The translations under genes were made by a program, and so were the position numbers. Positions 1 to 64,000 of a stretch of 64,000 nt of DNA are shown piece by piece. Under the pieces are notes generated by a model. The model made no database searches, had not been told where the DNA came from, and worked only from the letters and a program-made list of their open reading frames with translations. The DNA is taken from the NCBI GenBank assembly GCA_937974565.1, contig CALJWL010000016.1:1-64000 (forward strand). The letters run 5' to 3'. Within the stretch, counting starts at the first letter, position 1. Each line of letters opens with the position of its first letter. Origin of the DNA: an uncultured Arenicella sp. Lineage in GTDB: Bacteria > Pseudomonadota > Gammaproteobacteria > Arenicellales > Arenicellaceae.

Positions 1-13
1 TTGAACTCTTTAG

Positions 14-106
14 AGGTGAGGCTTTACGTTACCCGTTTTGGGTTATTTGTCATTACATTAGAATGGCTCACCTTGATTGGAAAAGCCTTAAGTTGGGTAA
101 CGTAAA
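14..106. repeat. Competing inverted repeats at the left edge
   Basis: One left arm (14-34) contains three consecutive words whose complements occur further right in the same order: AGGTGAG (14-20) with 67-73, AGGCTTT (19-25) with 82-88, and TTTACGTTACCC (23-34) with 95-106. Because the arms are in the same order and overlap on the left, only one pairing can form at a time. The segment sits just beyond the stop of the peroxiredoxin gene. Role unknown; a terminator or switch-like structure is possible. Confidence 0.4.
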
Positions 107-127
107 AAGCTGCCAAAGTCAAATCAG

Positions 128-799
128 CTAAACCAGAGGCCCTTTAGGTTGCTTCACAACACGCAAATAAGGCTTGAGAGTCTCAAACCCATCGGGGTAT
201 TTCACTTTAGCCTCTTCATCGCTGACGGCTGGAACGATGATCACGTCATCGCCGTCTTCCCAGTTTGCCGGGGTTGCTACTTTATGCTGCGCCGTCAATT
301 GCATAGAATCAATGACTCGCAGAATTTCATTAAAGTTGCGACCCGTTGTCATTGGGTAGGTCATCATTAACTTAATGTTTTTATCTGGGCCAATAATGAA
401 CACCGAGCGAACCGTTGCGTTGGTCAGCGCTGTTCTGCCTTCGGCACTGCCGGATTCATCAGCGGGAAACATGCTGTAAAGCTTTGCCACATTAAGGTCC
501 GTGTCTCCGATCATGGGGAATTTGACTGGGTGGCCTTGAGTTTCCTCAATGTCTTTTGCCCATTCATCGTGGTTATCAACTGGGTCAATGCTCAGGCCAA
601 TGACTTTGGTATTGCGCTTGGCAAACTCGTCTTCTAAGCCGGCCACATACCCCAGCTCTGTGGTGCATACGGGAGTGAAATCTTTTGGGTGTGAAAATAA
701 AACGGCCCAAGAGTCGCCAATCCAATCGTGAAACTCAATTTCGCCTTGGGTGGTTTGCGCTGTAAAATTCGGTGCTTGGTCGTTAATACGTAGAGACAT
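128..799 (-). CDS. 1-Cys peroxiredoxin (Prx6 type)
   Basis: Thiol peroxidase that reduces hydrogen peroxide and organic or lipid peroxides in the cytosol. The 223-residue length, the peroxidatic cysteine C45 in the motif FTPVCTTE, and the long C-terminal dimerisation part (GDDVIIVP, then a KYPDGFETLKPYLR segment) are characteristic of the Prx6/1-Cys class; no resolving cysteine pair is visible. The ATG at 799 has a CAGGAG ribosome site six bases upstream. It lies 86 bp downstream of the panE/DUF2520/GST group on the same strand, so it may be cotranscribed or have its own promoter. Family assignment is secure; the physiological reductant is not visible. Confidence 0.95.
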   Translation of the reverse strand: MSLRINDQAPNFTAQTTQGEIEFHDWIGDSWAVLFSHPKDFTPVCTTELGYVAGLEDEFAKRNTKVIGLSIDPVDNHDEWAKDIEETQGHPVKFPMIGDTDLNVAKLYSMFPADESGSAEGRTALTNATVRSVFIIGPDKNIKLMMTYPMTTGRNFNEILRVIDSMQLTAQHKVATPANWEDGDDVIIVPAVSDEEAKVKYPDGFETLKPYLRVVKQPKGPLV

Positions 800-885
800 G
801 GTCGGCTCCTGTGATGTTATTTAAGGTTGTTATTGGGTAATGAGTCTTTTGAGTTAGAAAAAGTGATTAAGAATAAAGTCGTACA

Positions 886-1605
886 TTAACTCACTTGTAC
901 GTGTTCAGGATAATAAGCCGTAGCGATGCGTTTTGTGAAACGCACCAAATTTCGATAGGTTTGTGCTTGCGTGCCTAATTCTGTGTCCAGGCTGCTCAGT
1001 GTAAAGCCGCTTAGCATAGCGAAGGCCGTTGCATCAAACGTACACAGCCTATCGCCGAAAAAATAGGGCTTATCCCCAAGCAACGTGGACAGGCTGCGCC
1101 AACTTTTGTGCGCAATTTGAATAATCTCTTCATTGCTGTGTTTACCCATGCCGTGCCCCATAAATTGCTTTTTAGTCGAGTTGCGGGCATGCCTAGCAAT
1201 GATTTTGTTAATTGGAAACGGCAATGGGTCGAAGAATTGGGCTTTAATTTGCGGCCATACATCGTCTTTAATCCAGCGCGAATACACGAGCGCCCAATAC
1301 AGGTTTTCATCGAGTGACTTTCCTAAGAGCTGCGCAGTAGCGGCTTGTTCTGCGCTCATCCAGTCGTCAAGGCTCAAGCCATGTTTTGCAATTAAATGAT
1401 CAATAATAAAAACACTGTCGCAAATAATTGTGCCATTATCGTCGATGAAGGGTAGCTTATTTTTCGGTGCTTTTTGTAGGCTGCTCATATCGTTAACTCT
1501 TTCGAAATCAATACCTTGAGCTAACATGATTAAGTCGATCTTGGTAACGAATGGGCTAGGGTCAATGAGATTAAAGGCTGGGCCAAATCCATGCAGTTTT
1601 ATCAT
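886..1605 (-). CDS. Glutathione S-transferase family protein
   Basis: A 239-residue cytosolic protein with a thioredoxin-like N-terminal half (residues 1-75, ending in the typical KLPFIDDNG and ICDS stretch that contacts glutathione in GSTs) and an all-helical C-terminal half. The N-terminal Cys/Ser catalytic position is not obvious, which fits the divergent metaxin/FAXC-like branch better than classical GSTs. Its ATG overlaps the stop of the upstream DUF2520 gene (ATGATAA), implying translational coupling. Substrate unknown. Confidence 0.75.
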   Translation of the reverse strand: MIKLHGFGPAFNLIDPSPFVTKIDLIMLAQGIDFERVNDMSSLQKAPKNKLPFIDDNGTIICDSVFIIDHLIAKHGLSLDDWMSAEQAATAQLLGKSLDENLYWALVYSRWIKDDVWPQIKAQFFDPLPFPINKIIARHARNSTKKQFMGHGMGKHSNEEIIQIAHKSWRSLSTLLGDKPYFFGDRLCTFDATAFAMLSGFTLSSLDTELGTQAQTYRNLVRFTKRIATAYYPEHVQVS

Positions 1606-2483
1606 GATAGGGTTTCCATAAGTAAGGTTAAATCGCTTTCACTCACATTGCCCTGTTGAGCCGCGAGTTGCACGGCTTGTTGGCCGAGTATCAGGTAGGC
1701 ATCTTGCACCTGCTGAGGCGTGTTAGAAAGCGCGTTTAGGTGTTGGGTGATTGTGTCTAGGTCACCTCTGGCAATTGGGCCGCTTAACGAGGCCGTTGTG
1801 CCGTTATTAGCAATATTGTTCAGTGTGGTTAGCATTAATGGTTGAATCGCTTTGATGTATAGGTCGCGATCAAGACCCGCTTCCTCAGCAACAAGCAAAC
1901 TGGCTTCGGTTAACGAGGTTAGGTAGTTAGACGCAAAGACACACGCGGCGTGATAGGCCACTTTATTTTTTGCGTCTAACTTGGCAGGCACAAAACCTAT
2001 TTTGGAAAACAAGGTGCCAAGAGGTTCGGATGTGTTGTCATCGGCACTGATAAAACAATAAGATTGATGAGATGTGTTGGCAAGCAATGCTTTGCCGGAC
2101 TCGATACTCGGGAAAGTATTAAGCGGATGAACTGACGCTATTCGGCAGCCTGCCTGTTCGGCCGATTTAAGTACATCGGTGCCCAGCGCTCCAGAGCAAT
2201 GACACACGATGGCATCTGTTGGCAACCAAGGGCTGATGGCGTCACAGGCCGCTTTGATGTTGCTGTCTTGCACTGTTAGTAATACACAGTCTACGCTCTG
2301 TGAGGCTTGATCTGGGTTTTGAGTTAGGGCTCGACGTTGAGACTCTTGGTCTTTGTTGGTCAGCGTGACGTGCATGCCGTTGTTCGACCAAGCGTGCGCC
2401 AAACTGGTGCCCAAATTGCCGGCACCAATAATTACGATGTGTTTCGGCATTTTGTTGTCAGATACTTTGTTTGAAGCGCTCAT
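1602..2483 (-). CDS. Rossmann-like protein with DUF2520 domain
   Basis: A 293-residue predicted NAD(P)-binding oxidoreductase. Residues 13-60 form a Rossmann unit with GAGNLG; a SVHPLNTF segment in the middle and a helical C-terminal half match the Rossmann-like/DUF2520 family, which is related to F420-dependent NADP reductases and 6-phosphogluconate dehydrogenase-like folds. Substrate unknown. The start ATG overlaps the panE-like stop (ATGA) and its own stop overlaps the GST start, so the three genes form a tightly coupled operon. The 11 residues before MPKHIV could be dispensable, but the ATGA overlap favours the start at 2483. Confidence 0.8.
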   Translation of the reverse strand: MSASNKVSDNKMPKHIVIIGAGNLGTSLAHAWSNNGMHVTLTNKDQESQRRALTQNPDQASQSVDCVLLTVQDSNIKAACDAISPWLPTDAIVCHCSGALGTDVLKSAEQAGCRIASVHPLNTFPSIESGKALLANTSHQSYCFISADDNTSEPLGTLFSKIGFVPAKLDAKNKVAYHAACVFASNYLTSLTEASLLVAEEAGLDRDLYIKAIQPLMLTTLNNIANNGTTASLSGPIARGDLDTITQHLNALSNTPQQVQDAYLILGQQAVQLAAQQGNVSESDLTLLMETLS

Positions 2484-3493
2484 ATGATGCCTAACCTTTT
2501 TTGCAACTCTATTCCACTGAGGCCCAGCGTCAGCGTACCTTGTTCGACCTCATAGATCAGTTGCACAATGCGCTCATTGTAAGGGCAGGCAACCTTCCAT
2601 TTTTTACCTTCATCCACCACGGCTTGGTTAAGGTAGTTTATCTCAGAAGGTTTATCTTGGCTGAGGTCCCACCACATTGAAACTCTGGCTGTTGGGTCAA
2701 TCGCCAACGTTTTCTGCGCCAATATCAAGTATAACCAATTTGGCAGGCTCATTATTTTCGGAAGGAACCGTGCAGGCAAGGGGGTTAATTTGGGCAACTC
2801 AATGCCCTTTGCTTTTGTAACCTCAAGTAACTCTTTCATCAGCGCAACAATGACTTTTCGGTATTCTGGGTCTTCGACCATGGCTTTGGTGGGAATGTCC
2901 GCTAACGCATTAACCGGATTCGCAAGATTAAGCTGTAATTTAGCCCATCGCTGAGCCTCAATATCATTAACAATATGAGTGGGCATAGTATCGGTATTAA
3001 GCGTCAAAAAGATGTCATTGAGCTTTGCGTGTGACTCTAATACTAATGATCCGTCCGTTGAGCGGTGCAAGTGCGACCCTGATTTCTCCGCAACGTTGAA
3101 GCCGACGACTGCGCTCAGCACGGTGTTTTTAGGAAATGTCGATCTAAGTAAGCAATCACTGCCAAACCCGTTTTGGCAACAAATAATAATGGTCGCTGGG
3201 GTGATTAGTTGTTCAAGTTGCGTTAGACAACGCTCTACCGCTGTGGCCTTTACTGCAAGCCAGACAATGTCAAATGTTGATGTTTCATTTGCGTTTGAGC
3301 CGTCACGTAATGTTAAAAAGGATGGGGCGGGCAGATTTTTTGAGTGCCCGTTTAGGTCTGAAATGACCAACCCTTTGCACATGGCTTGTTGGTGTTTTTC
3401 ACGCCCCAGCAGTTGCGTTTCAAAGCCAGCTTCAATTAGCCCACCGGCGATGAAGCCGCCGATTAAACCCGTACCAAATACTAAGTGTTTCAT
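2480..3493 (-). CDS. Ketopantoate reductase (PanE/ApbA) family
   Basis: NADPH-dependent 2-dehydropantoate 2-reductase family, which makes pantoate for coenzyme A. The chosen start (3493) places the Rossmann motif GTGLIGG right at the N-terminus, as in PanE; an ATG at 3529 would add 12 residues (MGKCGKLERSDN) and has an AGGT upstream, so it cannot be excluded. The family's catalytic lysine and asparagines are seen in KLQLNLANPVNAL. With 337 residues it is longer than E. coli PanE (about 303), so it may be a paralogue acting on another 2-keto acid. First gene of the panE-like/DUF2520/GST overlap operon. Confidence 0.82.
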   Translation of the reverse strand: MKHLVFGTGLIGGFIAGGLIEAGFETQLLGREKHQQAMCKGLVISDLNGHSKNLPAPSFLTLRDGSNANETSTFDIVWLAVKATAVERCLTQLEQLITPATIIICCQNGFGSDCLLRSTFPKNTVLSAVVGFNVAEKSGSHLHRSTDGSLVLESHAKLNDIFLTLNTDTMPTHIVNDIEAQRWAKLQLNLANPVNALADIPTKAMVEDPEYRKVIVALMKELLEVTKAKGIELPKLTPLPARFLPKIMSLPNWLYLILAQKTLAIDPTARVSMWWDLSQDKPSEINYLNQAVVDEGKKWKVACPYNERIVQLIYEVEQGTLTLGLSGIELQKRLGII

Positions 3494-3765
3494 ATTGTCA
3501 GAGCGTTCAAGTTTGCCACATTTACCCATTATCTTAGACCTATAAGCATCGCATGAAACCGTCGTTTGAAGCCATCTTCAGATAACAATGGGGAGTGCTG
3601 ATTGGTTGTTTTATTATCACGGTTCGGTCTTTTTTGAAAATTCAATTTAGATTTATAATTAATCAGAGGCCCTCCAACAACATTGATGGTATTCTCAGGC
3701 CGTACACACAAAACTTTCTTGGGTTGCGAGAATTAGGCGCGAAGTTAAAGGAGCGTTATTATCTA

Positions 3766-5058
3766 ATGAATTTCCGATTTATGGTCGTGCAATGGCGCGT
3801 GCCGACACTGGCATCGCTTGCCGCACACGCAAGTGTGTTGGCTTGTGTTTGTTTTTCGCTAATAGTTGCCCCCATTGCTGTGGCCGAAGAAGATTTTTCC
3901 AGTTATTACGATTTAGTTTATCAAATTCGCGTGGTGTCGCCTCAAGCTGCAAGTAAATCTTCCATTGGTTCGGGCTTCCAAGTATCAAGCGATGGATTAT
4001 TAATTACTAATTATCACGTAGTGTCTTCTTATGTGCAGCACCCAGAGACACATCACATTGAGTATCAGTCTTTTCGTGGTGATCAGGGGCGGCTTGAGTT
4101 ACTTGACTTTGACGTGGTGAATGATTTGGCTGTTTTGCGACTTGATAAAGCGCAAAGTGGCTTTTTCAAGTTAAACAGCGTGCCCATGAAAAAAGGACAG
4201 GTTGTGTATGCCTTAGGTAATCCGCGAGACTATGGAGTGACAATGGTGCCCGGGCCGAATAACGGCATGGTTGAACACAGTTACAATGAACAGATTTTAT
4301 TCTCCGGCAGTTTGAATCCAGGAATGAGTGGTGGCCCAGCGGTTAATGAGCTGGGCCACGTTGTGGGGGTGAATGTGGCTACCGCGGGCGCGGCGCTCAG
4401 TTTTTTGATTCCTGCAAGTAAGGTGAAAAAATTAGCGCAGTCGCCACGTAATTTGACATCAGATAGTTATTCTGACGCCATAGCTGCACAGTTGAAAGCA
4501 TGGCAACGAGATCGCATACAACCATTGATCGATATTGATTGGTCATCGGAAACGTTTGCTGGTGAGTCGCTGTTTGGTGAATTGCGCAATGATTTTCAGT
4601 GTTGGGGTGACACTAATGAAGATCGGAACCGGCGCTCCATAGACTGGGTTAGTAAGTCGTGCCGCTCGGCGAATTATATATACTTGGACAACAGTTTGAG
4701 TACAGGGCAAATTAACTACTCATTCGAGAAACGAACATCAATAAAACTGTCTTCGACTCAATTTTTGGCGAGCATTGAAAGCGGGATGGGGGCGGATAAT
4801 GATTCTAACTTTGATCACTCCACGAATTATCAATGCCACAACGACTTTGTCGACCGCGATGCGAAAAACGGTTACCGACGTGTAACCACGTGTGTGCGAG
4901 CTTATAAACGTTTATCGGGTTTGTATGACTCCCTCTTACTGGTTGAAAGAATCAGTGGCGAGTCGTCGTTAGTGACGCATTTATCCATTGCTGGAGCAGA
5001 GAAAGATCAAATTGCCGCGTTGAATAGAAAGTTTGTGGAGGCCTCTAGTCATGAATGA
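3766..5058 (+). CDS. Exported trypsin-like serine protease (S1 family)
   Basis: A 430-residue protein. From the chosen ATG (AAAGGAG about 12 bases upstream) it begins with a long hydrophobic signal region ending APIAVA, predicting cleavage before EEDFSS, so it is periplasmic or secreted. The chymotrypsin-like triad is visible: H84 (TNYHVV), D120 (VNDLAVL) and S188 (NPGMSGGPAV). Unlike DegP/DegS there is no PDZ domain; the region after about residue 220 is unrelated sequence with several cysteines (QCWGD, KSCRS, YQCHND, TTCVRA) that may form disulfides. It overlaps the FHA gene by 8 bp. Substrate unknown. Confidence 0.88.
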   Translation: MNFRFMVVQWRVPTLASLAAHASVLACVCFSLIVAPIAVAEEDFSSYYDLVYQIRVVSPQAASKSSIGSGFQVSSDGLLITNYHVVSSYVQHPETHHIEYQSFRGDQGRLELLDFDVVNDLAVLRLDKAQSGFFKLNSVPMKKGQVVYALGNPRDYGVTMVPGPNNGMVEHSYNEQILFSGSLNPGMSGGPAVNELGHVVGVNVATAGAALSFLIPASKVKKLAQSPRNLTSDSYSDAIAAQLKAWQRDRIQPLIDIDWSSETFAGESLFGELRNDFQCWGDTNEDRNRRSIDWVSKSCRSANYIYLDNSLSTGQINYSFEKRTSIKLSSTQFLASIESGMGADNDSNFDHSTNYQCHNDFVDRDAKNGYRRVTTCVRAYKRLSGLYDSLLLVERISGESSLVTHLSIAGAEKDQIAALNRKFVEASSHE

Positions 5059-6055
5059 ATCTCATGCCGCCCCAGACGTGTTAGATACTCAGCCCAATGA
5101 ATTGGTGTTCGAAGTACAAGGGAAAAACCAACGACACGTTGAACGGGTCAGTATTAGGCCAAATCAAACGATAAATATTGGCAGAGCTTGGAACAATACG
5201 ATTATCGTGCAAGACCAATATGTCGATGCCAATCACCTATCGATCACAATGCCCGAACAAAACCGCTTCAGTGTTGCTGATAACAACACGCTTAACGGCA
5301 GTGAAGTTAACGGGCAAGCAGTGTGCGGTGGTGTGCAGTATTGTGAGCTGAACCAAGTTATCCGTATCGGTGATACGTCGATCACTATTCACGATGCAAA
5401 TCGCCCTGTGGCGCCAGCGCTTGAGCGCTCCGCATGGTTTAGCCCCAAGCTGCGCTCGGTGTCTATTGGGTCTATATTGGCGTTGACGTTTTTAACCATT
5501 GTGATTGCATTGACCGAATCCTGGTTAGGCAGCGTCAAAGAATATCAGTTTAGAGATGGAGCCACAGTGGTGTTAGGGTTGGCCTTATCATTCTTTGTTT
5601 GGGTTGTTTTATTTGGCTCAATGGGAAAGTTATTGCGAGCTGAGTCTAATATGAAGATTCACTGGTTATTGTGCTGTGCGTTTTACATTATCCTGGCGTT
5701 GATATTTGCCGTTTCGACAATAGTGCATTTCAATACGCACTCAATGCTCGCAAGTCAAATATTCAGTTACGCTCTAAGCAGCGTTGCTGCCATAATATTT
5801 TTATTTGGCACGCTCTCTGTTGCCTCAAATCTGGGCTCTTTGGGGCGCTGGGTTTGGTCAATTCTATTGGTTTCTACAATGTTATTGAGTATCCACAGTA
5901 ATTCATTGTTTTTAAAAGAACATCAACGTTGGAGTTCTTACAGTGATAAAAAGCTGGTTGCGTTACCCGATTTTTTGCTTTTTCGCCAAGCGTCAAGTGT
6001 GGATGCGCACTTTGATAAAGTTGATGATTTATTTGAATTTGACGAACTTAATTAG
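5051..6055 (+). CDS. FHA-domain membrane protein
   Basis: A 334-residue protein. Residues about 15-110 form a forkhead-associated (phosphothreonine-binding) domain: NIGRAWNNTIIV, ANHLSI and an NTLNGSEVNG segment correspond to the GR, SxxH and NG motifs, though the usual serine before xxH is Asn/Ala here. Residues about 135-310 contain five hydrophobic helices, so the FHA domain is probably cytosolic and the C-terminus (charged, DEL-rich) follows the last helix. GGAG precedes the ATG at 5051, which overlaps the protease stop, so the two are likely made together and may form one signalling or quality-control unit. No Ser/Thr kinase is nearby. Confidence 0.85.
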   Translation: MNESHAAPDVLDTQPNELVFEVQGKNQRHVERVSIRPNQTINIGRAWNNTIIVQDQYVDANHLSITMPEQNRFSVADNNTLNGSEVNGQAVCGGVQYCELNQVIRIGDTSITIHDANRPVAPALERSAWFSPKLRSVSIGSILALTFLTIVIALTESWLGSVKEYQFRDGATVVLGLALSFFVWVVLFGSMGKLLRAESNMKIHWLLCCAFYIILALIFAVSTIVHFNTHSMLASQIFSYALSSVAAIIFLFGTLSVASNLGSLGRWVWSILLVSTMLLSIHSNSLFLKEHQRWSSYSDKKLVALPDFLLFRQASSVDAHFDKVDDLFEFDELN

Positions 6056-6073
6056 AACGGGCTCCTAACGTTT

Positions 6074-8002
6074 CTAGTCATCCAACAATGAATTTGCCGT
6101 TTCCTCGTACTCTTCACTGGCGTTTAGCCATTGAGCTTCGGCCTCATCCAACTCTTTTTGTAGGTAGGCTTGGTCGGCGAGCAGTTGTTTGAGCTTGTCT
6201 TTATGTTCGTCGGTGTACAGATCACTATCAGACAAGTGTTTTTCTATTTCGGCTTTCTGATCGCCGAGTTTTTCCATGACCCGTTCAGCACGTTTGATGC
6301 GACTGGTTATCGGTTGTAACTGCTTTCGGCGTTCAGCGTCCAAGCGCTTTTGCTCTTTTTTCGCACTGGCGGTGTTCTTAGGTTTGTCCTCTTCTTGCTT
6401 ACTTGAAAAATCCGTTACGATTTCACCGCGTTTATGTTCAGCCAGCCATTTTGGGTAGTCGTCAACGCTGCCTTGAAATTCAGAGGCTCGGCCATTGGCA
6501 ACCAATATGAGTTTGTCTGAGTTAACTTTAAGTAAATGGCGATCGTGAGACACCAACACCACGGCCCCTGAATATTCCTGCAATGCAACCGCGAGCGCTT
6601 GGCGCATTTCTAAATCTAGATGATTGGTGGGTTCGTCTAATAACAATAAATTGGGCCGTTGATAGCATAATAAAGCAAGGGCTAAACGTGACTTTTCACC
6701 ACCGGAGAACGGACCAACTTTGCTGGTGGCCTTAGTGCCAGTAAAACCAAAGCTGCCTAAGTAGCGACGCAGTTGATTGTCAGTGGCTTGCGCGTTATTG
6801 CACTCTTTATCCAAAATCGCCATATGTTCCATTGGCGTGTGTTCCATTTGCAACTTTTCGATTTGGTGTTGAGCGAAGTAGCCAATATTGATCTCTTTAG
6901 AGCGGTGGTAATTACCACCCGTCAATTTTAATTCGCCAGCCAACATCTTAATGACGGTGGATTTTCCTGCGCCATTGGGGCCAATCAAGCCCACTCTATC
7001 GCCCGGTGTCATTGCGAATTCAATGCCTTCCACGATATTAAAGCCGTCATAACCAACATTCGCGTTGTGTAGGCTCAACAGAGGACTAGGGTTCTTCTCT
7101 GGGGTTGGAATCGAAAAATCAAACGGCGAGTCCACATGAGCCGGTGCAATGCGTTCCATTTTTTCCAATGCTTTCAAGCGACTTTGGGCTTGAGTGGCCT
7201 TGGTCGCCTTTGCCCGGAAACGTCGCACAAAGTCTTGCATATGAGCGATTTCACGTTGCTGTTTTTCATACGCGGATTGCTGGTTCGCGAGTTGATCTGC
7301 CCGAATGCGTTCAAAGGCCGAGTAATTCCCTTTGAAGAGTTGTGCTTTTTGGTTTTCGATGTGCAAAGTGTGGGTGGTGAGCGCATCTAAAAAGTCACGA
7401 TCATGAGCAATCAGAATCAGCGTGCCTGAGTAGCTTTTCAACCAGCGTTCTAACCACAGTACAGCATCCAGATCCAGGTGATTGGTTGGCTCATCCAGTA
7501 ATAAAAGATCAGACCGACACATAAGCGCCTTAGCAACGTTAAGCCGAACTCGCCAACCACCCGAGAACTCTTTGGCGGGTTTATCTATATCGTCGTTTTT
7601 GAAGCCCAGGCCGCTGAGCAATTGAGCGGCACGGCTGTGGGCAGTATACCCATCAATTTCTTCGTAACGGCTTTGAAACTTTAGAAAACGAGGGTGGTCC
7701 GTATCAAGGATTTTTTTATCTAATTCGCGCCACTCCTCATCGCCGTCTAATACGTGTTCTATGGCCGCCCTTTCGTTAGCGGGAGCTTCTTGTGCCACAT
7801 GCGCCATCACCCAGTCTCTGGGTATTTTTACATCGCCCTTATCGATTACCAGTTCATTGCGTAACATTGCGAACAAACTCGACTTACCACAGCCGTTTGC
7901 ACCTGTGAGGCCGACTTTTTGACCTGGGTGTATTTGGCAGCTGGCCTTATCAAACAATAAGGTCTCGCCGCGACGAATGCTGAGGTTGTCGAATTGAATC
8001 AT
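6074..8002 (-). CDS. yheS: ABC-F ATPase, YheS-like
   Basis: A 642-residue cytosolic ABC-F protein acting at the ribosome rather than in transport. Two nucleotide-binding domains are seen: Walker A GANGCGKSS (34-42), signature FSGGWRVRL, Walker B LLLLDEPTNHLD; then GPNGAGKST, FSGGEKSRL and a second LLLLDEPTNHLD. Between them is the P-site tRNA-interaction linker with the family's FRAKATKATQAQSRLKALE stretch. The C-terminus is a lysine/glutamate-rich coiled coil as in E. coli YheS (about 637 residues), to which the sequence is clearly close. Monocistronic by layout, divergent from the DNA glycosylase gene. Confidence 0.92.
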   Translation of the reverse strand: MIQFDNLSIRRGETLLFDKASCQIHPGQKVGLTGANGCGKSSLFAMLRNELVIDKGDVKIPRDWVMAHVAQEAPANERAAIEHVLDGDEEWRELDKKILDTDHPRFLKFQSRYEEIDGYTAHSRAAQLLSGLGFKNDDIDKPAKEFSGGWRVRLNVAKALMCRSDLLLLDEPTNHLDLDAVLWLERWLKSYSGTLILIAHDRDFLDALTTHTLHIENQKAQLFKGNYSAFERIRADQLANQQSAYEKQQREIAHMQDFVRRFRAKATKATQAQSRLKALEKMERIAPAHVDSPFDFSIPTPEKNPSPLLSLHNANVGYDGFNIVEGIEFAMTPGDRVGLIGPNGAGKSTVIKMLAGELKLTGGNYHRSKEINIGYFAQHQIEKLQMEHTPMEHMAILDKECNNAQATDNQLRRYLGSFGFTGTKATSKVGPFSGGEKSRLALALLCYQRPNLLLLDEPTNHLDLEMRQALAVALQEYSGAVVLVSHDRHLLKVNSDKLILVANGRASEFQGSVDDYPKWLAEHKRGEIVTDFSSKQEEDKPKNTASAKKEQKRLDAERRKQLQPITSRIKRAERVMEKLGDQKAEIEKHLSDSDLYTDEHKDKLKQLLADQAYLQKELDEAEAQWLNASEEYEETANSLLDD

Positions 8003-8337
8003 GCGCGTAGTTTAATGCGAAAACAAAACATAGCAAGTGGCTTTCATTATGGAGTGTCGTATGGCGTTTGATTAACTTTGTTAACATCGGGCTGGTGGGG
8101 AGCGTTGATTTAATCGAATTTAGGCTTGGTTGAGCTTTAAACGAGGTTTAATTGAGCGGCCCAAGCACGATAAACTTTAATGAGCAACGACTGAACTGCT
8201 AAACTTGATTGGATAACTTAAAAGCCCCACTAGCGGTAACATCGGTTAAATCAAAAGGTTTCGCAGTCTGGTGCAAGCCGGTCGTATTTTTATGGATGTT
8301 GGCATTGAATGAGGCACGGAGTATCCGCATTGGTGTA
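8003..8337. other. Divergent promoter region, no gene seen
   Basis: This 335-bp gap separates the ABC-F gene from the glycosylase gene and should hold both promoters. A frame runs back from the glycosylase to 8209, but it has no homologous-looking sequence and I do not count it as coding. No clear hairpin or operator was recognised. Confidence 0.4.
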
Positions 8338-9066
8338 ATGAAAAAATTTAAATTGATAGAAGAGCAAGCAATAAAGCGAAAAGGCGGCAAAGCTCAATTG
8401 CGTCGCCTGCTGGCCACACCAGCCACTGAGAAGCAACTGGCGGCCGTGGCGGATGAGCGTTATTTGGCGCAAATTACGCGTTGCGTGTTTAATGCAGGCT
8501 TTCATTGGCGAGTGATCACGGCTAAATGGCCAGGCTTTGAAGACGCGTTTCATGGGTTTGACCTTGGAACGCTATTGACCAAGTCGCCTGAAGAGTGGGA
8601 AAGCTATCTTGAAGACACAAGAATTATTCGAAATTGGCAGAAGATTGAAACCGTGTTCCAGAACGCTGTAATGGTTGATGAGGTGGCGGCTGACCATGGC
8701 AGCTTCGGGCAATTTTTTGCGCAATGGCCTGTCGACGATCAGGTGGGGTTGATGAAGTTTTTGCATAAAAATGGCGCGAGACTTGGTGGTAAAACAGCGC
8801 AATGGTTTTTACGTTTTTCCGGTAAAGACAGTTTCATATTGACGGGCGATGTGATTTCAGCATTGATGGCCAATGGGGTTGAAACCAATGAAAAAGCAAC
8901 CAGCCAGCGCGATCTTAAAAACATTCAAAGTGCCTTTAATCATTGGCGTGATGAAACGGGCATGCCAGTGACGCACTTAAGTAAAATTCTGAGCTATTCG
9001 GTGGGTGATAATGTGCCTGTCGATGTGCTTGAAGGCTATCAAGGCTCACAAACGGTGACACAATAA
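8338..9066 (+). CDS. DNA-3-methyladenine glycosylase I (Tag-like)
   Basis: Base-excision-repair glycosylase that removes 3-methyladenine from alkylated DNA. The segment from about residue 44 (TRCVFNAGFHWRVITAKWPGFEDAFHGFDL) fits the helix-hairpin-helix glycosylase Tag, where AG-SW...F..AF..FD is diagnostic; the cysteine/histidine zinc site of E. coli Tag is not evident. At 242 residues it is longer than E. coli Tag (187). The start at 8338 is chosen because the preceding codons look non-coding; the only purine-rich site is GGAG 16 bases upstream, so the start is uncertain. Coupled to the DoxX gene by a TAATG overlap. Confidence 0.82.
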   Translation: MKKFKLIEEQAIKRKGGKAQLRRLLATPATEKQLAAVADERYLAQITRCVFNAGFHWRVITAKWPGFEDAFHGFDLGTLLTKSPEEWESYLEDTRIIRNWQKIETVFQNAVMVDEVAADHGSFGQFFAQWPVDDQVGLMKFLHKNGARLGGKTAQWFLRFSGKDSFILTGDVISALMANGVETNEKATSQRDLKNIQSAFNHWRDETGMPVTHLSKILSYSVGDNVPVDVLEGYQGSQTVTQ

Positions 9067-9458
9067 TGAACGGCATTTTAAAAAAGTACGACGATGTTTA
9101 TTTTGCGGTTGGGCGAACCCTGCTGGGCGTTTATTTTCTGCTGCCTGGGTTGATGAAGGTCGCACAATTTTCAGGCACGCTTGAGTTGATGCAGACCAAA
9201 GGCGTGCCATTGGCCGCCGTGCTGTTACCGCTAACCATCCTTATTCAAGTGGGGCTGGGTTTGATGTTGATTGTTGGCAAACAACTCAGGTTAAGCGCAT
9301 TGGTTCTATTTGGTTTGACGGTTTTGATTAATGTTTTCATTCACAATTTTTGGACTCTACAAGGCCAACCCGAGTATGGGCATGAGTTGCAAAACTTCAT
9401 CAAAAACTTAGGCATTGCCGCGGGTCTGCTGGTATTGGCAAGCAAACAGAAGGCGTAA
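9066..9458 (+). CDS. DoxX family membrane protein
   Basis: A 130-residue inner-membrane protein with four hydrophobic segments. RTLLGVYFLLPGLMKV at the N-terminus followed by a short polar segment and GVPLAAVLLPLTILIQVGLG fits the DoxX family. Function of the family in bacteria is poorly defined; some members associate with redox or sulfur enzymes. Translationally coupled to the upstream glycosylase gene (TAATG). Confidence 0.82.
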   Translation: MNGILKKYDDVYFAVGRTLLGVYFLLPGLMKVAQFSGTLELMQTKGVPLAAVLLPLTILIQVGLGLMLIVGKQLRLSALVLFGLTVLINVFIHNFWTLQGQPEYGHELQNFIKNLGIAAGLLVLASKQKA

Positions 9459-9502
9459 TTTGCAGTATTGACCTTTAGGGCTTGGCTTGCTGGTAATGAA
9501 AA

Positions 9503-9528
9503 TTGCTTGATCCTTTTGCTTGATCCTT
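9503..9528. repeat. 13-bp perfect tandem duplication
   Basis: TTGCTTGATCCTT occurs twice without spacing (9503-9515 and 9516-9528). The second copy overlaps the ancestral stop codon of the HAD pseudogene. Probably replication slippage. Confidence 0.9.
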
Positions 9529-10186
9529 AAGGGGTGAGCATTGGGATAAGTGCGGTCATGTCATTAAATGTTCGGTGCGCTCCGGCGGCAATGAGTGTTT
9601 CCTTTTTGTTCAATTCACTGTTTTGTTCAATTCACTGTAACCGAATACCGTCATTCCGGCTCCACCTCGCCTTGCACGCCTAAAGGGCTGTCTTCTATTA
9701 CCAAACAGCGCTTAGGGTTATGTACATTCATGCGTTTAGCGGCATGAATATACATGTCCGGAGACGGTTTGTCATTCGGCACATCGCTGTGCTGTTTATC
9801 TTGCCTTCAAAGAAGGGCAGCAACCCCGTTTTACCTAGCGTGAGCCGCATCTTCTCATGCGACCCGCTGGACGCAACACAAAATGGCACCTCCAATTGTT
9901 GTAAAACGGCATCAATTCCTTTTACAGCCCGAACGGATTTTGATAGCGCTTGATTGATCGTGTTTTGATATGTGCTTATGAAACTCTTTGGTACTTTTCG
10001 GTTAACCAAGGCTTCGATGATGGTTAGACATTACTCGGAAGAGTGGCCGACAAAGGTCTCAAACATGTGCGCCAGTGACAAATCGAATTCAAACTCTTGA
10101 TGTAATAGTTTTGCGAATGCTTGGTTGGCAACGCGCTCGCTATCAACCAGCACGCCATCACAGTCGAAAATGATTAAATCATACAT
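9527..10186 (-). pseudogene. Decayed HAD-family phosphatase (phosphoglucomutase/GS1-like)
   Basis: Reading the minus strand through its lesions reconstructs a full HAD subfamily IA hydrolase of roughly 215-220 residues. Motif I is intact (IIFDCDGVLVDSE, right after the start ATG at 10186), motif II is VASSGSHEK, the lysine region is VPNDKPSPDMYIHAA, and motif III is VIEDSPLGVQG. Lesions: an in-frame TAA at 10031-10033 after GHSSE; a one-base frame change near 9797 (GKIN / HSDVPN); another frame change near 9655 (after SPLGVQG, before GMTVFGYSE); and a 17-bp tandem duplication at 9604-9637. After that the frame continues as ETLIAAGAHRTFNDMTALIPMLTP and ends at 9527. All catalytic motifs remain readable, so inactivation is recent. 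Confidence 0.9.
9604..9637. repeat. 17-bp perfect tandem duplication in pseudogene
   Basis: TTTTGTTCAATTCACTG is present twice head to tail (9604-9620, 9621-9637). As 17 is not a multiple of three it shifts the frame of the HAD phosphatase near its C-terminus. Confidence 0.95.
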
Positions 10187-10240
10187 CAGTGCAACGGGTT
10201 TGTTGAATTGGCGATCAGTGAGAGTCGATGGACGGATCAA

Positions 10241-10567
10241 TCAGTGCGGATACCCTGACGGGCGAATGGCTTGGCGAGCCATAAGGCTTTTTAAGCCCTT
10301 GCTTGTGATGGACCTTGCTAAGGCGTGATAGCTCACTATGAAGACCGCAATGCTTCCTAGCAGCGCGAATGTCATGGATATAAACCGAGGCAACACCAGT
10401 GCTGATAGAGCCGCTAAGGCCAAGCTTACAATAAGAAACAGAATGCCCCTCGTGCCTAAGTTCAAGGTGGTATAGGCCTCATACTTGGCTTGTTGTATTG
10501 CGGCTTCTTGTTGTTTTCGACTTAAGTGCTGTATCTCAGAGTAGTTGTTAAGGCAGTTTTGTATCAT
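10241..10567 (-). CDS. Small membrane protein of unknown function
   Basis: A 108-residue protein not recognised. A glutamine/alanine-rich, probably cytosolic helix (residues 1-35) is followed by two hydrophobic helices (about 41-60 and 65-85) and a basic tail. It precedes the HAD pseudogene on the same strand and ends 55 bp before that gene's start, so the two may once have been an operon. No strong ribosome site is seen (GGGTAATTA before the ATG). Confidence 0.55.
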   Translation of the reverse strand: MIQNCLNNYSEIQHLSRKQQEAAIQQAKYEAYTTLNLGTRGILFLIVSLALAALSALVLPRFISMTFALLGSIAVFIVSYHALARSITSKGLKSLMARQAIRPSGYPH

Positions 10568-10656
10568 TAATTACCCATTGTTTTATTAAGTATAGCGCCC
10601 CAATGTGAATAAGGCTTTGAGGCGCACGTTCTCGGTCTTGCCTATTCAGTCTTTGC

Positions 10657-13600
10657 CTATATAGGTTTAACAACAAACAATAAGTCACCCGCATTAACTT
10701 GAGCGCCGTTTGCCTGATTGATGCGAATCACTTCGTAACTGTTCTCGGCGGTGAACACCTCGCCAGAACCTGGAACACTGGACAATGAAATGTGCGTAAA
10801 CAGTTTCATTGCTTCAACCTGACACAACGTTTGGCTGAGGTTTACTTTATCGCCCACCTCAACGAAATTTGGCTCGCTTGGTGTTGGCGTTGAATAATAG
10901 ATGCCAGTCATCGGTGAGATAACTTTAATCTCTTCGGTGCCTGCAATCTTCAGGCTTGCCAAATCGCTGTCGTTTTTTTCTACGCCGGTGTAGGCCATTT
11001 CTTCGACCACCTCATCCTTATCGAGAGTGTCTAAAAATGAGGGCAGATACCCCGTGTCATACTCACCTTTGACGAAGGTTTTATCGTTAAGAATTCGCTT
11101 GAGTAAAGAGATATTGGTACACACGCCTTTGATTGTGGTCTGATCCAAGGCGGCAATTAACTTCTTAATCGCGTCTTTACGATCTTTGCCATAAACAATC
11201 AATTGCGCAATCATGCTGTCGTAAAAAGGTGAGATGGTTTTACCTTCTGCCACGGATGCAATGACTTCAATATGATTGCCTTCTGGGAATTGGCACTCGG
11301 TTACCAAACCAGGCGTTGGTAAGAAATCGATGGTTCCATCGGTATCCAGCCTCGCTTTCTCGGCAGTAATACGAGCCTCAATCGAGAAACCTTTGCTTTT
11401 TGGTTTGATGTCGGCGATGGAGCCGCCTTCGGCAATTTCATATTGCTTACCGACAATATTCACGCCTGATGTCCATTCGGTTACCGGGTGTTCAACCTGC
11501 AGGCGGGTGTTCATTTCCATAAAATAGATGGCGTCTGATTTTAGGTCATAAATAAACTCAACCGTCCCCGCACCGAAATAGTCAACCGCGTTGGCTAAGC
11601 GTTCTGCACACTCATACGCTTGCTTCTCGAGCTTTTTGGGCAGCATGGTAGAGCCGGATTCTTCGAGTACTTTTTGATTGTTTCGTTGTACTGTGCAATC
11701 ACGCAAGCCAAGAATGCGAGTGTTTTCATGGGCATCGCGCAGAATTTGCACCTCGATATGGCGCATCGACTCGACAAACTTTTCAAGATAGAGATCGCCA
11801 TTACCAAAGGCACTGCGTGCTTCGCTGTAAACATTGTTGAAGGCGTCTTTGATTTCCGTTGCGCTGCGAACCACTTTAATGCCTTTACCGCCACCGCCAT
11901 GCACCGCTTTCAGCAATACCGGATAACCTATTTCGTCGGCCACTTTCGCCGTGGCCTCCGCGCTGGTTAAAATGCCGTGCGAGCCCGGCACTACGGGCAC
12001 CTTATTTTCCATGGCTGTGTTGATGGCGTTTGACTTGTTGCCCATGGTGTCCATGCTGCTGGCTTTGGGGCCCACAAAATTCAACCCATTGGCACGACAC
12101 AGGCGAGCGAAACCCGCATTTTCAGATAAGAAGCCAATCCCAGGATGCAACGCTGTAACGCCTCGGTTTTTTGCAATGGTAACCACTGATAAGCCATTTA
12201 GGTAGCTCTCGCCAGGCGTTTGCCCACCAAGACAAACCACTTCATCCTGCTCGGTGAGCATATCGCACGCGACCGAGCCCATGTCAGGGTCGGACTGCAC
12301 AAGTAATACCTTATGACCTTGGGCTTGCGCCACGCGAATTAATTTAACCGCGGTGCAGCCGCGGGCATGGATCAATACGGTGTCTATCTTGCCCATGCGA
12401 TCAATGGCTCGATATATCTTGTGTTTACGGTCGGTCTCTTCAACACTGGCGATGCCCGAAATTACTTTATCCACCACTTCGCCTATGGTTTGTTCCGGTA
12501 GACTGATATTTGGGTCTACTTCACGCAGTTTGTCGTCAAGGCCTTCGGCAAACGGGTGTGCCACCAAGCCTTGCATAGCGCCTGGGGTGTTCACCAAATA
12601 ATTAGAAGTGGTCGCCATTGAAGGTAGGAATGAGGGAACAACCACACGACCGGCAAACGGCATGTCTGTGCCGCTAAAATAATAAGTATGAACCAAAGGG
12701 TGAGTCACGAAGCTGGCTTGTGAGCCGCCGGTGCAGTCACCGAAGCCAAAAACAACAATCGGTAAACCGGTTTCGGCTATAAAGTTGGTAATGCGGTCAT
12801 TTACGATTGCCATTGAGAACAATGAACTAGGGCCTTCTTTGGTTTGCATGCCTCCAGAGGACACAAAACACACAATCGGCAAGCCTTGATCTGCGCAGTC
12901 AATTAATAGGCTGCAGAGCTTTTCAGCGCCTGCCATATCAAAGGCACCGGCTTGAAACGCAACGTTTGAAATCAACGCGCCGACTTTGGCTGTTTTTCCG
13001 CCTTCAAGTTTGAGTTCGCCAATGCCAGTAACCACACCGCAAGGAGTGATGTTGTTGTTAAGTGATTTTTCGATTGACTGCCTAAATCCAGGAAACTGTA
13101 CTGGGTTGGCTGTCATTTTATTGGCGTTGGTTTCTGTGAAATCGGCAAATAACGTTGTTTTAAATGCGTCTACGGTGGCCAGTTTTTGTCGTTTATAAGA
13201 TGTCAATACACGTTGAATCAATAGGTCCTTATAGGCAATATCTAATTGATTCCAAAAATCTTTACGCTTGCCAATACGCCACGGGTTAATTTGACCATTG
13301 TAACTTTTTCCACTCATTTGTGAGTCTATGAATCTGGGAACCAGAGTTTCGAAAAAGTACGTAATCAGTACCAATAAAGAATCCGACATTCTTGGAAAGT
13401 TAACGCGTTTCCATTCTTCCACATCGGATAAAAACGCGCCACGTTGATCGTACTTCACAAAATGATTTAACCACTTTGCGAATTCGGACTTAATATCACT
13501 GTCGACCACGTTGTTGTTCATTGAACCGCCAACACTGTTGGCCACTTTTTCAAGCGATGTATCTAGTATTCGTTTTAGAGTGTCTTGCGATAGAGACTGA

Positions 13601-15222
13601 AAAGCCTGCGACTCTTCAGCAATTTCGCCAAAGTTATCAACAATATTGTTATACAGCGCATCGAACACTAAAATGTCGCGAAACTGGTCTTGCATGACCT
13701 CTTTCAGGCTGGGTTCAATCAACGTATCCAATAATGTTAAGTCAGACTCGTTTTTGTCTATAAAACTCGGGCTGTCTTTATCGATGTCATCAAGCTTAGA
13801 GTTCATCTCGATGAAGTTGAATGACGCATCGGACTTCCAGCGATTGTATAAATACAAGCATAATACAAAACAATAATTTTTTTGGGCACTGCGATAATTC
13901 GTGCGCGGGTCACCCAAAATAAGTGCGGTGATTTTACTTCTGTCGTTGCTTAATTCTTCGTGCTTTTGGCGAAGATTGCTCCAAGCCTTTGAAAGTTGAT
14001 CGTTGTAGACCAGCTTCTCAGGGTCAGATAACCATCGACTGAACGCCACCTTACGCATTTGTTGATTTCGAGTATCCAAATCGCCTGTTGGTATCTCTTC
14101 TTCTGCTAAACGCCCGTAGGTTTCCACTGTTTCAGAATGAATACGGCAACGCATAGACAGTGACCGCAGATATTGCATTGCGTGAGAGTACACACTTGGG
14201 AATTCACTTAGTTCGCCGTAGAGTTCAAAGTGGGCGGCTTTTTGTAAGTCACTAAACGCTTGCTTGTGCAGTTTCTCCGTGCGGACGTTATTCACATAGT
14301 CTGCCGCCACTAATGGGTTTTCTAAGACTTCTCTTTTGGCATCCACTTCTATTTCTTGAATGCCAGTAAAGATAGCAGCCACCAAATTGGCGGTGTCCTC
14401 AGACTTTGCTTGCGGAGTCCAATCAATGACGCCGTCAATGGCGCCACTACGATAAAGCTCAGACGGTGAAACCCCAACGTAACGCGCACTTTCTTGCCAA
14501 GACAAGTTGTATTGACGTGCGATGTTAGCTAGGCCCTTGGGTTGAATGGTGTTAAAGGCCGCATCTTTAACGGAAAGCAGTAAGTTGGTCGTTGCCAATG
14601 GAATGGCGCCACCTGAATAACCGAGTCCAAAGATAATGCCGAGGGTGGGCACTTTGACGGCCGCCATTACGGCGATTAATCGCGAAATCGTGTGCGCTTG
14701 ATTAGCGGCATTTGCCTCTGTACCAGCATCTGCACCAGGCGTGTCCATGAATGTGATGATGGGCACGGCGCGAGCAGAATATTCGGTGGCAAGTCGACAG
14801 GCTTCCAAATGATGCTCTGGGCTCCATACGCCGTTAGCCACATTACGGTTTTGCACGATAAAAGCCAAGCGACGAGTTTCATTGTTGTACTCTAGTGAAA
14901 GTTCTACGCTGTAAAGTGGCCCTAACTCAAATTCGCTGTGTATTTTGCCGCGAAGTTTGCTTACCACAGACTTTGCATCAGGGCGAGTGGCCGATTCGGC
15001 GCCATCAAGCACTTGGGCTACATAGTCGTCAACCGCCAATTTTTTAAGACGTTGGCGGATCTGTTCAACTTGTTTAACAGGAATCAACCCATCAATCTTT
15101 TGATGCCATTTGAAGGGGTGTTTGTTGCCGTTAAGTGATAGGTTGTTGGCTCTGCGTTCGACGTCAGCAAACAAGCTAGTGGTAATGCCGTCTGGCGTAA
15201 TTATTTGGTTTTTAGTATTCAA
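10657..15222 (-). CDS. Single-chain acetyl/acyl-CoA carboxylase (CTa-CTb-BC-BCCP)
   Basis: A 1521-residue biotin-dependent carboxylase that would make malonyl-CoA (or another carboxyacyl-CoA) from one polypeptide. Order: carboxyltransferase-alpha-like (about 60-290, with GLGYSGGAIPLA near 200); a helical linker of nearly 400 residues without recognisable domain (about 290-690); carboxyltransferase-beta-like (about 710-955, oxyanion segment VSSGGM, M792); biotin carboxylase (about 935-1405, ATP-grasp loop GGGGKG at 1109-1114 and EMNTRLQVEHPVTEW); and biotin carrier domain (about 1440-1521, VEAMK with the biotinylated lysine at K1473). The CT-alpha-before-CT-beta and CT-before-BC order differs from eukaryotic ACC (BC-BCCP-CT) and from the separate AccA/B/C/D of most bacteria. 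Proteins of this architecture occur, as I recall, in some marine gammaproteobacteria. Natural acyl-CoA substrate cannot be read from sequence. Confidence 0.9.
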   Translation of the reverse strand: MNTKNQIITPDGITTSLFADVERRANNLSLNGNKHPFKWHQKIDGLIPVKQVEQIRQRLKKLAVDDYVAQVLDGAESATRPDAKSVVSKLRGKIHSEFELGPLYSVELSLEYNNETRRLAFIVQNRNVANGVWSPEHHLEACRLATEYSARAVPIITFMDTPGADAGTEANAANQAHTISRLIAVMAAVKVPTLGIIFGLGYSGGAIPLATTNLLLSVKDAAFNTIQPKGLANIARQYNLSWQESARYVGVSPSELYRSGAIDGVIDWTPQAKSEDTANLVAAIFTGIQEIEVDAKREVLENPLVAADYVNNVRTEKLHKQAFSDLQKAAHFELYGELSEFPSVYSHAMQYLRSLSMRCRIHSETVETYGRLAEEEIPTGDLDTRNQQMRKVAFSRWLSDPEKLVYNDQLSKAWSNLRQKHEELSNDRSKITALILGDPRTNYRSAQKNYCFVLCLYLYNRWKSDASFNFIEMNSKLDDIDKDSPSFIDKNESDLTLLDTLIEPSLKEVMQDQFRDILVFDALYNNIVDNFGEIAEESQAFQSLSQDTLKRILDTSLEKVANSVGGSMNNNVVDSDIKSEFAKWLNHFVKYDQRGAFLSDVEEWKRVNFPRMSDSLLVLITYFFETLVPRFIDSQMSGKSYNGQINPWRIGKRKDFWNQLDIAYKDLLIQRVLTSYKRQKLATVDAFKTTLFADFTETNANKMTANPVQFPGFRQSIEKSLNNNITPCGVVTGIGELKLEGGKTAKVGALISNVAFQAGAFDMAGAEKLCSLLIDCADQGLPIVCFVSSGGMQTKEGPSSLFSMAIVNDRITNFIAETGLPIVVFGFGDCTGGSQASFVTHPLVHTYYFSGTDMPFAGRVVVPSFLPSMATTSNYLVNTPGAMQGLVAHPFAEGLDDKLREVDPNISLPEQTIGEVVDKVISGIASVEETDRKHKIYRAIDRMGKIDTVLIHARGCTAVKLIRVAQAQGHKVLLVQSDPDMGSVACDMLTEQDEVVCLGGQTPGESYLNGLSVVTIAKNRGVTALHPGIGFLSENAGFARLCRANGLNFVGPKASSMDTMGNKSNAINTAMENKVPVVPGSHGILTSAEATAKVADEIGYPVLLKAVHGGGGKGIKVVRSATEIKDAFNNVYSEARSAFGNGDLYLEKFVESMRHIEVQILRDAHENTRILGLRDCTVQRNNQKVLEESGSTMLPKKLEKQAYECAERLANAVDYFGAGTVEFIYDLKSDAIYFMEMNTRLQVEHPVTEWTSGVNIVGKQYEIAEGGSIADIKPKSKGFSIEARITAEKARLDTDGTIDFLPTPGLVTECQFPEGNHIEVIASVAEGKTISPFYDSMIAQLIVYGKDRKDAIKKLIAALDQTTIKGVCTNISLLKRILNDKTFVKGEYDTGYLPSFLDTLDKDEVVEEMAYTGVEKNDSDLASLKIAGTEEIKVISPMTGIYYSTPTPSEPNFVEVGDKVNLSQTLCQVEAMKLFTHISLSSVPGSGEVFTAENSYEVIRINQANGAQVNAGDLLFVVKPI

Positions 15223-15627
15223 GGGGTCTTACCTTTGTCTAAAACTTACCCTGCGAGCAGATGGTTTCATTATCGTTATGGGCACAATCTAGGTAACCGG
15301 TGGATAATAAAAGCAATCGGCTCTTCGTAAACGTTATGTTGTTTACTGATTAGTTATTATTTAAAAACTGCATTTCAATAAAGTGCGCTATTTTATGTAA
15401 AGCGCGCCTTTGTGTTTAATTGTCACTGTTTATGATTGCTATACCAACGCAAAGCAATCGGCGTTTTGGTTGCAGTCGACAATTATCTTAATCAAAACCA
15501 CCTCACACAGACCGCCTTCAATGACGCCTGCTTCACGAGAAGCGACTATTTGCATTGGTGTTTCTGATAAGTTAATGGCCATATTGGCTATTAACTGAAG
15601 AGGTTTTTGATTGAATCTAATGAAAGT
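15223..15627. other. Intergenic region upstream of the carboxylase
   Basis: This 405-bp gap should hold the promoter of the carboxylase gene on the minus strand. The only structure recognised is one small minus-strand frame (15439-15582), listed separately. No hairpin with a T-tract was seen. Confidence 0.4.
15439..15582 (-). CDS. Possible 47-residue small protein
   Basis: ATG-started frame encoding 47 residues with a protein-like pattern: polar N-terminus (MAINLSETPMQIVASREAG) followed by a GGLCEVVLIKIIVDC segment and a second cysteine. It has no convincing ribosome site and overlaps a 62-codon frame on the opposite strand. It is offered only as a candidate; there is no homologue I recognise. 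Confidence 0.25.
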   Translation of the reverse strand: MAINLSETPMQIVASREAGVIEGGLCEVVLIKIIVDCNQNADCFALV

Positions 15628-16038
15628 CTAGTTTCTTTTCTGGACTACTGAGTATGCCATGAAACTACCACAAATGCCGAGTAGTAAATCACGGGTTTCC
15701 ATACCTCTGCCTATTATCTGTTGTGCGAACTCGGCGGCTAAGCACGCTAAACAAACCAGAATCAATGGAGCTACTTTATAATTTTTTAATAAGGGCAGTG
15801 CCGAGCCGTATAAAAGAGCCGTTAGAGAAGCTGCGCCTAAGAAGTGCAACGCAATGTCCGCGTTTTGTTCTGCCCATAATAAATTTTCATAGCTAATGCC
15901 CGCCGCTCGTAAACTGTGATGGGGTACCCAGTGAGCAAAATTGTAACTCGGTTGTATTACCACGTACCCTATTGCCATGGTTAACCCGATTAAGGTAATG
16001 CGACAAAACCATTTCATTATTAAGTGTGATTGCTCCAT
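15628..16038 (-). CDS. VanZ-like membrane protein
   Basis: A 136-residue integral membrane protein with four hydrophobic helices. The central HFLGAASLTALLYGSALPLL and AEFAQQIIGRGMETRDLLLGICGS segments match the VanZ-like family (aligned to the F-E-xxQ.....R..DxxD/N signature). The family is named for a teicoplanin-resistance protein, but most bacterial members have no known function. It is divergent from recJ with a 35-bp gap, so the promoters must overlap the starts. Confidence 0.72.
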   Translation of the reverse strand: MEQSHLIMKWFCRITLIGLTMAIGYVVIQPSYNFAHWVPHHSLRAAGISYENLLWAEQNADIALHFLGAASLTALLYGSALPLLKNYKVAPLILVCLACLAAEFAQQIIGRGMETRDLLLGICGSFMAYSVVQKRN

Positions 16039-16073
16039 AATTCTACAATGCTTATTTAACCTTCGACTATAGC

Positions 16074-17798
16074 GTGACCAGCATTCAAATCAAGCCTCGC
16101 CTTGCATCATTCGATGCTTCTCAATCTAATTTAAACGGTGTCAGCCCGGTGCTGAAGAGGGTGCTGGCCGCTCGAGGTGTGACGGCTCCAAATGATTTGG
16201 ATCTGGGTTTAAAGCATCTTTTGCCACCACAGGGTTTGAGTCACATAGGCGAGGCAGCGGAATTATTGGCTGATGCGGTGATCGCTGGTGCTAATGTGGT
16301 GATTGTGGGGGATTTTGATGCCGATGGGGCTACCAGTAGCGCCTTAGCCATTAGGTGTTTGCGTGCTTTCGGTTTAGACAACGTCAGCTACTTAGTGCCG
16401 AACCGTTTTGAATACGGTTATGGCTTGTCACCTGAGATTGTGGGTGTGGCTGCAATGCGTCAACCGGACGTAATTATTACCGTCGACAACGGTATTAGTA
16501 GCGTTGATGGCGTGCATGCCGCGCAAGCATTGGGGATGTCTGTGCTAATTACCGATCATCATCTGCCAGGCGAAGCAATCCCCAGTGCTGATGTGATTGT
16601 AAACCCGAATCTGCCTGAAGATCGCTTTGCCAGTAAAAACTTGGCCGGTGTAGGAGTGATTTTTTATGTGATGCTTGCCCTGCGAGCCCAGTTGCGGCGT
16701 TTGGATTGGTTCGCCCAAAATGGAATGCAAGAACCCAATATGTCGCAGTTTTTGGACTTGGTGGCGTTGGGCACCGTGGCCGACGTAGTGCCCTTGGACC
16801 GTAATAATCGCATTTTGGTTCAACAGGGCATGCAGCGTATTAGGCAAGGCCTGGCCTGCCCTGGCATTAATGCGTTGCTGACCGTTGGTAACCGTAATCC
16901 ATTGCGTTTAGCCTCCGCTGATCTTGGGTTTGCGGTGGGGCCTCGGTTGAATGCAGCTGGTCGACTTGATGATATGTCGGTCGGCATTGAATGCTTGCTT
17001 TGTGACGATAATGATGAAGCTCTGGCTTTAGCGTTGCAACTCGATAACTTGAATAAAGAGCGCAAACAGGTCGAACAATCGATGCAACAAGACGCATTAG
17101 CGATTGTTGAAAGTTTGCAGCTTGATTCGGACACAATGCCGTCGATCTACGCGCTTTATGATGAATCTTGGCACCAAGGAGTGGTGGGTTTAGTGGCATC
17201 TCGAATAAAAGAGCGCACCAATCGGCCGGTATTGGCGTTAGCGCCTGGTGGCGATGAATGGAAGGGGTCCGCTCGCAGTGTGGAAGGGTTGCATGTTCGT
17301 GATTTATTAGCCCGAGTCGATGCTCTGCACCCTCAATTAATCAGTAAGTTTGGTGGGCACGCAATGGCGGCCGGGCTGTCGGTGAAAACAGAGAAACTGC
17401 AAAAACTAATCGCCGCGCTTAATGAAGTGGCTGATGAAATGACGCGAGGTCATGACTGGGACCAAGTGTTATGGACTGATGGTGTCTTGCCAGCTTCCGC
17501 TTTCACTGAGGAGTTGGCTGATGAATTGCGTCAATGCGTGCCTTGGGGGCAGGGGTTTCCGGAACCCATCTTTGACGGCCAGTTTGAAGTGATGGAGGCT
17601 CGCACAGTAGGCGCCACTCATGCCAAACTGGTGTTGCGCCCAGTGGATGGACAGCAGGCAATCGATGCGATTTGTTTTGGCTACCTTGAGGCGCACGATG
17701 AACTGCCTTCGGGCGTCATTCAAGCGGCATTTAAACTCGATATCAACGAGTATCGTGATAGGCTAAACCTACAATTAATGATTCAACATATTGAATAG
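16074..17798 (+). CDS. recJ: Single-strand DNA-specific exonuclease RecJ
   Basis: 5'-3' single-strand exonuclease of recombination and mismatch/base-excision repair. It has 574 residues against 577 for E. coli RecJ. DHH-family metal motifs are visible: GDFDADGATSS, VDNGISS, TDHHLPG and ALGTVADVVPLD; a DHHA1 region follows with KFGGHAMAAGLSV. The start codon is GTG (16074); no ATG lies closer that would keep the conserved N-terminal region. Next gene on the strand is the BI-1 protein, 73 bp downstream, with its own ribosome site. Confidence 0.95.
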   Translation: MTSIQIKPRLASFDASQSNLNGVSPVLKRVLAARGVTAPNDLDLGLKHLLPPQGLSHIGEAAELLADAVIAGANVVIVGDFDADGATSSALAIRCLRAFGLDNVSYLVPNRFEYGYGLSPEIVGVAAMRQPDVIITVDNGISSVDGVHAAQALGMSVLITDHHLPGEAIPSADVIVNPNLPEDRFASKNLAGVGVIFYVMLALRAQLRRLDWFAQNGMQEPNMSQFLDLVALGTVADVVPLDRNNRILVQQGMQRIRQGLACPGINALLTVGNRNPLRLASADLGFAVGPRLNAAGRLDDMSVGIECLLCDDNDEALALALQLDNLNKERKQVEQSMQQDALAIVESLQLDSDTMPSIYALYDESWHQGVVGLVASRIKERTNRPVLALAPGGDEWKGSARSVEGLHVRDLLARVDALHPQLISKFGGHAMAAGLSVKTEKLQKLIAALNEVADEMTRGHDWDQVLWTDGVLPASAFTEELADELRQCVPWGQGFPEPIFDGQFEVMEARTVGATHAKLVLRPVDGQQAIDAICFGYLEAHDELPSGVIQAAFKLDINEYRDRLNLQLMIQHIE

Positions 17799-17871
17799 TA
17801 ATTGATCGTCTTCATGTTATTATTTGATCATTATTAAACACTACTCACTTTATAAACACGGAGAATTCGAA

Positions 17872-18582
17872 ATGAGTTATCTAAATGCCGGTTCCGGCAC
17901 CGTTGTCAGTCAACTGCCTGATGAGGCCAGAGCGGGGTTCATTCGTCGCACCTACACACATTTAGCGGGCGCGATTGCAGCGTTCGCACTGCTTGAATCC
18001 GTTCTTATTAATATGGGGGCGGGTGAAATTGCCATGAGCGTGCTTGCCACAAGTAAGTGGAGCTGGCTCATTGTGTTGGGTTTGTTCATGGGCGTAGGTA
18101 TATTGGCTGATAAGTGGGCGCACTCAGGTGCATCGCGTGAAATGCAATACGCGGGTTTGGGCCTTTATGTGGTTGCTGATGCAATCGTATTTTTGCCATT
18201 GATTTATATGGCAAACACTTTTGCACCCGGTGTTTTGCCTAATGCCGCGTTAATTACGGCTGCTTTGGTGGCCGGCATTACGTTTGTGGCATTCACAACC
18301 AAGAAAGACTTTTCGTTCTTGGCGCCGGCATTGAAAATCGGTAGTTTTGTTGCTATGGGCTTAATTGTGGCCTCTATTGTGTTTGATGCGGGTTTAGGCA
18401 TGTGGTTCTCAGCGGTTATGATTTTGTTTATGGGGGGGTGTGTCTTATACACCACGTCAAACATTATTCATCACTACAACGAAGAGCAACATGTGGCCGC
18501 TTCTTTAGCGTTGTTTGCATCGGTCGCAACCATGTTCTGGTACGTTATTCAGTTTTTGATGGCGTTTTCTGGCGACGATTAA
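17872..18582 (+). CDS. Bax inhibitor-1/YccA family membrane protein
   Basis: A 236-residue inner-membrane protein with seven hydrophobic segments, of the TMBIM/BI-1 (YccA/YbhL) family; E. coli YccA interacts with FtsH, others are calcium leak channels. The start at 17872 is chosen because of the GGAG seven bases upstream and the family-typical soluble N-terminus (VSQLPDEARAGFIRRTYTHLAGA). The C-terminal segment YTTSNIIHHYNEEQHVAASLALFASVA is typical. A strong palindromic terminator follows at 18637. Confidence 0.9.
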   Translation: MSYLNAGSGTVVSQLPDEARAGFIRRTYTHLAGAIAAFALLESVLINMGAGEIAMSVLATSKWSWLIVLGLFMGVGILADKWAHSGASREMQYAGLGLYVVADAIVFLPLIYMANTFAPGVLPNAALITAALVAGITFVAFTTKKDFSFLAPALKIGSFVAMGLIVASIVFDAGLGMWFSAVMILFMGGCVLYTTSNIIHHYNEEQHVAASLALFASVATMFWYVIQFLMAFSGDD

Positions 18583-18636
18583 TGCGCTAATTACGTTTTA
18601 TTTACCTCGTTATATTTTCAGAGGTTGTGTTTTTTC

Positions 18637-18671
18637 AGCGAGCGGCTAATTAGCCGCTCGCTTTAATTTAA
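18637..18671 (+). terminator. Rho-independent terminator after BI-1 gene
   Basis: Perfect 26-bp palindrome 18637-18662 (left arm AGCGAGCGGCTAA), GC-rich at its base and followed by TTTAATTTA. It ends the recJ/BI-1 block before cysM. Confidence 0.8.
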
Positions 18672-18743
18672 GCGCAGTAAAAGCAAGCCGTAACAGACAT
18701 TATCAACAGCCCCTAGTGGCGTCATTCAAAGCGAGAAATAATT

Positions 18744-19643
18744 TTGGCCTACTTACATCTAGAAGATTTAGTTGGAAACACCCCGTTGGTTAAGTTAAAA
18801 CGCCTATGGCAAGGTGAGTACGTCACTGTTCTTGGTAAACTTGAGGGAAACAACCCCGCGGGTTCAGTGAAAGACCGCCCAGCGTTAAATATGATCAACA
18901 AAGCTGAGGAGCGCGGTGAAATAAACCCTGGTGACACATTGATTGAAGCCACCAGTGGTAATACGGGTATTGCATTGGCTATGGCGGCCGCGATGAAAGG
19001 TTATAAGATGACCTTGATCATGCCGGACAATATGAGTGAAGAGAGGCGGGCCTCAATGCGTGCGTTCGGGGCTCAAATTATCTCTGTATCGCAAGCTGAT
19101 GGCGGCATTGAATTAGCAAGGGACATGGCCTTGCAGATGCAGGACAACGGAGAAGGCCGAGTGCTTGACCAATTCTCCAATGATGATAATTGGAATGCCC
19201 ATTACCACAGCACTGGCCCAGAAATTTGGCGTGATACTGCGGGCAGCGTTACGCATTTTGTAAGTTCTATGGGTACCACAGGAACAATTATGGGGGTGTC
19301 TCGTTACTTAAAAGAACAAAACGAGAGCATTGAAATTATCGGTGTGCAGCCTGAGGGTGAGTCTCAAATTCCAGGGATTCGTCGCTGGCCGGTGGAATAT
19401 TTGCCGAAAATTTTTGACGCTAAACGAGTTGACCGTATTATGGATGTCGAGCAATCACTGGCCGAAGAGACCATGCGCGCCTTGGCGACTGAGGAAGGCG
19501 TTTTTGCTGGCGTATCATCGGGTGGGGCCATGGCCATTGCATTGAAAGTGGCGGCTGAGTTAGAACGTAAAAAACAAGAGGCAACCGTTGTCTCTATCGT
19601 TTGTGATCGTGGTGACCGCTATTTATCCACCGGCGTGTATTAA
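18744..19643 (+). CDS. cysM: Cysteine synthase B
   Basis: PLP enzyme making cysteine (or S-sulfocysteine from thiosulfate) from O-acetylserine. The sequence is closely CysM-like: GNTPLVKL, KLEGNNPAGSVKDR with PLP-binding K43, phosphate loop TSGNTG, and GVSSGGAM near the C-terminus; 299 residues, as in E. coli CysM (303). The start is TTG (18744): no ATG or GTG lies between the upstream stops and the conserved region. It overlaps the downstream exonuclease gene (TAATG). Confidence 0.93.
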   Translation: MAYLHLEDLVGNTPLVKLKRLWQGEYVTVLGKLEGNNPAGSVKDRPALNMINKAEERGEINPGDTLIEATSGNTGIALAMAAAMKGYKMTLIMPDNMSEERRASMRAFGAQIISVSQADGGIELARDMALQMQDNGEGRVLDQFSNDDNWNAHYHSTGPEIWRDTAGSVTHFVSSMGTTGTIMGVSRYLKEQNESIEIIGVQPEGESQIPGIRRWPVEYLPKIFDAKRVDRIMDVEQSLAEETMRALATEEGVFAGVSSGGAMAIALKVAAELERKKQEATVVSIVCDRGDRYLSTGVY

Positions 19644-20422
19644 TGAATGTACTCGCCTTCGATATTGAGACCATCCCAGACGTTAATGGGGCTAGAAAGC
19701 TCTATGAGTTAGACCCTGAGCTTAGTGATGCAGACGTGGCCGAAGTTATGTTTGCCAAACGAAAGGAAAAAACCGGCAATGATTTTATTGCCACACACTT
19801 ACAACGAGTGGTGGCAATTTCAGCGGTCTATCGAAACACTCAAACTGATAAGTTTTCAGTCTGGACCATCGGTAAAGAAGACAGCCCTGAACGTGAGATA
19901 GTGCAGAACTTTTTTGATGGGGTAGACAAACACACGCCAACATTAGTTACTTGGAATGGCAGCGGTTTTGACTTGCCCGTATTGCATTATCGAGGCCTAA
20001 TTAATAAAGTGCAGGCGCCTCGGTATTGGGATTTGGGCGACGATGATCGTGATTTTAAATGGAATAATTACATTGGTCGTTTCCATATGCGGCACACGGA
20101 TTTGATGGATGTGATCGCGGGTTATAATAACCGTGCGTTCGCGCCACTGGATGAAATTGCTGTCTTACTTGGGTTGCCAGGGAAAATGGGGATGAGCGGC
20201 TCTAAGGTGTGGGAGCAATACAAAGCGGGTGAAATAAAAGCCATTCGAGACTATTGTGAAACAGACGCACTTAACACCTATTTGGTCTATTTGCATTGGT
20301 TGCACACCCGCGGTCATTTGACAGACTCGGCGTTAGAACATGAGTACGGGGTGGTTAAGTCTGCGTTGCAAAACGCAGAGCCACATCTGCAAGAGTTTCT
20401 GCAAGTATGGAGTGAGGCTTAA
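19643..20422 (+). CDS. PolB-like predicted 3'-5' exonuclease
   Basis: A 259-residue DEDD-superfamily exonuclease of the kind related to the proofreading domain of DNA polymerase B. Acidic residues are visible: D6 and E8 in FDIETIPD, the NGSGFDLPVL motif II, and D in DYCETDALNTY (motif III). Translation is coupled to cysM. Gammaproteobacteria commonly have this gene next to cysM/rlmD. Substrate (RNA or DNA) unknown. Confidence 0.85.
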   Translation: MNVLAFDIETIPDVNGARKLYELDPELSDADVAEVMFAKRKEKTGNDFIATHLQRVVAISAVYRNTQTDKFSVWTIGKEDSPEREIVQNFFDGVDKHTPTLVTWNGSGFDLPVLHYRGLINKVQAPRYWDLGDDDRDFKWNNYIGRFHMRHTDLMDVIAGYNNRAFAPLDEIAVLLGLPGKMGMSGSKVWEQYKAGEIKAIRDYCETDALNTYLVYLHWLHTRGHLTDSALEHEYGVVKSALQNAEPHLQEFLQVWSEA

Positions 20423-20515
20423 GTTCACCTTTTCTATTCTTGATACGCAAAATATGGACTTGGCAACGGCTTCCAAATTACTGAAAGCCGCTGTTTGATG
20501 TATCGTAAGAAGAGG

Positions 20516-20896
20516 CTAAACAAGTTGGCTTACTACGCCCCACAGTGATGCTAGGATGAGTATCACATTGGCAAGAAAGCCTATTACAAAACCGGCTGCG
20601 CGTTTTGACGGGGCTTTTACATACGTAGCGGAGTAAATAAAACGTCCGATAATAAACGCAGTTCCAAGAATGGCAGCAAGGTCAGCGCGAAAAAAATGCG
20701 CGCAGAGCCACATGGCTGGCAAAGTTACCATCATTTGTTCCAGTGTATTAAGTTGAACGCGCAGTTTGCGCTCAAATACTTCATCACCCGTGGTGGCCGG
20801 GGCTTTGATTTCTGTACCCCGGGCCATGCCAGCGCGCATGGTGAAATACATGTATTGGATCAAGATAAGTAAGGTAACTAATGCAACGGTTAGCAT
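20516..20896 (-). CDS. MAPEG family membrane protein
   Basis: A 126-residue protein with four hydrophobic helices. [22 protein letters not shown] is the core motif of membrane-associated proteins in eicosanoid and glutathione metabolism, including microsomal GSTs; ERxxxAxxNxLE-like signature reads as [14 protein letters not shown]. It may conjugate glutathione to hydrophobic compounds. It is inserted on the opposite strand between the exonuclease gene and rlmD. AGGAG is visible upstream of its ATG (CACAGGAGCCCCGTC). Confidence 0.85.
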
Positions 20897-21120
20897 GACG
20901 GGGCTCCTGTGTTATGTTTTAGCCTAGGTCGTGGCGTCAAACTTCGATCTAGGCCTTTAATGACGGTCTTTCGTTGTGTCACTGGTGGTGCAAAGTAATG
21001 CAAGTTCTATTTTTTTACTGACAATGTCATCAAATTTTATACCTAATGCTCAAAGCTTGCACTAAAATGCGCGACACTAAAGACTCGTAGGTCGAAACTA
21101 ATTACATTTTGGGGTGCTTT

Positions 21121-22473
21121 ATGGCTAGACGCCGTCGTCAACGCAAACAACTGGATTTAACCCCGCAGGAAATAGACATTGAATCCATCGCTCATGATGG
21201 TCGAGGTGTGGGCCGTGATGCTGAGGGCAAGGTAGTGTTTGTCGACTACGCCCTGCCGGGCGAACGGGTGTTGTTTGTGCCAGTAATGCATCGCAAGAGC
21301 TATCTTTTTGGTTCAACCATAGAAGTGCTTAAACCTTCTGAGTTTCGTGTTGAGCCTCGTTGTGAGGTGTTTGGACAATGCGGTGGTTGTGTGTTACAGC
21401 ATTTAGATGCCAATAAGCAGATCGACTACAAACAGCAGCAGTTGTTGGAAAATTTTAAAAAAATTGGCAATGTAGAACCAGACAATTGGCTTGAACCCAT
21501 GACTAGTAAGCATTGGGGCTACCGTAGGCGGGCGCGATTAGGCGCTAAGTTTGTGCCTAAAAAGGGCGGTATGATTGTTGGTTTTCGTGAGCGTAATAGC
21601 AGTTTCATTCAGCCAACATCAAAGTGCGAAGTATTGTACCCAGAGGTGTCTGTTTTATTGCCCGACTTGCGAGAAACGTTAGAAAAAACATCGTGTAACG
21701 ATAAAATTCCTCAAGTTGAAATTTCCGTTGCGGATAATGCCACGGTAATGATTGTTCGCCACCTTGAAACTTTTGTGCAAAATGACCTTGATTTGTTAAC
21801 TGAGTTTGCCAAACGTAATGACGTGCAAGTGTTTTTGCAACCTGGAAACCTGAAGAGTGTGCATCCGTTGTACCCGGTGAAACCTGAAGCGTTATTTTAT
21901 GAATTCGCTGAGTTCGATATTAAAGTCGAATTTTTGCCAACCGATTTCATTCAGGTTAATGGTGCAATTAACGACGCATTGGTCAGTAGGGCTGTCGACT
22001 TGTTGGACATTCAAGAATCTGATTCTGTGTTGGATTTGTTTTGTGGGGTTGGCAACTTCACTTTGCCGCTGGCCCGCAGAGCGAATAAGGTGGTGGGCGT
22101 AGAGGGAGATCAAGCACTGGTTAATCGGGCAAATCACAATAAAGCCTTGAATGCATTAGAGACCGTTGAATTTCATTTTGGTGATTTGTTTAAAGAAGAC
22201 ATGACGGCCGACTCGCACGGTGGTTGGCTTGAGCAAAGCTTTGACAAAGTGTTACTTGACCCACCTCGCTCTGGGGCAATGGAAATGGTTCGACGGATGC
22301 CTAAGTTAAACCCCAGTAAGATTGTGTATGTATCGTGTGGCCCAGCAACCTTGGCTAGAGACGCCGGTATTTTAGTTAATGAACATGGCTACAAAATGAC
22401 GCACTCAGGTGTCATTGATATGTTTCCGCACACCGCGCACGTTGAGTCCATCGCGGTTTTTGAAAAAGAATAG
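21121..22473 (+). CDS. rlmD: 23S rRNA (uracil-1939-C5)-methyltransferase
   Basis: SAM-dependent methyltransferase that makes m5U1939 in 23S rRNA. N-terminal TRAM-like RNA-binding region (about 10-70); iron-sulfur cysteines in CEVFGQCGGC plus SKCEV; SAM motif LDLFCGVGNFTLPLA; and the catalytic cysteine in VSCGPATLARD. The ATG at 21121 (MARRRRQRK) is preferred to a TTG at 21109. 450 residues against 433 in E. coli RlmD. cysM-rlmD proximity is conserved in gammaproteobacteria; here no relA follows. Confidence 0.95.
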   Translation: MARRRRQRKQLDLTPQEIDIESIAHDGRGVGRDAEGKVVFVDYALPGERVLFVPVMHRKSYLFGSTIEVLKPSEFRVEPRCEVFGQCGGCVLQHLDANKQIDYKQQQLLENFKKIGNVEPDNWLEPMTSKHWGYRRRARLGAKFVPKKGGMIVGFRERNSSFIQPTSKCEVLYPEVSVLLPDLRETLEKTSCNDKIPQVEISVADNATVMIVRHLETFVQNDLDLLTEFAKRNDVQVFLQPGNLKSVHPLYPVKPEALFYEFAEFDIKVEFLPTDFIQVNGAINDALVSRAVDLLDIQESDSVLDLFCGVGNFTLPLARRANKVVGVEGDQALVNRANHNKALNALETVEFHFGDLFKEDMTADSHGGWLEQSFDKVLLDPPRSGAMEMVRRMPKLNPSKIVYVSCGPATLARDAGILVNEHGYKMTHSGVIDMFPHTAHVESIAVFEKE

Positions 22474-22530
22474 CTTGAAAGTATAAAATCAATTAAGTCA
22501 GAGGCCCTTTTTATAGGCGCTAACATTCAG

Positions 22531-22568
22531 ACAAACAAAAAACGGTAACTGTCTATCAGTTACCGTTT
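22531..22568 (-). terminator. Strong terminator facing the minus strand
   Basis: Perfect 12-bp stem (22540-22551 AAACGGTAACTG paired with 22557-22568), loop of 5. On the minus strand the hairpin is followed by TTTTTTGTTTG, a canonical intrinsic terminator; on the plus strand it is followed only by CAGACG. It may also stop rlmD transcription, but the T-tract points to a minus-strand transcript. Confidence 0.85.
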
Positions 22569-22750
22569 CAGACGATCGAGCATAGTTTTTATTGTTTTTC
22601 GATTGTTCGGAAGGCCGTGAAGCCAGTCCCGATATTTATTATTTTTATATTGTGTTATTGCACACTGTGTTTGGTTTTAATTCAGTTATGGCACATCACC
22701 TCACGGATAAACCCAATGCAACAACTTACTGACAATCTAAATTGAGCTAT
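22540..22750 (-). ncRNA. Candidate small RNA upstream of the minus terminator
   Basis: The minus-strand terminator at 22531 has no gene in front of it for 600 bp. On that strand a possible promoter (TTGTCA, 18 bases, TTTATC; around 22725-22700) would give an RNA of about 170-190 bases with A/U-rich single-stranded stretches and a GC-rich GGACTGGCTTCACGGCC stem area, ending in the hairpin. This fits an Hfq-type sRNA but is inference only. Confidence 0.35.
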
Positions 22751-23144
22751 TTTTATTATTGCTTTAGATAAACAGGATTGCTCGAATTACCCGGCGATAC
22801 CATTGCTTTTATTATAGGTAACAGCCATTTAATTTTTATATGAGTAATTGTTGAGAGTCATCCTGACTTTATTCAGCTTGCTCTAAAGTCAGTAGGGCTA
22901 AGGTATCATTCATTGCTATGAGTATCAATCATAAGGAGTATGAAAAAAGGTTATTGTATTTAAAATGGACTTGATCATGAGAAATAACAAATTTTTTCGC
23001 GATCAAATACAAACCGAAGTTGTTTTAAACGCTAAATGCATTTTCTATTTTCCATTTCCCGGTGCGATGGCGTTATTTTAATTACGTCGTTGTCTGTGTT
23101 TTAATTAATGACTCAAATCTAAAAAACACCGAGGGAACGTTACC

Positions 23145-23855
23145 ATGACCAATTTGCAACAAGGCCTGAGTTCACTTCTTGATGCTTTATTGTCGAAGGC
23201 ATCGGATTATGTGGAGGAGGGGCAAAGTGTCGCTAAGAAAAAATTGAATATTCCAGAGAGCGGTTCAGAGCGAGACGCCATGCTTGATGGTATGAAAAAA
23301 GGCGCGCTTGCTTCAGCCGTACTGGTCGGTTTATTCGGCACTAAAACCGGCCGAAACCTCACTGGCACGGCGCTCAAATTAGGCAGCCTAGCGGCTTTAG
23401 GAACGGTGGCCTATAAGGGCTATAAAAACTGGAAGTCTAGCGGTGACCCGCTGGCGTCTGATCAGAACACTTCAGAGCCAGCACCACTTAGTTTATACGC
23501 CTCTGAGCAACACAGCTTGATTATCTTAAAAGCATTAGTCGCGGCTTCTTATGCTGATGGGCACTTAGACGATCAGGAAGTCAGTCTAATAAGACGCGAG
23601 CTTATTGAGATGCATTTACCGGATTCACTGGCCCATGAAATAGAGACGATACTCGAATCCCCGCTTACCGCCGATGGGCTGGGAGAGTTGGTCCAAGGTG
23701 AGGCCATGGCATCGGAAGTCTACGTTGCTACTCGATTAATTATTGATGACTCTGCATCGGCTCAAGAAAAAGGGTATTTGTTGGACTTAAGGCGCTCACT
23801 TGAGATGGCAGATTCGCTGGCCGCATCATTAGATCGCGAGATAGCTGCAGCCTAA
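23145..23855 (+). CDS. DUF533 (YebE-like) membrane protein
   Basis: A 236-residue protein. Residues 40-75 are glycine/alanine-rich and hydrophobic (GMKKGALASAVLVGLFG, then GTALKLGSLAALGTVAYKGYKNW), followed by a linker and an acidic helical domain (about 120-230, YADGHLDDQEVSLIRREL) that matches the TerB-like fold of the DUF533/YebE family. Function is unknown; E. coli yebE responds to envelope stress. CGAGGGAACG lies before the ATG. Confidence 0.85.
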   Translation: MTNLQQGLSSLLDALLSKASDYVEEGQSVAKKKLNIPESGSERDAMLDGMKKGALASAVLVGLFGTKTGRNLTGTALKLGSLAALGTVAYKGYKNWKSSGDPLASDQNTSEPAPLSLYASEQHSLIILKALVAASYADGHLDDQEVSLIRRELIEMHLPDSLAHEIETILESPLTADGLGELVQGEAMASEVYVATRLIIDDSASAQEKGYLLDLRRSLEMADSLAASLDREIAAA

Positions 23856-23999
23856 TGCGAGCTAATAAACACTGGCGCTAGCGAACACTTATTGATATTA
23901 TTTATATGATTATTTGGTCTGTGGTATGACTGAAATGGTAAAGTTAAACCTTTCTAGGGTCCTGCAAGAAACCATCTAATATAATATCGGAGGAAACCT

Positions 24000-25490
24000 A
24001 TGCCACTGCAGACCTTGCAAGTCGCAATTTTTGTGTTCGTCACAGGCCTAATTGGCTTTTTAACGTATCGGAAGTGCCGTCAGGCTATTTTGAATGAACG
24101 GGCCAGCGCTCATGAGCGTACCCATGAAGAGAAAAATAAAGAGGTTTTTCTCGCGGGTGGGGGGCTGACTTGGATTTTCGTTGCAGGTTCAATCACCCTA
24201 ACCAACTTGAGTACCGACCAGTTGGTGGGCATGAATGGCAACCAAATGGCTTTACTCGCGTGGTGGGAGTTTGCCGCGGTCTTCGGTCTGGTCATCTTGG
24301 CTAAAGTTTTTCTTCCTATTTATTATCGCTATCAATGCACAACGACCACTGAGTTATTGGAAAAACGATATAACAATCATCACATACGCGCACTCATTAG
24401 TGTGATGTTTTTGCTGGGGAATGTTTTTATATTTTTACCATCAATTCTTTATGGTGGTTCGCTGTTTATGAAGGAGATGTTTGGCTTAGAAAACGTGCCT
24501 ATGATGGTTTTGGCCATTGCATTTGCGATTGCAGGAGCCGCTTATGCGGTCATTGGTGGTCTTCGTGCGGTTGCAATTTCAGATACGTACAGTGGCGTTT
24601 TATTGCTTAGTTTGGCCTTGGTTGTGGTTTGGTTGTGTTTGAGTGCCATTGATTTTGACTTCAGTGGCATACCCACTGAGCGACTCACTCTTATCGGTGA
24701 TACAGAGTCACCGATTCCTTGGCATACCTTAATCACCGGCATGATCTTTATTCAAGTCTATTATTGGAGTACTAACCAGACCATCACTCAGCGAGCCATG
24801 GCATCACCGTCTGTTAAAGAGGCGCAAAAAGGCGTGTTGACGGCAGCTGCAATTCGATTATTGATTATTCCTCCCATTATTGTGTTGCCAGGTATCGTGT
24901 CATTTAAGTTGTACGGTGATATCGGGGATGCGGCCTATGGCCGAATTGTTGGTGATGTGTTGCCGCTGTGGATGTCAGGTATGTTTGCCGCGGCCTTAGC
25001 CGCCGCCGTACTTACCAGCTTTAACAGTATTTTGAACTCTTCAGCGGCGTTGTATATTTGTGATATTCATGAAAAGTACTTCAGCAATAAGGTGAAAGCT
25101 GACGTTCCGAAACTGAATTTATTTGTCACGGCGGTGTTTATCGTGATTGCGTTGTTGTTGGTGCCGGTCTGGGCTAAGTCAGAAAGCTTAATTAATCTGG
25201 TTCAAAAGTTGTATGGATTGATTAGTATGCCAATTCTTTCATGCTTTGCGGTTGGGTTGCTGTTTAAAAACGTCGATTATCGCGCGGCAATGTGCGCGGT
25301 ATTGATTGGATGTGGCTACTACGGCTTTACTCAATTCAGGCCTGAGGTTGATGGTCAGTGGCACTACATCCATCATATGTTTATTACATTGTGGCTTTCG
25401 ATAGGGAGCGCATTGACGCTGAATAAGTTTGTGTTTGGTAATTCTGCTGAATTTTCTTGGGCAGCAAGCACTGACCTGCAAGAAGCCTAA
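24000..25490 (+). CDS. Sodium:solute symporter (SSS/SLC5) family transporter
   Basis: A 496-residue inner-membrane transporter with about 13-14 hydrophobic helices. GSITLTNLSTDQLVGMNGNQM, GGLRAVAISDTYSG and TSFNSILNSSAALYICDIHEKY are typical of the solute:sodium symporter family, close to the sugar/inositol-type (SLC5-like) branch. Preceded by GGAGGAAACCT. Substrate cannot be assigned; the neighbours do not point to a particular sugar. Confidence 0.88.
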   Translation: MPLQTLQVAIFVFVTGLIGFLTYRKCRQAILNERASAHERTHEEKNKEVFLAGGGLTWIFVAGSITLTNLSTDQLVGMNGNQMALLAWWEFAAVFGLVILAKVFLPIYYRYQCTTTTELLEKRYNNHHIRALISVMFLLGNVFIFLPSILYGGSLFMKEMFGLENVPMMVLAIAFAIAGAAYAVIGGLRAVAISDTYSGVLLLSLALVVVWLCLSAIDFDFSGIPTERLTLIGDTESPIPWHTLITGMIFIQVYYWSTNQTITQRAMASPSVKEAQKGVLTAAAIRLLIIPPIIVLPGIVSFKLYGDIGDAAYGRIVGDVLPLWMSGMFAAALAAAVLTSFNSILNSSAALYICDIHEKYFSNKVKADVPKLNLFVTAVFIVIALLLVPVWAKSESLINLVQKLYGLISMPILSCFAVGLLFKNVDYRAAMCAVLIGCGYYGFTQFRPEVDGQWHYIHHMFITLWLSIGSALTLNKFVFGNSAEFSWAASTDLQEA

Positions 25491-25556
25491 CAACAGCATT
25501 GATGAGAGCGCACAAGAGAGCGCCTCTTAGGTTAGCCGTTGCGTTATTTTTGTTGA

Positions 25557-26747
25557 TTAACCGTTTGATATAGCTGTTTGATATAGCTGTTTGAGTGATT
25601 CAGCAATGGTTTCCCACGAGTAACGTTCCGAAACGCAATGTGTGATTTTTTTGCGATCACTGACTTCAATAAGAGAGTTTGACGCACGCTTTAGGGCACG
25701 AGTGACGGATGCAACCTCGACCTCACAAGTAAACCCAAGCCCTTGGGTATCAATGAATGTAGACAGCGCCACACCATGGCTAACTAAGGCGGGCGTGCCA
25801 GCCGCCAATGCTTCAAGAACGGCAATACCGAAATTTTCAGAGTAAGAGGTCAAGACGTAAAGGTCCGCTGCATCCAGCAGGGTATGTTTATCGTCACCGT
25901 CGACAAAACCGATGAAATGACAAACGTCGTTTAGCTGATTTTGTGATGCTTTGTTTTTGAGTTTATCAATGTATTCTTTATCACCATTGCCAGCAATCAC
26001 CAATTGCCACGGGTTGGGTGTTAGTGAATGAAGAGCATCTAATACAAGCTCAAGTCCTTTCTTGGGGTGTAAACGTGACAGAAACAGCAGTGTTTTTTTA
26101 TCGCGTTGCAAATGGTAGCGCTCGATAATGCTGCTCTTGGCATCGGCCTTAGGCTTAGGCTCCGGAATACGTACTCCCAGTGGAATTACCGACGCGATCA
26201 CGGACTTTCCAAGCCCAGGAATGGCGTTGGCGGACTGATGCATTTCTGATTCAGCGGTAAACTGAATAGCACTGGCTTTGGCTAAACTTTGTTTATCAAA
26301 TAGACGAAGAAAAATCTGTTTTCGCCAACGAGATTGAGAGAGAGACCAATTCTCTAGTTGCCCAATTGGACGCACGATGTATTTGACGTGCTTCCTTCTG
26401 GCCAGCCACATGGCATAACTACTTGGAAATGAAAACAGAGCGTGAATGTGAATTAAGTCGTAATCGTGAATGTGCTTGGCTAACCATAGGCGAAATGAGT
26501 TTGAATAGGCGAACTCGCGCAATGGCCTAATGCCCGATGAGAAGCGCTTGAAAAAACGAACGGGCACTCCATGATGGTTCTCTAAGGTGCCTAATGGAAC
26601 ATTAAGCTCGATATCGCCATGATCGTCTGTTGTTGCAATTTCCACATCCATGCCCGCGTTATTTAGAGCCGCAACCATTTCAAGAATGGCCTTACTTGGC
26701 CCGCCTCTCAAAGGTGAGACCGATGGGATGATGTGCAGAACCTTCAT
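25557..26747 (-). CDS. Glycosyltransferase family 4 (group 1)
   Basis: A 396-residue GT-B sugar transferase, probably for exopolysaccharide or lipopolysaccharide. N-terminal SVSPLRGGPSKAILEM and C-terminal LFLSRLHPKKGLELVLDAL, VLTSYSENFGIAVLEALAAGTPAL are the group-1 motifs with the EX7E donor-binding pattern. The start at 26747 overlaps the asnB-like stop (ATGA). A 13-bp tandem duplication near the stop has changed the last residues (ends QTAISNG; without it the frame reads QTVNQQK). Confidence 0.9.
   Translation of the reverse strand: MKVLHIIPSVSPLRGGPSKAILEMVAALNNAGMDVEIATTDDHGDIELNVPLGTLENHHGVPVRFFKRFSSGIRPLREFAYSNSFRLWLAKHIHDYDLIHIHALFSFPSSYAMWLARRKHVKYIVRPIGQLENWSLSQSRWRKQIFLRLFDKQSLAKASAIQFTAESEMHQSANAIPGLGKSVIASVIPLGVRIPEPKPKADAKSSIIERYHLQRDKKTLLFLSRLHPKKGLELVLDALHSLTPNPWQLVIAGNGDKEYIDKLKNKASQNQLNDVCHFIGFVDGDDKHTLLDAADLYVLTSYSENFGIAVLEALAAGTPALVSHGVALSTFIDTQGLGFTCEVEVASVTRALKRASNSLIEVSDRKKITHCVSERYSWETIAESLKQLYQTAISNG
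25563..25594. repeat. 13-bp tandem duplication at glycosyltransferase end
   Basis: GTTTGATATAGCT repeats at 25563-25575 and 25576-25588, followed by a partial third copy GTTTGA. It changes the reading frame of the last five codons of the glycosyltransferase. Confidence 0.92.
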
Positions 26748-28597
26748 TGCGTATCGGGCTTGGTTTGTGGTGGTTGCACATACCGAGTAAGCCAATGCTC
26801 TAAGACGGTAATGCTCCAGCGGCGATACCATGGTCGAAGCTTTATCCAGTGCGGTGTAGCTGGTTGTGTTTTTATAAGCTGATGCCACTCGTGATTAAAC
26901 CACTCATCGAACGGAAACCGGAAGCCTTGTTTGGGGCGATTGCTGACCCAAACAGGTATCTCTGGCACGGCCTTAATCAACAGCTGTTTGCCAAGATCGA
27001 GCCGGTACGTTGCAGGGACTTTGCTAATGGTATCGATTAGCTCTTTATCAACGAATGGCACTCGCAATTCTAAGCCGCAGGCCATGCTCATGACATCGCT
27101 GTCTCGCAGCAGTTGGTTGCGCATATAGGTTTGTAACTCAAGCTGGCTGATTTGGTCAGCCTGCGTGGGGGCGCTCATGGGGGTGTGAATGATGGGCGAG
27201 TCTGGGCTGTGCGCCTCTCTGGTTTGGTTATAGTGGCTTGATCGTGACCCGATTAAACTTGTTAATGCATGAGACTCTTGCTGTGAGAAAATGCCCCTAA
27301 AGCTTTGGTGTGCCTTTGCCAACGATTCAGGTTGTTTGAGATAATCCAGTATTCTAAGGGCCTTACTTGGCAGTTTTTTTCCTAATGAGTGGGAAATCAG
27401 ATCGAACAATTTAGACGCAGTCCGCAGTGACCTTCCCCACCTCATCATTGTTGGAATAGTGCTAAATGATTGATAGCCGGCAAAGAGTTCGTCGCCGCCA
27501 ACGCCTGATAATACAACTTTTTCCCCTGAATCACGGGCGAACTTAGACACACAAAACGTATTAAATCCATCAATAGTAGGTTGATCCACCGCAGCGATAA
27601 ATTCCGCAAAAAGAGGTTTTGCAAGCTCAGCTGTAATTAAAAACTCGGTGTGATGGGTGCCAAAATGCTCTGCCACGCGTTTAGCAATATGACCCTCATT
27701 CCATTGCGGAGATTCAAACGCGATAGAATAAGTGTTAAGTCTCGCGCCAGTGATTTTACAGGCAAGCGCCACCAACGCGGTTGAGTCTATGCCGCCACTT
27801 AAGAAAATGCCTACGGGCACATCGCTAACAAAATGCGCTTTAACCGTACTCTCTAATGCGTTGCGGGTAAGGGTGATGGCTTGCGACTGTGACATCTGTT
27901 GAGGTTTAAATGACAGCGACCAATACGGCGTTTTTTTAAGCGTGTTCGAAGTCCAACGCAATGTATGTCCCGCGGGCAGCATGAACACGTCTGTAAGAAG
28001 GGTGTTTGGTTCCGCTATCGTACCGGTTAAAAAGTAGCTTTTTAAGCCATCTTGACTTAGCTCGTTTGTGTGAAAGTTAGCTTTAAGAAGGCTTCTAACT
28101 TCCGAAGAGAATGCGAAAGAGTGGTCGTTTTTATGAGTGTAGTAAAACGGCTTAATGCCTAACGGGTCTCGGGCAGCGAAACCCGATTGCGAACGCTCGT
28201 CCCAAATAAAGAATGCAAACATGCCTCTTAAATAAGTGACGCATTGCTCACCATACTTTTCATAAAGCCTAAGTATCACCTCGGTATCCGAGTCGCTAGA
28301 GAACTGAACCCCTTGGTCTTCCAGTTCAATCCGAAGTGCTTGGTGGTTATAAATTTCGCCGTTAAACGTAATGGCAATTTGGCCATCAATAACCATTGGT
28401 TGGTGACCTGACTTGCTGAGGTCTATGATGGATAGCCGAGTGTGGCACAAAGACGCCATGCCTGATTTAGACGTGTAATGGCCTTTACCGTCCGGCCCGC
28501 GATGGGCTAAGGCTGTTTGCATCGCCGTCAGGGTTTCGCGTGTTAGCTCTGCATTAGTGCCAGGTTCTGACGTGATTATGCCGGCAATTCCACACAT
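26744..28597 (-). CDS. asnB: Asparagine synthase (glutamine-hydrolysing) family
   Basis: A 617-residue amidotransferase. Cys2 of MCGIAGI is the glutaminase nucleophile (residues 1-215: HRGPDG, FNGEIYNHQ); the C-terminal synthetase has the PP-loop SGGIDSTALV and SGVGGDELFAGY. It is longer than E. coli AsnB and, like many such proteins beside glycosyltransferases in exopolysaccharide or XrtA-type loci, may amidate a sugar or peptide rather than only make asparagine. Overlaps the glycosyltransferase gene. Confidence 0.88.
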   Translation of the reverse strand: MCGIAGIITSEPGTNAELTRETLTAMQTALAHRGPDGKGHYTSKSGMASLCHTRLSIIDLSKSGHQPMVIDGQIAITFNGEIYNHQALRIELEDQGVQFSSDSDTEVILRLYEKYGEQCVTYLRGMFAFFIWDERSQSGFAARDPLGIKPFYYTHKNDHSFAFSSEVRSLLKANFHTNELSQDGLKSYFLTGTIAEPNTLLTDVFMLPAGHTLRWTSNTLKKTPYWSLSFKPQQMSQSQAITLTRNALESTVKAHFVSDVPVGIFLSGGIDSTALVALACKITGARLNTYSIAFESPQWNEGHIAKRVAEHFGTHHTEFLITAELAKPLFAEFIAAVDQPTIDGFNTFCVSKFARDSGEKVVLSGVGGDELFAGYQSFSTIPTMMRWGRSLRTASKLFDLISHSLGKKLPSKALRILDYLKQPESLAKAHQSFRGIFSQQESHALTSLIGSRSSHYNQTREAHSPDSPIIHTPMSAPTQADQISQLELQTYMRNQLLRDSDVMSMACGLELRVPFVDKELIDTISKVPATYRLDLGKQLLIKAVPEIPVWVSNRPKQGFRFPFDEWFNHEWHQLIKTQPATPHWIKLRPWYRRWSITVLEHWLTRYVQPPQTKPDTQ

Positions 28598-28720
28598 AAA
28601 ATTTCTGATTGGCCTCTAAAAACAGTTGGGGGTGAGAGTGAAAACTCGATTAAAACACGAAACCAACGATAACATGCGATTGACTTTTCTTGATCGGCTG
28701 CATTGCGACTTGCCACCGTG

Positions 28721-28764
28721 AGAAAAAAGAGCCGCTCTGGCTTATTAACCAAAGCGGCTCAATT
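28721..28764 (-). terminator. Intrinsic terminator of rne
   Basis: Arms GAGCCGCT (28729-28736) and AGCGGCTC (28753-28760), extendable to 12 bp with one mismatch, 8-base loop. On the minus strand the stem is followed by TTTTTTCT. It lies 21-60 bp after the rne stop. Confidence 0.9.
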
Positions 28765-28784
28765 ACGGCTTTGAACTCTAAGCG

Positions 28785-30881
28785 TTACTCGTTGTCTTTG
28801 TTTTGTGGCTTAGAGTCTTGATTTTTGCCTTGGTCTGTTCCGACATCGTTCTTTTGGTAGTTTTTGTTTCGATTTCGATTTCGGTTTCGATTTCGGTTTC
28901 GGTTTCGATTATCCGCAGGCTTTTCCGTTACACCACCTTTGTCTTGACTAGGGCCGCTTTTCTGGTTTTGTTTGGCGTCTTTTTGGTGTTTGTTACCACC
29001 GTGGTTCTGCCCTTGTTTGGCATTGGGCTTGTTGCGGTTATTGTGTTGATTGCCACGGCCACCACGGTTACCACCTTGGTTGCGCCCACCACGGTTATTG
29101 TTATTGCGGTGAGCATGAGGGGTCTGTTTTTTCTCTTTTTTAGGCTCTTCTTCTTGGCCTGTTCCAAATAAAGCGCGCCATAACCGGACAAACAAACCGG
29201 GTTTAACGGGTTCAGGTTTGGGTTCAGGCGCGGGTGGTTTGTCGCCCATCTGCACTGACTCAATGCCGACCGCTGGCGGTGTGTTTGCCGCAATAACCAC
29301 ATTGTTTGCTTGATTTTTTTTCTGATACTTCGCCTTGCGCGGGTCTTCTTTGGGCTCTTGAATCTCAGTTTTGTAGCTTGGCAGATCGGGCATTTCATCC
29401 AAGTCTTCACTGCGCAGACGTTGGATTTTAAAGTGCGGTGTCTCAAGCTCAATGGTTGGTATGATTGTGATGTTGGTGCCCAAACGATTTTCCAACAAAC
29501 TGACTTCATGACGCTTTTCATTGAGAAGATACGTTGCTGTTTTTATTGGCAAATGAGCAATTACGGCTTCTGTATTCTCTTTTAGCGATTCCTCTTCGAT
29601 GATGCGCAATACGCTTAATGAAGATGAACCAACGCTACGAATATGCCCATTGCCTTCACATCGTGGACACACATGATAGTTTGAATCTGAAATGGACGAA
29701 CGTAGACGTTGACGCGACATTTCCAGTAAACCGAAACGTGAAATGCGGCCCACTTGCACACGAGCCCGGTCGGCTTTTAATGCGTCTTGAAGTCGCTGTT
29801 CAACAGCTCGTTGATTTTTGGAAGCCAGCATGTCAATGAAGTCAATGACCACTAAGCCGCCCAAATCTCGTATGCGAAGTTGCCGTGCTATTTCTTCGGC
29901 TGCTTCAAGGTTGGTTTGCAGGGCGGTTTCTTCAATATCGCCGCCTTTGGTGGCACGCGCGGAGTTAACGTCTATTGATGTTAAGGCCTCTGTGGGGTCA
30001 ATAACCAACGCACCGCCTGACTGAAGGTTTACTTCACGTGCATAGGCAGATTCAATTTGGTGTTCGACTTGGTAGCGAGAAAACAGTGGCACAGTATCAT
30101 CATAAAGCTTGAGCTTAATAACATTGTGCGGCATTACTTGATTCATGAAACGAGAAGCGCGCTCAAAGACTTCTTTATCGTCGATAATTATTTCACTGAT
30201 ATCACTGCGAAAATAGTCTCGGATCGAGCGAACGACTAAGTTTGTTTCTCGGTAAACCAAGAACGGTGCTGGCTCAGCTTCTGCGGCTTGGTCTATGGCT
30301 TCTGAAAGTCTCTGAAGGTAGTCTAAATCCCATTGTAATTCTTCGGACGATTTGCCGATGCCTGCTGTACGTGCAATCAGAGCGTGTTCGCGAGGGATGT
30401 CTAGCTCAGACATGGCCTCTCGTAACTCTTGACGTTCTTTTCCTTCAATGCGACGTGATATGCCACCGCCCTTCGGGTTGTTAGGCATAAATACTAGGTA
30501 ACGCCCAGCTAAGCTGATGAACGTGGTTAGGGCTGCACCTTTGTTACCACGCTCGTCTTTTTCAACTTGCACTAACAACTCTTGACCGTTCTTTAATACA
30601 TCGGCAATTTTAACTTGAGAGATGGGCGTTTCAGAGTTGTAATTTTGAAAGTAAGCACGCGACACTTCTTTCATAGGCAAAAAGCCTTGACGATTACCGC
30701 CGTATTCGACAAAAGCAGCCTCTAAGCTTGGCTCAATTCGAGTAATTTTGCCCTTGTAAATATTGCCTTTTTTCAGCGCGCTATTGGCTGACTCAATATC
30801 CAAATCGACTAATTTCTGGCCGTCGACGATTGCTACTCGCAACTCTTCAGGGTGAGTTGCATTAAATAACATTCTTTTCAT
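28785..30881 (-). CDS. rne: Ribonuclease E
   Basis: Endoribonuclease of mRNA decay and rRNA/tRNA maturation, degradosome scaffold. Residues 1-510 are the catalytic half: S1 domain near 36-120 (KGNIYKGKITRIEPSLEAAFVEYG), 5' sensor, DNase I-like region with VVIDFIDM, and the zinc link CPRCEGNGH. The 185-residue C-terminal part is far shorter than the 530 residues of E. coli RNase E and consists of basic, Asn/Gly/Arg-rich sequence (RGGRNQGGNRGGRGNQ, then seven or more NR repeats), suitable for RNA binding; enolase or PNPase docking sites are not evident. Start MKRMLFNATHPEELRVAIVDGQ as in other RNase E. Its 5' region is 1.55 kb. Confidence 0.95.
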   Translation of the reverse strand: MKRMLFNATHPEELRVAIVDGQKLVDLDIESANSALKKGNIYKGKITRIEPSLEAAFVEYGGNRQGFLPMKEVSRAYFQNYNSETPISQVKIADVLKNGQELLVQVEKDERGNKGAALTTFISLAGRYLVFMPNNPKGGGISRRIEGKERQELREAMSELDIPREHALIARTAGIGKSSEELQWDLDYLQRLSEAIDQAAEAEPAPFLVYRETNLVVRSIRDYFRSDISEIIIDDKEVFERASRFMNQVMPHNVIKLKLYDDTVPLFSRYQVEHQIESAYAREVNLQSGGALVIDPTEALTSIDVNSARATKGGDIEETALQTNLEAAEEIARQLRIRDLGGLVVIDFIDMLASKNQRAVEQRLQDALKADRARVQVGRISRFGLLEMSRQRLRSSISDSNYHVCPRCEGNGHIRSVGSSSLSVLRIIEEESLKENTEAVIAHLPIKTATYLLNEKRHEVSLLENRLGTNITIIPTIELETPHFKIQRLRSEDLDEMPDLPSYKTEIQEPKEDPRKAKYQKKNQANNVVIAANTPPAVGIESVQMGDKPPAPEPKPEPVKPGLFVRLWRALFGTGQEEEPKKEKKQTPHAHRNNNNRGGRNQGGNRGGRGNQHNNRNKPNAKQGQNHGGNKHQKDAKQNQKSGPSQDKGGVTEKPADNRNRNRNRNRNRNRNKNYQKNDVGTDQGKNQDSKPQNKDNE
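28867..28908. repeat. TTTCGR hexanucleotide array inside rne
   Basis: Seven uninterrupted copies of TTTCG(A/G) on the plus strand encode the (Asn-Arg)n tract of RNase E. Copy-number change would lengthen or shorten the tract without breaking the frame. Confidence 0.95.
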
Positions 30882-31104
30882 GATCGTTCTCTGGTGCCCA
30901 AGGCACTTTAATGGGTAATCATGAGATAGTGGAGTAATACAATCACCGCGCGATATTGAGCGCAGAAATACAGACGGGGAAATAGGTGGACAGTAATAAA
31001 CAAATTGTGTTTGTTATCACTGAATCCATAAAAAGTCATCAGCGTTAAGGCTGTTGCAGGTGCTAAATACCACACCACTATACCTAAGACTGCGATTAAG
31101 CGTT

Positions 31105-31152
31105 ACCAATGAAATTTACTAACGTAGGTTAGCTTTTCGATATCTCATTGGT
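31105..31152 (-). promoter_or_regulatory. Nested stem-loop in the rne leader
   Basis: Outer 8-bp stem ACCAATGA (31105-31112) with TCATTGGT (31145-31152), inner hairpin CTAAC-GTAG-GTTAG (31119-31132). It would be in the transcript about 225-270 nt before the rne start codon, where E. coli RNase E has the stem-loops used for autoregulation. Equivalence is inference. Confidence 0.4.
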
Positions 31153-31703
31153 TGCTCAAAATTTCAAAAAGAACAATTGAGTCAATAATTTACTGTTTTC
31201 TTCGCGCTATTGGCGCTGCCAGCCTAAACAATTCTGTTTGCCGTTAAAACTAATCCGCCTTCAAATAAACTTAGGGTACAAGACCAAACCATATCTGTTT
31301 AGATAGCGGGTTTTGCGTTAATACTTTGCGAATGCTTTGTCAGTACAAGCGCAGCACTAAAGTTAATTGAGTTACGCGTTTATACAAAGCGTGTAAAACA
31401 AGTGTTTAGGTTATTGGTTTTCATGTATTTAACCGCCGCTGTTTAATACAGGAAGCCAGATAAATAGACAAAAACGTGTTCTTCAATCAATCTAATGCCG
31501 TCAATTAAGAACGCCATCAGACTCATGTTGATCGCTGCCGGATAACGCACTGTAAGTTGATGTGCTTATACATAGGCCAATATACATTACGAAACCGAAA
31601 ACCGGTTCGTTAGATACATTGGCGAGCAGTGATCGAAAATTTTACCTTTTCCGATATGTGTGTCGTCTGGCCTAGTTAATTAAAATGTATAGACCGCTTG
31701 CAC

Positions 31704-31815
31704 CGACACCCATCTGTCGTATTGCCCGTTTCTCCACCGTGTATAGCAAACGCTTAACACGGAGATTACCGAGTGGGCTCTTTCAAGCCCGCGCCTCCAA
31801 AGTTCAGGGTGGAGG
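31704..31815 (-). ncRNA. Structured RNA element (rne leader or separate RNA)
   Basis: Four stem-loops follow one another within 112 bp: CCTCCA/TGGAGG (31794-31799 / 31810-31815), GGGCT/AGCCC closed by a GAAA-like loop on the minus strand (31775-31790), CTCC..CGTGT/ACACGGAG with a 2-base bulge (31732-31764), and CGACA/TGTCG (31704-31719). The minus strand contains AAACGGGCAA followed by a CGACA stem, which resembles my memory of the 5' end of the E. coli rne leader. Either a distant rne leader element or an independent RNA gene. Confidence 0.4.
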
Positions 31816-32434
31816 ACATACCCCGTTCCAATGTTTCTTTACTGTCTGCTGAAATCAGTGATTAACACTGAGCTTGCTATTTAAAAATAACCAGCAGTGG
31901 CCATTTGTTGCCAAAATCGCTCGTCGTCGCCTTTTTTTGCGAACCGTGACATAACAATTAAAAAGAAACCTTGGATAGTCTGGCTTTGAATGCGTATTTT
32001 CATTAGCATCGCCGCCAAGTTTACCAATATTAAGAAAAACTGAGTGGTACGCTATCATGAAATAACGCCTGCTTAGATTTTCCTAGAATTTTTTCTCGTT
32101 AGGCTGACTCACCCCTGTTTCTGGGGCAAACCCTGATTTGAATAAACAGTCATTCGAATTAAAAATTTAATCGATAGTAAGACCATAATAAAACCATAGG
32201 CCTGATGATTGTCTATGAAAAGACATTCAATACAGCCGCCTGTCGCGTAAATCAAACTAAATCGCTTATATATACGCATTCTGAATGATATCAGTCAGGC
32301 CGCCATGGTGCAATTAATAGAAGGCATGCGAGACGTGATTAATTGTCGCTAAATCATTTAATTGGGTACTCTTGATGCTGATAGTTCGGGTTAAACACCC
32401 TATAATTACGCCTAGAATTCAATGAGGCTCAATT

Positions 32435-33730
32435 TTGTCAGCGAGTAAGTTACGATCACGGTCGGCTAATAATCAAAAGAACACACCTAACAGCAGGGCG
32501 AAAGGCGCGAAAAAGCGAGCGAGGAGGAGTGCGCGATCAAAACAAGAGGAGGCTGTCGTCGATAGAGGTAATAAAAAAGCCAACAGCCATAAAGCTAGAA
32601 AGAAAGCCACCAACAGCAACACTTCTGCTAGTAAGGCATTCAACCCGCTAAAGAGTGCTACAAAGAATGCTAAACGACGGCCGCATCACCAAGACGCTGA
32701 TTCTGGTCGCAACGCCATTCGTTCAAAAAAAACTAAGGAACCATTACTAGGAAGAGCCAGCACGGCCACTCGTGATAACACGAAACCTTATTTTATTGAG
32801 GTTGACTCAGAGCATGCGGGTCAGCGGGTTGATAACTTTTTAGTGGCTCGGTTAAAAGGCGTTCCGAAAACACACATTTACAGAATCATTCGCAAAGGCG
32901 AAGTTAGAGTGAACAAAGGAAGAGTGAAACAGACGTCTCGACTGGCTGAAGGTGACTCGGTTCGGATTCCGCCAATTAGGCTAACTGAGCCAAATCAGGC
33001 CGTGGATGGAGCCCGATACTCCTTTTTAAATAAAGCGATTTTATATGAAGACGATGCATTGCTGGTGATCAATAAACCTTCAGGTATGGCGGTGCATGCA
33101 GGCAGTGGAATTAAGGTCGGCGTGATTGAGGCGCTCAGAGCGTTGCGGTCAGACATCGCTTACTTGGAGCTGGCTCATCGGCTTGATAGAGAGACGTCTG
33201 GTTGCTTGGTTATGGCGAAAAAGTCCAGTGTGTTAAAGGCTTTGAACGAAGACTTCAAAACCAATTCATTAAAGAATAAACGCTTAGATAAACGATACTT
33301 GGCTTTGGTTAAGGGGAGGTGGAAGCACGGCCAACGCCGCATTACCAAACCGCTGAATACCGATGCGCGTCGACATGGCGAGCGGCATGTGGTGGTTGAT
33401 GAGGCGGGCAGTTATGCCAGCTCAATAGTAACGCCAATTGATGTGTCACCCGCCGCCTCATTGCTTGAAGTTAAACTGTTAACCGGCCGCACCCATCAAG
33501 TGCGAGTACACGCACTCTCTGAAGGACACCCGATTGCTGGTGACTCTCGCTACGGTGATATGGCGTTCAACAAAGAGCTTAAGCAAATTAAGCTATTTCG
33601 TTTGTTTTTACACGCCTGTAAATTGACGTTTACTCACCCAATATCAGGTGCTTTGGTTATGGTTGACGCGCCGTTACCAGACGATTTAAACGTGGTATTG
33701 GAGCAGCTTAGTTTATGTACCAACTCGTAA
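32435..33730 (+). CDS. rluC: RluC-type 23S rRNA pseudouridine synthase with basic N-terminal extension
   Basis: Makes pseudouridines at 955, 2504 and 2580 of 23S rRNA (E. coli RluC). After an extension of about 110 residues rich in Lys/Arg/Ala/Ser come an S4 RNA-binding domain (about 118-180, GQRVDNFLVARLKGVPK, RKGEVRVNKG) and the catalytic domain with HRLDRETSG, whose Asp is the nucleophile, and GRTHQVRVH. The start is TTG at 32435 with GAGG eight bases before it; there is no ATG, GTG or TTG in frame between it and the S4 domain, so the extension is almost certainly translated. E. coli RluC lacks it. Divergent from rne as in many gammaproteobacteria; overlaps the HAD gene by 16 bp. Confidence 0.92.
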   Translation: MSASKLRSRSANNQKNTPNSRAKGAKKRARRSARSKQEEAVVDRGNKKANSHKARKKATNSNTSASKAFNPLKSATKNAKRRPHHQDADSGRNAIRSKKTKEPLLGRASTATRDNTKPYFIEVDSEHAGQRVDNFLVARLKGVPKTHIYRIIRKGEVRVNKGRVKQTSRLAEGDSVRIPPIRLTEPNQAVDGARYSFLNKAILYEDDALLVINKPSGMAVHAGSGIKVGVIEALRALRSDIAYLELAHRLDRETSGCLVMAKKSSVLKALNEDFKTNSLKNKRLDKRYLALVKGRWKHGQRRITKPLNTDARRHGERHVVVDEAGSYASSIVTPIDVSPAASLLEVKLLTGRTHQVRVHALSEGHPIAGDSRYGDMAFNKELKQIKLFRLFLHACKLTFTHPISGALVMVDAPLPDDLNVVLEQLSLCTNS

Positions 33731-34383
33731 TTTTTGATTGGGATGGCACCCTGATGGACTCAACCCAAAAAATTGCCAACTGCTTACGCGCCTCTGCCCG
33801 TGACCTTGATTTGGTTCTGCCAAGCGTAGAAGCAGCAAAAAACGTCATTGGCTTAGGGTTAGAGGAGTGTATGCAGATTTTATTTCCTCAAGCCAGCAAT
33901 CATCAACATCAAGAATTAGTTAAACGCTATCGTTATCACTTTGTAACCGCAGATGGCACTTCACAAGATTTGTTTTTGGGTGTTGAAGACGGATTGAAAC
34001 AGTTGGATGAACAAGGCGTCTTATTAGCGGTGGCAACGGGTAAGTCACGAGTGGGATTGGAGCGGGTGTTTAAAGACAGTGACATCCAATCATTGTTTAC
34101 CGTCAGTCGGTGCGCTGATGAAACACGGGGCAAACCACACCCACAGATGTTGCATGAGATCCTTGATTTTACAGCGATCAACGCCAATAAAGCTATTATG
34201 GTTGGCGACACTTCCTATGATATGCAGATGGCCTTGAATGCGGGTTTGGTTGGCTTGGGTGTTTCCTACGGAGCGCACAGCGAACAAACCTTGCTGGATC
34301 ATCAGGCAGCGGTTGTTCTGCCATCTGTGCAAGCCATGATTGACTGGCTGCTAGATGGGCGGGTTGAGCAAGCGTATTGTTAA
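33715..34383 (+). CDS. HAD family phosphatase (Gph-like)
   Basis: A 222-residue HAD-IA hydrolase resembling phosphoglycolate phosphatase. Motif I is FDWDGTLMDS (D9, D11), motif II ATGKS, motif III GKPHPQMLHEIL and motif IV GDTSYDMQMA. The gene overlaps rluC by 16 bp, a pairing conserved in Pseudomonas and relatives, so it is probably cotranslated. Substrate unknown. Confidence 0.9.
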   Translation: MYQLVIFDWDGTLMDSTQKIANCLRASARDLDLVLPSVEAAKNVIGLGLEECMQILFPQASNHQHQELVKRYRYHFVTADGTSQDLFLGVEDGLKQLDEQGVLLAVATGKSRVGLERVFKDSDIQSLFTVSRCADETRGKPHPQMLHEILDFTAINANKAIMVGDTSYDMQMALNAGLVGLGVSYGAHSEQTLLDHQAAVVLPSVQAMIDWLLDGRVEQAYC

Positions 34384-34404
34384 TTGGCTTTTCAATGAAA
34401 AAAT

Positions 34405-34818
34405 ATGACAGAAGAAATAAAATTGGGCGTCCTAACACCCGAACAAACTCAGCAAAGTAATGTGATCGGTTCCACCTCTGGTCTAGAAGAAGGCGGTAAA
34501 GGGTTGAGATTTGATGTGATTGATGCGAAGGGCGAAACTATTCCCGCGTTTGTTGTGCATTTTGATTATCATTACTTTGCTTACCTGAATCGCTGTGGTC
34601 ATATCGCAGTGCAATTAGACTACATGCCCGGCGATTTTTTTAGTGATGACGGTCAAACGCTCGTGTGCGCTACTCATGGTGCTGAATACGCACCAGACAC
34701 GGGTGCATGCCTTGGTGGCCCCTGCTATGGCGTTGGCCTAGAACCGTTAACCATTCGAATTGACGGTGACGTGATTTTGCTGGAGACCAATGGTTACAGT
34801 GTGGCGCCGGTTGTTTAA
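34405..34818 (+). CDS. Rieske [2Fe-2S] domain protein
   Basis: A 137-residue soluble protein with a Rieske cluster site: first pair CGH (NRCGHIAVQL), second pair CATH (VCATHGAEYAPDTG), separated by 40 residues. No membrane anchor, so it resembles ferredoxin-type Rieske proteins rather than the bc1 subunit. It lies between the HAD and SppA genes, an arrangement found in related gammaproteobacteria; no ribosome site is clear. Partner unknown. Confidence 0.85.
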   Translation: MTEEIKLGVLTPEQTQQSNVIGSTSGLEEGGKGLRFDVIDAKGETIPAFVVHFDYHYFAYLNRCGHIAVQLDYMPGDFFSDDGQTLVCATHGAEYAPDTGACLGGPCYGVGLEPLTIRIDGDVILLETNGYSVAPVV

Positions 34819-34879
34819 ATGCGAGCATGTTCTGATATGACAAACCCCAAAATAGGAACTTAACTTAGAGGAAATTTAG

Positions 34880-35869
34880 ATGTTTGGTAAAAAGAAAGAA
34901 AGTGGTGCCTTACCAGGCAGTAATCGTGTTCCGGTGACGTCGAGCGAGGTGCTTGAACGCTTGGCGGTTGACTACATGAAAGACCGTAAATGGAAACGTT
35001 TTTTTCGCTTTATCCTACTCGCTATTTTCGTGATTTATATTTTCAGCGTGATTAACATGGCCAACAACCAAAGCGGCATGGTTAATGCGACAAAGCCACA
35101 TACCGCGCTGGTTGACATGGTTGGTGTGATTGGTTTGGAAGGCGGCATCAGTGCTGACCGAACTAATAGCAGCATTCGTAAAGCCTTTAAAGCAAAGAAC
35201 GCAAAAGGCGTGGTACTGAGAATAAACAGTCCTGGTGGGTCTCCGGTGCAATCGGATGAAATTAACGCTGAAATAACTCGGATGCGTAAATTGTACCCGA
35301 ATAAGCCAGTGTACGTAGTGGTGTCGGACGTATGCGCTTCGGGCGGCTATTATATTGCCGCCGCCGCCGATAGCATTTACGCCAACCCGTCATCAATCGT
35401 AGGTTCCATCGGTGTGCGTATGGACAGCTTTGGTTTTGTTGATGCCATAGAAAAATTAGGTGTGGAACGACGCTCGCTGACCGCAGGCGAGAACAAATCG
35501 ATATTGGACCCGTTCTTACCAATAAAACCAGAACAACAGGCTCATGCTCGTGAAATGCTTGGCGTGGTACATCAAGAATTCATTGATGTTGTTAAACGTG
35601 GTCGAGGTGCCAGATTAGCCGATAATCCAGAATTGTTTTCCGGTTTATTCTGGAGTGGCCGGCAAGCGAAAGAGTTGGGCTTGATTGATGAGTTCGGCGG
35701 CCTTGATTACGTTGCCAGAGAAGTGATCGGCCAACAGCAAATAGTTGATTACACTTATCGACCTGATTTTTTAGAGCAATTTTCACGAGATTTAGGAGTG
35801 TCAATTGCCACCACATTAAGTGAGGTTTTTGGCGGTAGCGTAAACAGCAATGCGTTTAATTTACGTTAG
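34880..35869 (+). CDS. sppA: Signal peptide peptidase SppA-type S49 protease
   Basis: A 329-residue inner-membrane protease with one N-terminal transmembrane helix (about 40-60, FILLAIFVIYIFSVI) and a periplasmic catalytic domain. The catalytic dyad can be read as Ser in ASGGYYIAAAAD and Lys in AGENKSILDPF, as in the short, half-length SppA of Bacillus. It digests leftover signal peptides. AGAGGAAATTTAG precedes the ATG. Last gene of the rluC operon. Confidence 0.92.
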   Translation: MFGKKKESGALPGSNRVPVTSSEVLERLAVDYMKDRKWKRFFRFILLAIFVIYIFSVINMANNQSGMVNATKPHTALVDMVGVIGLEGGISADRTNSSIRKAFKAKNAKGVVLRINSPGGSPVQSDEINAEITRMRKLYPNKPVYVVVSDVCASGGYYIAAAADSIYANPSSIVGSIGVRMDSFGFVDAIEKLGVERRSLTAGENKSILDPFLPIKPEQQAHAREMLGVVHQEFIDVVKRGRGARLADNPELFSGLFWSGRQAKELGLIDEFGGLDYVAREVIGQQQIVDYTYRPDFLEQFSRDLGVSIATTLSEVFGGSVNSNAFNLR

Positions 35870-35893
35870 TAGTTTTGGTTTCAGTGGTTATGG

Positions 35894-36652
35894 TTAACGG
35901 CTTTGCCCAAACCAAGCTTTTAACAAGTAGGCTTCAGCGATAAGCCGTTGCCATGTGTATTTAAAGCCCTTGCGGCCATCAAAAATAAGGCCACGAACCA
36001 ACAGCGTATACGGCACCACCAGAAGCGGCCCTAAATAAAGGCGTCTGGCTTTGTCGTTTACGCTGAGCGTTCTAAACGAGGTTTTCCTCAACTTGCGTGC
36101 TTCTTGCTCAGCGTATTTTTTCTGCGAGCTGTGCCACCTTGTCGAACTCTTGCGATCATCGTGATAGATGCAATGGGTTAGTTTTAATACTTGGCCTTTA
36201 ATTTTAACTCGTTGAGTGTGTCCGTCTTGCTCATATTGCCCCTGCCCATGTTTGAATAAGGTCACAACCGGCGGGTACAGTGAGCCACGCAGTGGTTTAC
36301 CGTCGATTTTGTAAACAAACGAAGCTTCAAATCCACCTACATCGTTATCAGGGTTAAGTGTTCTCAATTCGTTGATCAGTTCATGGCTTAAACAATAGTC
36401 TGCATCTAAAGCCAGTATCCATTTCGTTTCTATCTGTAGGTTAATCGCGGCGTTCCACTGTTGTGCGTGGGTGTCAAAAGGGCGTGTTTGAAAGTCTACG
36501 TTTGCATACCCTTGGCAGATACGCTGAGTTGAGTCATCACTGAGGCTGTCAAGTACCACGATTCGTTTGGCCCAACTAAGCGCGTCGAGTGTGCGCCCAA
36601 TATTAGGCGCCTCATTGTAGGTGAGTATGACGGGGGTGATTTGGTTTAACAC
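35894..36652 (-). CDS. Glycosyltransferase family 2 (LPS core type)
   Basis: A 252-residue GT-A transferase similar to WaaE/LgtF-like beta-1,4-glucosyltransferases. TYNEAPNIGRTLDAL at the N-terminus, and the metal-binding DAD in WILALDADYCLS; a C-terminal membrane-associated segment (LYLGPLLVVPYTLLVRGLIF) is present. Convergent with sppA, 24 bp apart. It separates sppA from maf, which are neighbours in Pseudomonas. Confidence 0.85.
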   Translation of the reverse strand: MLNQITPVILTYNEAPNIGRTLDALSWAKRIVVLDSLSDDSTQRICQGYANVDFQTRPFDTHAQQWNAAINLQIETKWILALDADYCLSHELINELRTLNPDNDVGGFEASFVYKIDGKPLRGSLYPPVVTLFKHGQGQYEQDGHTQRVKIKGQVLKLTHCIYHDDRKSSTRWHSSQKKYAEQEARKLRKTSFRTLSVNDKARRLYLGPLLVVPYTLLVRGLIFDGRKGFKYTWQRLIAEAYLLKAWFGQSR

Positions 36653-36785
36653 TTAAAGAACCTCTGATTAATTATATACCCTCACTTTAAGAATGATAAC
36701 AACGTAAGTGGAGACTTCAGACCATGCCCTACGTGCTGGCCAAGTGATGACGTTTTTTCGGGTGTTAAAAGGAGTATTAATGGGG

Positions 36786-37373
36786 CTATGAGAACAGATC
36801 AAAACCTTCTTTGTTCAGCATTGAAACAAGTTTTATCAAGGGTAAACCAATGAGCGCATTAGGGTCCTCGCCATCAAATCGTTCAAACAACGCCACGCCC
36901 AGACCCTCTGACTTTACGCTGCCAGCACAGTTGTACGGCTTTTCTTTTATCAGATAACGTTCAATAACATCTTCACTGAGTACTCTAAAGTGAACTCGAA
37001 ATGACACAACTTCGGATTGAACGTGGCCGGTTTGCGAGTTCACTAGCGCCAGACCGGTAAACAACTCGATCTTCTTGCCAGAAGCTTCGCGCAACTGTTC
37101 AACCGCGCGTTCGTGAGTGTGGGGTTTGCCTACGATTTTGTCACCATGCATGGCGACTTGATCAGAACCAATAATCAGCGAATTTGGGTAACTTTTAGCC
37201 ACTTCATTGGCTTTTTCAACAGCAAGGCGCTCGACCAACTCAATGGGGTTTTCATTGGCCAGCGGTGTCTCATCAATATCTGGGCTGCATGTTTCGAAGG
37301 GCAGCATTAAGCTTGATAATACCTCTTTTCTAAATGCAGAGGATGAGCCTAATACCAGTGTAAGATCAGTCAT
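36786..37373 (-). CDS. Maf-like nucleoside triphosphate pyrophosphatase (YceF type)
   Basis: House-cleaning NTP pyrophosphatase, YceF subfamily acting on m7GTP in E. coli. GSSSAFRKEVLSSLMLPFE is the phosphate loop, followed by SPDIDETP and IIGSDQVA; 195 residues from the ATG at 37373, chosen because upstream codons carry no family sequence. In Pseudomonas and E. coli maf precedes yceD/rpmF; here none of those follow and the gene is on the opposite strand from sppA. Confidence 0.9.
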   Translation of the reverse strand: MTDLTLVLGSSSAFRKEVLSSLMLPFETCSPDIDETPLANENPIELVERLAVEKANEVAKSYPNSLIIGSDQVAMHGDKIVGKPHTHERAVEQLREASGKKIELFTGLALVNSQTGHVQSEVVSFRVHFRVLSEDVIERYLIKEKPYNCAGSVKSEGLGVALFERFDGEDPNALIGLPLIKLVSMLNKEGFDLFS

Positions 37374-37517
37374 AGCTAAAGCAAAGTAAGGTGTGTGTTT
37401 CTGATACTTTGGATTATGCGACAATAATGAGAAATGTGCATTGATGATACGTTAACGATTTTTGTATTATAAATATGATGTATTTTACGTGTTTCCACAT
37501 TCAATCACGGTGCGTCT

Positions 37518-38465
37518 ATGAGTGACTCTAAAATAAAGCTTGCGATTGTCGGTGTTGGTAAAATCGTTCGAGATCAACATTTACCATCGATTGAGAAATC
37601 AAACGCCTATGATTTGGTTGCAACGGCCAGCCGTAATGCAATGATAGAGGGAGTGAATGCTTATAAAGACATCGAAAGCATGTTAATCGCACAACCTGAG
37701 ATTGAGGCGGTTGCGCTGTGTATGCCGCCACAATACCGTTACTCGGTGGCGAAGTTTGCGCTTGAGCAAGGCCTTGATGTGTTGTTGGAAAAACCACCTG
37801 GTGCCACGGTGTGTGAAGTTGAACAACTGGCAGAGTTGGCTAAACAACATAATGCTCGACTGTACACGACTTGGCATTCACGGCACGCCGCTGCGGTTGA
37901 GTCTGCCAAGCTTTTTCTGGCGACTGATGGCGTGAAGATCAACGGTGCTGAAATTCGTTGGAATGAAAATGTGAGGAAGTGGCACCCAAATCAAAATTGG
38001 ATTTGGAAAGCCGGTGGTCTTGGGGTGTTTGACCCAGGCATCAATGGATTGTCGATACTCACTCACGTCATTCCTGAATCTTTTCACGTTGAGAGCGCCC
38101 ATTTATACTTTCCTGAAAATAAAGCCGCCCCCATTGCCGCAGAAATTGGATTCAGAACGGTCACCGGTGAGGCGGTGAATGGTGTCTTTGATTGGCGCAT
38201 CAAAGGTGATGAGCAATGGGATATTGAGATACACACAAATCAAGGTGTTTTAGGGTTGACCAATGGTGGCAGTAAGCTATGGCTGGATCGTGAACTGATC
38301 GAAGAACCTCAGCACTCTGAGCATGGTGAGTATGAAACGATCTACGCGAATTTTGCAGAGGTGGTAAATAACCACGTTAACCACATTGATCTGCGACCAC
38401 TAAAACTGGTGGCCGATGCATTTTTGTTGGCTAATCGAACCACCGTTGAAGCATTTGAAGATTAG
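37518..38465 (+). CDS. Gfo/Idh/MocA oxidoreductase, D-galactose/L-arabinose 1-dehydrogenase-like
   Basis: A 315-residue NAD(P)-dependent sugar dehydrogenase. Rossmann motif GVGKIVRDQHLP at the N-terminus and the family's EKPPGAT, whose lysine is catalytic, plus GVFDPGINGLSIL. The EKPPG and HSRHAAAV stretches fit the D-galactose/L-arabinose 1-dehydrogenase branch of non-phosphorylative sugar oxidation. No lactonase or dehydratase lies nearby, so the substrate is a guess. Confidence 0.82.
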   Translation: MSDSKIKLAIVGVGKIVRDQHLPSIEKSNAYDLVATASRNAMIEGVNAYKDIESMLIAQPEIEAVALCMPPQYRYSVAKFALEQGLDVLLEKPPGATVCEVEQLAELAKQHNARLYTTWHSRHAAAVESAKLFLATDGVKINGAEIRWNENVRKWHPNQNWIWKAGGLGVFDPGINGLSILTHVIPESFHVESAHLYFPENKAAPIAAEIGFRTVTGEAVNGVFDWRIKGDEQWDIEIHTNQGVLGLTNGGSKLWLDRELIEEPQHSEHGEYETIYANFAEVVNNHVNHIDLRPLKLVADAFLLANRTTVEAFED

Positions 38466-38588
38466 GTTTTTTGCAGCCATTCGAGTGAGAGAAACGGTCA
38501 ATCTACTTAAGAAAATCAATCAAACAACTAACCGATTTTGAGGTACTTTCTATCAAGTCGGACTGCAAATTTAGGCCAGTTCTAGGCT

Positions 38589-38632
38589 GGGTTGGTTGAT
38601 GGTTGACTGGTTGATTGGTGGTTTAATAGGTT
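38589..38632. repeat. Low-complexity GGTTGR-like tract
   Basis: Irregular repeats of GGTTGA/GGTTGG (five to six copies) between the dehydrogenase and the beta-propeller gene. No function evident. Confidence 0.5.
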
Positions 38633-38691
38633 AAGGAATGCTCAAAACCGTCGTTCATGAAAATAAAAAACATGCAACGATAAAAATTGTC

Positions 38692-38715
38692 TTGACATCT
38701 TAAGTACATTGTCAA
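38692..38715. promoter_or_regulatory. Dyad operator-like site before the beta-propeller gene
   Basis: Inverted arms TTGACA (38692-38697) and TGTCAA (38710-38715) with a 12-base spacer containing CTTAAG, ending 20 bp before the start codon. The left arm is also a perfect sigma-70 -35 hexamer. Resembles TetR-like operators; no such regulator is nearby. Confidence 0.4.
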
Positions 38716-38735
38716 CCTCGAAACAGGAAAAAACC

Positions 38736-39611
38736 ATGAAACGTCTCTGTATTTCAACCGTTTTGCTATTCTTCATTCTGACTATGAGTGGTCAAGGTTA
38801 TAGTCGAGATGAAATGCCGGTCTTAGAAGGGCCTTATATGGGGCAAAAGTTACCCGGCTCAACTCCCGAACTATTTGCGCCTGGTGTTGTTTCCACGGAG
38901 GATTGGGAAGTCGGTGGCGCTTTTACACCGGATCTTAATGAATTTTATTTCATTAGAAAGAATAAAGAAAATGGAAAGCAAGAGATAGCGGTATTTCAAA
39001 ATAAAAATAATTTGTGGCACGAATCCGTTTTCTCACCCAGAGTAGGCTCACCACTTTTTTCACCAGACGGCAATACGATGCTCTTGGCGAAGCGCTACAG
39101 AGAACGTACTAAAGCGGGCTGGTCTGAATTAAAGAGCCTAGAATCGCCCTTTGATAGCCTGCCCATAATGCGACTGTCTGTTTCTTCTAAAGGAACTTAT
39201 TTTTTTGATGAATTTAAACGAGATTTTACCGGTGCTATTCGATATTCACGGTTAATCGATGGAAAATATGAAGAGCCGAAGCTGCTAGGCAGCGAGATTA
39301 ATCAAGGTAAAAGCTTTCACCCGTTTATTTCGGCAGACGAGAGTTATCTGATATTTGATGGGCATAGAGAGGGAGGGTATGGTGACTCAGATCTCTATAT
39401 CAGTTACCGAAAGCCAGATGGCTCGTGGGGTGAGGCTATTAACTTAGGCGATAAAATAAACACAAAGGGCTGGGAAGCCGTTGCCAGTGTGACCTCCGAC
39501 GGTAAATATCTTTTTTTCAGTAGAAACGAGACCCCTGGAAATCATAAAAATGTAGATATATTTTGGGTAAATACACAATTTATAGAAACACTAAGGCCTA
39601 AGTCAGAATAG
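38736..39611 (+). CDS. Exported beta-propeller (PD40/TolB-like) protein
   Basis: A 291-residue protein with an N-terminal signal peptide (MKRLCISTVLLFFILTMSGQGYS, cleavage near GYS-RD). The rest contains repeated PD40-type units: FTPDLNEFYFIRK, FSPDGNTMLLAKR, ISADESYLIFDG, VTSDGKYLFFSR. These form a beta propeller such as in TolB C-terminal domains. Start chosen at 38736 with CAGGAAA upstream. Function unknown; local composition is more AT-rich than the flanks. Confidence 0.7.
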   Translation: MKRLCISTVLLFFILTMSGQGYSRDEMPVLEGPYMGQKLPGSTPELFAPGVVSTEDWEVGGAFTPDLNEFYFIRKNKENGKQEIAVFQNKNNLWHESVFSPRVGSPLFSPDGNTMLLAKRYRERTKAGWSELKSLESPFDSLPIMRLSVSSKGTYFFDEFKRDFTGAIRYSRLIDGKYEEPKLLGSEINQGKSFHPFISADESYLIFDGHREGGYGDSDLYISYRKPDGSWGEAINLGDKINTKGWEAVASVTSDGKYLFFSRNETPGNHKNVDIFWVNTQFIETLRPKSE

Positions 39612-40004
39612 AGACAAATTCGAAAACCGCCCCTTTCAACTTGGTCACACAGAGTACGCACAAAAAGCAGCGTTAAGCCTTTCGTTTTGCCAATAGCTGG
39701 TTAAGACAGCGTAGAGCCTTTTCGTTGCGTTGATTTGAAGTAGGTGTTTGTCTCTGAGAGATTCAAAACAGACAGTTGATGTTTAAACTATGTCAGTTCA
39801 CATTGAGCTGATTTTAGTATTCAAGTTATGCATGTTGCTGTTGTAACAAGATATCTGATCATCATCGAGTTAATTAAAATCGATGTGGTTTTATTCATTT
39901 TTTACTGAGTAAGCCGTCGTTATTTAAAAAACAATCAAGCAATTATGTCACAAACATAAAGGCTATTTCGTCATAAGAGTAAACAACCGCTCTATGTATG
40001 GCAT
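39612..40004. other. Intergenic region before the ECF41 unit
   Basis: Contains an imperfect direct repeat (GCGTTAAGCCTTTCGTT at 39670 and GCGTAGAGCCTTTTCGTT at 39709) and, at its right end, the predicted ECF41 promoter. No gene seen. Confidence 0.55.
39946..39972 (+). promoter_or_regulatory. Predicted ECF41-type promoter
   Basis: TGTCACA (39946-39952), 16 bases, CGTC (39969-39972), 32 bp before the first gene of the unit that encodes an ECF41 sigma factor. From memory, ECF41 sigma factors recognise TGTCACA in the -35 region and CGTC in the -10 region. The exact match in both boxes and spacing, in front of an ECF41 operon, supports autoregulation. Confidence 0.8.
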
Positions 40005-40385
40005 ATGAAAAAAATTATTGTTGGCTTAGGTCTCTATTACGCTCTTACAGGAATCTATATGTTATTTGTGCCGACTCATTTCTATGCAAACACACCCGGT
40101 GTTTCTTTGATAGGGCCTTATAACTCACATTTTATTACAGATGTGTCGTTTGCGTTTTTTGCCAGCGGCATTGTCTTGCAACTTGGGGTCTTCCAAGCAA
40201 TCAAATCGACGATTATTGCTGGGGCTTTATGGCCGTTTATGCATGCCCTGTTTCATATTACGGTGTGGGCCAATCGTGAGTTCATAATTGATCGTGTTAC
40301 CGTGTTTGATTTTCTGGCGGTCATTATTCCAGGGCTGCTTGTGATGCTATTGGCAATTAAATTTGGTGAGGCACGCAATGTTTAA
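40005..40385 (+). CDS. Small membrane protein in ECF41 unit
   Basis: A 126-residue inner-membrane protein with four hydrophobic helices (YYALTGIYMLFVP; FITDVSFAFFASGIVLQLGVF; IIAGALWPFMHALFHITVW; VFDFLAVIIPGLLVMLLAI). Not recognised. It directly follows the ECF41 promoter and overlaps the next gene by 8 bp, so it is a target and possible effector of the sigma factor. No clear ribosome site. Confidence 0.65.
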   Translation: MKKIIVGLGLYYALTGIYMLFVPTHFYANTPGVSLIGPYNSHFITDVSFAFFASGIVLQLGVFQAIKSTIIAGALWPFMHALFHITVWANREFIIDRVTVFDFLAVIIPGLLVMLLAIKFGEARNV

Positions 40386-40917
40386 ATCACTTCTGCGCAA
40401 GATGATACGCAAATTTGAATTGAGTTACGATTATGATGCCAGTTACATGCACAAAATCAATTCGATTTCTCCTAGTGCAACGATTCGGTTAATGATGTTG
40501 TCTGGCATGACAAATTTTCAAGGGCCTGAAAAATCCATTTGGGGTGGCGCGGCTTTAGCCGCAACCTTGCAAGAGAACTGTGGTTCATGTGCGCAATTAA
40601 TGATCGACCGTTTGCTAGAACAAAATTTGGATTCGGCAGAATTAATTGCCTGCATACATAAAGATTGGCCTAATGCCTTAACCACCGGTCTCGGCTTCCG
40701 TTTTGCTTATGCCACTCTTAATAATGAAGCGTGTTTAACGTCTTTGCGTGCCGAGATACTGGAAAAACATGGCGAAACAGCATTAATAGCGGCCAGCTAC
40801 GCAACCGTTAGCTACCCAGTTTACCCGCTGCTTAAGCGAGCATTAGGGGCTGTGGAAGCGTGCCAAAATTTTGAAATAGGTGAATACAAAAACAGTAAAG
40901 TAAGCGAATATTTATAA
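40378..40917 (+). CDS. AhpD/carboxymuconolactone decarboxylase-like protein
   Basis: A 179-residue protein of the alkylhydroperoxidase AhpD-like/CMD type. The redox motif CGSC (C68, C71) sits in QENCGSCAQLMID, matching AhpD, which reduces peroxidase partners. ECF41 sigma genes are known to be accompanied by CMD-like, oxidoreductase or epimerase genes, and this one is between the membrane protein and the sigma factor, overlapping both (8 bp; TAATG). Confidence 0.78.
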   Translation: MFKSLLRKMIRKFELSYDYDASYMHKINSISPSATIRLMMLSGMTNFQGPEKSIWGGAALAATLQENCGSCAQLMIDRLLEQNLDSAELIACIHKDWPNALTTGLGFRFAYATLNNEACLTSLRAEILEKHGETALIAASYATVSYPVYPLLKRALGAVEACQNFEIGEYKNSKVSEYL

Positions 40918-41786
40918 TGGAAAATTACACCAACAGCTTTGAAAAAGAAAGGCCAGCGCTTGTTGCTATCGCCTACCAAATGTTGGGAGAACGGTCTGCT
41001 GCGCAAGACTTAGTTCAAGATACTTGGGAGGTCTGGAATAAGGCGGACAAAGCCAGTATCGAGTCTCCTTCGGCATGGTTAAGGCGAGTCATTAGTCGCC
41101 TAGCTATAGATGCGTTAAAATCGGCAAGAAAGAAAAGAGAGGTTTACGTTGGACCATGGCTGGCGGAACCGATTTTTGATGATGCGCAAGCTGGGCCAGA
41201 AGCTCACTTTGAGTTAGCGAAGGAATGCGAACTAGCATTAATGTGGGCGATGGAACGCTTAAGCGCGGAAGAACGCAGCGCGTTCATATTGCGAAAGGCA
41301 TTCGACAGCGATTACTCAGAGTTATCCTTCTTATTAGGGAAATCAGAAACGGCCTGTCGTAAAATTGTGAGTCGGGCATCGGCTCGCATTACTGACACTA
41401 AGTTAAAGTTTAATATTACGCCACAAGAGAGCGGCCTCTTACTCCAAAAGTTTTCTCAGGCGTGTGCGTCTATGAATCATGATGAAGTGTTATCTCTTAT
41501 GGCACCTGATGTGGTGTCCGTATCCGATGGAGGTGGCCGTGTTCGTGCCGCACTTAGGCCACTGCTTGGTGCTGATGAAGTTACCAGTGTGCTGCTTTCT
41601 ATTTTGAGCAAGCAACCGTGGGACAATGCGGTAGAGGCCGCTATGGTTAACGGGCAACCAGCAATTGTAATTTCAGGCACCGAGCAACAAAATACAGTGC
41701 TTACTATTTGTGCTGATGAAATGGGGCGTATCGCTTGGATATACATTATGAGAAACCCCGATAAGCTCGACTTCGAACAAATTTAA
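40917..41786 (+). CDS. ECF41 family RNA polymerase sigma factor
   Basis: A 289-residue sigma factor: sigma2 (about 1-75, LVQDTWEVWNKAD, WLRRVISRLAIDALKS), the linker motif YVGPWLAEPI, sigma4 (about 105-165), and a C-terminal SnoaL-like domain with DGGGR (204-208). ECF41 factors have no anti-sigma partner; the C-terminal extension controls activity and DGGGK is its hallmark, R here replacing K. Coupled to the CMD gene. No anti-sigma gene is seen, as expected. Confidence 0.9.
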   Translation: MENYTNSFEKERPALVAIAYQMLGERSAAQDLVQDTWEVWNKADKASIESPSAWLRRVISRLAIDALKSARKKREVYVGPWLAEPIFDDAQAGPEAHFELAKECELALMWAMERLSAEERSAFILRKAFDSDYSELSFLLGKSETACRKIVSRASARITDTKLKFNITPQESGLLLQKFSQACASMNHDEVLSLMAPDVVSVSDGGGRVRAALRPLLGADEVTSVLLSILSKQPWDNAVEAAMVNGQPAIVISGTEQQNTVLTICADEMGRIAWIYIMRNPDKLDFEQI

Positions 41787-42012
41787 TAGAAGCAGAACCG
41801 AGTAAATTTGAACTGGTAGCAGTTGCACAAAGTCAGAATATCGATCAAGGAAGGTAATAGTCATGCTCTGTAGTGGTCTAATTTATAAAAAAGCAGATAG
41901 CGGACAACCATAATGCGGATATAATTAAAACTTTGCGGCGAGGTTTGCCTGGCCAATTGTAGATTTGCACTTGCGGTTTTATAAGCCTGATTAAGCGCAT
42001 AAAATAACAAAC

Positions 42013-42873
42013 ATGATTAAGCCCGAATTAGACCCGCAGTTTCATAAGTATGTCGCTGATGCGCCGCGCTTGACCTATGTAACGGAAGATGACGGTACCT
42101 TGCGTAAAGGGATTATCAACATTCTGGAGGTCATGTTTGGCCGACGTAAGTTGGAAAGAGTTTATCGAGATTTAAAGCGACAAGACCTTGAGCCTTCCCA
42201 GTTCTTCTTAAACGCAATCGAGCTAAGTGGCTTGCAGGTTAAGTATAAGGGGGTTCAGCCGAACCAAATTGACGTAAGTGGCCCTTTGGTTATGTTGGCA
42301 AATCACCCCTTTGGTATCGTTGACGGTCTGTTGTTTTGCGACTTGGCGCTTCGATTACGAGGTGATTTTAGAATTATGATTAATTCGGTTCTGTGTCAAG
42401 ACAAGGAGCTTGCGCCGCACTTTTTACCCGTTGACTTCGAGCAAACAAAGCAGGCGATGAAGACGAACATTCGCTCTAAACAGCTCGCATTAGAATGTCT
42501 TTCAAATGACATTCCAGTGCTTATTTTTCCTTCAGGCATGGTTTCAACGGCGCCGAAAATGGGGTTTGGCAAAGTTAAAGACGGCGAATGGACAACCTTT
42601 GCAGCGAAATTGGTCAGAGAGGCTCAAGCCACTGTTTTGCCGGTATTTTTTCATGGGCGAAACAGTCGAAAGTTCCACGTTATGTCGCACATCGCGGAGC
42701 CATTGCGAATGGGGCTGCTAGTGCATGAAGCCGTCAATAAATTTGGACGCAAGGTGAAGGTTTCCATTGGCGAACCTGTTGGGTGGACATCAGAGCTTGA
42801 GGCATTAACGCGCAAAGAGTTGACTCAAGTGTTATATGATGCAGTGAGTTCGATTGGTTCCCGTCGCGTGTAA
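42013..42873 (+). CDS. PlsC-type acyltransferase
   Basis: A 286-residue member of the lysophospholipid acyltransferase superfamily. NHPFGIVD is the NHx4D catalytic motif, followed by a FPSGMVSTAP segment equal to the FPEGT-like substrate motif. No transmembrane helix is obvious, so it is probably a peripheral membrane enzyme. Acyl acceptor unknown. Convergent with nadC, 10 bp apart. Confidence 0.82.
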   Translation: MIKPELDPQFHKYVADAPRLTYVTEDDGTLRKGIINILEVMFGRRKLERVYRDLKRQDLEPSQFFLNAIELSGLQVKYKGVQPNQIDVSGPLVMLANHPFGIVDGLLFCDLALRLRGDFRIMINSVLCQDKELAPHFLPVDFEQTKQAMKTNIRSKQLALECLSNDIPVLIFPSGMVSTAPKMGFGKVKDGEWTTFAAKLVREAQATVLPVFFHGRNSRKFHVMSHIAEPLRMGLLVHEAVNKFGRKVKVSIGEPVGWTSELEALTRKELTQVLYDAVSSIGSRRV

Positions 42874-42883
42874 AGTGAACTAT

Positions 42884-43744
42884 CTAGTGATAGTCAAACA
42901 ACATAGATAAGTCCAATGCACGCACGTGTTTGGTTATCGACCCCGATGAAATAAAGTCCACCCCGGTTTCTGCAACGGCGGCGATGGTGTCCATATTAAT
43001 GCCGCCTGAGGCTTCCAAATCGGCCTGATCACCGGTTAATTCAACGGCTTCTCGCATGTCTTCCAAACTAAAGTCATCGAGCATTATGCGCTTAGCGCCG
43101 GCATGCAAACCACGCTCTAACTCGTCAAGTGTTTCCACTTCAAGTTCAACTAAGGCTCCCTCAGGCATTGAGGCGATGGCGTCAGTCACAATACGTTCTA
43201 AGCTTTTGCCGCTGCGTAGGTGGTTTTCTTTAATGATGATTCCGTCATACAAACCCATACGGTGATTAACTCCCCCCCCGCATAAAACGGCGTACTTTTG
43301 AGCCTCGCGCATCATTGGCAAGGTTTTTCGGGTATCTAATAAGCGTGCTTTAGTGTGAGAGATTGCGTCTGCATAGAGACGGGTGATCGTGGAGGTGCCG
43401 GACAGCGTTTGCATTATATTAAGAGCCGTGCGTTCGCCAGAAAGAATGGGGTGGGCTAGCCCTTCAAAACGACAGAGTGTTGCTCCGGCTTTGATGATAT
43501 CGCCGTCTTTGATTTTCCATTCGACATCAATCTTAGTTTTATGTCTCTTGCCGACTTGTCGAAAGACCTCGTTGACCCATTCAACACCGCATATCACTCC
43601 ACGCTCACGACTGATGATTTTGCCATCTATCACGCTGTCTCGGGGGGTCAGTCGTGCGGTAACGTCGCCCGAGCCAATATCTTCTCGCAGACAGTTTTTT
43701 ACCAAACGCTTGATGATCTTATTTTTTGGTAAAGGGTGTTCCAT
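42884..43744 (-). CDS. nadC: Nicotinate-nucleotide diphosphorylase (carboxylating)
   Basis: Quinolinate phosphoribosyltransferase, makes nicotinate mononucleotide in de novo NAD synthesis. EDIGSGDVTA, ERTALNIMQTLSGTSTITR, DTRKTLP and GGGVNHRMGLYDGIIIKENH are family motifs; 286 residues against 297 in E. coli NadC. Monocistronic by layout, divergent from clpB. Confidence 0.95.
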   Translation of the reverse strand: MEHPLPKNKIIKRLVKNCLREDIGSGDVTARLTPRDSVIDGKIISRERGVICGVEWVNEVFRQVGKRHKTKIDVEWKIKDGDIIKAGATLCRFEGLAHPILSGERTALNIMQTLSGTSTITRLYADAISHTKARLLDTRKTLPMMREAQKYAVLCGGGVNHRMGLYDGIIIKENHLRSGKSLERIVTDAIASMPEGALVELEVETLDELERGLHAGAKRIMLDDFSLEDMREAVELTGDQADLEASGGINMDTIAAVAETGVDFISSGSITKHVRALDLSMLFDYH

Positions 43745-43949
43745 GGTGAGCCTCTAAGTAGGGTCTTGGTTTAATTTTTCAAAATACCGACTTCAGAGCT
43801 AAAGAATAGCAGAAAGCCACCTCACGCAACAAACGAGCATGACCGGTTGATGGTTTGGTTTGTGAGCTTGGTGAGGTGATTCGTGTACTTGTTTTCCGTT
43901 CAGCCGCACATACATATATCCCAGAGATAATTTTTTTCACAGGTGTGTC

Positions 43950-46535
43950 ATGAGAATGGATAAATTAACGTCTAAGTTTCAATTAGCTCTAGCGGATGCG
44001 CAAAGTATGGCCGTTGGGCGAGATCATCAATTTATTGAGCCAGTGCATGTGTTGGCATCGATGTTTCAGCAAGACGGCGGCAGTGTTCGCCCATTGTTAT
44101 CACGAGTTGGTGTGGCTGAAAAAACACTTTCGGATAAGCTCAATCAAGCCTTAGCTGAGCTGCCAAGAGTGCAAGGGCAAGCCGGTGAAGTGCATTTGTC
44201 ACAACAAACGGGCCGCATTATTAATGTGGCGGATAAATTAGCGCAACAGCGCGGTGATTCATTTATTTCAAGCGATTTGTTCTTATTGGCCTTAGTCAAA
44301 GATAAGGATCGTGCTGGTGCGTTGTTGCGTGACGCCGGTGCAACTACAGAGTCGCTTAATAAAGCGGTGGAGGATGTGCGTGGGGGTTCAAATGTGAATG
44401 ACGCCAATGCCGAAGACCAAATGCAGGCACTGGAAAAATACACGATTGATGTCACCGAACGAGCCGAACAAGGTAAGTTAGATCCAGTCATTGGTCGCGA
44501 TGATGAAATTCGCCGTACCGTGCAAGTTTTACAACGGCGGACTAAGAATAATCCAGTGCTAATTGGCGAGCCTGGTGTGGGGAAAACCGCCATAGTTGAG
44601 GGCTTGGCTCAGCGTATTGTTAATGGTGAGGTTCCCGAAGGGATTAAAAATAAACGCTTACTCTCATTGGACCTTGGTGCATTGATTGCGGGCGCTAAAT
44701 TTCGTGGCGAGTTCGAAGAGCGGTTGAAGGCCGTACTCAAAGATTTATCAAAACACGAAGGCCAAATTATTCTCTTTATCGACGAGCTGCACACGATGGT
44801 CGGAGCGGGTAAAGCTGAGGGCGCGATGGACGCGGGCAATATGCTTAAGCCTGCGTTGGCCCGCGGAGAATTGCATTGCGTGGGCGCGACTACTCTGGAT
44901 GAGTATCGGCAATTTATAGAGAAGGATGCGGCACTGGAACGCCGTTTTCAGAAAATTGTGATTGATGAGCCCAGCGTTGAAGATACGATTGCAATATTGC
45001 GTGGCCTAAAAGAAAAATACGAAGTTCATCACGGCGTTGATATTACCGACCCGGCCATCATCTCAGCGGCAACGCTATCACACCGCTATATCACGGATCG
45101 TAATTTGCCAGACAAAGCCATCGATTTGATTGACGAAGCCGCCAGCCGTATTCGCATGGAAATTGATTCCAAACCAGAAGCAATGGACAAGTTAGATCGC
45201 CAAATCATCCGCCGCAAGATTGAGCGCGAAGCGTTGCAAAAGGAAAGCGATGGTGCGTCAAAAAAACGGCTATTAGATCTTGAAGCTGAAATCTCTGAGC
45301 TTGAACGGGAATACGGTGAATTAAATGAAATTTGGATGGCTGAAAAATCAGCCGTCTATGGCGCTCAGCATGTTAAAGAAGAGTTAGAGGCGGCCCGCTT
45401 GGAAATGGAAGTAGCAAAACGTGCAGGGAATTTGGCCAAGATGTCAGAGCTTCAGTACGCCACTATTCCTGAACTAGAGGCACAGTTGCAAACGGCTCAA
45501 AGTAATGAGCTAGACGGAGTTGAAAATCAGTTGTTGCGCAGTAATGTGACTGCCGAAGAGATTGCCGAAGTGGTGGCGCACTGGACTGGAATTCCGGTCA
45601 GTAAAATGCTTGAAGGTGAGCGTGAAAAACTGTTGAAAATGGAAGACAGGCTGCACAAGCGCGTTATTGGTCAAGGCCAGGCGATTAGCTCTGTGGCGGA
45701 TGCCATTCGGCGCTCTCGTGCCGGTTTGTCAGACCCAAACCGCCCGTCAGGTTCATTTTTATTCTTAGGCCCCACAGGCGTGGGCAAGACCGAACTCAGT
45801 AAAGCGTTAGCCGAGTTTATGTTTGATACCGATGAATCTATGGTGCGAATAGACATGTCTGAGTTTATGGAGAAGCACTCAGTGGCACGTTTAATTGGTG
45901 CCCCACCGGGCTACGTCGGTTACGAAGAAGGCGGGTATCTGACAGAAGCGGTGCGCCGTAAACCGTATTCAGTGATCTTGTTGGACGAGGTGGAAAAAGC
46001 TCACCCGGATGTTTTTAATATTCTGCTGCAAGTGTTAGACGATGGTCGTCTTACTGACGGTCAGGGTCGTACAGTGGACTTTAAAAATTGCGTCATTATT
46101 ATGACGTCTAATCTCGGCTCACAACGAGTGCACGGTTATGACGGTGAATACGAGGGTATGAAGGCGCTGGTGATGGAGAGCGTGTCCGAACACTTCAGAC
46201 CTGAGTTCATTAATCGAGTGGACGACATTGTGGTGTTCCACGCGCTAGGTAAAGAACACGTACGCTCTATTGCGAACATTCAAATTGAAATCTTGCGTAA
46301 ACGATTAATGCAACAAGAAATTAAATTAGACATAACCGACGAAGCCTTAGACCTTGTGGGGGAAGCTGGGTTTGACCCAGTGTATGGGGCCAGGCCTTTA
46401 AAAAGAAGTATTCAAGCGCTGATCGAGAACCCGTTAGCGCAACGGTTATTAGCCGCTGAATTTAAATCAGGAGACGTTGTCACCGTAACGGTCGAAGACG
46501 GACAATTGAAATTTCAAAGGGCCGTAGCTCATTAA
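43950..46535 (+). CDS. clpB: ATP-dependent chaperone ClpB
   Basis: Disaggregase working with DnaK. N-terminal Clp repeat domain (about 1-145), AAA1 with GEPGVGKT, coiled-coil M domain (about 405-525), AAA2 with GPTGVGKT. Starts [21 protein letters not shown], as in E. coli ClpB; 861 residues against 857. AGGTGT lies before the ATG. A sigma-32 promoter is expected, but the only near-match upstream (CTTGTTT at 43888 with a CACATA-like -10 around 43906) is poor. Confidence 0.96.
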
Positions 46536-46573
46536 AAATCGATCTAACAAAAAGTCGATCCATTGGCGCCGTT

Positions 46574-46591
46574 CGGCTTGGTTACAAGCCG
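46574..46591 (+). terminator. Hairpin after clpB
   Basis: CGGCTTG (46574-46580), loop GTTA, CAAGCCG (46585-46591). Not followed by a T-tract, so a weak or Rho-aided terminator at best. Confidence 0.4.
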
Positions 46592-46780
46592 TTCATTCCA
46601 CCTGTTGAATGGGCTGGTTCGGCCATGTCACTTCACAGTTGAGCCGCGCGGCGTAAATCGAGCTTAGTTTTCGTCATAAAAACGCGCTAGAATGAGGGTA
46701 CAACGGTTTAGCTCGAATCGGTGTGCGAGTTTGCAGCCGACTATGCGAGTGTTTGGAATTAGATTGACAACGATACGACT

Positions 46781-47908
46781 ATGAAAGCAATGATACTGGC
46801 GGCGGGCAAGGGCACGCGCGTGCGTCCATTAACCAACGAAATGCCCAAGCCAATGATTCCGATTATTGGGAAACCGGTAATGGAATACTTGATTGAAGAA
46901 TTGGCGCGTCATGGGTTTGACGAAATTATGATTAACGTCAGCCATTTGCCTGAAAAAATTGAGAGTTATTTTGGCAATGGCGAACGTTTGGGTGTTGAAA
47001 TAGGTTACTCCTTTGAAGGCCACATTGAGGATGGCGAAATACAGTCTGAAGCCTTAGGGTCGGCGGGTGGTATCAAACGCATTCAAGAGTTTGGCGGTTT
47101 TTTTGACGACACTTTTTTGGTGGTGTGTGGTGATGCGCTAATCGACCTGGATTTGACTAAAGCCGTTCGTGAACACTGGAGAAGCGGTGCCGTTGCGAGT
47201 ATTTGCACACTGGAGGTGCCGATTGAATCCGTTTCAGATTACGGTGTGGTGGTCTCGGATGAGTTGGGCCAGATTACATCATTCCAAGAAAAACCGTCTG
47301 TGGAAGAAGCGTTGTCAAACCAAGTCAATACCGGTATTTATATTTTTGAACCCGAAGTTGTTGATTTGATACCTGAAAGCACCAGCTTTGATATTGGTGG
47401 AGACTTGTTTCCACAATTGGTTGAGAAAGGGTTGCCGTTTCATGCGATTAACATTCCTTTTAATTGGATTGATATTGGTCGAATTTCCGACTATTGGGAA
47501 GCGAACCAAAAAATAATGAACGGCGACTTACGCACAATTCCAATGCCAGGAAAGGAAATTCAACCAGGCGTGTGGGTTGGTTTGAACGTCAGTGTTGATT
47601 GGGATGAGTGCGAAATCCAGGGCCCAGTTTACATAGGCAGCGGCACTCGTATTGAAGCTGGTGCCATGATCGTGGGCCCAACGTGGATTGGTCACGGTTG
47701 TCATATTCGTCAAAACGCCAGAATCTCTAAAAGTATTATCTTTGAATACACGCGTATCGGTTCAGCCAGTATTGTCAAAAACTCGGTGGCCTTTGGTCGG
47801 TTTTTTGTTGATAAAGATGGCAAAAGCTTCGAAAGTAATAAGATGCATTTGGATTGGGTGACGGACTCGCGCATACCCGACGATGAGTTGCAAATCTCTG
47901 AAGATTAA
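46781..47908 (+). CDS. Sugar nucleotidyltransferase (NDP-sugar synthase)
   Basis: A 375-residue transferase that activates a sugar 1-phosphate. N-terminal domain has LAAGKGTRVRPLT and KPMIPI; the DALID motif (VVCGDALIDL) is the metal-binding site. A C-terminal left-handed beta-helix (VYIGSGTRIEAGAMIVGPTWIG) follows, as in mannose-1-phosphate guanylyltransferase- and glucose-1-phosphate thymidylyltransferase-like enzymes. The next gene, 8 bp downstream, is a kinase. Sugar and nucleotide not assignable. Confidence 0.85.
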   Translation: MKAMILAAGKGTRVRPLTNEMPKPMIPIIGKPVMEYLIEELARHGFDEIMINVSHLPEKIESYFGNGERLGVEIGYSFEGHIEDGEIQSEALGSAGGIKRIQEFGGFFDDTFLVVCGDALIDLDLTKAVREHWRSGAVASICTLEVPIESVSDYGVVVSDELGQITSFQEKPSVEEALSNQVNTGIYIFEPEVVDLIPESTSFDIGGDLFPQLVEKGLPFHAINIPFNWIDIGRISDYWEANQKIMNGDLRTIPMPGKEIQPGVWVGLNVSVDWDECEIQGPVYIGSGTRIEAGAMIVGPTWIGHGCHIRQNARISKSIIFEYTRIGSASIVKNSVAFGRFFVDKDGKSFESNKMHLDWVTDSRIPDDELQISED

Positions 47909-47916
47909 ATTCAGAC

Positions 47917-48438
47917 ATGCGGTTTGGAAAAAAGAATAACCTGGTTTTGATCGGGATGCCTGGTGCGGGCAAAAGCACCATTGGTAAACGGTTAGCGAAA
48001 AAATACGGCCTCACCTTTATTGATTCCGATTTATTGTTAGAGCGGCGCTGCAATATGCCGCTTCAACGGGTGGTTAACTGTATTGGCTTGAAACGTTTTG
48101 CTCAGATAGAGCAAGAGATACTTTGTCAGAGCAAGTTTGAAAATTCGGTTATTGCCACAGGTGGTAGCGCTATTTACAGCGATTCAGCTATGCGTGCATT
48201 AAGTGAGAATGGCGTTCGTTTGTATTTGAAAATATCGCCCCAGACGTTAATCCGAAGGGTCGGCGATCATACCCAACGAGGCCTCATGAAATACCCATCA
48301 CACCATTTACTGCGCTTGTATGCGGATCGAAAGCAACGCTACTCTCAGCACGCCGATTTCACTTTTCGAAATGACGCGCCGTTTACCGCAATAAAGGCGG
48401 CGGAGCTGTATCACACCTTGAATCATGAACATCGCTAA
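47917..48438 (+). CDS. Shikimate-kinase-like protein (divergent)
   Basis: A 173-residue P-loop kinase with GMPGAGKST, DSD at the substrate Asp and an arginine-containing lid (THQRGLMKYP). It departs from AroK: the FR motif Arg is Ala (FAQIEQEI), and GGG of the shikimate site is GGSAIYS. A similar family with GGSAVYS exists in other proteobacteria and is often labelled shikimate kinase. Its position between a sugar nucleotidyltransferase and ispD suggests a different small substrate, possibly a sugar. A clear ribosome site is lacking. Confidence 0.7.
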   Translation: MRFGKKNNLVLIGMPGAGKSTIGKRLAKKYGLTFIDSDLLLERRCNMPLQRVVNCIGLKRFAQIEQEILCQSKFENSVIATGGSAIYSDSAMRALSENGVRLYLKISPQTLIRRVGDHTQRGLMKYPSHHLLRLYADRKQRYSQHADFTFRNDAPFTAIKAAELYHTLNHEHR

Positions 48439-48472
48439 GTTGTTAACATGAACGAGTTTTTGGGAGCGGATT

Positions 48473-49222
48473 TTGAATGACCAAGTGAACATATGGTGCG
48501 TGATGCCAGCGGCTGGCGTGGGTACTCGTATGCAGGCTCATTGCCCAAAGCAGTACCTAAGCTTGGCAGGGAAAACCGTGTTAGAACACAGCGTGAGTTT
48601 ATTCTTAGCGCTCAAGCAGGTTCAAACAATCACCGTCTGCCTTAGCAAAGACGACGCTTATGCTGATAACTTAGCTCTTTTTAGTAATCGAGTGCTGCGA
48701 ACAGACGGGGGTAACACGAGGGCGCAAAGTGTGTTAAATGGTTTAAAGTCTCTTAAAAATAACGCAGCGAATGATGATTGGGTTGTGGTTCACGATGCCG
48801 CAAGGCCATGTCTAGAACCTGCTTTGGTGGCGTGTTTAATATCGCAACTTGAGCAAGATGCTGTTGGTGGGCTTCTGGCTGTTCCGGCAAAAGATACGCT
48901 AAAGTTAGTGAAAAGTGATGATGAGTTGTTACGTCAACCTCCCGCCAACAATACGTCGCTGACTGTTTCTCGCACCTTAGATCGTGCATTGATTTGGCAA
49001 GCGCAAACTCCTCAGATGTTTCGTTATGGGCTGTTGCTTAATGCTATTGAGTCGGCGCTTGATTCAGGCGTTGATATTACCGACGAAGCGTCTGCTATGG
49101 AGGCTGCGGGGCATGCGGTGAAACTGGTTGAAGGCTCGGCGCATAATATTAAAATTACCACACCAGAAGATTTGGCGTTGGCTGAATTTTTATTATCAAC
49201 ACGTCAGCAAACGGCCCCGTAG
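48473..49222 (+). CDS. ispD: 2-C-methyl-D-erythritol 4-phosphate cytidylyltransferase
   Basis: Third step of the MEP isoprenoid pathway: CTP plus MEP to CDP-ME. AAGVGTRM and CPKQYLSL form the CTP site; VVHDAARPCLEP and ITDEASAMEAAGHAVKLVEG are diagnostic. Start codon is TTG (48473) with GGGAG six bases before it; an ATG at 48477 is out of frame. 249 residues against 236 in E. coli. ispF follows after a small lipoprotein gene. Confidence 0.94.
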   Translation: MNDQVNIWCVMPAAGVGTRMQAHCPKQYLSLAGKTVLEHSVSLFLALKQVQTITVCLSKDDAYADNLALFSNRVLRTDGGNTRAQSVLNGLKSLKNNAANDDWVVVHDAARPCLEPALVACLISQLEQDAVGGLLAVPAKDTLKLVKSDDELLRQPPANNTSLTVSRTLDRALIWQAQTPQMFRYGLLLNAIESALDSGVDITDEASAMEAAGHAVKLVEGSAHNIKITTPEDLALAEFLLSTRQQTAP

Positions 49223-49419
49223 TGATATGGTTAAACGGGCGATTTAAATATAGAGTTGGTGACGTGTCTTTACAGATTCATGTCTGGCACACTGGGGTGG
49301 CTATCGACTACAATGTCGATTAAATAAGTGTTTCAAACTTACGTTGTGCTTTCAAGTGAGAGTTCGAGTATGAAATAATTTACCTATTAGCACTAATAAC
49401 CGTGTCAGAAAGTCCGATC

Positions 49420-49662
49420 ATGCATTTAACTCGCCGTGTTACGTTGTTAAAAGTCTCTCTCGTTTTTGTTGTTAGTTTAAGCCTGAGTGCCTGTGTGGGC
49501 ACAATTGTGGGCGCCGCGGTTGATACAACCATTGAGATCGCTAAAGTGCCGTTTAAGGTTGTTGGGGCCGCAGTGGATGTTGTTACCAGTGACTCAGACA
49601 GTAAAAAGAAAAAGCGAGATAAGGGCGATGAAAGTGGCTCTAACGCTGAGGGTCGTAATTGA
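49420..49662 (+). CDS. Small lipoprotein (NF038104-like)
   Basis: An 80-residue protein with signal sequence and lipobox LSAC ([16 protein letters not shown]), so it is lipidated at the cysteine. The middle ([13 protein letters not shown]) and a charged, Lys/Asp/Glu-rich C-terminus match a small lipoprotein family of gammaproteobacteria that I recall as NF038104; function unknown. It is inserted between ispD and ispF, which are usually adjacent, and ends 2 bp before the ispF start. Confidence 0.8.
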
Positions 49663-49664
49663 TC

Positions 49665-50144
49665 ATGAGAATCGGTCACGGTTATGATGTTCACGCCTTG
49701 AAAACAGGGCGTAAACTGATTCTAGGCGGCGTTCAAATTCCTCACAGCCACGGTTTGCAAGGGCACTCCGATGCAGATGTATTACTGCACGCGATATGCG
49801 ATGCCGTACTTGGCGCGCTCGGATTGGGTGATATTGGCGGCCATTTCCCTGATACAGACCCTAGTTATGAAGGCATAGACAGTCGTAAACTCTTGAGGCA
49901 TGTGGTGTCGAAAATGCACGGCTATGAATTGGGCAATCTCGATGCAACGATTGTAGCCCAACGACCTAAGCTGTCGGTTCATTTAGCCCAAATGAGATCA
50001 AACTTAGCGCAAGACTTTTCTTGTGATGAAAGCCAAATAAACCTCAAAGCAACGACCACTGAAAAATTAGGTTTTGTAGGTCAAGAACAAGGCATTGAAG
50101 CGCACGCGGTCATTCTTCTTAATCAATTAAGCAGTACGAGTTAA
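49665..50144 (+). CDS. ispF: 2-C-methyl-D-erythritol 2,4-cyclodiphosphate synthase
   Basis: Fifth step of the MEP pathway, zinc enzyme making the cyclodiphosphate. GHGYDVHAL and [19 protein letters not shown] give the metal ligands, and [16 protein letters not shown] the C-terminal site. 159 residues from ATG 49665; a TTG at 49659 (adding two residues) is possible. Placed downstream of the lipoprotein gene with GAGGGT upstream. Confidence 0.95.
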
Positions 50145-50151
50145 CAGCAGT

Positions 50152-51573
50152 ATGAGTGATATTAATCTAGCTAATCGTAAAAACAAGAAGCTAACTCAAG
50201 AGAAAGCACTTCAAGTAAATTTAAACAGCCAAATTTACGGCGCCATTGTTGAAATTGGCGCGGGTCAAGAAACCGCGCGGCAGTTTTTTTCAGCCGGTGC
50301 CGCAGCGGGTACCGTGGCTAAAACCATGTCGGCTTATGACATGCAAGTCAGTGATGATGTTTACGGTAAGGCCGGGCGTTACGTAAGCCGCGAACGCTGT
50401 GAGCAAATGTTACGTCATGAGTATGATCTGATGCACAACCGCTTGAGTGAATCACGTGGGCAAGAGAGCAGTTTCTTTGCTTATGCCGCCACCGTAACGG
50501 CTCGCAGTTATACCCAAAAGAATGAGTGTCATGGTTGGATTGGTGTGCGTCGACAATTAAAACCCAATGCCGAGCCCAGTGAAATTATTCTGCACGTGCG
50601 CATGCTCGACGACACTAACATTGAGCAGTCAGAAGCGTTGGGTATTCTTGGGGTTAATTTGGTGCATGGCGCTTACTATCATGCCGACGACCCGAAGACG
50701 ATTATTGATAATTTACAAGATGGGATGGGCTACGATAAGCGTATTGAGATCGACCTAATTCATTTCAGTGGACCGGATTTTTCTGACGTCGAAAACCGCT
50801 TAATGAATTTGCATTTGATCCACAGTTGGTCGTGTCGCGCGGTTATGTTTGGTGCCGATGGACACTCCATTGTTCCGGCATCGGCTTTGCGTAAAAAAGA
50901 CACGGTAGTCATCCGAGGCTCTTTTAAACCGCCAACAAAAATTCATATGGATATGAAAGAGGTGGCGATTAAACAGTTTGCCAAAGAAGAAGGCGTGGAC
51001 CCAGATAACGTGCTTGCGGTGGCTGAAATCACTATGAACGAACTAAGCGGTCAGGGTGAAGAAGCGGACAGTGACTTTTTGGCGCGAGTGGACCTGCTTA
51101 ATGAACTGGGGTTCTCGGTGCTGATATCCGACTATTTACGCTTTTTTAGACTGCGTTCTTGGATCCGACGGTATACAAAAAATCGCATTGGTATCGTGCT
51201 AAGCGTACTCGACTTTGATTACCTTTTTGCTGAGCAGTACTACGATGGCTTAGAGGGTGGAATCCTTGAAGCGTTTGGTAAATTGTTCTCTGATAACACC
51301 AACGTTTATGTTTACCCGACCATCCGAAACGGAAAGTTAATTACATTGGAAAATGCGGATGTGGCCGATGAGTTGTCTTACCTACTGCAACATCTTATCC
51401 ATAACCGTGCAATGGTTACCGCGGAAATAAAAGATGTGGCAAATTTAACGATCTCAGCTCGTGAAATAGTCAAGCAAATACCTCTTGGGCGAGGGGATTG
51501 GGAGAAATCACTGCCGGTTCAAACCGCGGAACAAATTATTGAACGCAAACTTTTTGGTTATCCAGGCGATTAG
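50152..51573 (+). CDS. Conserved uncharacterised cytosolic protein (473 aa)
   Basis: Recognisable as a widely distributed family, found also in Bacteroidetes and cyanobacteria as I recall, with IYGAIVEIGAGQETARQFFSAGAAAGTVAKTMSAYD near the N-terminus (conserved IYG..EIGAGQE.AR.FF). It has no signal peptide and no beta-barrel features, so the database label TonB-dependent receptor that such proteins sometimes carry is not supported. No catalytic motif recognised. The region 225-250 (HSWSCRAVMFGADG) and 365-400 (FDYLFAEQYYDGLEGG) look conserved. It starts 7 bp after ispF. Confidence 0.7.
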   Translation: MSDINLANRKNKKLTQEKALQVNLNSQIYGAIVEIGAGQETARQFFSAGAAAGTVAKTMSAYDMQVSDDVYGKAGRYVSRERCEQMLRHEYDLMHNRLSESRGQESSFFAYAATVTARSYTQKNECHGWIGVRRQLKPNAEPSEIILHVRMLDDTNIEQSEALGILGVNLVHGAYYHADDPKTIIDNLQDGMGYDKRIEIDLIHFSGPDFSDVENRLMNLHLIHSWSCRAVMFGADGHSIVPASALRKKDTVVIRGSFKPPTKIHMDMKEVAIKQFAKEEGVDPDNVLAVAEITMNELSGQGEEADSDFLARVDLLNELGFSVLISDYLRFFRLRSWIRRYTKNRIGIVLSVLDFDYLFAEQYYDGLEGGILEAFGKLFSDNTNVYVYPTIRNGKLITLENADVADELSYLLQHLIHNRAMVTAEIKDVANLTISAREIVKQIPLGRGDWEKSLPVQTAEQIIERKLFGYPGD

Positions 51574-51613
51574 TTAGCCGCTGATCAAGCAGCCTCAAGC
51601 ACTGTTTACTCAT

Positions 51614-52333
51614 TTGACTTCTCGCGATTTCCCCATACTGTATTCATTCAGGCGCTGTCCTTACGCTATGCGGGCTCGCATGGCGATTCACTACGCACAA
51701 CAAACGGTAGAGTTGCGAGAAGTTGTGTTGCGCAACAAACCACCGGAGCTGTGGATGGCATCATCGAAAGGAACAGTGCCTGTACTGGTGTTGCAACCTT
51801 CAGCAGGTGAGTCGCCGTTTGCGTGTAATGCCTTGAATGAAAAAATTCAGAATAATGCAGGTCAGGTTATTGATGAAAGCCTTGAGATTATGCAGTGGGC
51901 GCTGAATCAACATGACCCGAAGAATTGGCTTGCGGCTTGTAATGGTCAATTAGCCAACAGTGATTTGATAACGAGAAATGACACTGAATTTAAGCCTAAT
52001 TTGGATAAGTACAAATACTTTGACCGTTATCCAGAGGCAACTCAAGACGATTACCTAGCGTTGGCCAAGCCGTTTTTGGTGGAATTGAACGAGCGTATCT
52101 CGGCCAATCATGGTTACCTATCAGGCCCTTGTTTCAGTGCCAGCGATGCGGCCATATTGCCGTTTGTTCGTCAATTTTCGAACTGTGACACGGAACGTTT
52201 TAACAAACTAGGGCTTCAATGTCTTGGTGATTGGCTAGGCCAAGGCGTTGCATCGTCACTGTTTGTTACTGTGATGTCTAAATATCCGGCTTGGTCTGCT
52301 GCTGATAACAATGCAGTGGTGTTTTCTGCGTGA
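51614..52333 (+). CDS. Glutathione S-transferase family protein
   Basis: A 239-residue protein with a thioredoxin-like N-terminus: SFRRCPYAMRARMAIHYAQ contains the CPYA redox site typical of omega/glutaredoxin-like GSTs, followed by KGTVPVLVL. C-terminal half is helical. The start is TTG at 51614; the next ATG (in CPYAM) would cut off the active site. No strong ribosome site. Likely reduces mixed disulfides or dehydroascorbate-like substrates. Confidence 0.78.
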   Translation: MTSRDFPILYSFRRCPYAMRARMAIHYAQQTVELREVVLRNKPPELWMASSKGTVPVLVLQPSAGESPFACNALNEKIQNNAGQVIDESLEIMQWALNQHDPKNWLAACNGQLANSDLITRNDTEFKPNLDKYKYFDRYPEATQDDYLALAKPFLVELNERISANHGYLSGPCFSASDAAILPFVRQFSNCDTERFNKLGLQCLGDWLGQGVASSLFVTVMSKYPAWSAADNNAVVFSA

Positions 52334-52500
52334 TGGCTCATCAATCTGTCGGTTTCAAGGTGGTGGTTGTTTTTATTCTCAGTTCTACTGTTGCCAAAGC
52401 GAGTTGAGTTTAAAGTCAATTAAGGTTTTTGGTCGCCAATTTCTGTCATTTGTCTATAATCAGCAAATGCACATACCTATTTTAAAAAAGGCATATTGTT

Positions 52501-52806
52501 ATGACGACATACTCAATAGAGCATCAGCCCGAAGAGCAGCTTTTCTTTATAAACATTGACGACGGTCAGCGAGCGTTTTTAAAATATCGCCGTTTGGGGG
52601 ACCGTGCCGCTCAATCTTCAGTCGATTTTTGGAGTACTTTTGTACCCGAATCACAACGTGGCACAGGCATGGCATCTCAATTAGTGGATCATGGGTTTCA
52701 ATGGGCCGAGCAAAATGGTTTGCACATTGAGGCTTCTTGTTGGTATGCCGCTAAGAAACTTGAGAAACGCATCAAGACGTTATCAAGCGACAGTAAACCG
52801 AGCTGA
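52501..52806 (+). CDS. GNAT-like acetyltransferase, small (NATD1/YjdJ type)
   Basis: A 101-residue protein with the acetyl-CoA pyrophosphate loop QRGTGMAS and the C-terminal EASCWYAAKKLEK helix of the small YjdJ/NATD1-like acetyltransferases. ATG at 52501 follows AAAAGGCATATTGTT. Acceptor unknown. Monocistronic; glnE begins 42 bp later. Confidence 0.75.
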   Translation: MTTYSIEHQPEEQLFFINIDDGQRAFLKYRRLGDRAAQSSVDFWSTFVPESQRGTGMASQLVDHGFQWAEQNGLHIEASCWYAAKKLEKRIKTLSSDSKPS

Positions 52807-52847
52807 CGCAGTCATTAATGAAACCGTATTGAGATTACCACCTTAAA

Positions 52848-55736
52848 ATGTCACCGCTATTAAAAAGGATCAGCGCTTCTCCTTATCTACTGCGATTGTT
52901 ACGTGACCTTCGTGACTGTGAATTATCTGATGCCGCCTTACCCGAAGTGAAAGAAGGCCGTACTCAGTTGTTAGAAGATAAGTTGGAGTCCCTTATTAAC
53001 GAGGGCCGGCGCACGGAGTTACCTCAAAGATTAAAATCGATTATTGCTTCATTGCAGCCGGGCCAAATAGAAAGTGCTGCCTTGGCTGAGCAAGCGTTAA
53101 TATCCGCAAAACAAACGTTCGCATTGCACTGGTGTTTCGCTGAATTGTTAGAAGTGGGTTGCCAACGGCAGCGGGGGCAATGGCAAACCGAATTTGCCGA
53201 AGCCACAATTCATTTTGCATTAAGTGTGGCTTGGCGAAGCCTCTCCAAGAAGAATAAAAACGTTGCTTTGGCGCTTGAAGCTAACAATGGGGTCATGCCA
53301 GGCCTCTTTGTTTTTGGTATGGGTAAATTAGGGGGGTACGATCTAAACTTCTCCAGCGACGTGGACTTGGTTGCTTACTTTGACCCATTAATGTTACCTG
53401 TTCCTGATGCGGTTGGTAAAAGCTACGTGTGCCATCAGGCTTTGCAAGAGATGACGCGCTTGTTAGGCCAGTCCGGTAACGCTAATTTTATCTGGCGAGT
53501 GGACTGGCGTCTTCGCCCCAATGCGTCAGCAACCAGTTTGGCAATGTCCACCGTTGCTGCGCAAGATTATTATCATTACCGTGCGTCGCCTTGGCACCGA
53601 CTGGCATTAATGAAAGCCAGAGTCGTTGCAGGTGATGTTGAGTTGGGGAACGCATTTTTAGCCAGTTTAGACTCGTTTATTTGGCGCCAAAACTTAGACT
53701 TTAGAGCGTTGGATGAATTAGCCGAAATTAAGCAGCGTATTAATTTAGAACACCCTGGCCTAAGAGTGCAGCGCACGTGGGTCGAGCCCATTGGCGAGCA
53801 AGTGGAAGGGTTTAATTTAAAACTCGGCAGTGGCGGGATCCGTGAAATAGAGTTTTTCGTTAACGCCCAGCAATTGCTGCTGGGTGGCCGGCGTTCAGTG
53901 TTGCGAACTCCCAACACCGTAGATGCGCTTGCGGAACTAAAAAACCAAGGTCGATTGGGCGCAACGCAAGCTGAGCGGCTTACCAAAGCGTATCAATTTT
54001 TACGCCGCATAGAAAACGCGGTGCAAATTCACTCGAATCAACAGACCCATTTGTTGCCCATGAGCGATGCCAAGAAAACCGACATCTTGTTGCTGCTGAA
54101 AATTGATTCATGGTCCAGTTTGGTTGAGCAGTTAAATCAAACGCGCGCTTATGTTAATCAGCTTTTTAGTCGGCTCTTTGCGGAGCAAGAGCGATCCCAG
54201 CTAGGGCCGTTGGTGTGGCCTGAAGACCTTGGTGACGTTGCAGGTGATATTGTTGAAACTTGGGAAAACGGGTTTCAGGTCTATGGAGCCTCAGCAGGGA
54301 CTCGACATAAGTTAAAGCCGTTAGCTCATGCTTTATCGGAGTATCTGTTGGAAACCAACGATCACAGTGGGCCAGATGTGAACGAAGTGGTGGTGAGAAT
54401 ACACAACTTTTTTCGCTCGCTTCCAGCAGGCGAACAATACTTTCGGTTATTAGCCGAGTCTCCCAGTTTATTGCAAAGTATTGTGCCGCCGCTGCTTTAT
54501 TCGCCAGCGATGACCACGTTATTGACGCAATCCCCCCACATTGTCGATTGCTACGTACATGGCGAATGGCGTTACCCTGAGCCATTTGATTCGGCTTATA
54601 TTTTGCAAAGCGACAACTATGGTGAGCAACTTGAACGTCTGCGCCGCTTTGTTAATGAACATCTATATCAGCTCTATCAACAGTTTTTACACAACGACTT
54701 AGCGGTAGACGTGCTACAGGCCGCGTTGACGGAATTAGCTCAACATACCCTTGAGTTAGCGTTACAGGCAGTCACTTTGGACATGGGCTTGTCTGAACCC
54801 CCAGTTACGGTCATTGGCATGGGGAAAATAGCGCTGCGGCGCATGTCTCCGCTGTCGGACCTTGACTTGATTTTTGTCTACGATGCTGAGCAAACGAGCA
54901 TGGAGGTGGCATCACGCTTTGTGAACCGTTTGCAAACGGCTGTTGCGGCGCCAATGAAGGAGGGCATTGTTTATGAACTGGATACACGGCTGCGTCCTTC
55001 AGGTCGTTCTGGGGCCCCTACTGTTAGTATTGAGAGCTTTGAAGCTCATCACGATAAGCGAGCGCGCACTTGGGAACACATCGCATTAATGCCCAGCCGA
55101 ATTGTAGCGGGTCGTCGGCAGGCTGAGCAAAAGCTAAATAGGATAAAACAACGGATCATTACCCGAGAGAGAAGTTTGTCTCAACTTCGGGTGGATGCGC
55201 GAAAAATGTGGTTGAGAATCACCGAGCATCGAGTGGGTGATACGCCATTAAGCAATATGAACAGCAAACTTAGAGTTGGTGGTTTGATGCAAGCTGAGTA
55301 TTTGGCGTCATGTTTGGTGCTAAATTATGGCCCCAAGTTCATTAGCGACAGCGTTGAGTTAGAAGATTTGTTGACGGAATGTCTACCGTACTACGGTTTA
55401 GAAGAGTTACCCGAGGTTATTCAGTTCTGGCGTATACAGCAGCTTTGGGAGCGTTTATTAGGTAAAACTGAACAACCACTTAGCAGTCTGCGAGACAGCT
55501 ATTTTGCAAGCCTGTTGGAACATTCGCGTTGTACGAGCATGGATGAACTTTTAGCGAAAAAGAAACGTTATGTGGACTATGTGGTCATTGGTCTTGAGCG
55601 TTTCTTTGCCGAAGCTCTGGAATTATCAGTAGAAGAAATGGACGACTGGGACGAATCGTCTATCAAGTGGACAGACGCTAACAGGCCTGAGTTAAAAACA
55701 GACCCCATCAATAATAAGATTGCGCAACCATTTTAA
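52848..55736 (+). CDS. glnE: Glutamine synthetase adenylyltransferase/deadenylase
   Basis: Bifunctional enzyme of nitrogen regulation that AMPylates and de-AMPylates glutamine synthetase on signals from PII. Two nucleotidyltransferase domains are visible: GMGKLGGYDLNFSSDVDLVAYF (about 160) and GMGKIALRRMSPLSDLDLIFVY (about 660), the family's G-G-x-D-D pattern; the first is the deadenylase, the second the adenylase. 962 residues against 946 in E. coli. The last 45 bp are shared with the convergent LysR gene. Confidence 0.95.
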   Translation: MSPLLKRISASPYLLRLLRDLRDCELSDAALPEVKEGRTQLLEDKLESLINEGRRTELPQRLKSIIASLQPGQIESAALAEQALISAKQTFALHWCFAELLEVGCQRQRGQWQTEFAEATIHFALSVAWRSLSKKNKNVALALEANNGVMPGLFVFGMGKLGGYDLNFSSDVDLVAYFDPLMLPVPDAVGKSYVCHQALQEMTRLLGQSGNANFIWRVDWRLRPNASATSLAMSTVAAQDYYHYRASPWHRLALMKARVVAGDVELGNAFLASLDSFIWRQNLDFRALDELAEIKQRINLEHPGLRVQRTWVEPIGEQVEGFNLKLGSGGIREIEFFVNAQQLLLGGRRSVLRTPNTVDALAELKNQGRLGATQAERLTKAYQFLRRIENAVQIHSNQQTHLLPMSDAKKTDILLLLKIDSWSSLVEQLNQTRAYVNQLFSRLFAEQERSQLGPLVWPEDLGDVAGDIVETWENGFQVYGASAGTRHKLKPLAHALSEYLLETNDHSGPDVNEVVVRIHNFFRSLPAGEQYFRLLAESPSLLQSIVPPLLYSPAMTTLLTQSPHIVDCYVHGEWRYPEPFDSAYILQSDNYGEQLERLRRFVNEHLYQLYQQFLHNDLAVDVLQAALTELAQHTLELALQAVTLDMGLSEPPVTVIGMGKIALRRMSPLSDLDLIFVYDAEQTSMEVASRFVNRLQTAVAAPMKEGIVYELDTRLRPSGRSGAPTVSIESFEAHHDKRARTWEHIALMPSRIVAGRRQAEQKLNRIKQRIITRERSLSQLRVDARKMWLRITEHRVGDTPLSNMNSKLRVGGLMQAEYLASCLVLNYGPKFISDSVELEDLLTECLPYYGLEELPEVIQFWRIQQLWERLLGKTEQPLSSLRDSYFASLLEHSRCTSMDELLAKKKRYVDYVVIGLERFFAEALELSVEEMDDWDESSIKWTDANRPELKTDPINNKIAQPF

Positions 55737-56600
55737 TGCGGCGTCGTTTTCAGTGTGCTCGTGCCAGTATAAACTGATCGGAAACGGAGCCAAATTAAAC
55801 GGCGCGGCTAAGGACGTAATACCATCGTCGATGAGATTCATGGCCAATAACTTGGGCACCGTTAGCAGTTGATCAGAATGCCGAAGCAGTTCACGTGCGG
55901 CGAAGTAGTTTTGGCATCGGATGTGTGATTTCCGCTCGACGCCCTGCTCTTGAAACAACGTGTCTTCAGCCGTCATACCACTTGGGCGGTTAGAAACCGT
56001 AATGTGAGTGGCTTTCAAGTACTTTTCTTGGCTCAGTTCGTCAGCGTAAGGGTGATTGCTGCGCATTAGTACCATAAAACCAGCCGCGAATATTTCCAAT
56101 CGCTTAACTGGTGGTTTAACAGGAATGGCCACATCAATGGCCACATCGACGTTGCTGGCCGCTAATTCGCGTTCAATATTGGCTCGATCTAATTTAATGC
56201 TCGAAAAGCCGACGTTAGGGGCCCGACGAGCCATTAATTTAGCCAGCTGTGGCAATACGGATGGCTCAAATGCGTGATGCATGCCTATTGTAAAATGGTA
56301 ATCGGAGGTGGCGCTATCAAAGGTACCCCATTGCAGTAGCGCTTGTTGTAGGCGAGTTAAGTTGTCGATAATCGCTGGAGCCATTCTCTGACAAGCCGGG
56401 GTCGGTAACATTTTGTTTTGACTGCGAACAAAGAGTTCATCGTCTAACGCAAAACGTAAACGTTTAACCGCGTGGCTTACGGCCGACGGAGTAAGATGCA
56501 ATAAGTCCGCTGCGCGGGTCATATTTTGTTCGGAATACAACATTTTAAATACTTTAAGAAGATTTAAATCAAGTTGTTGAATGCGTTTGTTATCGGACAT
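55692..56600 (-). CDS. LysR family transcriptional regulator
   Basis: A 302-residue regulator with N-terminal winged helix-turn-helix (FKMLYSEQNMTRAADLLHLTPSAVSHAVKRLR) and a C-terminal effector-binding domain. The ATG at 56600 is preferred to a TTG at 56615. It is divergent from the acyl-CoA catabolic cluster that starts at 56775 and probably controls it. An in-frame 12-bp tandem duplication (56124-56147) lies in the effector domain, giving VDVAIDVAI. Effector unknown. The C-terminus overlaps the glnE 3' end by 45 bp. Confidence 0.9.
   Translation of the reverse strand: MSDNKRIQQLDLNLLKVFKMLYSEQNMTRAADLLHLTPSAVSHAVKRLRFALDDELFVRSQNKMLPTPACQRMAPAIIDNLTRLQQALLQWGTFDSATSDYHFTIGMHHAFEPSVLPQLAKLMARRAPNVGFSSIKLDRANIERELAASNVDVAIDVAIPVKPPVKRLEIFAAGFMVLMRSNHPYADELSQEKYLKATHITVSNRPSGMTAEDTLFQEQGVERKSHIRCQNYFAARELLRHSDQLLTVPKLLAMNLIDDGITSLAAPFNLAPFPISLYWHEHTENDAALKWLRNLIIDGVCF
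56124..56147. repeat. 12-bp tandem duplication in the LysR gene
   Basis: AATGGCCACATC occurs twice head to tail; being in frame it repeats the residues DVAI of the regulator. Confidence 0.85.
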
Positions 56601-56617
56601 AAGTTTGAAAAACAAAA

Positions 56618-56630
56618 TGAATAATATTCA
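56618..56630. promoter_or_regulatory. LysR-type T-N11-A dyad
   Basis: TGAATAATATTCA is a perfect dyad (central A) with the LysR T-N11-A form, 17 bp upstream of the regulator's start. A related half-site occurs near 56652 (TCATTCTATTCATG). The site lies in the shared promoter region with the dehydrogenase gene, as expected for an autoregulated divergent LysR system. Confidence 0.5.
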
Positions 56631-56774
56631 CTGTAAAATATATCATCTTTCATTCTATTCATGCATCTTTGCGTTACTCTAAAAGAATAGACGAGCTATA
56701 AAGTAACGATTGAAACAATTCGTTCAGGCTTTCATCTTCCACTTTTAGCCACCAACACTTTATGGGGACAGGAC

Positions 56775-58007
56775 ATGAATTTTGAACACAGCGCCAAGGC
56801 GCAAGATTACATTCGACGTATGAAAGCGTTTATGTCTGAATACGTCGAACCCGCTGAAGCAAAAATCTATCATGATATGCACGAGATGAACCCTGGTGGT
56901 GATTGGAAAAACTGGAAGCTACATCCGCTGCTTGAACAGTTTAAAAGTATGGCGAAAGAGCAAGGGCTTTGGAATTTGTTTCTTCCCGACACCGACCTTG
57001 GGCAGGGCTTAAGTACGTTAGAGTACGCGCCATTAGCGGAACAAACGGGCCGTATGTTGTTTGCGCCTGAAATATTTAACTGCAATGCGCCGGATACGGG
57101 CAATATGGAAGTGTTGTATCACTTTGGCAGTGATGCGCAAAAAGAGCAATGGCTGAAACCATTGTTGGCTGGGGAAATACGTTCTGTGTTTGGTATGACT
57201 GAACCGAGTGTTGCTTCGTCAGACGCGACTAACATGGCGGCCACTATTGAAGAAGACGGTGACAGCGTCGTGGTTAATGGCCAAAAATGGTGGAGTACGG
57301 GCTTAGGCCACCCAAATGCGAAGTTTACTATTTTCATGGGGGTATCTAATCCTGAGAACGACCGCCACAACAGGCACGCCATGGTCATTGTTCCGTTGGA
57401 TACACCGGGTGTTGAGATCAAGCGTATGTTGCAGGCCTTTGGTGATTACGATGCACCTTATGGCCACGGAGAGATGCATTTCACAAACGTTAGAGTGCCA
57501 AAAGAAAATGTCATTATGGGGATGGGTAAGGGGTTTGCTATCGCGCAAGGTCGCCTTGGTCCAGGTCGAATTCATCATTGCATGCGCACTATTGGGCTTG
57601 CGGAAAAGGCACTTGAATTAGCCATTAAACGGGGCATGCAACGTGTGGCGTTTGGTAAACCAATCATCAAATTGGGCGGCAATCAAGAACGTATTGCTCA
57701 AGCTAGAATTGCCATCGATCAAGCTCGCTTATTAACGCTTAATGCGGCATGGAAAATTGACAGCGTTGGTGTAAAAAATTCAATGACTGAGATATCTGCG
57801 ATTAAAGTAGCGGTTCCGAATATGGCCCAAGAGGTGGTTGATATGGCTATCCAAATGCATGGTGGAGCGGGTATGTGTAATGACTTCCCGTTAGCGCATT
57901 TTGCGGCAGGCGTACGCTCATTGCGATTGGCTGATGGACCTGATGAAGTACATATGGGTATGGTCACACGTTTGGAATTGAAAAAATATATGACACTTGA
58001 GTCTTAA
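56775..58007 (+). CDS. Acyl-CoA dehydrogenase
   Basis: A 410-residue FAD flavoprotein. FGMTEPSVASSDATNM, the QKWWSTG loop, and IQMHGGAGMCNDFPLA in the C-terminal part are characteristic of the acyl-CoA dehydrogenases. Sequence (MRRM, DTPGVEIKRMLQAFG) is close to the ACAD10/ACAD11 branch. GGGGACAGG lies before the ATG. First gene of the LysR-divergent cluster and likely acts on a 4-hydroxyacyl-CoA derivative or another branched acyl-CoA. Confidence 0.88.
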   Translation: MNFEHSAKAQDYIRRMKAFMSEYVEPAEAKIYHDMHEMNPGGDWKNWKLHPLLEQFKSMAKEQGLWNLFLPDTDLGQGLSTLEYAPLAEQTGRMLFAPEIFNCNAPDTGNMEVLYHFGSDAQKEQWLKPLLAGEIRSVFGMTEPSVASSDATNMAATIEEDGDSVVVNGQKWWSTGLGHPNAKFTIFMGVSNPENDRHNRHAMVIVPLDTPGVEIKRMLQAFGDYDAPYGHGEMHFTNVRVPKENVIMGMGKGFAIAQGRLGPGRIHHCMRTIGLAEKALELAIKRGMQRVAFGKPIIKLGGNQERIAQARIAIDQARLLTLNAAWKIDSVGVKNSMTEISAIKVAVPNMAQEVVDMAIQMHGGAGMCNDFPLAHFAAGVRSLRLADGPDEVHMGMVTRLELKKYMTLES

Positions 58008-58150
58008 ATTAAGACAGAATAGCTTTATCGAACACTTTCAATTTTATCTAAGTTGTTTAACGCACCGGCTAGGTGAGACGGTCTGCGAGCCGTTATAGCT
58101 AGGCGCGTAAACAACTAACACTGTCAACGTTAACGGTTGGTTTAAGCACA

Positions 58151-58960
58151 ATGAAAAAGATACTTATTACTGGCGCCGGCTCTGGTTTAGGTCGCGCACT
58201 TGCTTTGCGTTATGCAAGCGGAGGCAGTGAAATTTGCGTTGCTGATGTCAATCAAGAAGGTGGCGAACAGACGGTTCAGATGATCAATGAAAAGGGCGGT
58301 TCTGCGTTTTACATGAGTTGCGATATTACTCAGCAGTGGGATGTCGATAAGTTGGCGATCACACTGGCGGAGCGTTGGGGAGGGGTAGACATGTTGGTTA
58401 ATAACGCTGGCGTGGCAACCGCAGGTCAATTGGAATACGAAAGCATGGAGCAATGGCAGTGGGTGTTGGACATTAATTTAATGGGCCACGTCCGAATGAC
58501 CAAAGGCATGTTGCCATTATTACGTAAGAGTACCAGTGTAGACAAAGACATCATTAACATTGCTTCTCAAGCGGGCATTACTGCAGCGCCGGGTATGGGA
58601 AGCTACTGTGTTTCAAAAGCCGCCATGGTCAGCTTATCCGAAACATTGCATCTAGAGTTGGCGCCCGAAGGCATTCACGTCAGTGTTGTGTGCCCAGCAT
58701 TTTTTGATACCAATTTAAACAAGTCGCTTAGAAGCGGTGATCAGAAAATGCAAAATGTGGTCGATAAAATGATTAAAAAATCCGGCGTGTCGGCTGATTC
58801 AATCGCCGACAAGGTTGTTGCTGGAGTCAACGCACGCAAGTACATGATATTGACCCACAAAGAAGGTATTAAAGCGTATCGTCTAAAGCGGTATTTGCCT
58901 ATTGAGCGCTATTTGAGCATGGTTAAAAAGCGTACCGCTAAATACGTAAAAAAGAGCTAG
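58151..58960 (+). CDS. Short-chain dehydrogenase/reductase
   Basis: A 269-residue classical SDR. Nucleotide motif TGAGSGLG, NNAGVA, and the catalytic YxxxK in YCVSKAAM. Acts on a hydroxy or keto group, probably of an acyl-CoA. Preceded by 143 bp that hold no gene. Likely part of the acyl-CoA cluster, comparable in position to LvaD of Pseudomonas. Confidence 0.85.
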   Translation: MKKILITGAGSGLGRALALRYASGGSEICVADVNQEGGEQTVQMINEKGGSAFYMSCDITQQWDVDKLAITLAERWGGVDMLVNNAGVATAGQLEYESMEQWQWVLDINLMGHVRMTKGMLPLLRKSTSVDKDIINIASQAGITAAPGMGSYCVSKAAMVSLSETLHLELAPEGIHVSVVCPAFFDTNLNKSLRSGDQKMQNVVDKMIKKSGVSADSIADKVVAGVNARKYMILTHKEGIKAYRLKRYLPIERYLSMVKKRTAKYVKKS

Positions 58961-59011
58961 CGACTCTTTCAATTTCATTTACTGGCCCACACCAATTTTA
59001 GAGAAATAACC

Positions 59012-60079
59012 ATGAGTGATGTTAACATTGATGCCGCAGGCAATGTTCGTACTGGGGAGGAGCTGGATTTATCCGCACTCAACCCATGGCTACTTGAGCA
59101 AATTTCAGGAATATCAGGTGTACCCAACGTCACTCAGTATTCTGGCGGTGCCTCGAATTGGACTTATTGTTTGAGTTACCCTGAAAAAGAAGTGGTGTTG
59201 CGCCGAGCCCCTGCGGGTACCAAGGCTAAGGGGGCACATGACATGGGACGTGAGCATCGCTTGCAAGCCGCGCTTAAGCCTGTGTACCCATACGTTCCTG
59301 AAATGCTGGCCTACAGTGATGATGAAGCGCTAATTGGAACCGAATTTTATGTGATGGAAAAGTTGAACGGCTTGATTCCTCGCAAAAACATGCCTCGTGG
59401 GCTAGAGATAACAAAAGAGCAGACACGCAAGCTTTGTACCAATGCAATTGACGGTTTAGTTAAGCTACATTCAGTGGACTATCAAGCTGCTGGCTTAGAT
59501 CATTTAGGCAAAGGGGGCGGGTACACTGAGCGCCAAATTGAAGGTTGGATTCATCGTTATACCAAAGCCAAAACGTGGAATGTGCCCAGTGGCAAAAAAG
59601 TAATGAATTGGTTGTCTGAGAATACGCCAGCCAAAGAAATTATATGCCTCACTCACAATGATTATCGGCTTGATAATCTAGTGTTAGACACAAAAGACCC
59701 TACCCAAATTATTGGTGTACTTGATTGGGAGCTAGCCACATTAGGTGATCCATTGATGGATTTGGGCAACTCACTTGCCTATTGGGTGGAAGCAGGGGAC
59801 GACCGGTTGGCACAAAGCACTCGGCGACAACCTACGCATATGGCGGGCATGATGACGCGCCAAGAAGTGGTTGATTACTATTTGAAAAGAACAAATTTTG
59901 ATGTCGACGATATGCGGTTCTACGAAGTTTATGGTTTGTTTCGTTTAGCGGGTATTGCGCAACAAATTTACTATCGATACCATCATAAGCAAACTGACAA
60001 TCCGGCGTTTAAACATATATGGTTTTTTGTGAACTACCTTTTTTATCGCTGTAAAAAAGTGATCAAGCGAGGTAAATAA
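59012..60079 (+). CDS. Phosphotransferase family, ACAD10/11- and LvaA-like kinase
   Basis: A 355-residue aminoglycoside-phosphotransferase-fold kinase. Motifs: GGASNWTYCL (nucleotide loop), catalytic HNDYRLDNL (Brenner-type HxDxxxxN) and DWELATLGDPLMDLG (metal-binding). The same domain forms the N-terminus of human ACAD10/11 and, as LvaA, phosphorylates 4-hydroxyacyl-CoA in levulinate catabolism; assigned to that branch by context. The gene ends in TAATG with the phosphatase gene. Confidence 0.85.
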   Translation: MSDVNIDAAGNVRTGEELDLSALNPWLLEQISGISGVPNVTQYSGGASNWTYCLSYPEKEVVLRRAPAGTKAKGAHDMGREHRLQAALKPVYPYVPEMLAYSDDEALIGTEFYVMEKLNGLIPRKNMPRGLEITKEQTRKLCTNAIDGLVKLHSVDYQAAGLDHLGKGGGYTERQIEGWIHRYTKAKTWNVPSGKKVMNWLSENTPAKEIICLTHNDYRLDNLVLDTKDPTQIIGVLDWELATLGDPLMDLGNSLAYWVEAGDDRLAQSTRRQPTHMAGMMTRQEVVDYYLKRTNFDVDDMRFYEVYGLFRLAGIAQQIYYRYHHKQTDNPAFKHIWFFVNYLFYRCKKVIKRGK

Positions 60080-60783
60080 TGGCCATTGTTTATTTAATAC
60101 GTCATGGCCAAGCTTCATTTGGTAAAGACAATTACGATGAGCTATCCGAGCTTGGTCAGAGTCAGGCAGCACGCTTGGGAGTTGTGCTAGCTCAGCGCAT
60201 ACCTCAGTTTGATGTAATAACACTGGGCAGTATGTGGCGGCACCAGCAGACGGCTACGCACTGTTTGGCTGAATTTGGTGTGACGTATCAAGATGCACAA
60301 CCTAGAGTAGATGCAGGGTGGAACGAATACGATCACCAAGAAATTTTGCGGGTGTATAGACCTGAGTTTGAGAACGCAACTAAGATGACCGCATTCATTC
60401 GACAACAAGAAAATCCTAAGCGTTTTTTTGAAGCCGAGTTCAATGCGGCTATTAATCGTTGGATTGCCGGCGACAATGACGGTGACTACAGTGAAACTTG
60501 GAGCGATTTTTCCAGGCGTGTCCACGGCGCTTTAGACAAGGTTCTTAGCAATCATTCATCCGCCAAATCTATTGCTGTGTTCACCTCTGGTGGGCCAATT
60601 TCGTTGTTAAGTCAGTCATTACTAGGGGTTCCAGCACAGCACATAATGCGCATGAACTGGACCTTGATGAATTGTGGCGTCACTAAAGTCGTCACGACTG
60701 ACTCACGCAGGTTTATTGCTTCATTGAACGAACACACGCATTTTGAAGGCCCCGATAATAAATGGCTGATTACATACACCTAA
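60079..60783 (+). CDS. Histidine phosphatase family protein
   Basis: A 234-residue phosphoglycerate-mutase-like phosphatase. The phosphohistidine motif is RHGQASFG, with a second His in VFTSGGPISL (the usual SHG/G region). Its ATG overlaps the kinase stop, so kinase and phosphatase are made at linked levels. It could remove the phosphate added by the kinase or process a product. Substrate unknown. Confidence 0.82.
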   Translation: MAIVYLIRHGQASFGKDNYDELSELGQSQAARLGVVLAQRIPQFDVITLGSMWRHQQTATHCLAEFGVTYQDAQPRVDAGWNEYDHQEILRVYRPEFENATKMTAFIRQQENPKRFFEAEFNAAINRWIAGDNDGDYSETWSDFSRRVHGALDKVLSNHSSAKSIAVFTSGGPISLLSQSLLGVPAQHIMRMNWTLMNCGVTKVVTTDSRRFIASLNEHTHFEGPDNKWLITYT

Positions 60784-60864
60784 ACAGCTGGGCAGACACC
60801 CCAATAGCCAAACATTAGACAGCGCTACTAGCGCGGCACTTTATTAAGAAGTGAGGACGAATTT

Positions 60865-61614
60865 ATGAGCAGACAACACATTTTAATCACCGGTGCAAGC
60901 TCAGGATTGGGTTACACCATGGCCAAAATGTACGCCCAACAAGGGAAGAGTTTGGCTTTGTGCGCGCGCCGTACTGAGCGCCTAGAAGAACTTAAGAAAG
61001 AGATTTTGGAGTTAAACCCCAATGCCACTGTCTTTGTTCGCGAGTTAGACGTCAACAACCACGATCAAGTATTTGAGGTGTTCAAGGCATTTATTGATGA
61101 TTTAGGTTACATTGACCGTGTAATTGTAAATGCCGGTATGGGTAAAGGGGCCTCTCTTGGCACGGGATATTTCCATGCAAACAAACAAACGGCGATCACT
61201 AATTTTGTTTCCGCCATTGCGCAATGCGAAGCGGCACTGGAACATTTTCGTGAACAGAACCATGGTCACTTAGTGATGATTTCATCTGTCAGCGCCGTGC
61301 GCGGGTTTCGTCGAGCAATGACGGTTTACGCTGCCACTAAAGCCGCCGTCTCATCTTTAACTGAAGGCATTCGGGTTGATTTATTAAATACCCCGATTAA
61401 AGCCACTACCATTCACCCTGGCTTTATTCGAAGTGAGATCAATGAAAAAGTAAAAGCCGTTCCATTTATGGTAGACACCGAAACCGGTTGTCGTGCCATT
61501 TTAAAAGCCATCGATAAAGAAGGTGCAAATTACTACGTGCCCAGTTGGCCATGGGAAGTCATGGTGCGTGTAATGAGAATTGCGCCATTAAAGTATTTAA
61601 CTAAAATGAGCTAG
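60865..61614 (+). CDS. Short-chain dehydrogenase/reductase
   Basis: A 249-residue SDR with TGASSGLG, NAGMG and YAATKAA (catalytic Tyr/Lys); C-terminus WPWEVMVRVMRIAPLKYL resembles membrane-associated SDRs of lipid metabolism. GAGGA precedes the ATG. Fifth gene of the cluster; may be an alternative to the first SDR for chain-length or stereo-specificity. Confidence 0.85.
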   Translation: MSRQHILITGASSGLGYTMAKMYAQQGKSLALCARRTERLEELKKEILELNPNATVFVRELDVNNHDQVFEVFKAFIDDLGYIDRVIVNAGMGKGASLGTGYFHANKQTAITNFVSAIAQCEAALEHFREQNHGHLVMISSVSAVRGFRRAMTVYAATKAAVSSLTEGIRVDLLNTPIKATTIHPGFIRSEINEKVKAVPFMVDTETGCRAILKAIDKEGANYYVPSWPWEVMVRVMRIAPLKYLTKMS

Positions 61615-61919
61615 ATTTTTACTCGTTAATCAGGCCATCTAAGGTTTAAGAATGGGCGAGCATTGTCTGGGGACTTGTGACAAGAACGGTTAAGCCGACC
61701 TTCCTTGTGTAAAAACACTTTACGCCGATATGGGGGGCACGGGCAGTGCGGATGAGGCATGAGGTAAACCGTTGCAACCCAAGCAAAGGTTGTTTGATTG
61801 CAATTCACATGAGGTTGTGAAAAAGCTTCAAACCGTCAAATACAATTCCATATGACAACCGAGTTAAACTTAAGTGATGTTGTTATTCATTGAATACTTG
61901 TAAATAATGAGGCTGCCTT
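61615..61919. other. 305-bp gap before the second acyl-CoA dehydrogenase
   Basis: A minus-strand 60-codon frame (61626-61808) with a HPHCPCPP patch exists but has no other support. The AT-rich right part (61810-61919) may hold a promoter for the last gene. Nothing else recognised. Confidence 0.4.
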
Positions 61920-63719
61920 ATGTCTACTATTGTTAATCGTCGTGACCTTGATTTTTTGCTCTATGAAACCCTAGGTCTTGACAGTCTGTTAGAGGCCCCG
62001 CGTTTTTCCGATTACGATAAAGACGCCATTGATGCCATTTTTGATTTGTCACAGTCGATTGCTGAAGAGGTGTTTCAGCCATTTGCCGCCCAATTAGATG
62101 ACAATGAACCCAAGTACATCGATGGTAAAGTGGAGATCATTCCGCAGGTTCGAGAAGCCTTAGACGCCTATAAAGAAGCTGGCTTATTTATGACACCTTA
62201 CGATGCTGATATTGGCGGCATGCAATTGCCATGGATGGTGCATCAGGCGCTGAATTCGATGTTCGTGTGTGCGAATACCTCGGTATCAAATTACGCGTTT
62301 CTGACTCAAGGGGCCGCCAATATGCTGCACGCTTGTGGCTCAAAGGAGCTTCAAGATAAGTTTTTGCCTAATATGCTGGCGGGCGAATGGTTTGGCACCA
62401 TGTGTTTATCAGAACCGCAAGCCGGCTCGTCACTGTCGGACATTCGTACCAAAGCGGAAAAATTAGACGATGGACGCTATAAAATCACCGGCACGAAAAT
62501 GTGGATATCGGGCGGAGACCACGAACTAACGGATAATATTATTCACATGGTACTGGCAAAGATTCCTGGGGCGCCACCGGGGGTAAAAGGAATTTCATTA
62601 TTCTTAGTACCTAAGAATAATGTGAATGACGATGGCCGTATTGGCGATTCGAATAACGTCGCACTGGCGGGGCTCAACCATAAAATGGGGCATCGTGGCA
62701 CCACTAACTGCTTATTAAATTTTGGTGAATCAGGCGACACCATTGGCTACTTGGTTGGGGGTGAAAATCAAGGGTTGGCTAATATGTTTCACATGATGAA
62801 CGAAGCACGAATTGGTGTTGGCATGGCCGCCACTGTGATTGCTCTGGGTGGCTATTTATATTCACTGGATTACGCTCGCAATCGCCCTCAAGGCCGCCAC
62901 CTCACAAACAAAGACCCTGAAACACCGATGGTGATGATCTCTGAACACGCGGATGTCAAACGCTTATTGATGACCCAGAAGGCCTACGTTGAGGGCGCGT
63001 TGGCGTTAATGTATTACGCCGCCAATCTGTTAGACCAGATTAAGATTTCAGACGACCAACAAGAGAAGAACACACTGAATCTATTGCTTGAATTACTCAC
63101 GCCCATTTGCAAATCATGGCCGTCGGAGTTTTGTTTAGAGGCCAATAAGCACGCTATTCAAATTCTAGGTGGTTATGGTTATACACGTGAATACCCTGTT
63201 GAGCGGCTGTACCGAGATAATCGTTTAAACCACATTCATGAAGGCACGCACGCTATTCATGGTTTAGACATTATGGGGCGTAAGGTGCGTATTGCCGACG
63301 GTGCAGCGCTTAAAGCGTTGGCTGCGCAGGTCATGAGTACCATTGAACAAGCATCACAGTGGGGTGGGCTATCGCAACATGGCCAAGATTTAAGTGCCTC
63401 CTTGAAAGTTGTGCAAACCACGTTAGAATCGGTGAGTAAGGCCAATGACCCATCGCTCGCACTCGCTAATGCCACTCTGTTTTTAGATGCAATGGGGCAC
63501 GTAGTCATTGCTTGGATGTGGTTAAAACAGGCGGTTGCCGCACAAAAAGGGTTAGCCACGGGTATACCCGCAGACAAGGCTTTTTATGAAGGTAAACTGG
63601 CGGCGTGCCAGTTCTTTTATCGTTATGAGTTGCCTAAAGCAATTTGTCAGTTTGAATTAGTAGCAAAAGTGGATGACACTTGCTTTAATCTCACTGCTGA
63701 ACAATTTATCGGGACATAG
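61920..63719 (+). CDS. Acyl-CoA dehydrogenase (long form, FadE type)
   Basis: A 599-residue acyl-CoA dehydrogenase with the family N-terminal helices (1-165), FAD loop CLSEPQAGSSLSDI, ILGGYGYTREYPVERLYRDN and IHEGTHAIHGLDIMGRK containing the acyl-CoA dehydrogenase base region, plus a C-terminal acetyl-CoA-dehydrogenase-like domain (about 470-595). Longer than the 380-410-residue mitochondrial types. GAGG lies before the ATG. Likely handles the longer or bulkier substrate of the cluster. Confidence 0.9.
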   Translation: MSTIVNRRDLDFLLYETLGLDSLLEAPRFSDYDKDAIDAIFDLSQSIAEEVFQPFAAQLDDNEPKYIDGKVEIIPQVREALDAYKEAGLFMTPYDADIGGMQLPWMVHQALNSMFVCANTSVSNYAFLTQGAANMLHACGSKELQDKFLPNMLAGEWFGTMCLSEPQAGSSLSDIRTKAEKLDDGRYKITGTKMWISGGDHELTDNIIHMVLAKIPGAPPGVKGISLFLVPKNNVNDDGRIGDSNNVALAGLNHKMGHRGTTNCLLNFGESGDTIGYLVGGENQGLANMFHMMNEARIGVGMAATVIALGGYLYSLDYARNRPQGRHLTNKDPETPMVMISEHADVKRLLMTQKAYVEGALALMYYAANLLDQIKISDDQQEKNTLNLLLELLTPICKSWPSEFCLEANKHAIQILGGYGYTREYPVERLYRDNRLNHIHEGTHAIHGLDIMGRKVRIADGAALKALAAQVMSTIEQASQWGGLSQHGQDLSASLKVVQTTLESVSKANDPSLALANATLFLDAMGHVVIAWMWLKQAVAAQKGLATGIPADKAFYEGKLAACQFFYRYELPKAICQFELVAKVDDTCFNLTAEQFIGT

Positions 63720-64000
63720 CCGGTTTTGGCCCGGCGCTGGTTGCTTTAATTAAACGATGGGTTATATATTCTTTGAAGAAAAGCCAATAAACCCCCAATC
63801 AGATCAAAGGCTTACTTTTTAAACTACGCATTAACGATCTACGTCAAAAATGAACTCAGTGTGTGGTCGATGATGGGGCGTTAATGATATTAATCATGCT
63901 CGACGCAATTTTAATGGTTGGACATTGATGCGCTTAGTGTGAGCATTGCGTGCCTGAATCTCGTTAATAAACACAAAACAATCAATACACTGGCTTCATA

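Follow-up and report, generated by a model that had tools for sequence, protein, structure and literature searches.

In an uncultured Arenicella sp., a LysR regulator, a phospho-type acyl-CoA dehydrogenase (ACADa), two SDR oxidoreductases, an APH-fold kinase and a histidine phosphatase (HP) make up a gene module that is predicted, with fairly good confidence, to pass 4-hydroxyacyl-CoA, and 4-oxoacyl-CoA by way of the SDRs, into beta-oxidation under LysR control. The set probably moves a misplaced fatty-acid hydroxyl so that the chain can be burned. This reading rests on gene order, protein families, signature residues, the way in which kinase and ACAD are inherited together, and the recurrent adjacency of HP and kinase. 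The new point is that an HP with a serine substitution stands repeatedly beside kinases of the type found here, called window-type, the window being the whole stretch of 64,000 nucleotides that was analysed.

Gene order and control region

The core module reads LysR < > phospho-type ACAD, SDR1, APH kinase, HP, SDR2. The divergent LysR-family gene (55692-56615, minus strand; PF00126/PF03466) starts either at a TTG at 56615 or at an in-frame ATG at 56600. An earlier note on this DNA had described two ACADs, two SDRs and an APH-fold kinase as collinear and divergent from LysR; these genes are indeed present at the coordinates it gave, with LysR on the minus strand and ACAD, SDR, kinase, SDR and ACAD on the plus strand, but the HP had been missed. 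The second ACAD does not belong with the others. This 599-aa protein (ACADb; 61920-63719, plus strand), with a PF12806 C-terminal domain, an EGT motif and no HCMR, is of another subfamily. Homologues above the score limit occurred within 5 kb of none of the 94 full-flank window-type kinases (of which just five are from the window's own genus), of 3 of 29 ACAD10-type and of one of 16 LvaA-type kinases; on the first of these counts ACADb was rejected as a module part, and it is probably a neighbour. As the note had said, a CoA ligase is absent from the cluster genes, and neither ligase nor transporter hints there at the substrate. Kinase-HP or kinase-ACAD fusions were sought and none was seen among the labelled ORFs; the long frame at one kinase of genome G608 (556 aa as an ORF and 636 aa when read as an open frame) looks like a spurious upstream extension.

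Scans of the cluster gave 13 promoter sites against 14.3 in shuffles and 7 terminator sites against 9.0, no excess in either case. A putative LysR operator (56618-56662) may be formed by TGAAT-N3-ATTCA (56618-56630) and TTTCATTCTATTCAT (56648-56662), blocks judged by eye in an alignment of seven intergenic regions of the genus. The first is intact in six of the seven, locus L075 being without the TGAAT half; the second, TTTCAT-N5-TTCA, is likewise intact in six, with L073 departing.

In locus maps made by tblastn, the full order recurs in relatives of the genus, in Shewanella, in Pyxidicoccus and on a Pseudoalteromonas plasmid; the Marinobacter cluster has a different SDR in last place and that of Acinetobacter is without SDR1. 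Of the 94 window-type kinases, 32 have a LysR-labelled ORF within 5 kb, and where Pseudomonas carries the kinase elsewhere LysR is still divergent from the ACAD in seven of eight fetched stretches. In one Pseudomonas-type genus, 193 of 199 genomes encode an ACADa homologue (E 1e-90 or better). The window-type kinase has a wide distribution, with homologues of at least 44% identity in 29 of 398 sampled Pseudomonadota genomes, the window's own not counted. No assayed member, substrate or phenotype was recognised for its clade in the literature searched, which took in part of PMC10949508 (P. putida fitness modules).

The kinase and the phospho-type dehydrogenase

The predicted 4-hydroxyacyl-CoA kinase (59012-60079, plus strand; PF01636, E 8.6e-45) matches in the PDB the entries 9o56 (255 bits, E 1e-74), 3dxp (166 bits) and ACAD11 (160 bits, E 1.1e-45). 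Its HxDxxxxN and DWE catalytic residues are present, and H215, D217, D221, N222 and D238 are invariant in an alignment of nine rows. ACADa (56775-58007, plus strand; 410 aa) scores 546 bits to 4hr3 and 449 bits to ACAD11. Kinase and ACADa match ACAD11 over nearly the full length of each, homologous to its two halves, which fits the proposal that they are the separated form of ACAD10/ACAD11.

The HHCMR and LADGPDEVH stretches of ACADa match ACAD11, and alignment of QGRLGPGRIHHCMR and RLADGPDEVH places all three features, the upstream arginine, HCMR and a catalytic Asp replacing Glu. The residues of R-x7-HCMR and the Asp are tied to phospho-acyl-CoA chemistry in the portion of PMC12440821 consulted, which also gives 4-phospho-acyl-CoAs as the reported substrates of ACAD11 and describes ACAD10/11 as inactive on plain acyl-CoAs under the study's conditions. 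Strict R-x7-HCMR is found in 97 of 98 ACADa-labelled ORFs and DGP[DN]EVH in 77. The homology to ACAD11 and these retained residues support the phospho-acyl-CoA chemistry that had been suggested, as a prediction from sequence.

It is hardly credible that the cluster serves ordinary fatty-acid oxidation and has an unrelated kinase, for a small molecule or an antibiotic, in its midst. Such a reading could appeal to the generic SDR and ACAD annotations and to the title of 9o56, 'aminoglycoside phosphotransferase', which is an entry label alone, a generic name on a solved structure. The best antibiotic kinase in the PDB is nevertheless hygromycin kinase, at E 0.009, followed by APH(2'')-Id at about 0.03, values to be set against those of ACAD11 and 9o56, and the NCBIfam model APH_3p reaches 36 bits with a cut-off of 205; a grouping with antibiotic phosphotransferases, which the earlier note had named as refuting its proposal, is not what these values show. 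Moreover, kinase types and ACAD types co-occur on the trees, and HCMR, the mark of ACADa, is missing from all six ACADb-labelled ACADs.

ACADa falls within a clade of ACADs adjoining window-type kinases (SH-aLRT 100), which holds 31 of the 32 such ACADs entered (33 loci were chosen; L098 yielded none) and runs parallel to the window-type kinase clade. It also includes 4hr3, a structure solved under a generic name, which differs from ACADa in reading HHAMR. The pairing of kinase and ACAD is not perfectly congruent because the ACADs adjoining ACAD10-type kinases are not monophyletic, three of them and the second ACAD of the window's genome lying nearer to window-type ACADs; only 52 of the 94 window-type kinases have a phospho-ACAD within 5 kb.

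The window-type kinases form a branch apart from the ACAD10-type clade, which contains 3dxp and a copy on contig 13 of the same genome (supports 84 and 96, in a tree without ACAD10/11 rows that gives a sister relation only). Entry 9o56 groups with the window-type branch (84), on a long end branch (0.89). Since the window-type kinases branch separately, a different substrate branch is possible. The chemistry of the sister clade may not transfer, and the support for the window-type branch is only 84. Phosphate elimination could then be kept for another hydroxyl position or acyl-CoA class (3-hydroxy, 5-hydroxy, branched, cyclic side chains), which we consider unlikely but worth weighing: the cluster is without an activation or transport gene tying it to 4-hydroxy acids, and in genome G593 window-type, ACAD10-type and LvaA-type kinases coexist, which suggests divided substrates. 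The active-site motifs shared by ACADa and ACAD11 speak against it, the reported substrates of the latter being those cited above. ACAD11 is closer to the contig 13 kinase (283 bits) than to the window kinase. With this further kinase and a second phospho-ACAD in the genome, the role of the cluster could be hidden by redundancy.

The Ser-substituted phosphatase and the predicted pathway

The HP (60079-60783, plus strand; PF00300, E 8.7e-21) begins with a start codon that shares one nucleotide with the kinase stop codon. R8, H9, R54, E83 and S170 are invariant over 25 rows and G10 is kept in at least 90%; we take the Arg-His of the RHG motif, the second Arg and the Glu (acid/base) to be the catalytic residues of branch 1. 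The predicted structure (AF2, pLDDT 94) resembles PGAM5 (VIA Z 22.3, rmsd 2.4, 175 aligned). Fold, RHG Arg-His, second Arg and Glu are thus common to the branch 1 superfamily (PhoE, PGAM5, RosC, CobC), whereas its second catalytic His is replaced by Ser170, a residue that aligns, though weakly, with the His of the phosphoglycerate mutase PGM 3d8h. By alignment column, all 82 complete window-type HPs carry Ser at this place (one further, L196, is incomplete), and the His is kept in 12 lva-type HPs.

Among the 94 window-type kinases, 65 have a window-type HP within 5 kb and 29 have none nearby, counts that are not independent because the loci are related and partly duplicates. In the 1.40 Mb of more distant flanking sequence from all 139 loci with full flanks there are two HP ORFs of either type; adjacency of HP and kinase exceeds chance. 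All 75 pairs no more than 5 kb apart have both genes on the same strand, and the HP adjoins the kinase in all ten records with a kinase identity of at least 53% among the 40 plasmid-collection matches listed. A match to the HP at E 1e-8 was lacking in two of 15 genomes searched. Ser-type HPs accompany kinases of two clades, one being held by an LvaA-type locus (L206).

The two SDRs, SDR1 (58151-58960, plus strand; NF004196/PRK05650 family, 344 bits, cut-off 297) and SDR2 (60865-61614, plus strand; NF006099/PRK08251 family, 391 bits, cut-off 253), complete the set; an SDR2 homologue follows the HP, or the kinase where the HP is missing, in many loci, and elsewhere another SDR or none is found. 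In the pathway that we infer, a CoA ligase encoded elsewhere in the genome would make the thioester, and SDR1 and SDR2 would convert 4-oxo- and 4-hydroxyacyl-CoA into each other and might thereby invert the 4-hydroxyl, so that it has the stereochemistry accepted by the kinase. The kinase would phosphorylate the 4-hydroxyl, the flavoenzyme ACADa would eliminate the phosphate to give 2-enoyl-CoA, and general beta-oxidation would complete the breakdown. The HP may guard the 4-phosphoacyl-CoA pool, by hydrolysis of stalled intermediate or by restraint of the kinase.

Comparison with the Lva operon and with ACAD10/ACAD11

The lvaRABCDE operon resembles the cluster in its kinase, its ACAD with HCMR, its SDR and, in some versions, a histidine phosphatase. 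It differs in having other kinase and ACAD clades, DUF6285/LvaB, a sigma-54 regulator, a ligase and a transporter; the cluster genes include no LvaR, LvaE ligase or transporter, and the regulator is LysR instead. The correspondence to LvaA/LvaC once proposed for kinase and ACAD could not be upheld: LvaA-type and LvaC-type proteins (references picked by operon structure, not published sequences) form separate clades on long branches, at identities of 27% and 32%, and the LvaA-linked rows have a support of 100 (SH-aLRT) in both trees, with the window kinase and ACADa outside. SDR1 is 30% identical to an LvaD-like SDR over 197 aa, and to that protein both SDRs are only about 30% identical.

The LvaB-like helper is absent, as had been noted: DUF6285, identified with LvaB by position, has no match in the assembly (97.9% complete). 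The note had surmised that it would be dispensable or elsewhere; the probable partner is the overlooked HP. LvaB-like ORFs, searched with a model seeded from six of the loci concerned, are near 16 of 16 full-flank LvaA-type kinases, those with HP included, and near none of the 94 window-type kinases. They stand directly after lvaA even in HP-containing operons (PF19802 in the three scanned), and for this reason HP as a replacement of LvaB, an idea suggested in the part of PMC6692424 consulted, was rejected. A divergent levulinate operon that lost LvaB and uses a phosphatase instead is a very unlikely account of the cluster, even though the enzyme types are shared, L206 contains a Ser-type HP and the P. 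citronellolis levulinate cluster, as presented in that part of PMC6692424, has a histidine phosphatase and no lvaB. The separate clades, the distribution of LvaB-like ORFs, the usual lva-operon HP, which belongs to a different subfamily and retains the second His, and the three kinase types side by side in G593 all argue against it. The window cluster is not an Lva operon.

Window kinase and ACADa are a third kinase/ACAD type, nearer to ACAD10/11 than to Lva, and share with these the homologous halves (of ACAD11), the HCMR motif and the catalytic Asp; they differ in being separate proteins, with LysR control and two SDRs. HP and HAD folds are not homologous. Even so, the Ser-HP resembles the degenerate HAD domain that is fused to the kinase in ACAD10 and apparently restrains it, and we suggest tentatively, as one possibility among others, that it is a dedicated governor of bacterial 4-hydroxyacyl-CoA kinases, restraining the kinase or clearing stalled 4-phosphoacyl-CoA, and would be a convergent counterpart of that domain. 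The pairing of the ACAD10 kinase with a phosphatase-fold domain is described in the part of PMC11342911 consulted, and the link between ACAD10/11 and the breakdown of 4-hydroxy fatty acids dates only from 2024-2025 (PMC11342911, PMC12440821, both consulted in part). A second phosphatase fold, likewise altered at a catalytic residue and recurring beside the same kinases, would make the purpose of the degenerate phosphatase domain of ACAD10 testable with small soluble proteins.

Organization of the cluster

The LysR gene lies on the minus strand, divergent from six plus-strand genes that encode, in order, the phospho-type acyl-CoA dehydrogenase ACADa (56775-58007), SDR1 (58151-58960), the APH-fold kinase (59012-60079), a histidine phosphatase (HP, 60079-60783), SDR2 (60865-61614) and the 599-residue ACADb (61920-63719), which starts 305 bases beyond SDR2. 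The earlier note had listed all of these genes with the exception of HP. The kinase stop codon ends in a base that also belongs to the HP start codon, hence translation of the two genes is probably coupled. The elements TGAAT-N3-ATTCA and TTTCAT-N5-TTCA of the LysR-ACADa intergenic region are each intact in six of seven genus members, as judged by eye in the alignment, and form a candidate operator. In general scans of the cluster, promoter and terminator sites were no more numerous than in shuffles. The LysR gene adjoins a 962-residue ORF (52848-55736), which we take to be glnE. Elsewhere in the window, a 473-residue open frame (50152-51573) had no Pfam match at E 1e-10, and a 1521-residue frame (10657-15222) joining carboxyl-transferase and biotin-carboxylase domains is apparently a single-chain acyl-CoA carboxylase.

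Kinase and dehydrogenase clades

The kinase belongs to PF01636, with catalytic-motif residues invariant in a 9-row alignment, and its best PDB sequence matches were 9o56 (255 bits), 3dxp (166) and ACAD11 (160). Grouping with antibiotic kinases, which the earlier note had named as contrary to its reading, was not seen, such named kinases appearing in the PDB search only from E 0.009. A second APH kinase in the window's assembly scored 385 to 3dxp, 283 to ACAD11 and 182 to 9o56, and one LvaA-type kinase, of the clade of the Pseudomonas levulinate operon, scored 69, 58 and 44 against 9o56, 3dxp and ACAD11. Among the matches listed from 398 Pseudomonadota genomes two identity tiers were found, 44-70% and then 39% or less, the upper one holding 29 places besides the window's own. 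On an 85-row tree, made by a quick method with SH-aLRT and without bootstrap, with two long end branches and a chosen subset of rows for the cluster's own (window-type) clade, three groups separated: LvaA-type (17 rows, SH-aLRT 100), ACAD10-type (30 rows and 3dxp, 96) and window-type (36 rows and 9o56, 84). The closest named kinase among the matches listed (75%, an Arenicella metagenome assembly) groups with the window's genus. No assayed member of the window-type clade was recognised in the open-licence papers searched. The orthologue of one genus member (L010, G014 contig 73) carries one in-frame TAA, possibly a pseudogene or an assembly error.

ACADa aligns along almost its entire length with 4hr3 (546 bits) and ACAD11 (449 bits), and has the HCMR motif, upstream Arg and catalytic Asp that PMC12440821 ties to 4-phosphoacyl-CoA chemistry. 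Searched for as a regular expression, strict R-x7-HCMR occurs in 97 of the 98 ORFs labelled ACADa, 16 of the 19 labelled lvaC and none of the 6 labelled ACADb; for DGP[DN]EVH, which tests the surroundings of the Asp more strictly, the numbers are 77, 9 and 0. A second tree was built from 85 phospho-type ACADs, only HCMR-bearing sequences being entered. Of its 32 ACADs from the vicinity of window-type kinases (33 loci were chosen, and L098 yielded none), 31 formed one clade with 4hr3 (support 100), the sole exception being the long branch of L153; the LvaC-type ACADs formed their own (support 100). ACADs beside ACAD10-type kinases needed five label changes, and three of them, with the second phospho-ACAD of the assembly, sit within the larger clade to which the window-type ACADs belong, which argues against a perfect kinase/ACAD pairing. 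This second phospho-ACAD (contig 65, L244 2293-3522, 50% identity) has no kinase nearby, and the second kinase (contig 13, L041 9531-10550), of ACAD10-type, adjoins genes for an AraC-type regulator and an old-yellow-enzyme-like protein; the two are probably a second complete set.

The histidine phosphatase and its distribution

Neighbourhoods of 5 kb on both sides were counted for 94 window-type kinases (the phylum sample contributed 25, the window's genus 5 and the best 80 matches listed 63 named ones, with 1 other; some genomes are counted twice). They contained a window-type HP in 65 cases, a phospho-ACAD in 52, an SDR in 89, LysR in 32, an SCP2-like protein in 20, and ACADb or LvaB/DUF6285 in none. 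The corresponding numbers for 29 ACAD10-type loci, of which L211 and L212 were chosen because an HP had already been seen nearby, were 5 for window-type HP, 2 for the subfamily usual in LvaA-type operons (lva-type HP), 19 for phospho-ACAD, 3 for ACADb and 0 for LvaB. The 16 LvaA-type loci gave 16 for LvaB, 10 for lva-type HP, 14 for phospho-ACAD, 1 for window-type HP (L206) and 1 for ACADb. The farther flanks of all 139 loci held two HP ORFs in 1.40 Mb, and genomes had 2-7 PF00300 matches each (31 genomes; some genes are split into two matches). An HP-query search of 15 window-type-kinase genomes returned exactly one match in 13, including seven where HP does not adjoin the window-type kinase; G347 and G323, of a diverged family, had no match at E 1e-8. 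In the Alteromonas-like G035 the single Ser-type HP lies near the ACAD10-type kinase (L211) and not the window-type one, as if HP served either kinase.

Among the 40 listed of 235 plasmid-collection records with a kinase match, HP adjoins the kinase in all 10 with at least 53% identity, two of these being chromosome-sized Acinetobacter records and several near relatives. By annotation, a Pseudoalteromonas plasmid has the full order (LysR divergent from ACAD, SDR, kinase, HP, SDR), Ideonella the full set minus the second SDR, Streptomyces ACAD, two SDRs, kinase and HP, and Deinococcus ACAD, SDR, kinase and HP; HP was not among the annotated genes of the Cytobacillus cluster. In Sulfitobacter and Caballeronia HP adjoins kinases that are ACAD10-type by HMM score. 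The Deinococcus and Cytobacillus clusters (L248, L252) include MaoC-type dehydratase genes, which fits hydration as the next step. Pseudomonas retains parts of the cluster split between two places: many species have HP, kinase and SDR together with an SCP2-domain protein at one, and LysR is divergent from ACADa at the other in 7 of 8 fetched stretches. In L129, L132, L138 and L141 (around 7400-10050) the SCP2-domain protein, of about 103 residues (domain Pfam-checked in L141), lies between HP and kinase, beside an apparent sohB-type protease gene, and is possibly an acyl-CoA carrier partner.

The AlphaFold model of HP has a confident histidine-phosphatase fold (pLDDT 94; Foldseek best E 1.2e-10; VIA Z 22.3 to PGAM5). 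Residues R8, H9, R54, E83 and S170 are invariant in 25 sequences. A weak printed alignment places S170 opposite the second His of phosphoglycerate mutase 3d8h, and in the model this Ser comes directly after the expected strand 164-169. Among 95 aligned HP-labelled ORFs this column is Ser in all 82 complete window-type sequences (L196 is cut off) and His in 12 of 12 lva-type ones; the motif is TSGG in 12 and SSGG in one of the 13 single-HP genomes, and TSGG or SSGG in all six plasmid HPs read. According to PMC11342911, the kinase of ACAD10 is fused to a HAD domain whose DxD motif is missing one Asp; this domain has hardly any phosphatase activity and holds the kinase back. By analogy, we propose that the Ser-type HP would have the same role of kinase restraint; it could equally well be an active phosphatase whose pocket has changed.

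Comparison with the levulinate operons

The correspondence with LvaA/LvaC drawn in the earlier note is not borne out, as the kinase and ACADa fall outside the LvaA-type and LvaC-type clades (100 each, two trees). LvaA-type operons, recognised here by gene order and not from the published KT2440 sequences, differ in layout, with LvaR-like sigma-54 regulator, kinase, ACAD, SDR, CoA ligase and SSF transporter. The absence of an LvaB-like helper stood: of the 31 genomes searched for DUF6285, the window's own assembly and 22 more had no match. The domain is present in the remaining 8, three of which are window-type-kinase genomes of family f13 with DUF6285 and kinase on different contigs. In all three operons scanned, the small ORF that follows lvaA is DUF6285, and DUF6285 may be the LvaB family; by a model seeded from ORFs of six of the 16 LvaA-type loci with full flanks, the LvaB label occurs near the kinase in 16 of 16, with or without HP.

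PMC6692424 reports the P. citronellolis LA18 region without lvaB and suggests that HP may act on 4-phosphovaleryl-CoA. Six operons resembling that of LA18 (L187, L197, L198, L201, L203 and L204) have an LvaB-like ORF between the LvaA-type kinase and HP, which in L197, the one scanned, is PF19802/DUF6285. Judged from these relatives of its architecture, lvaB may therefore have been overlooked in LA18.
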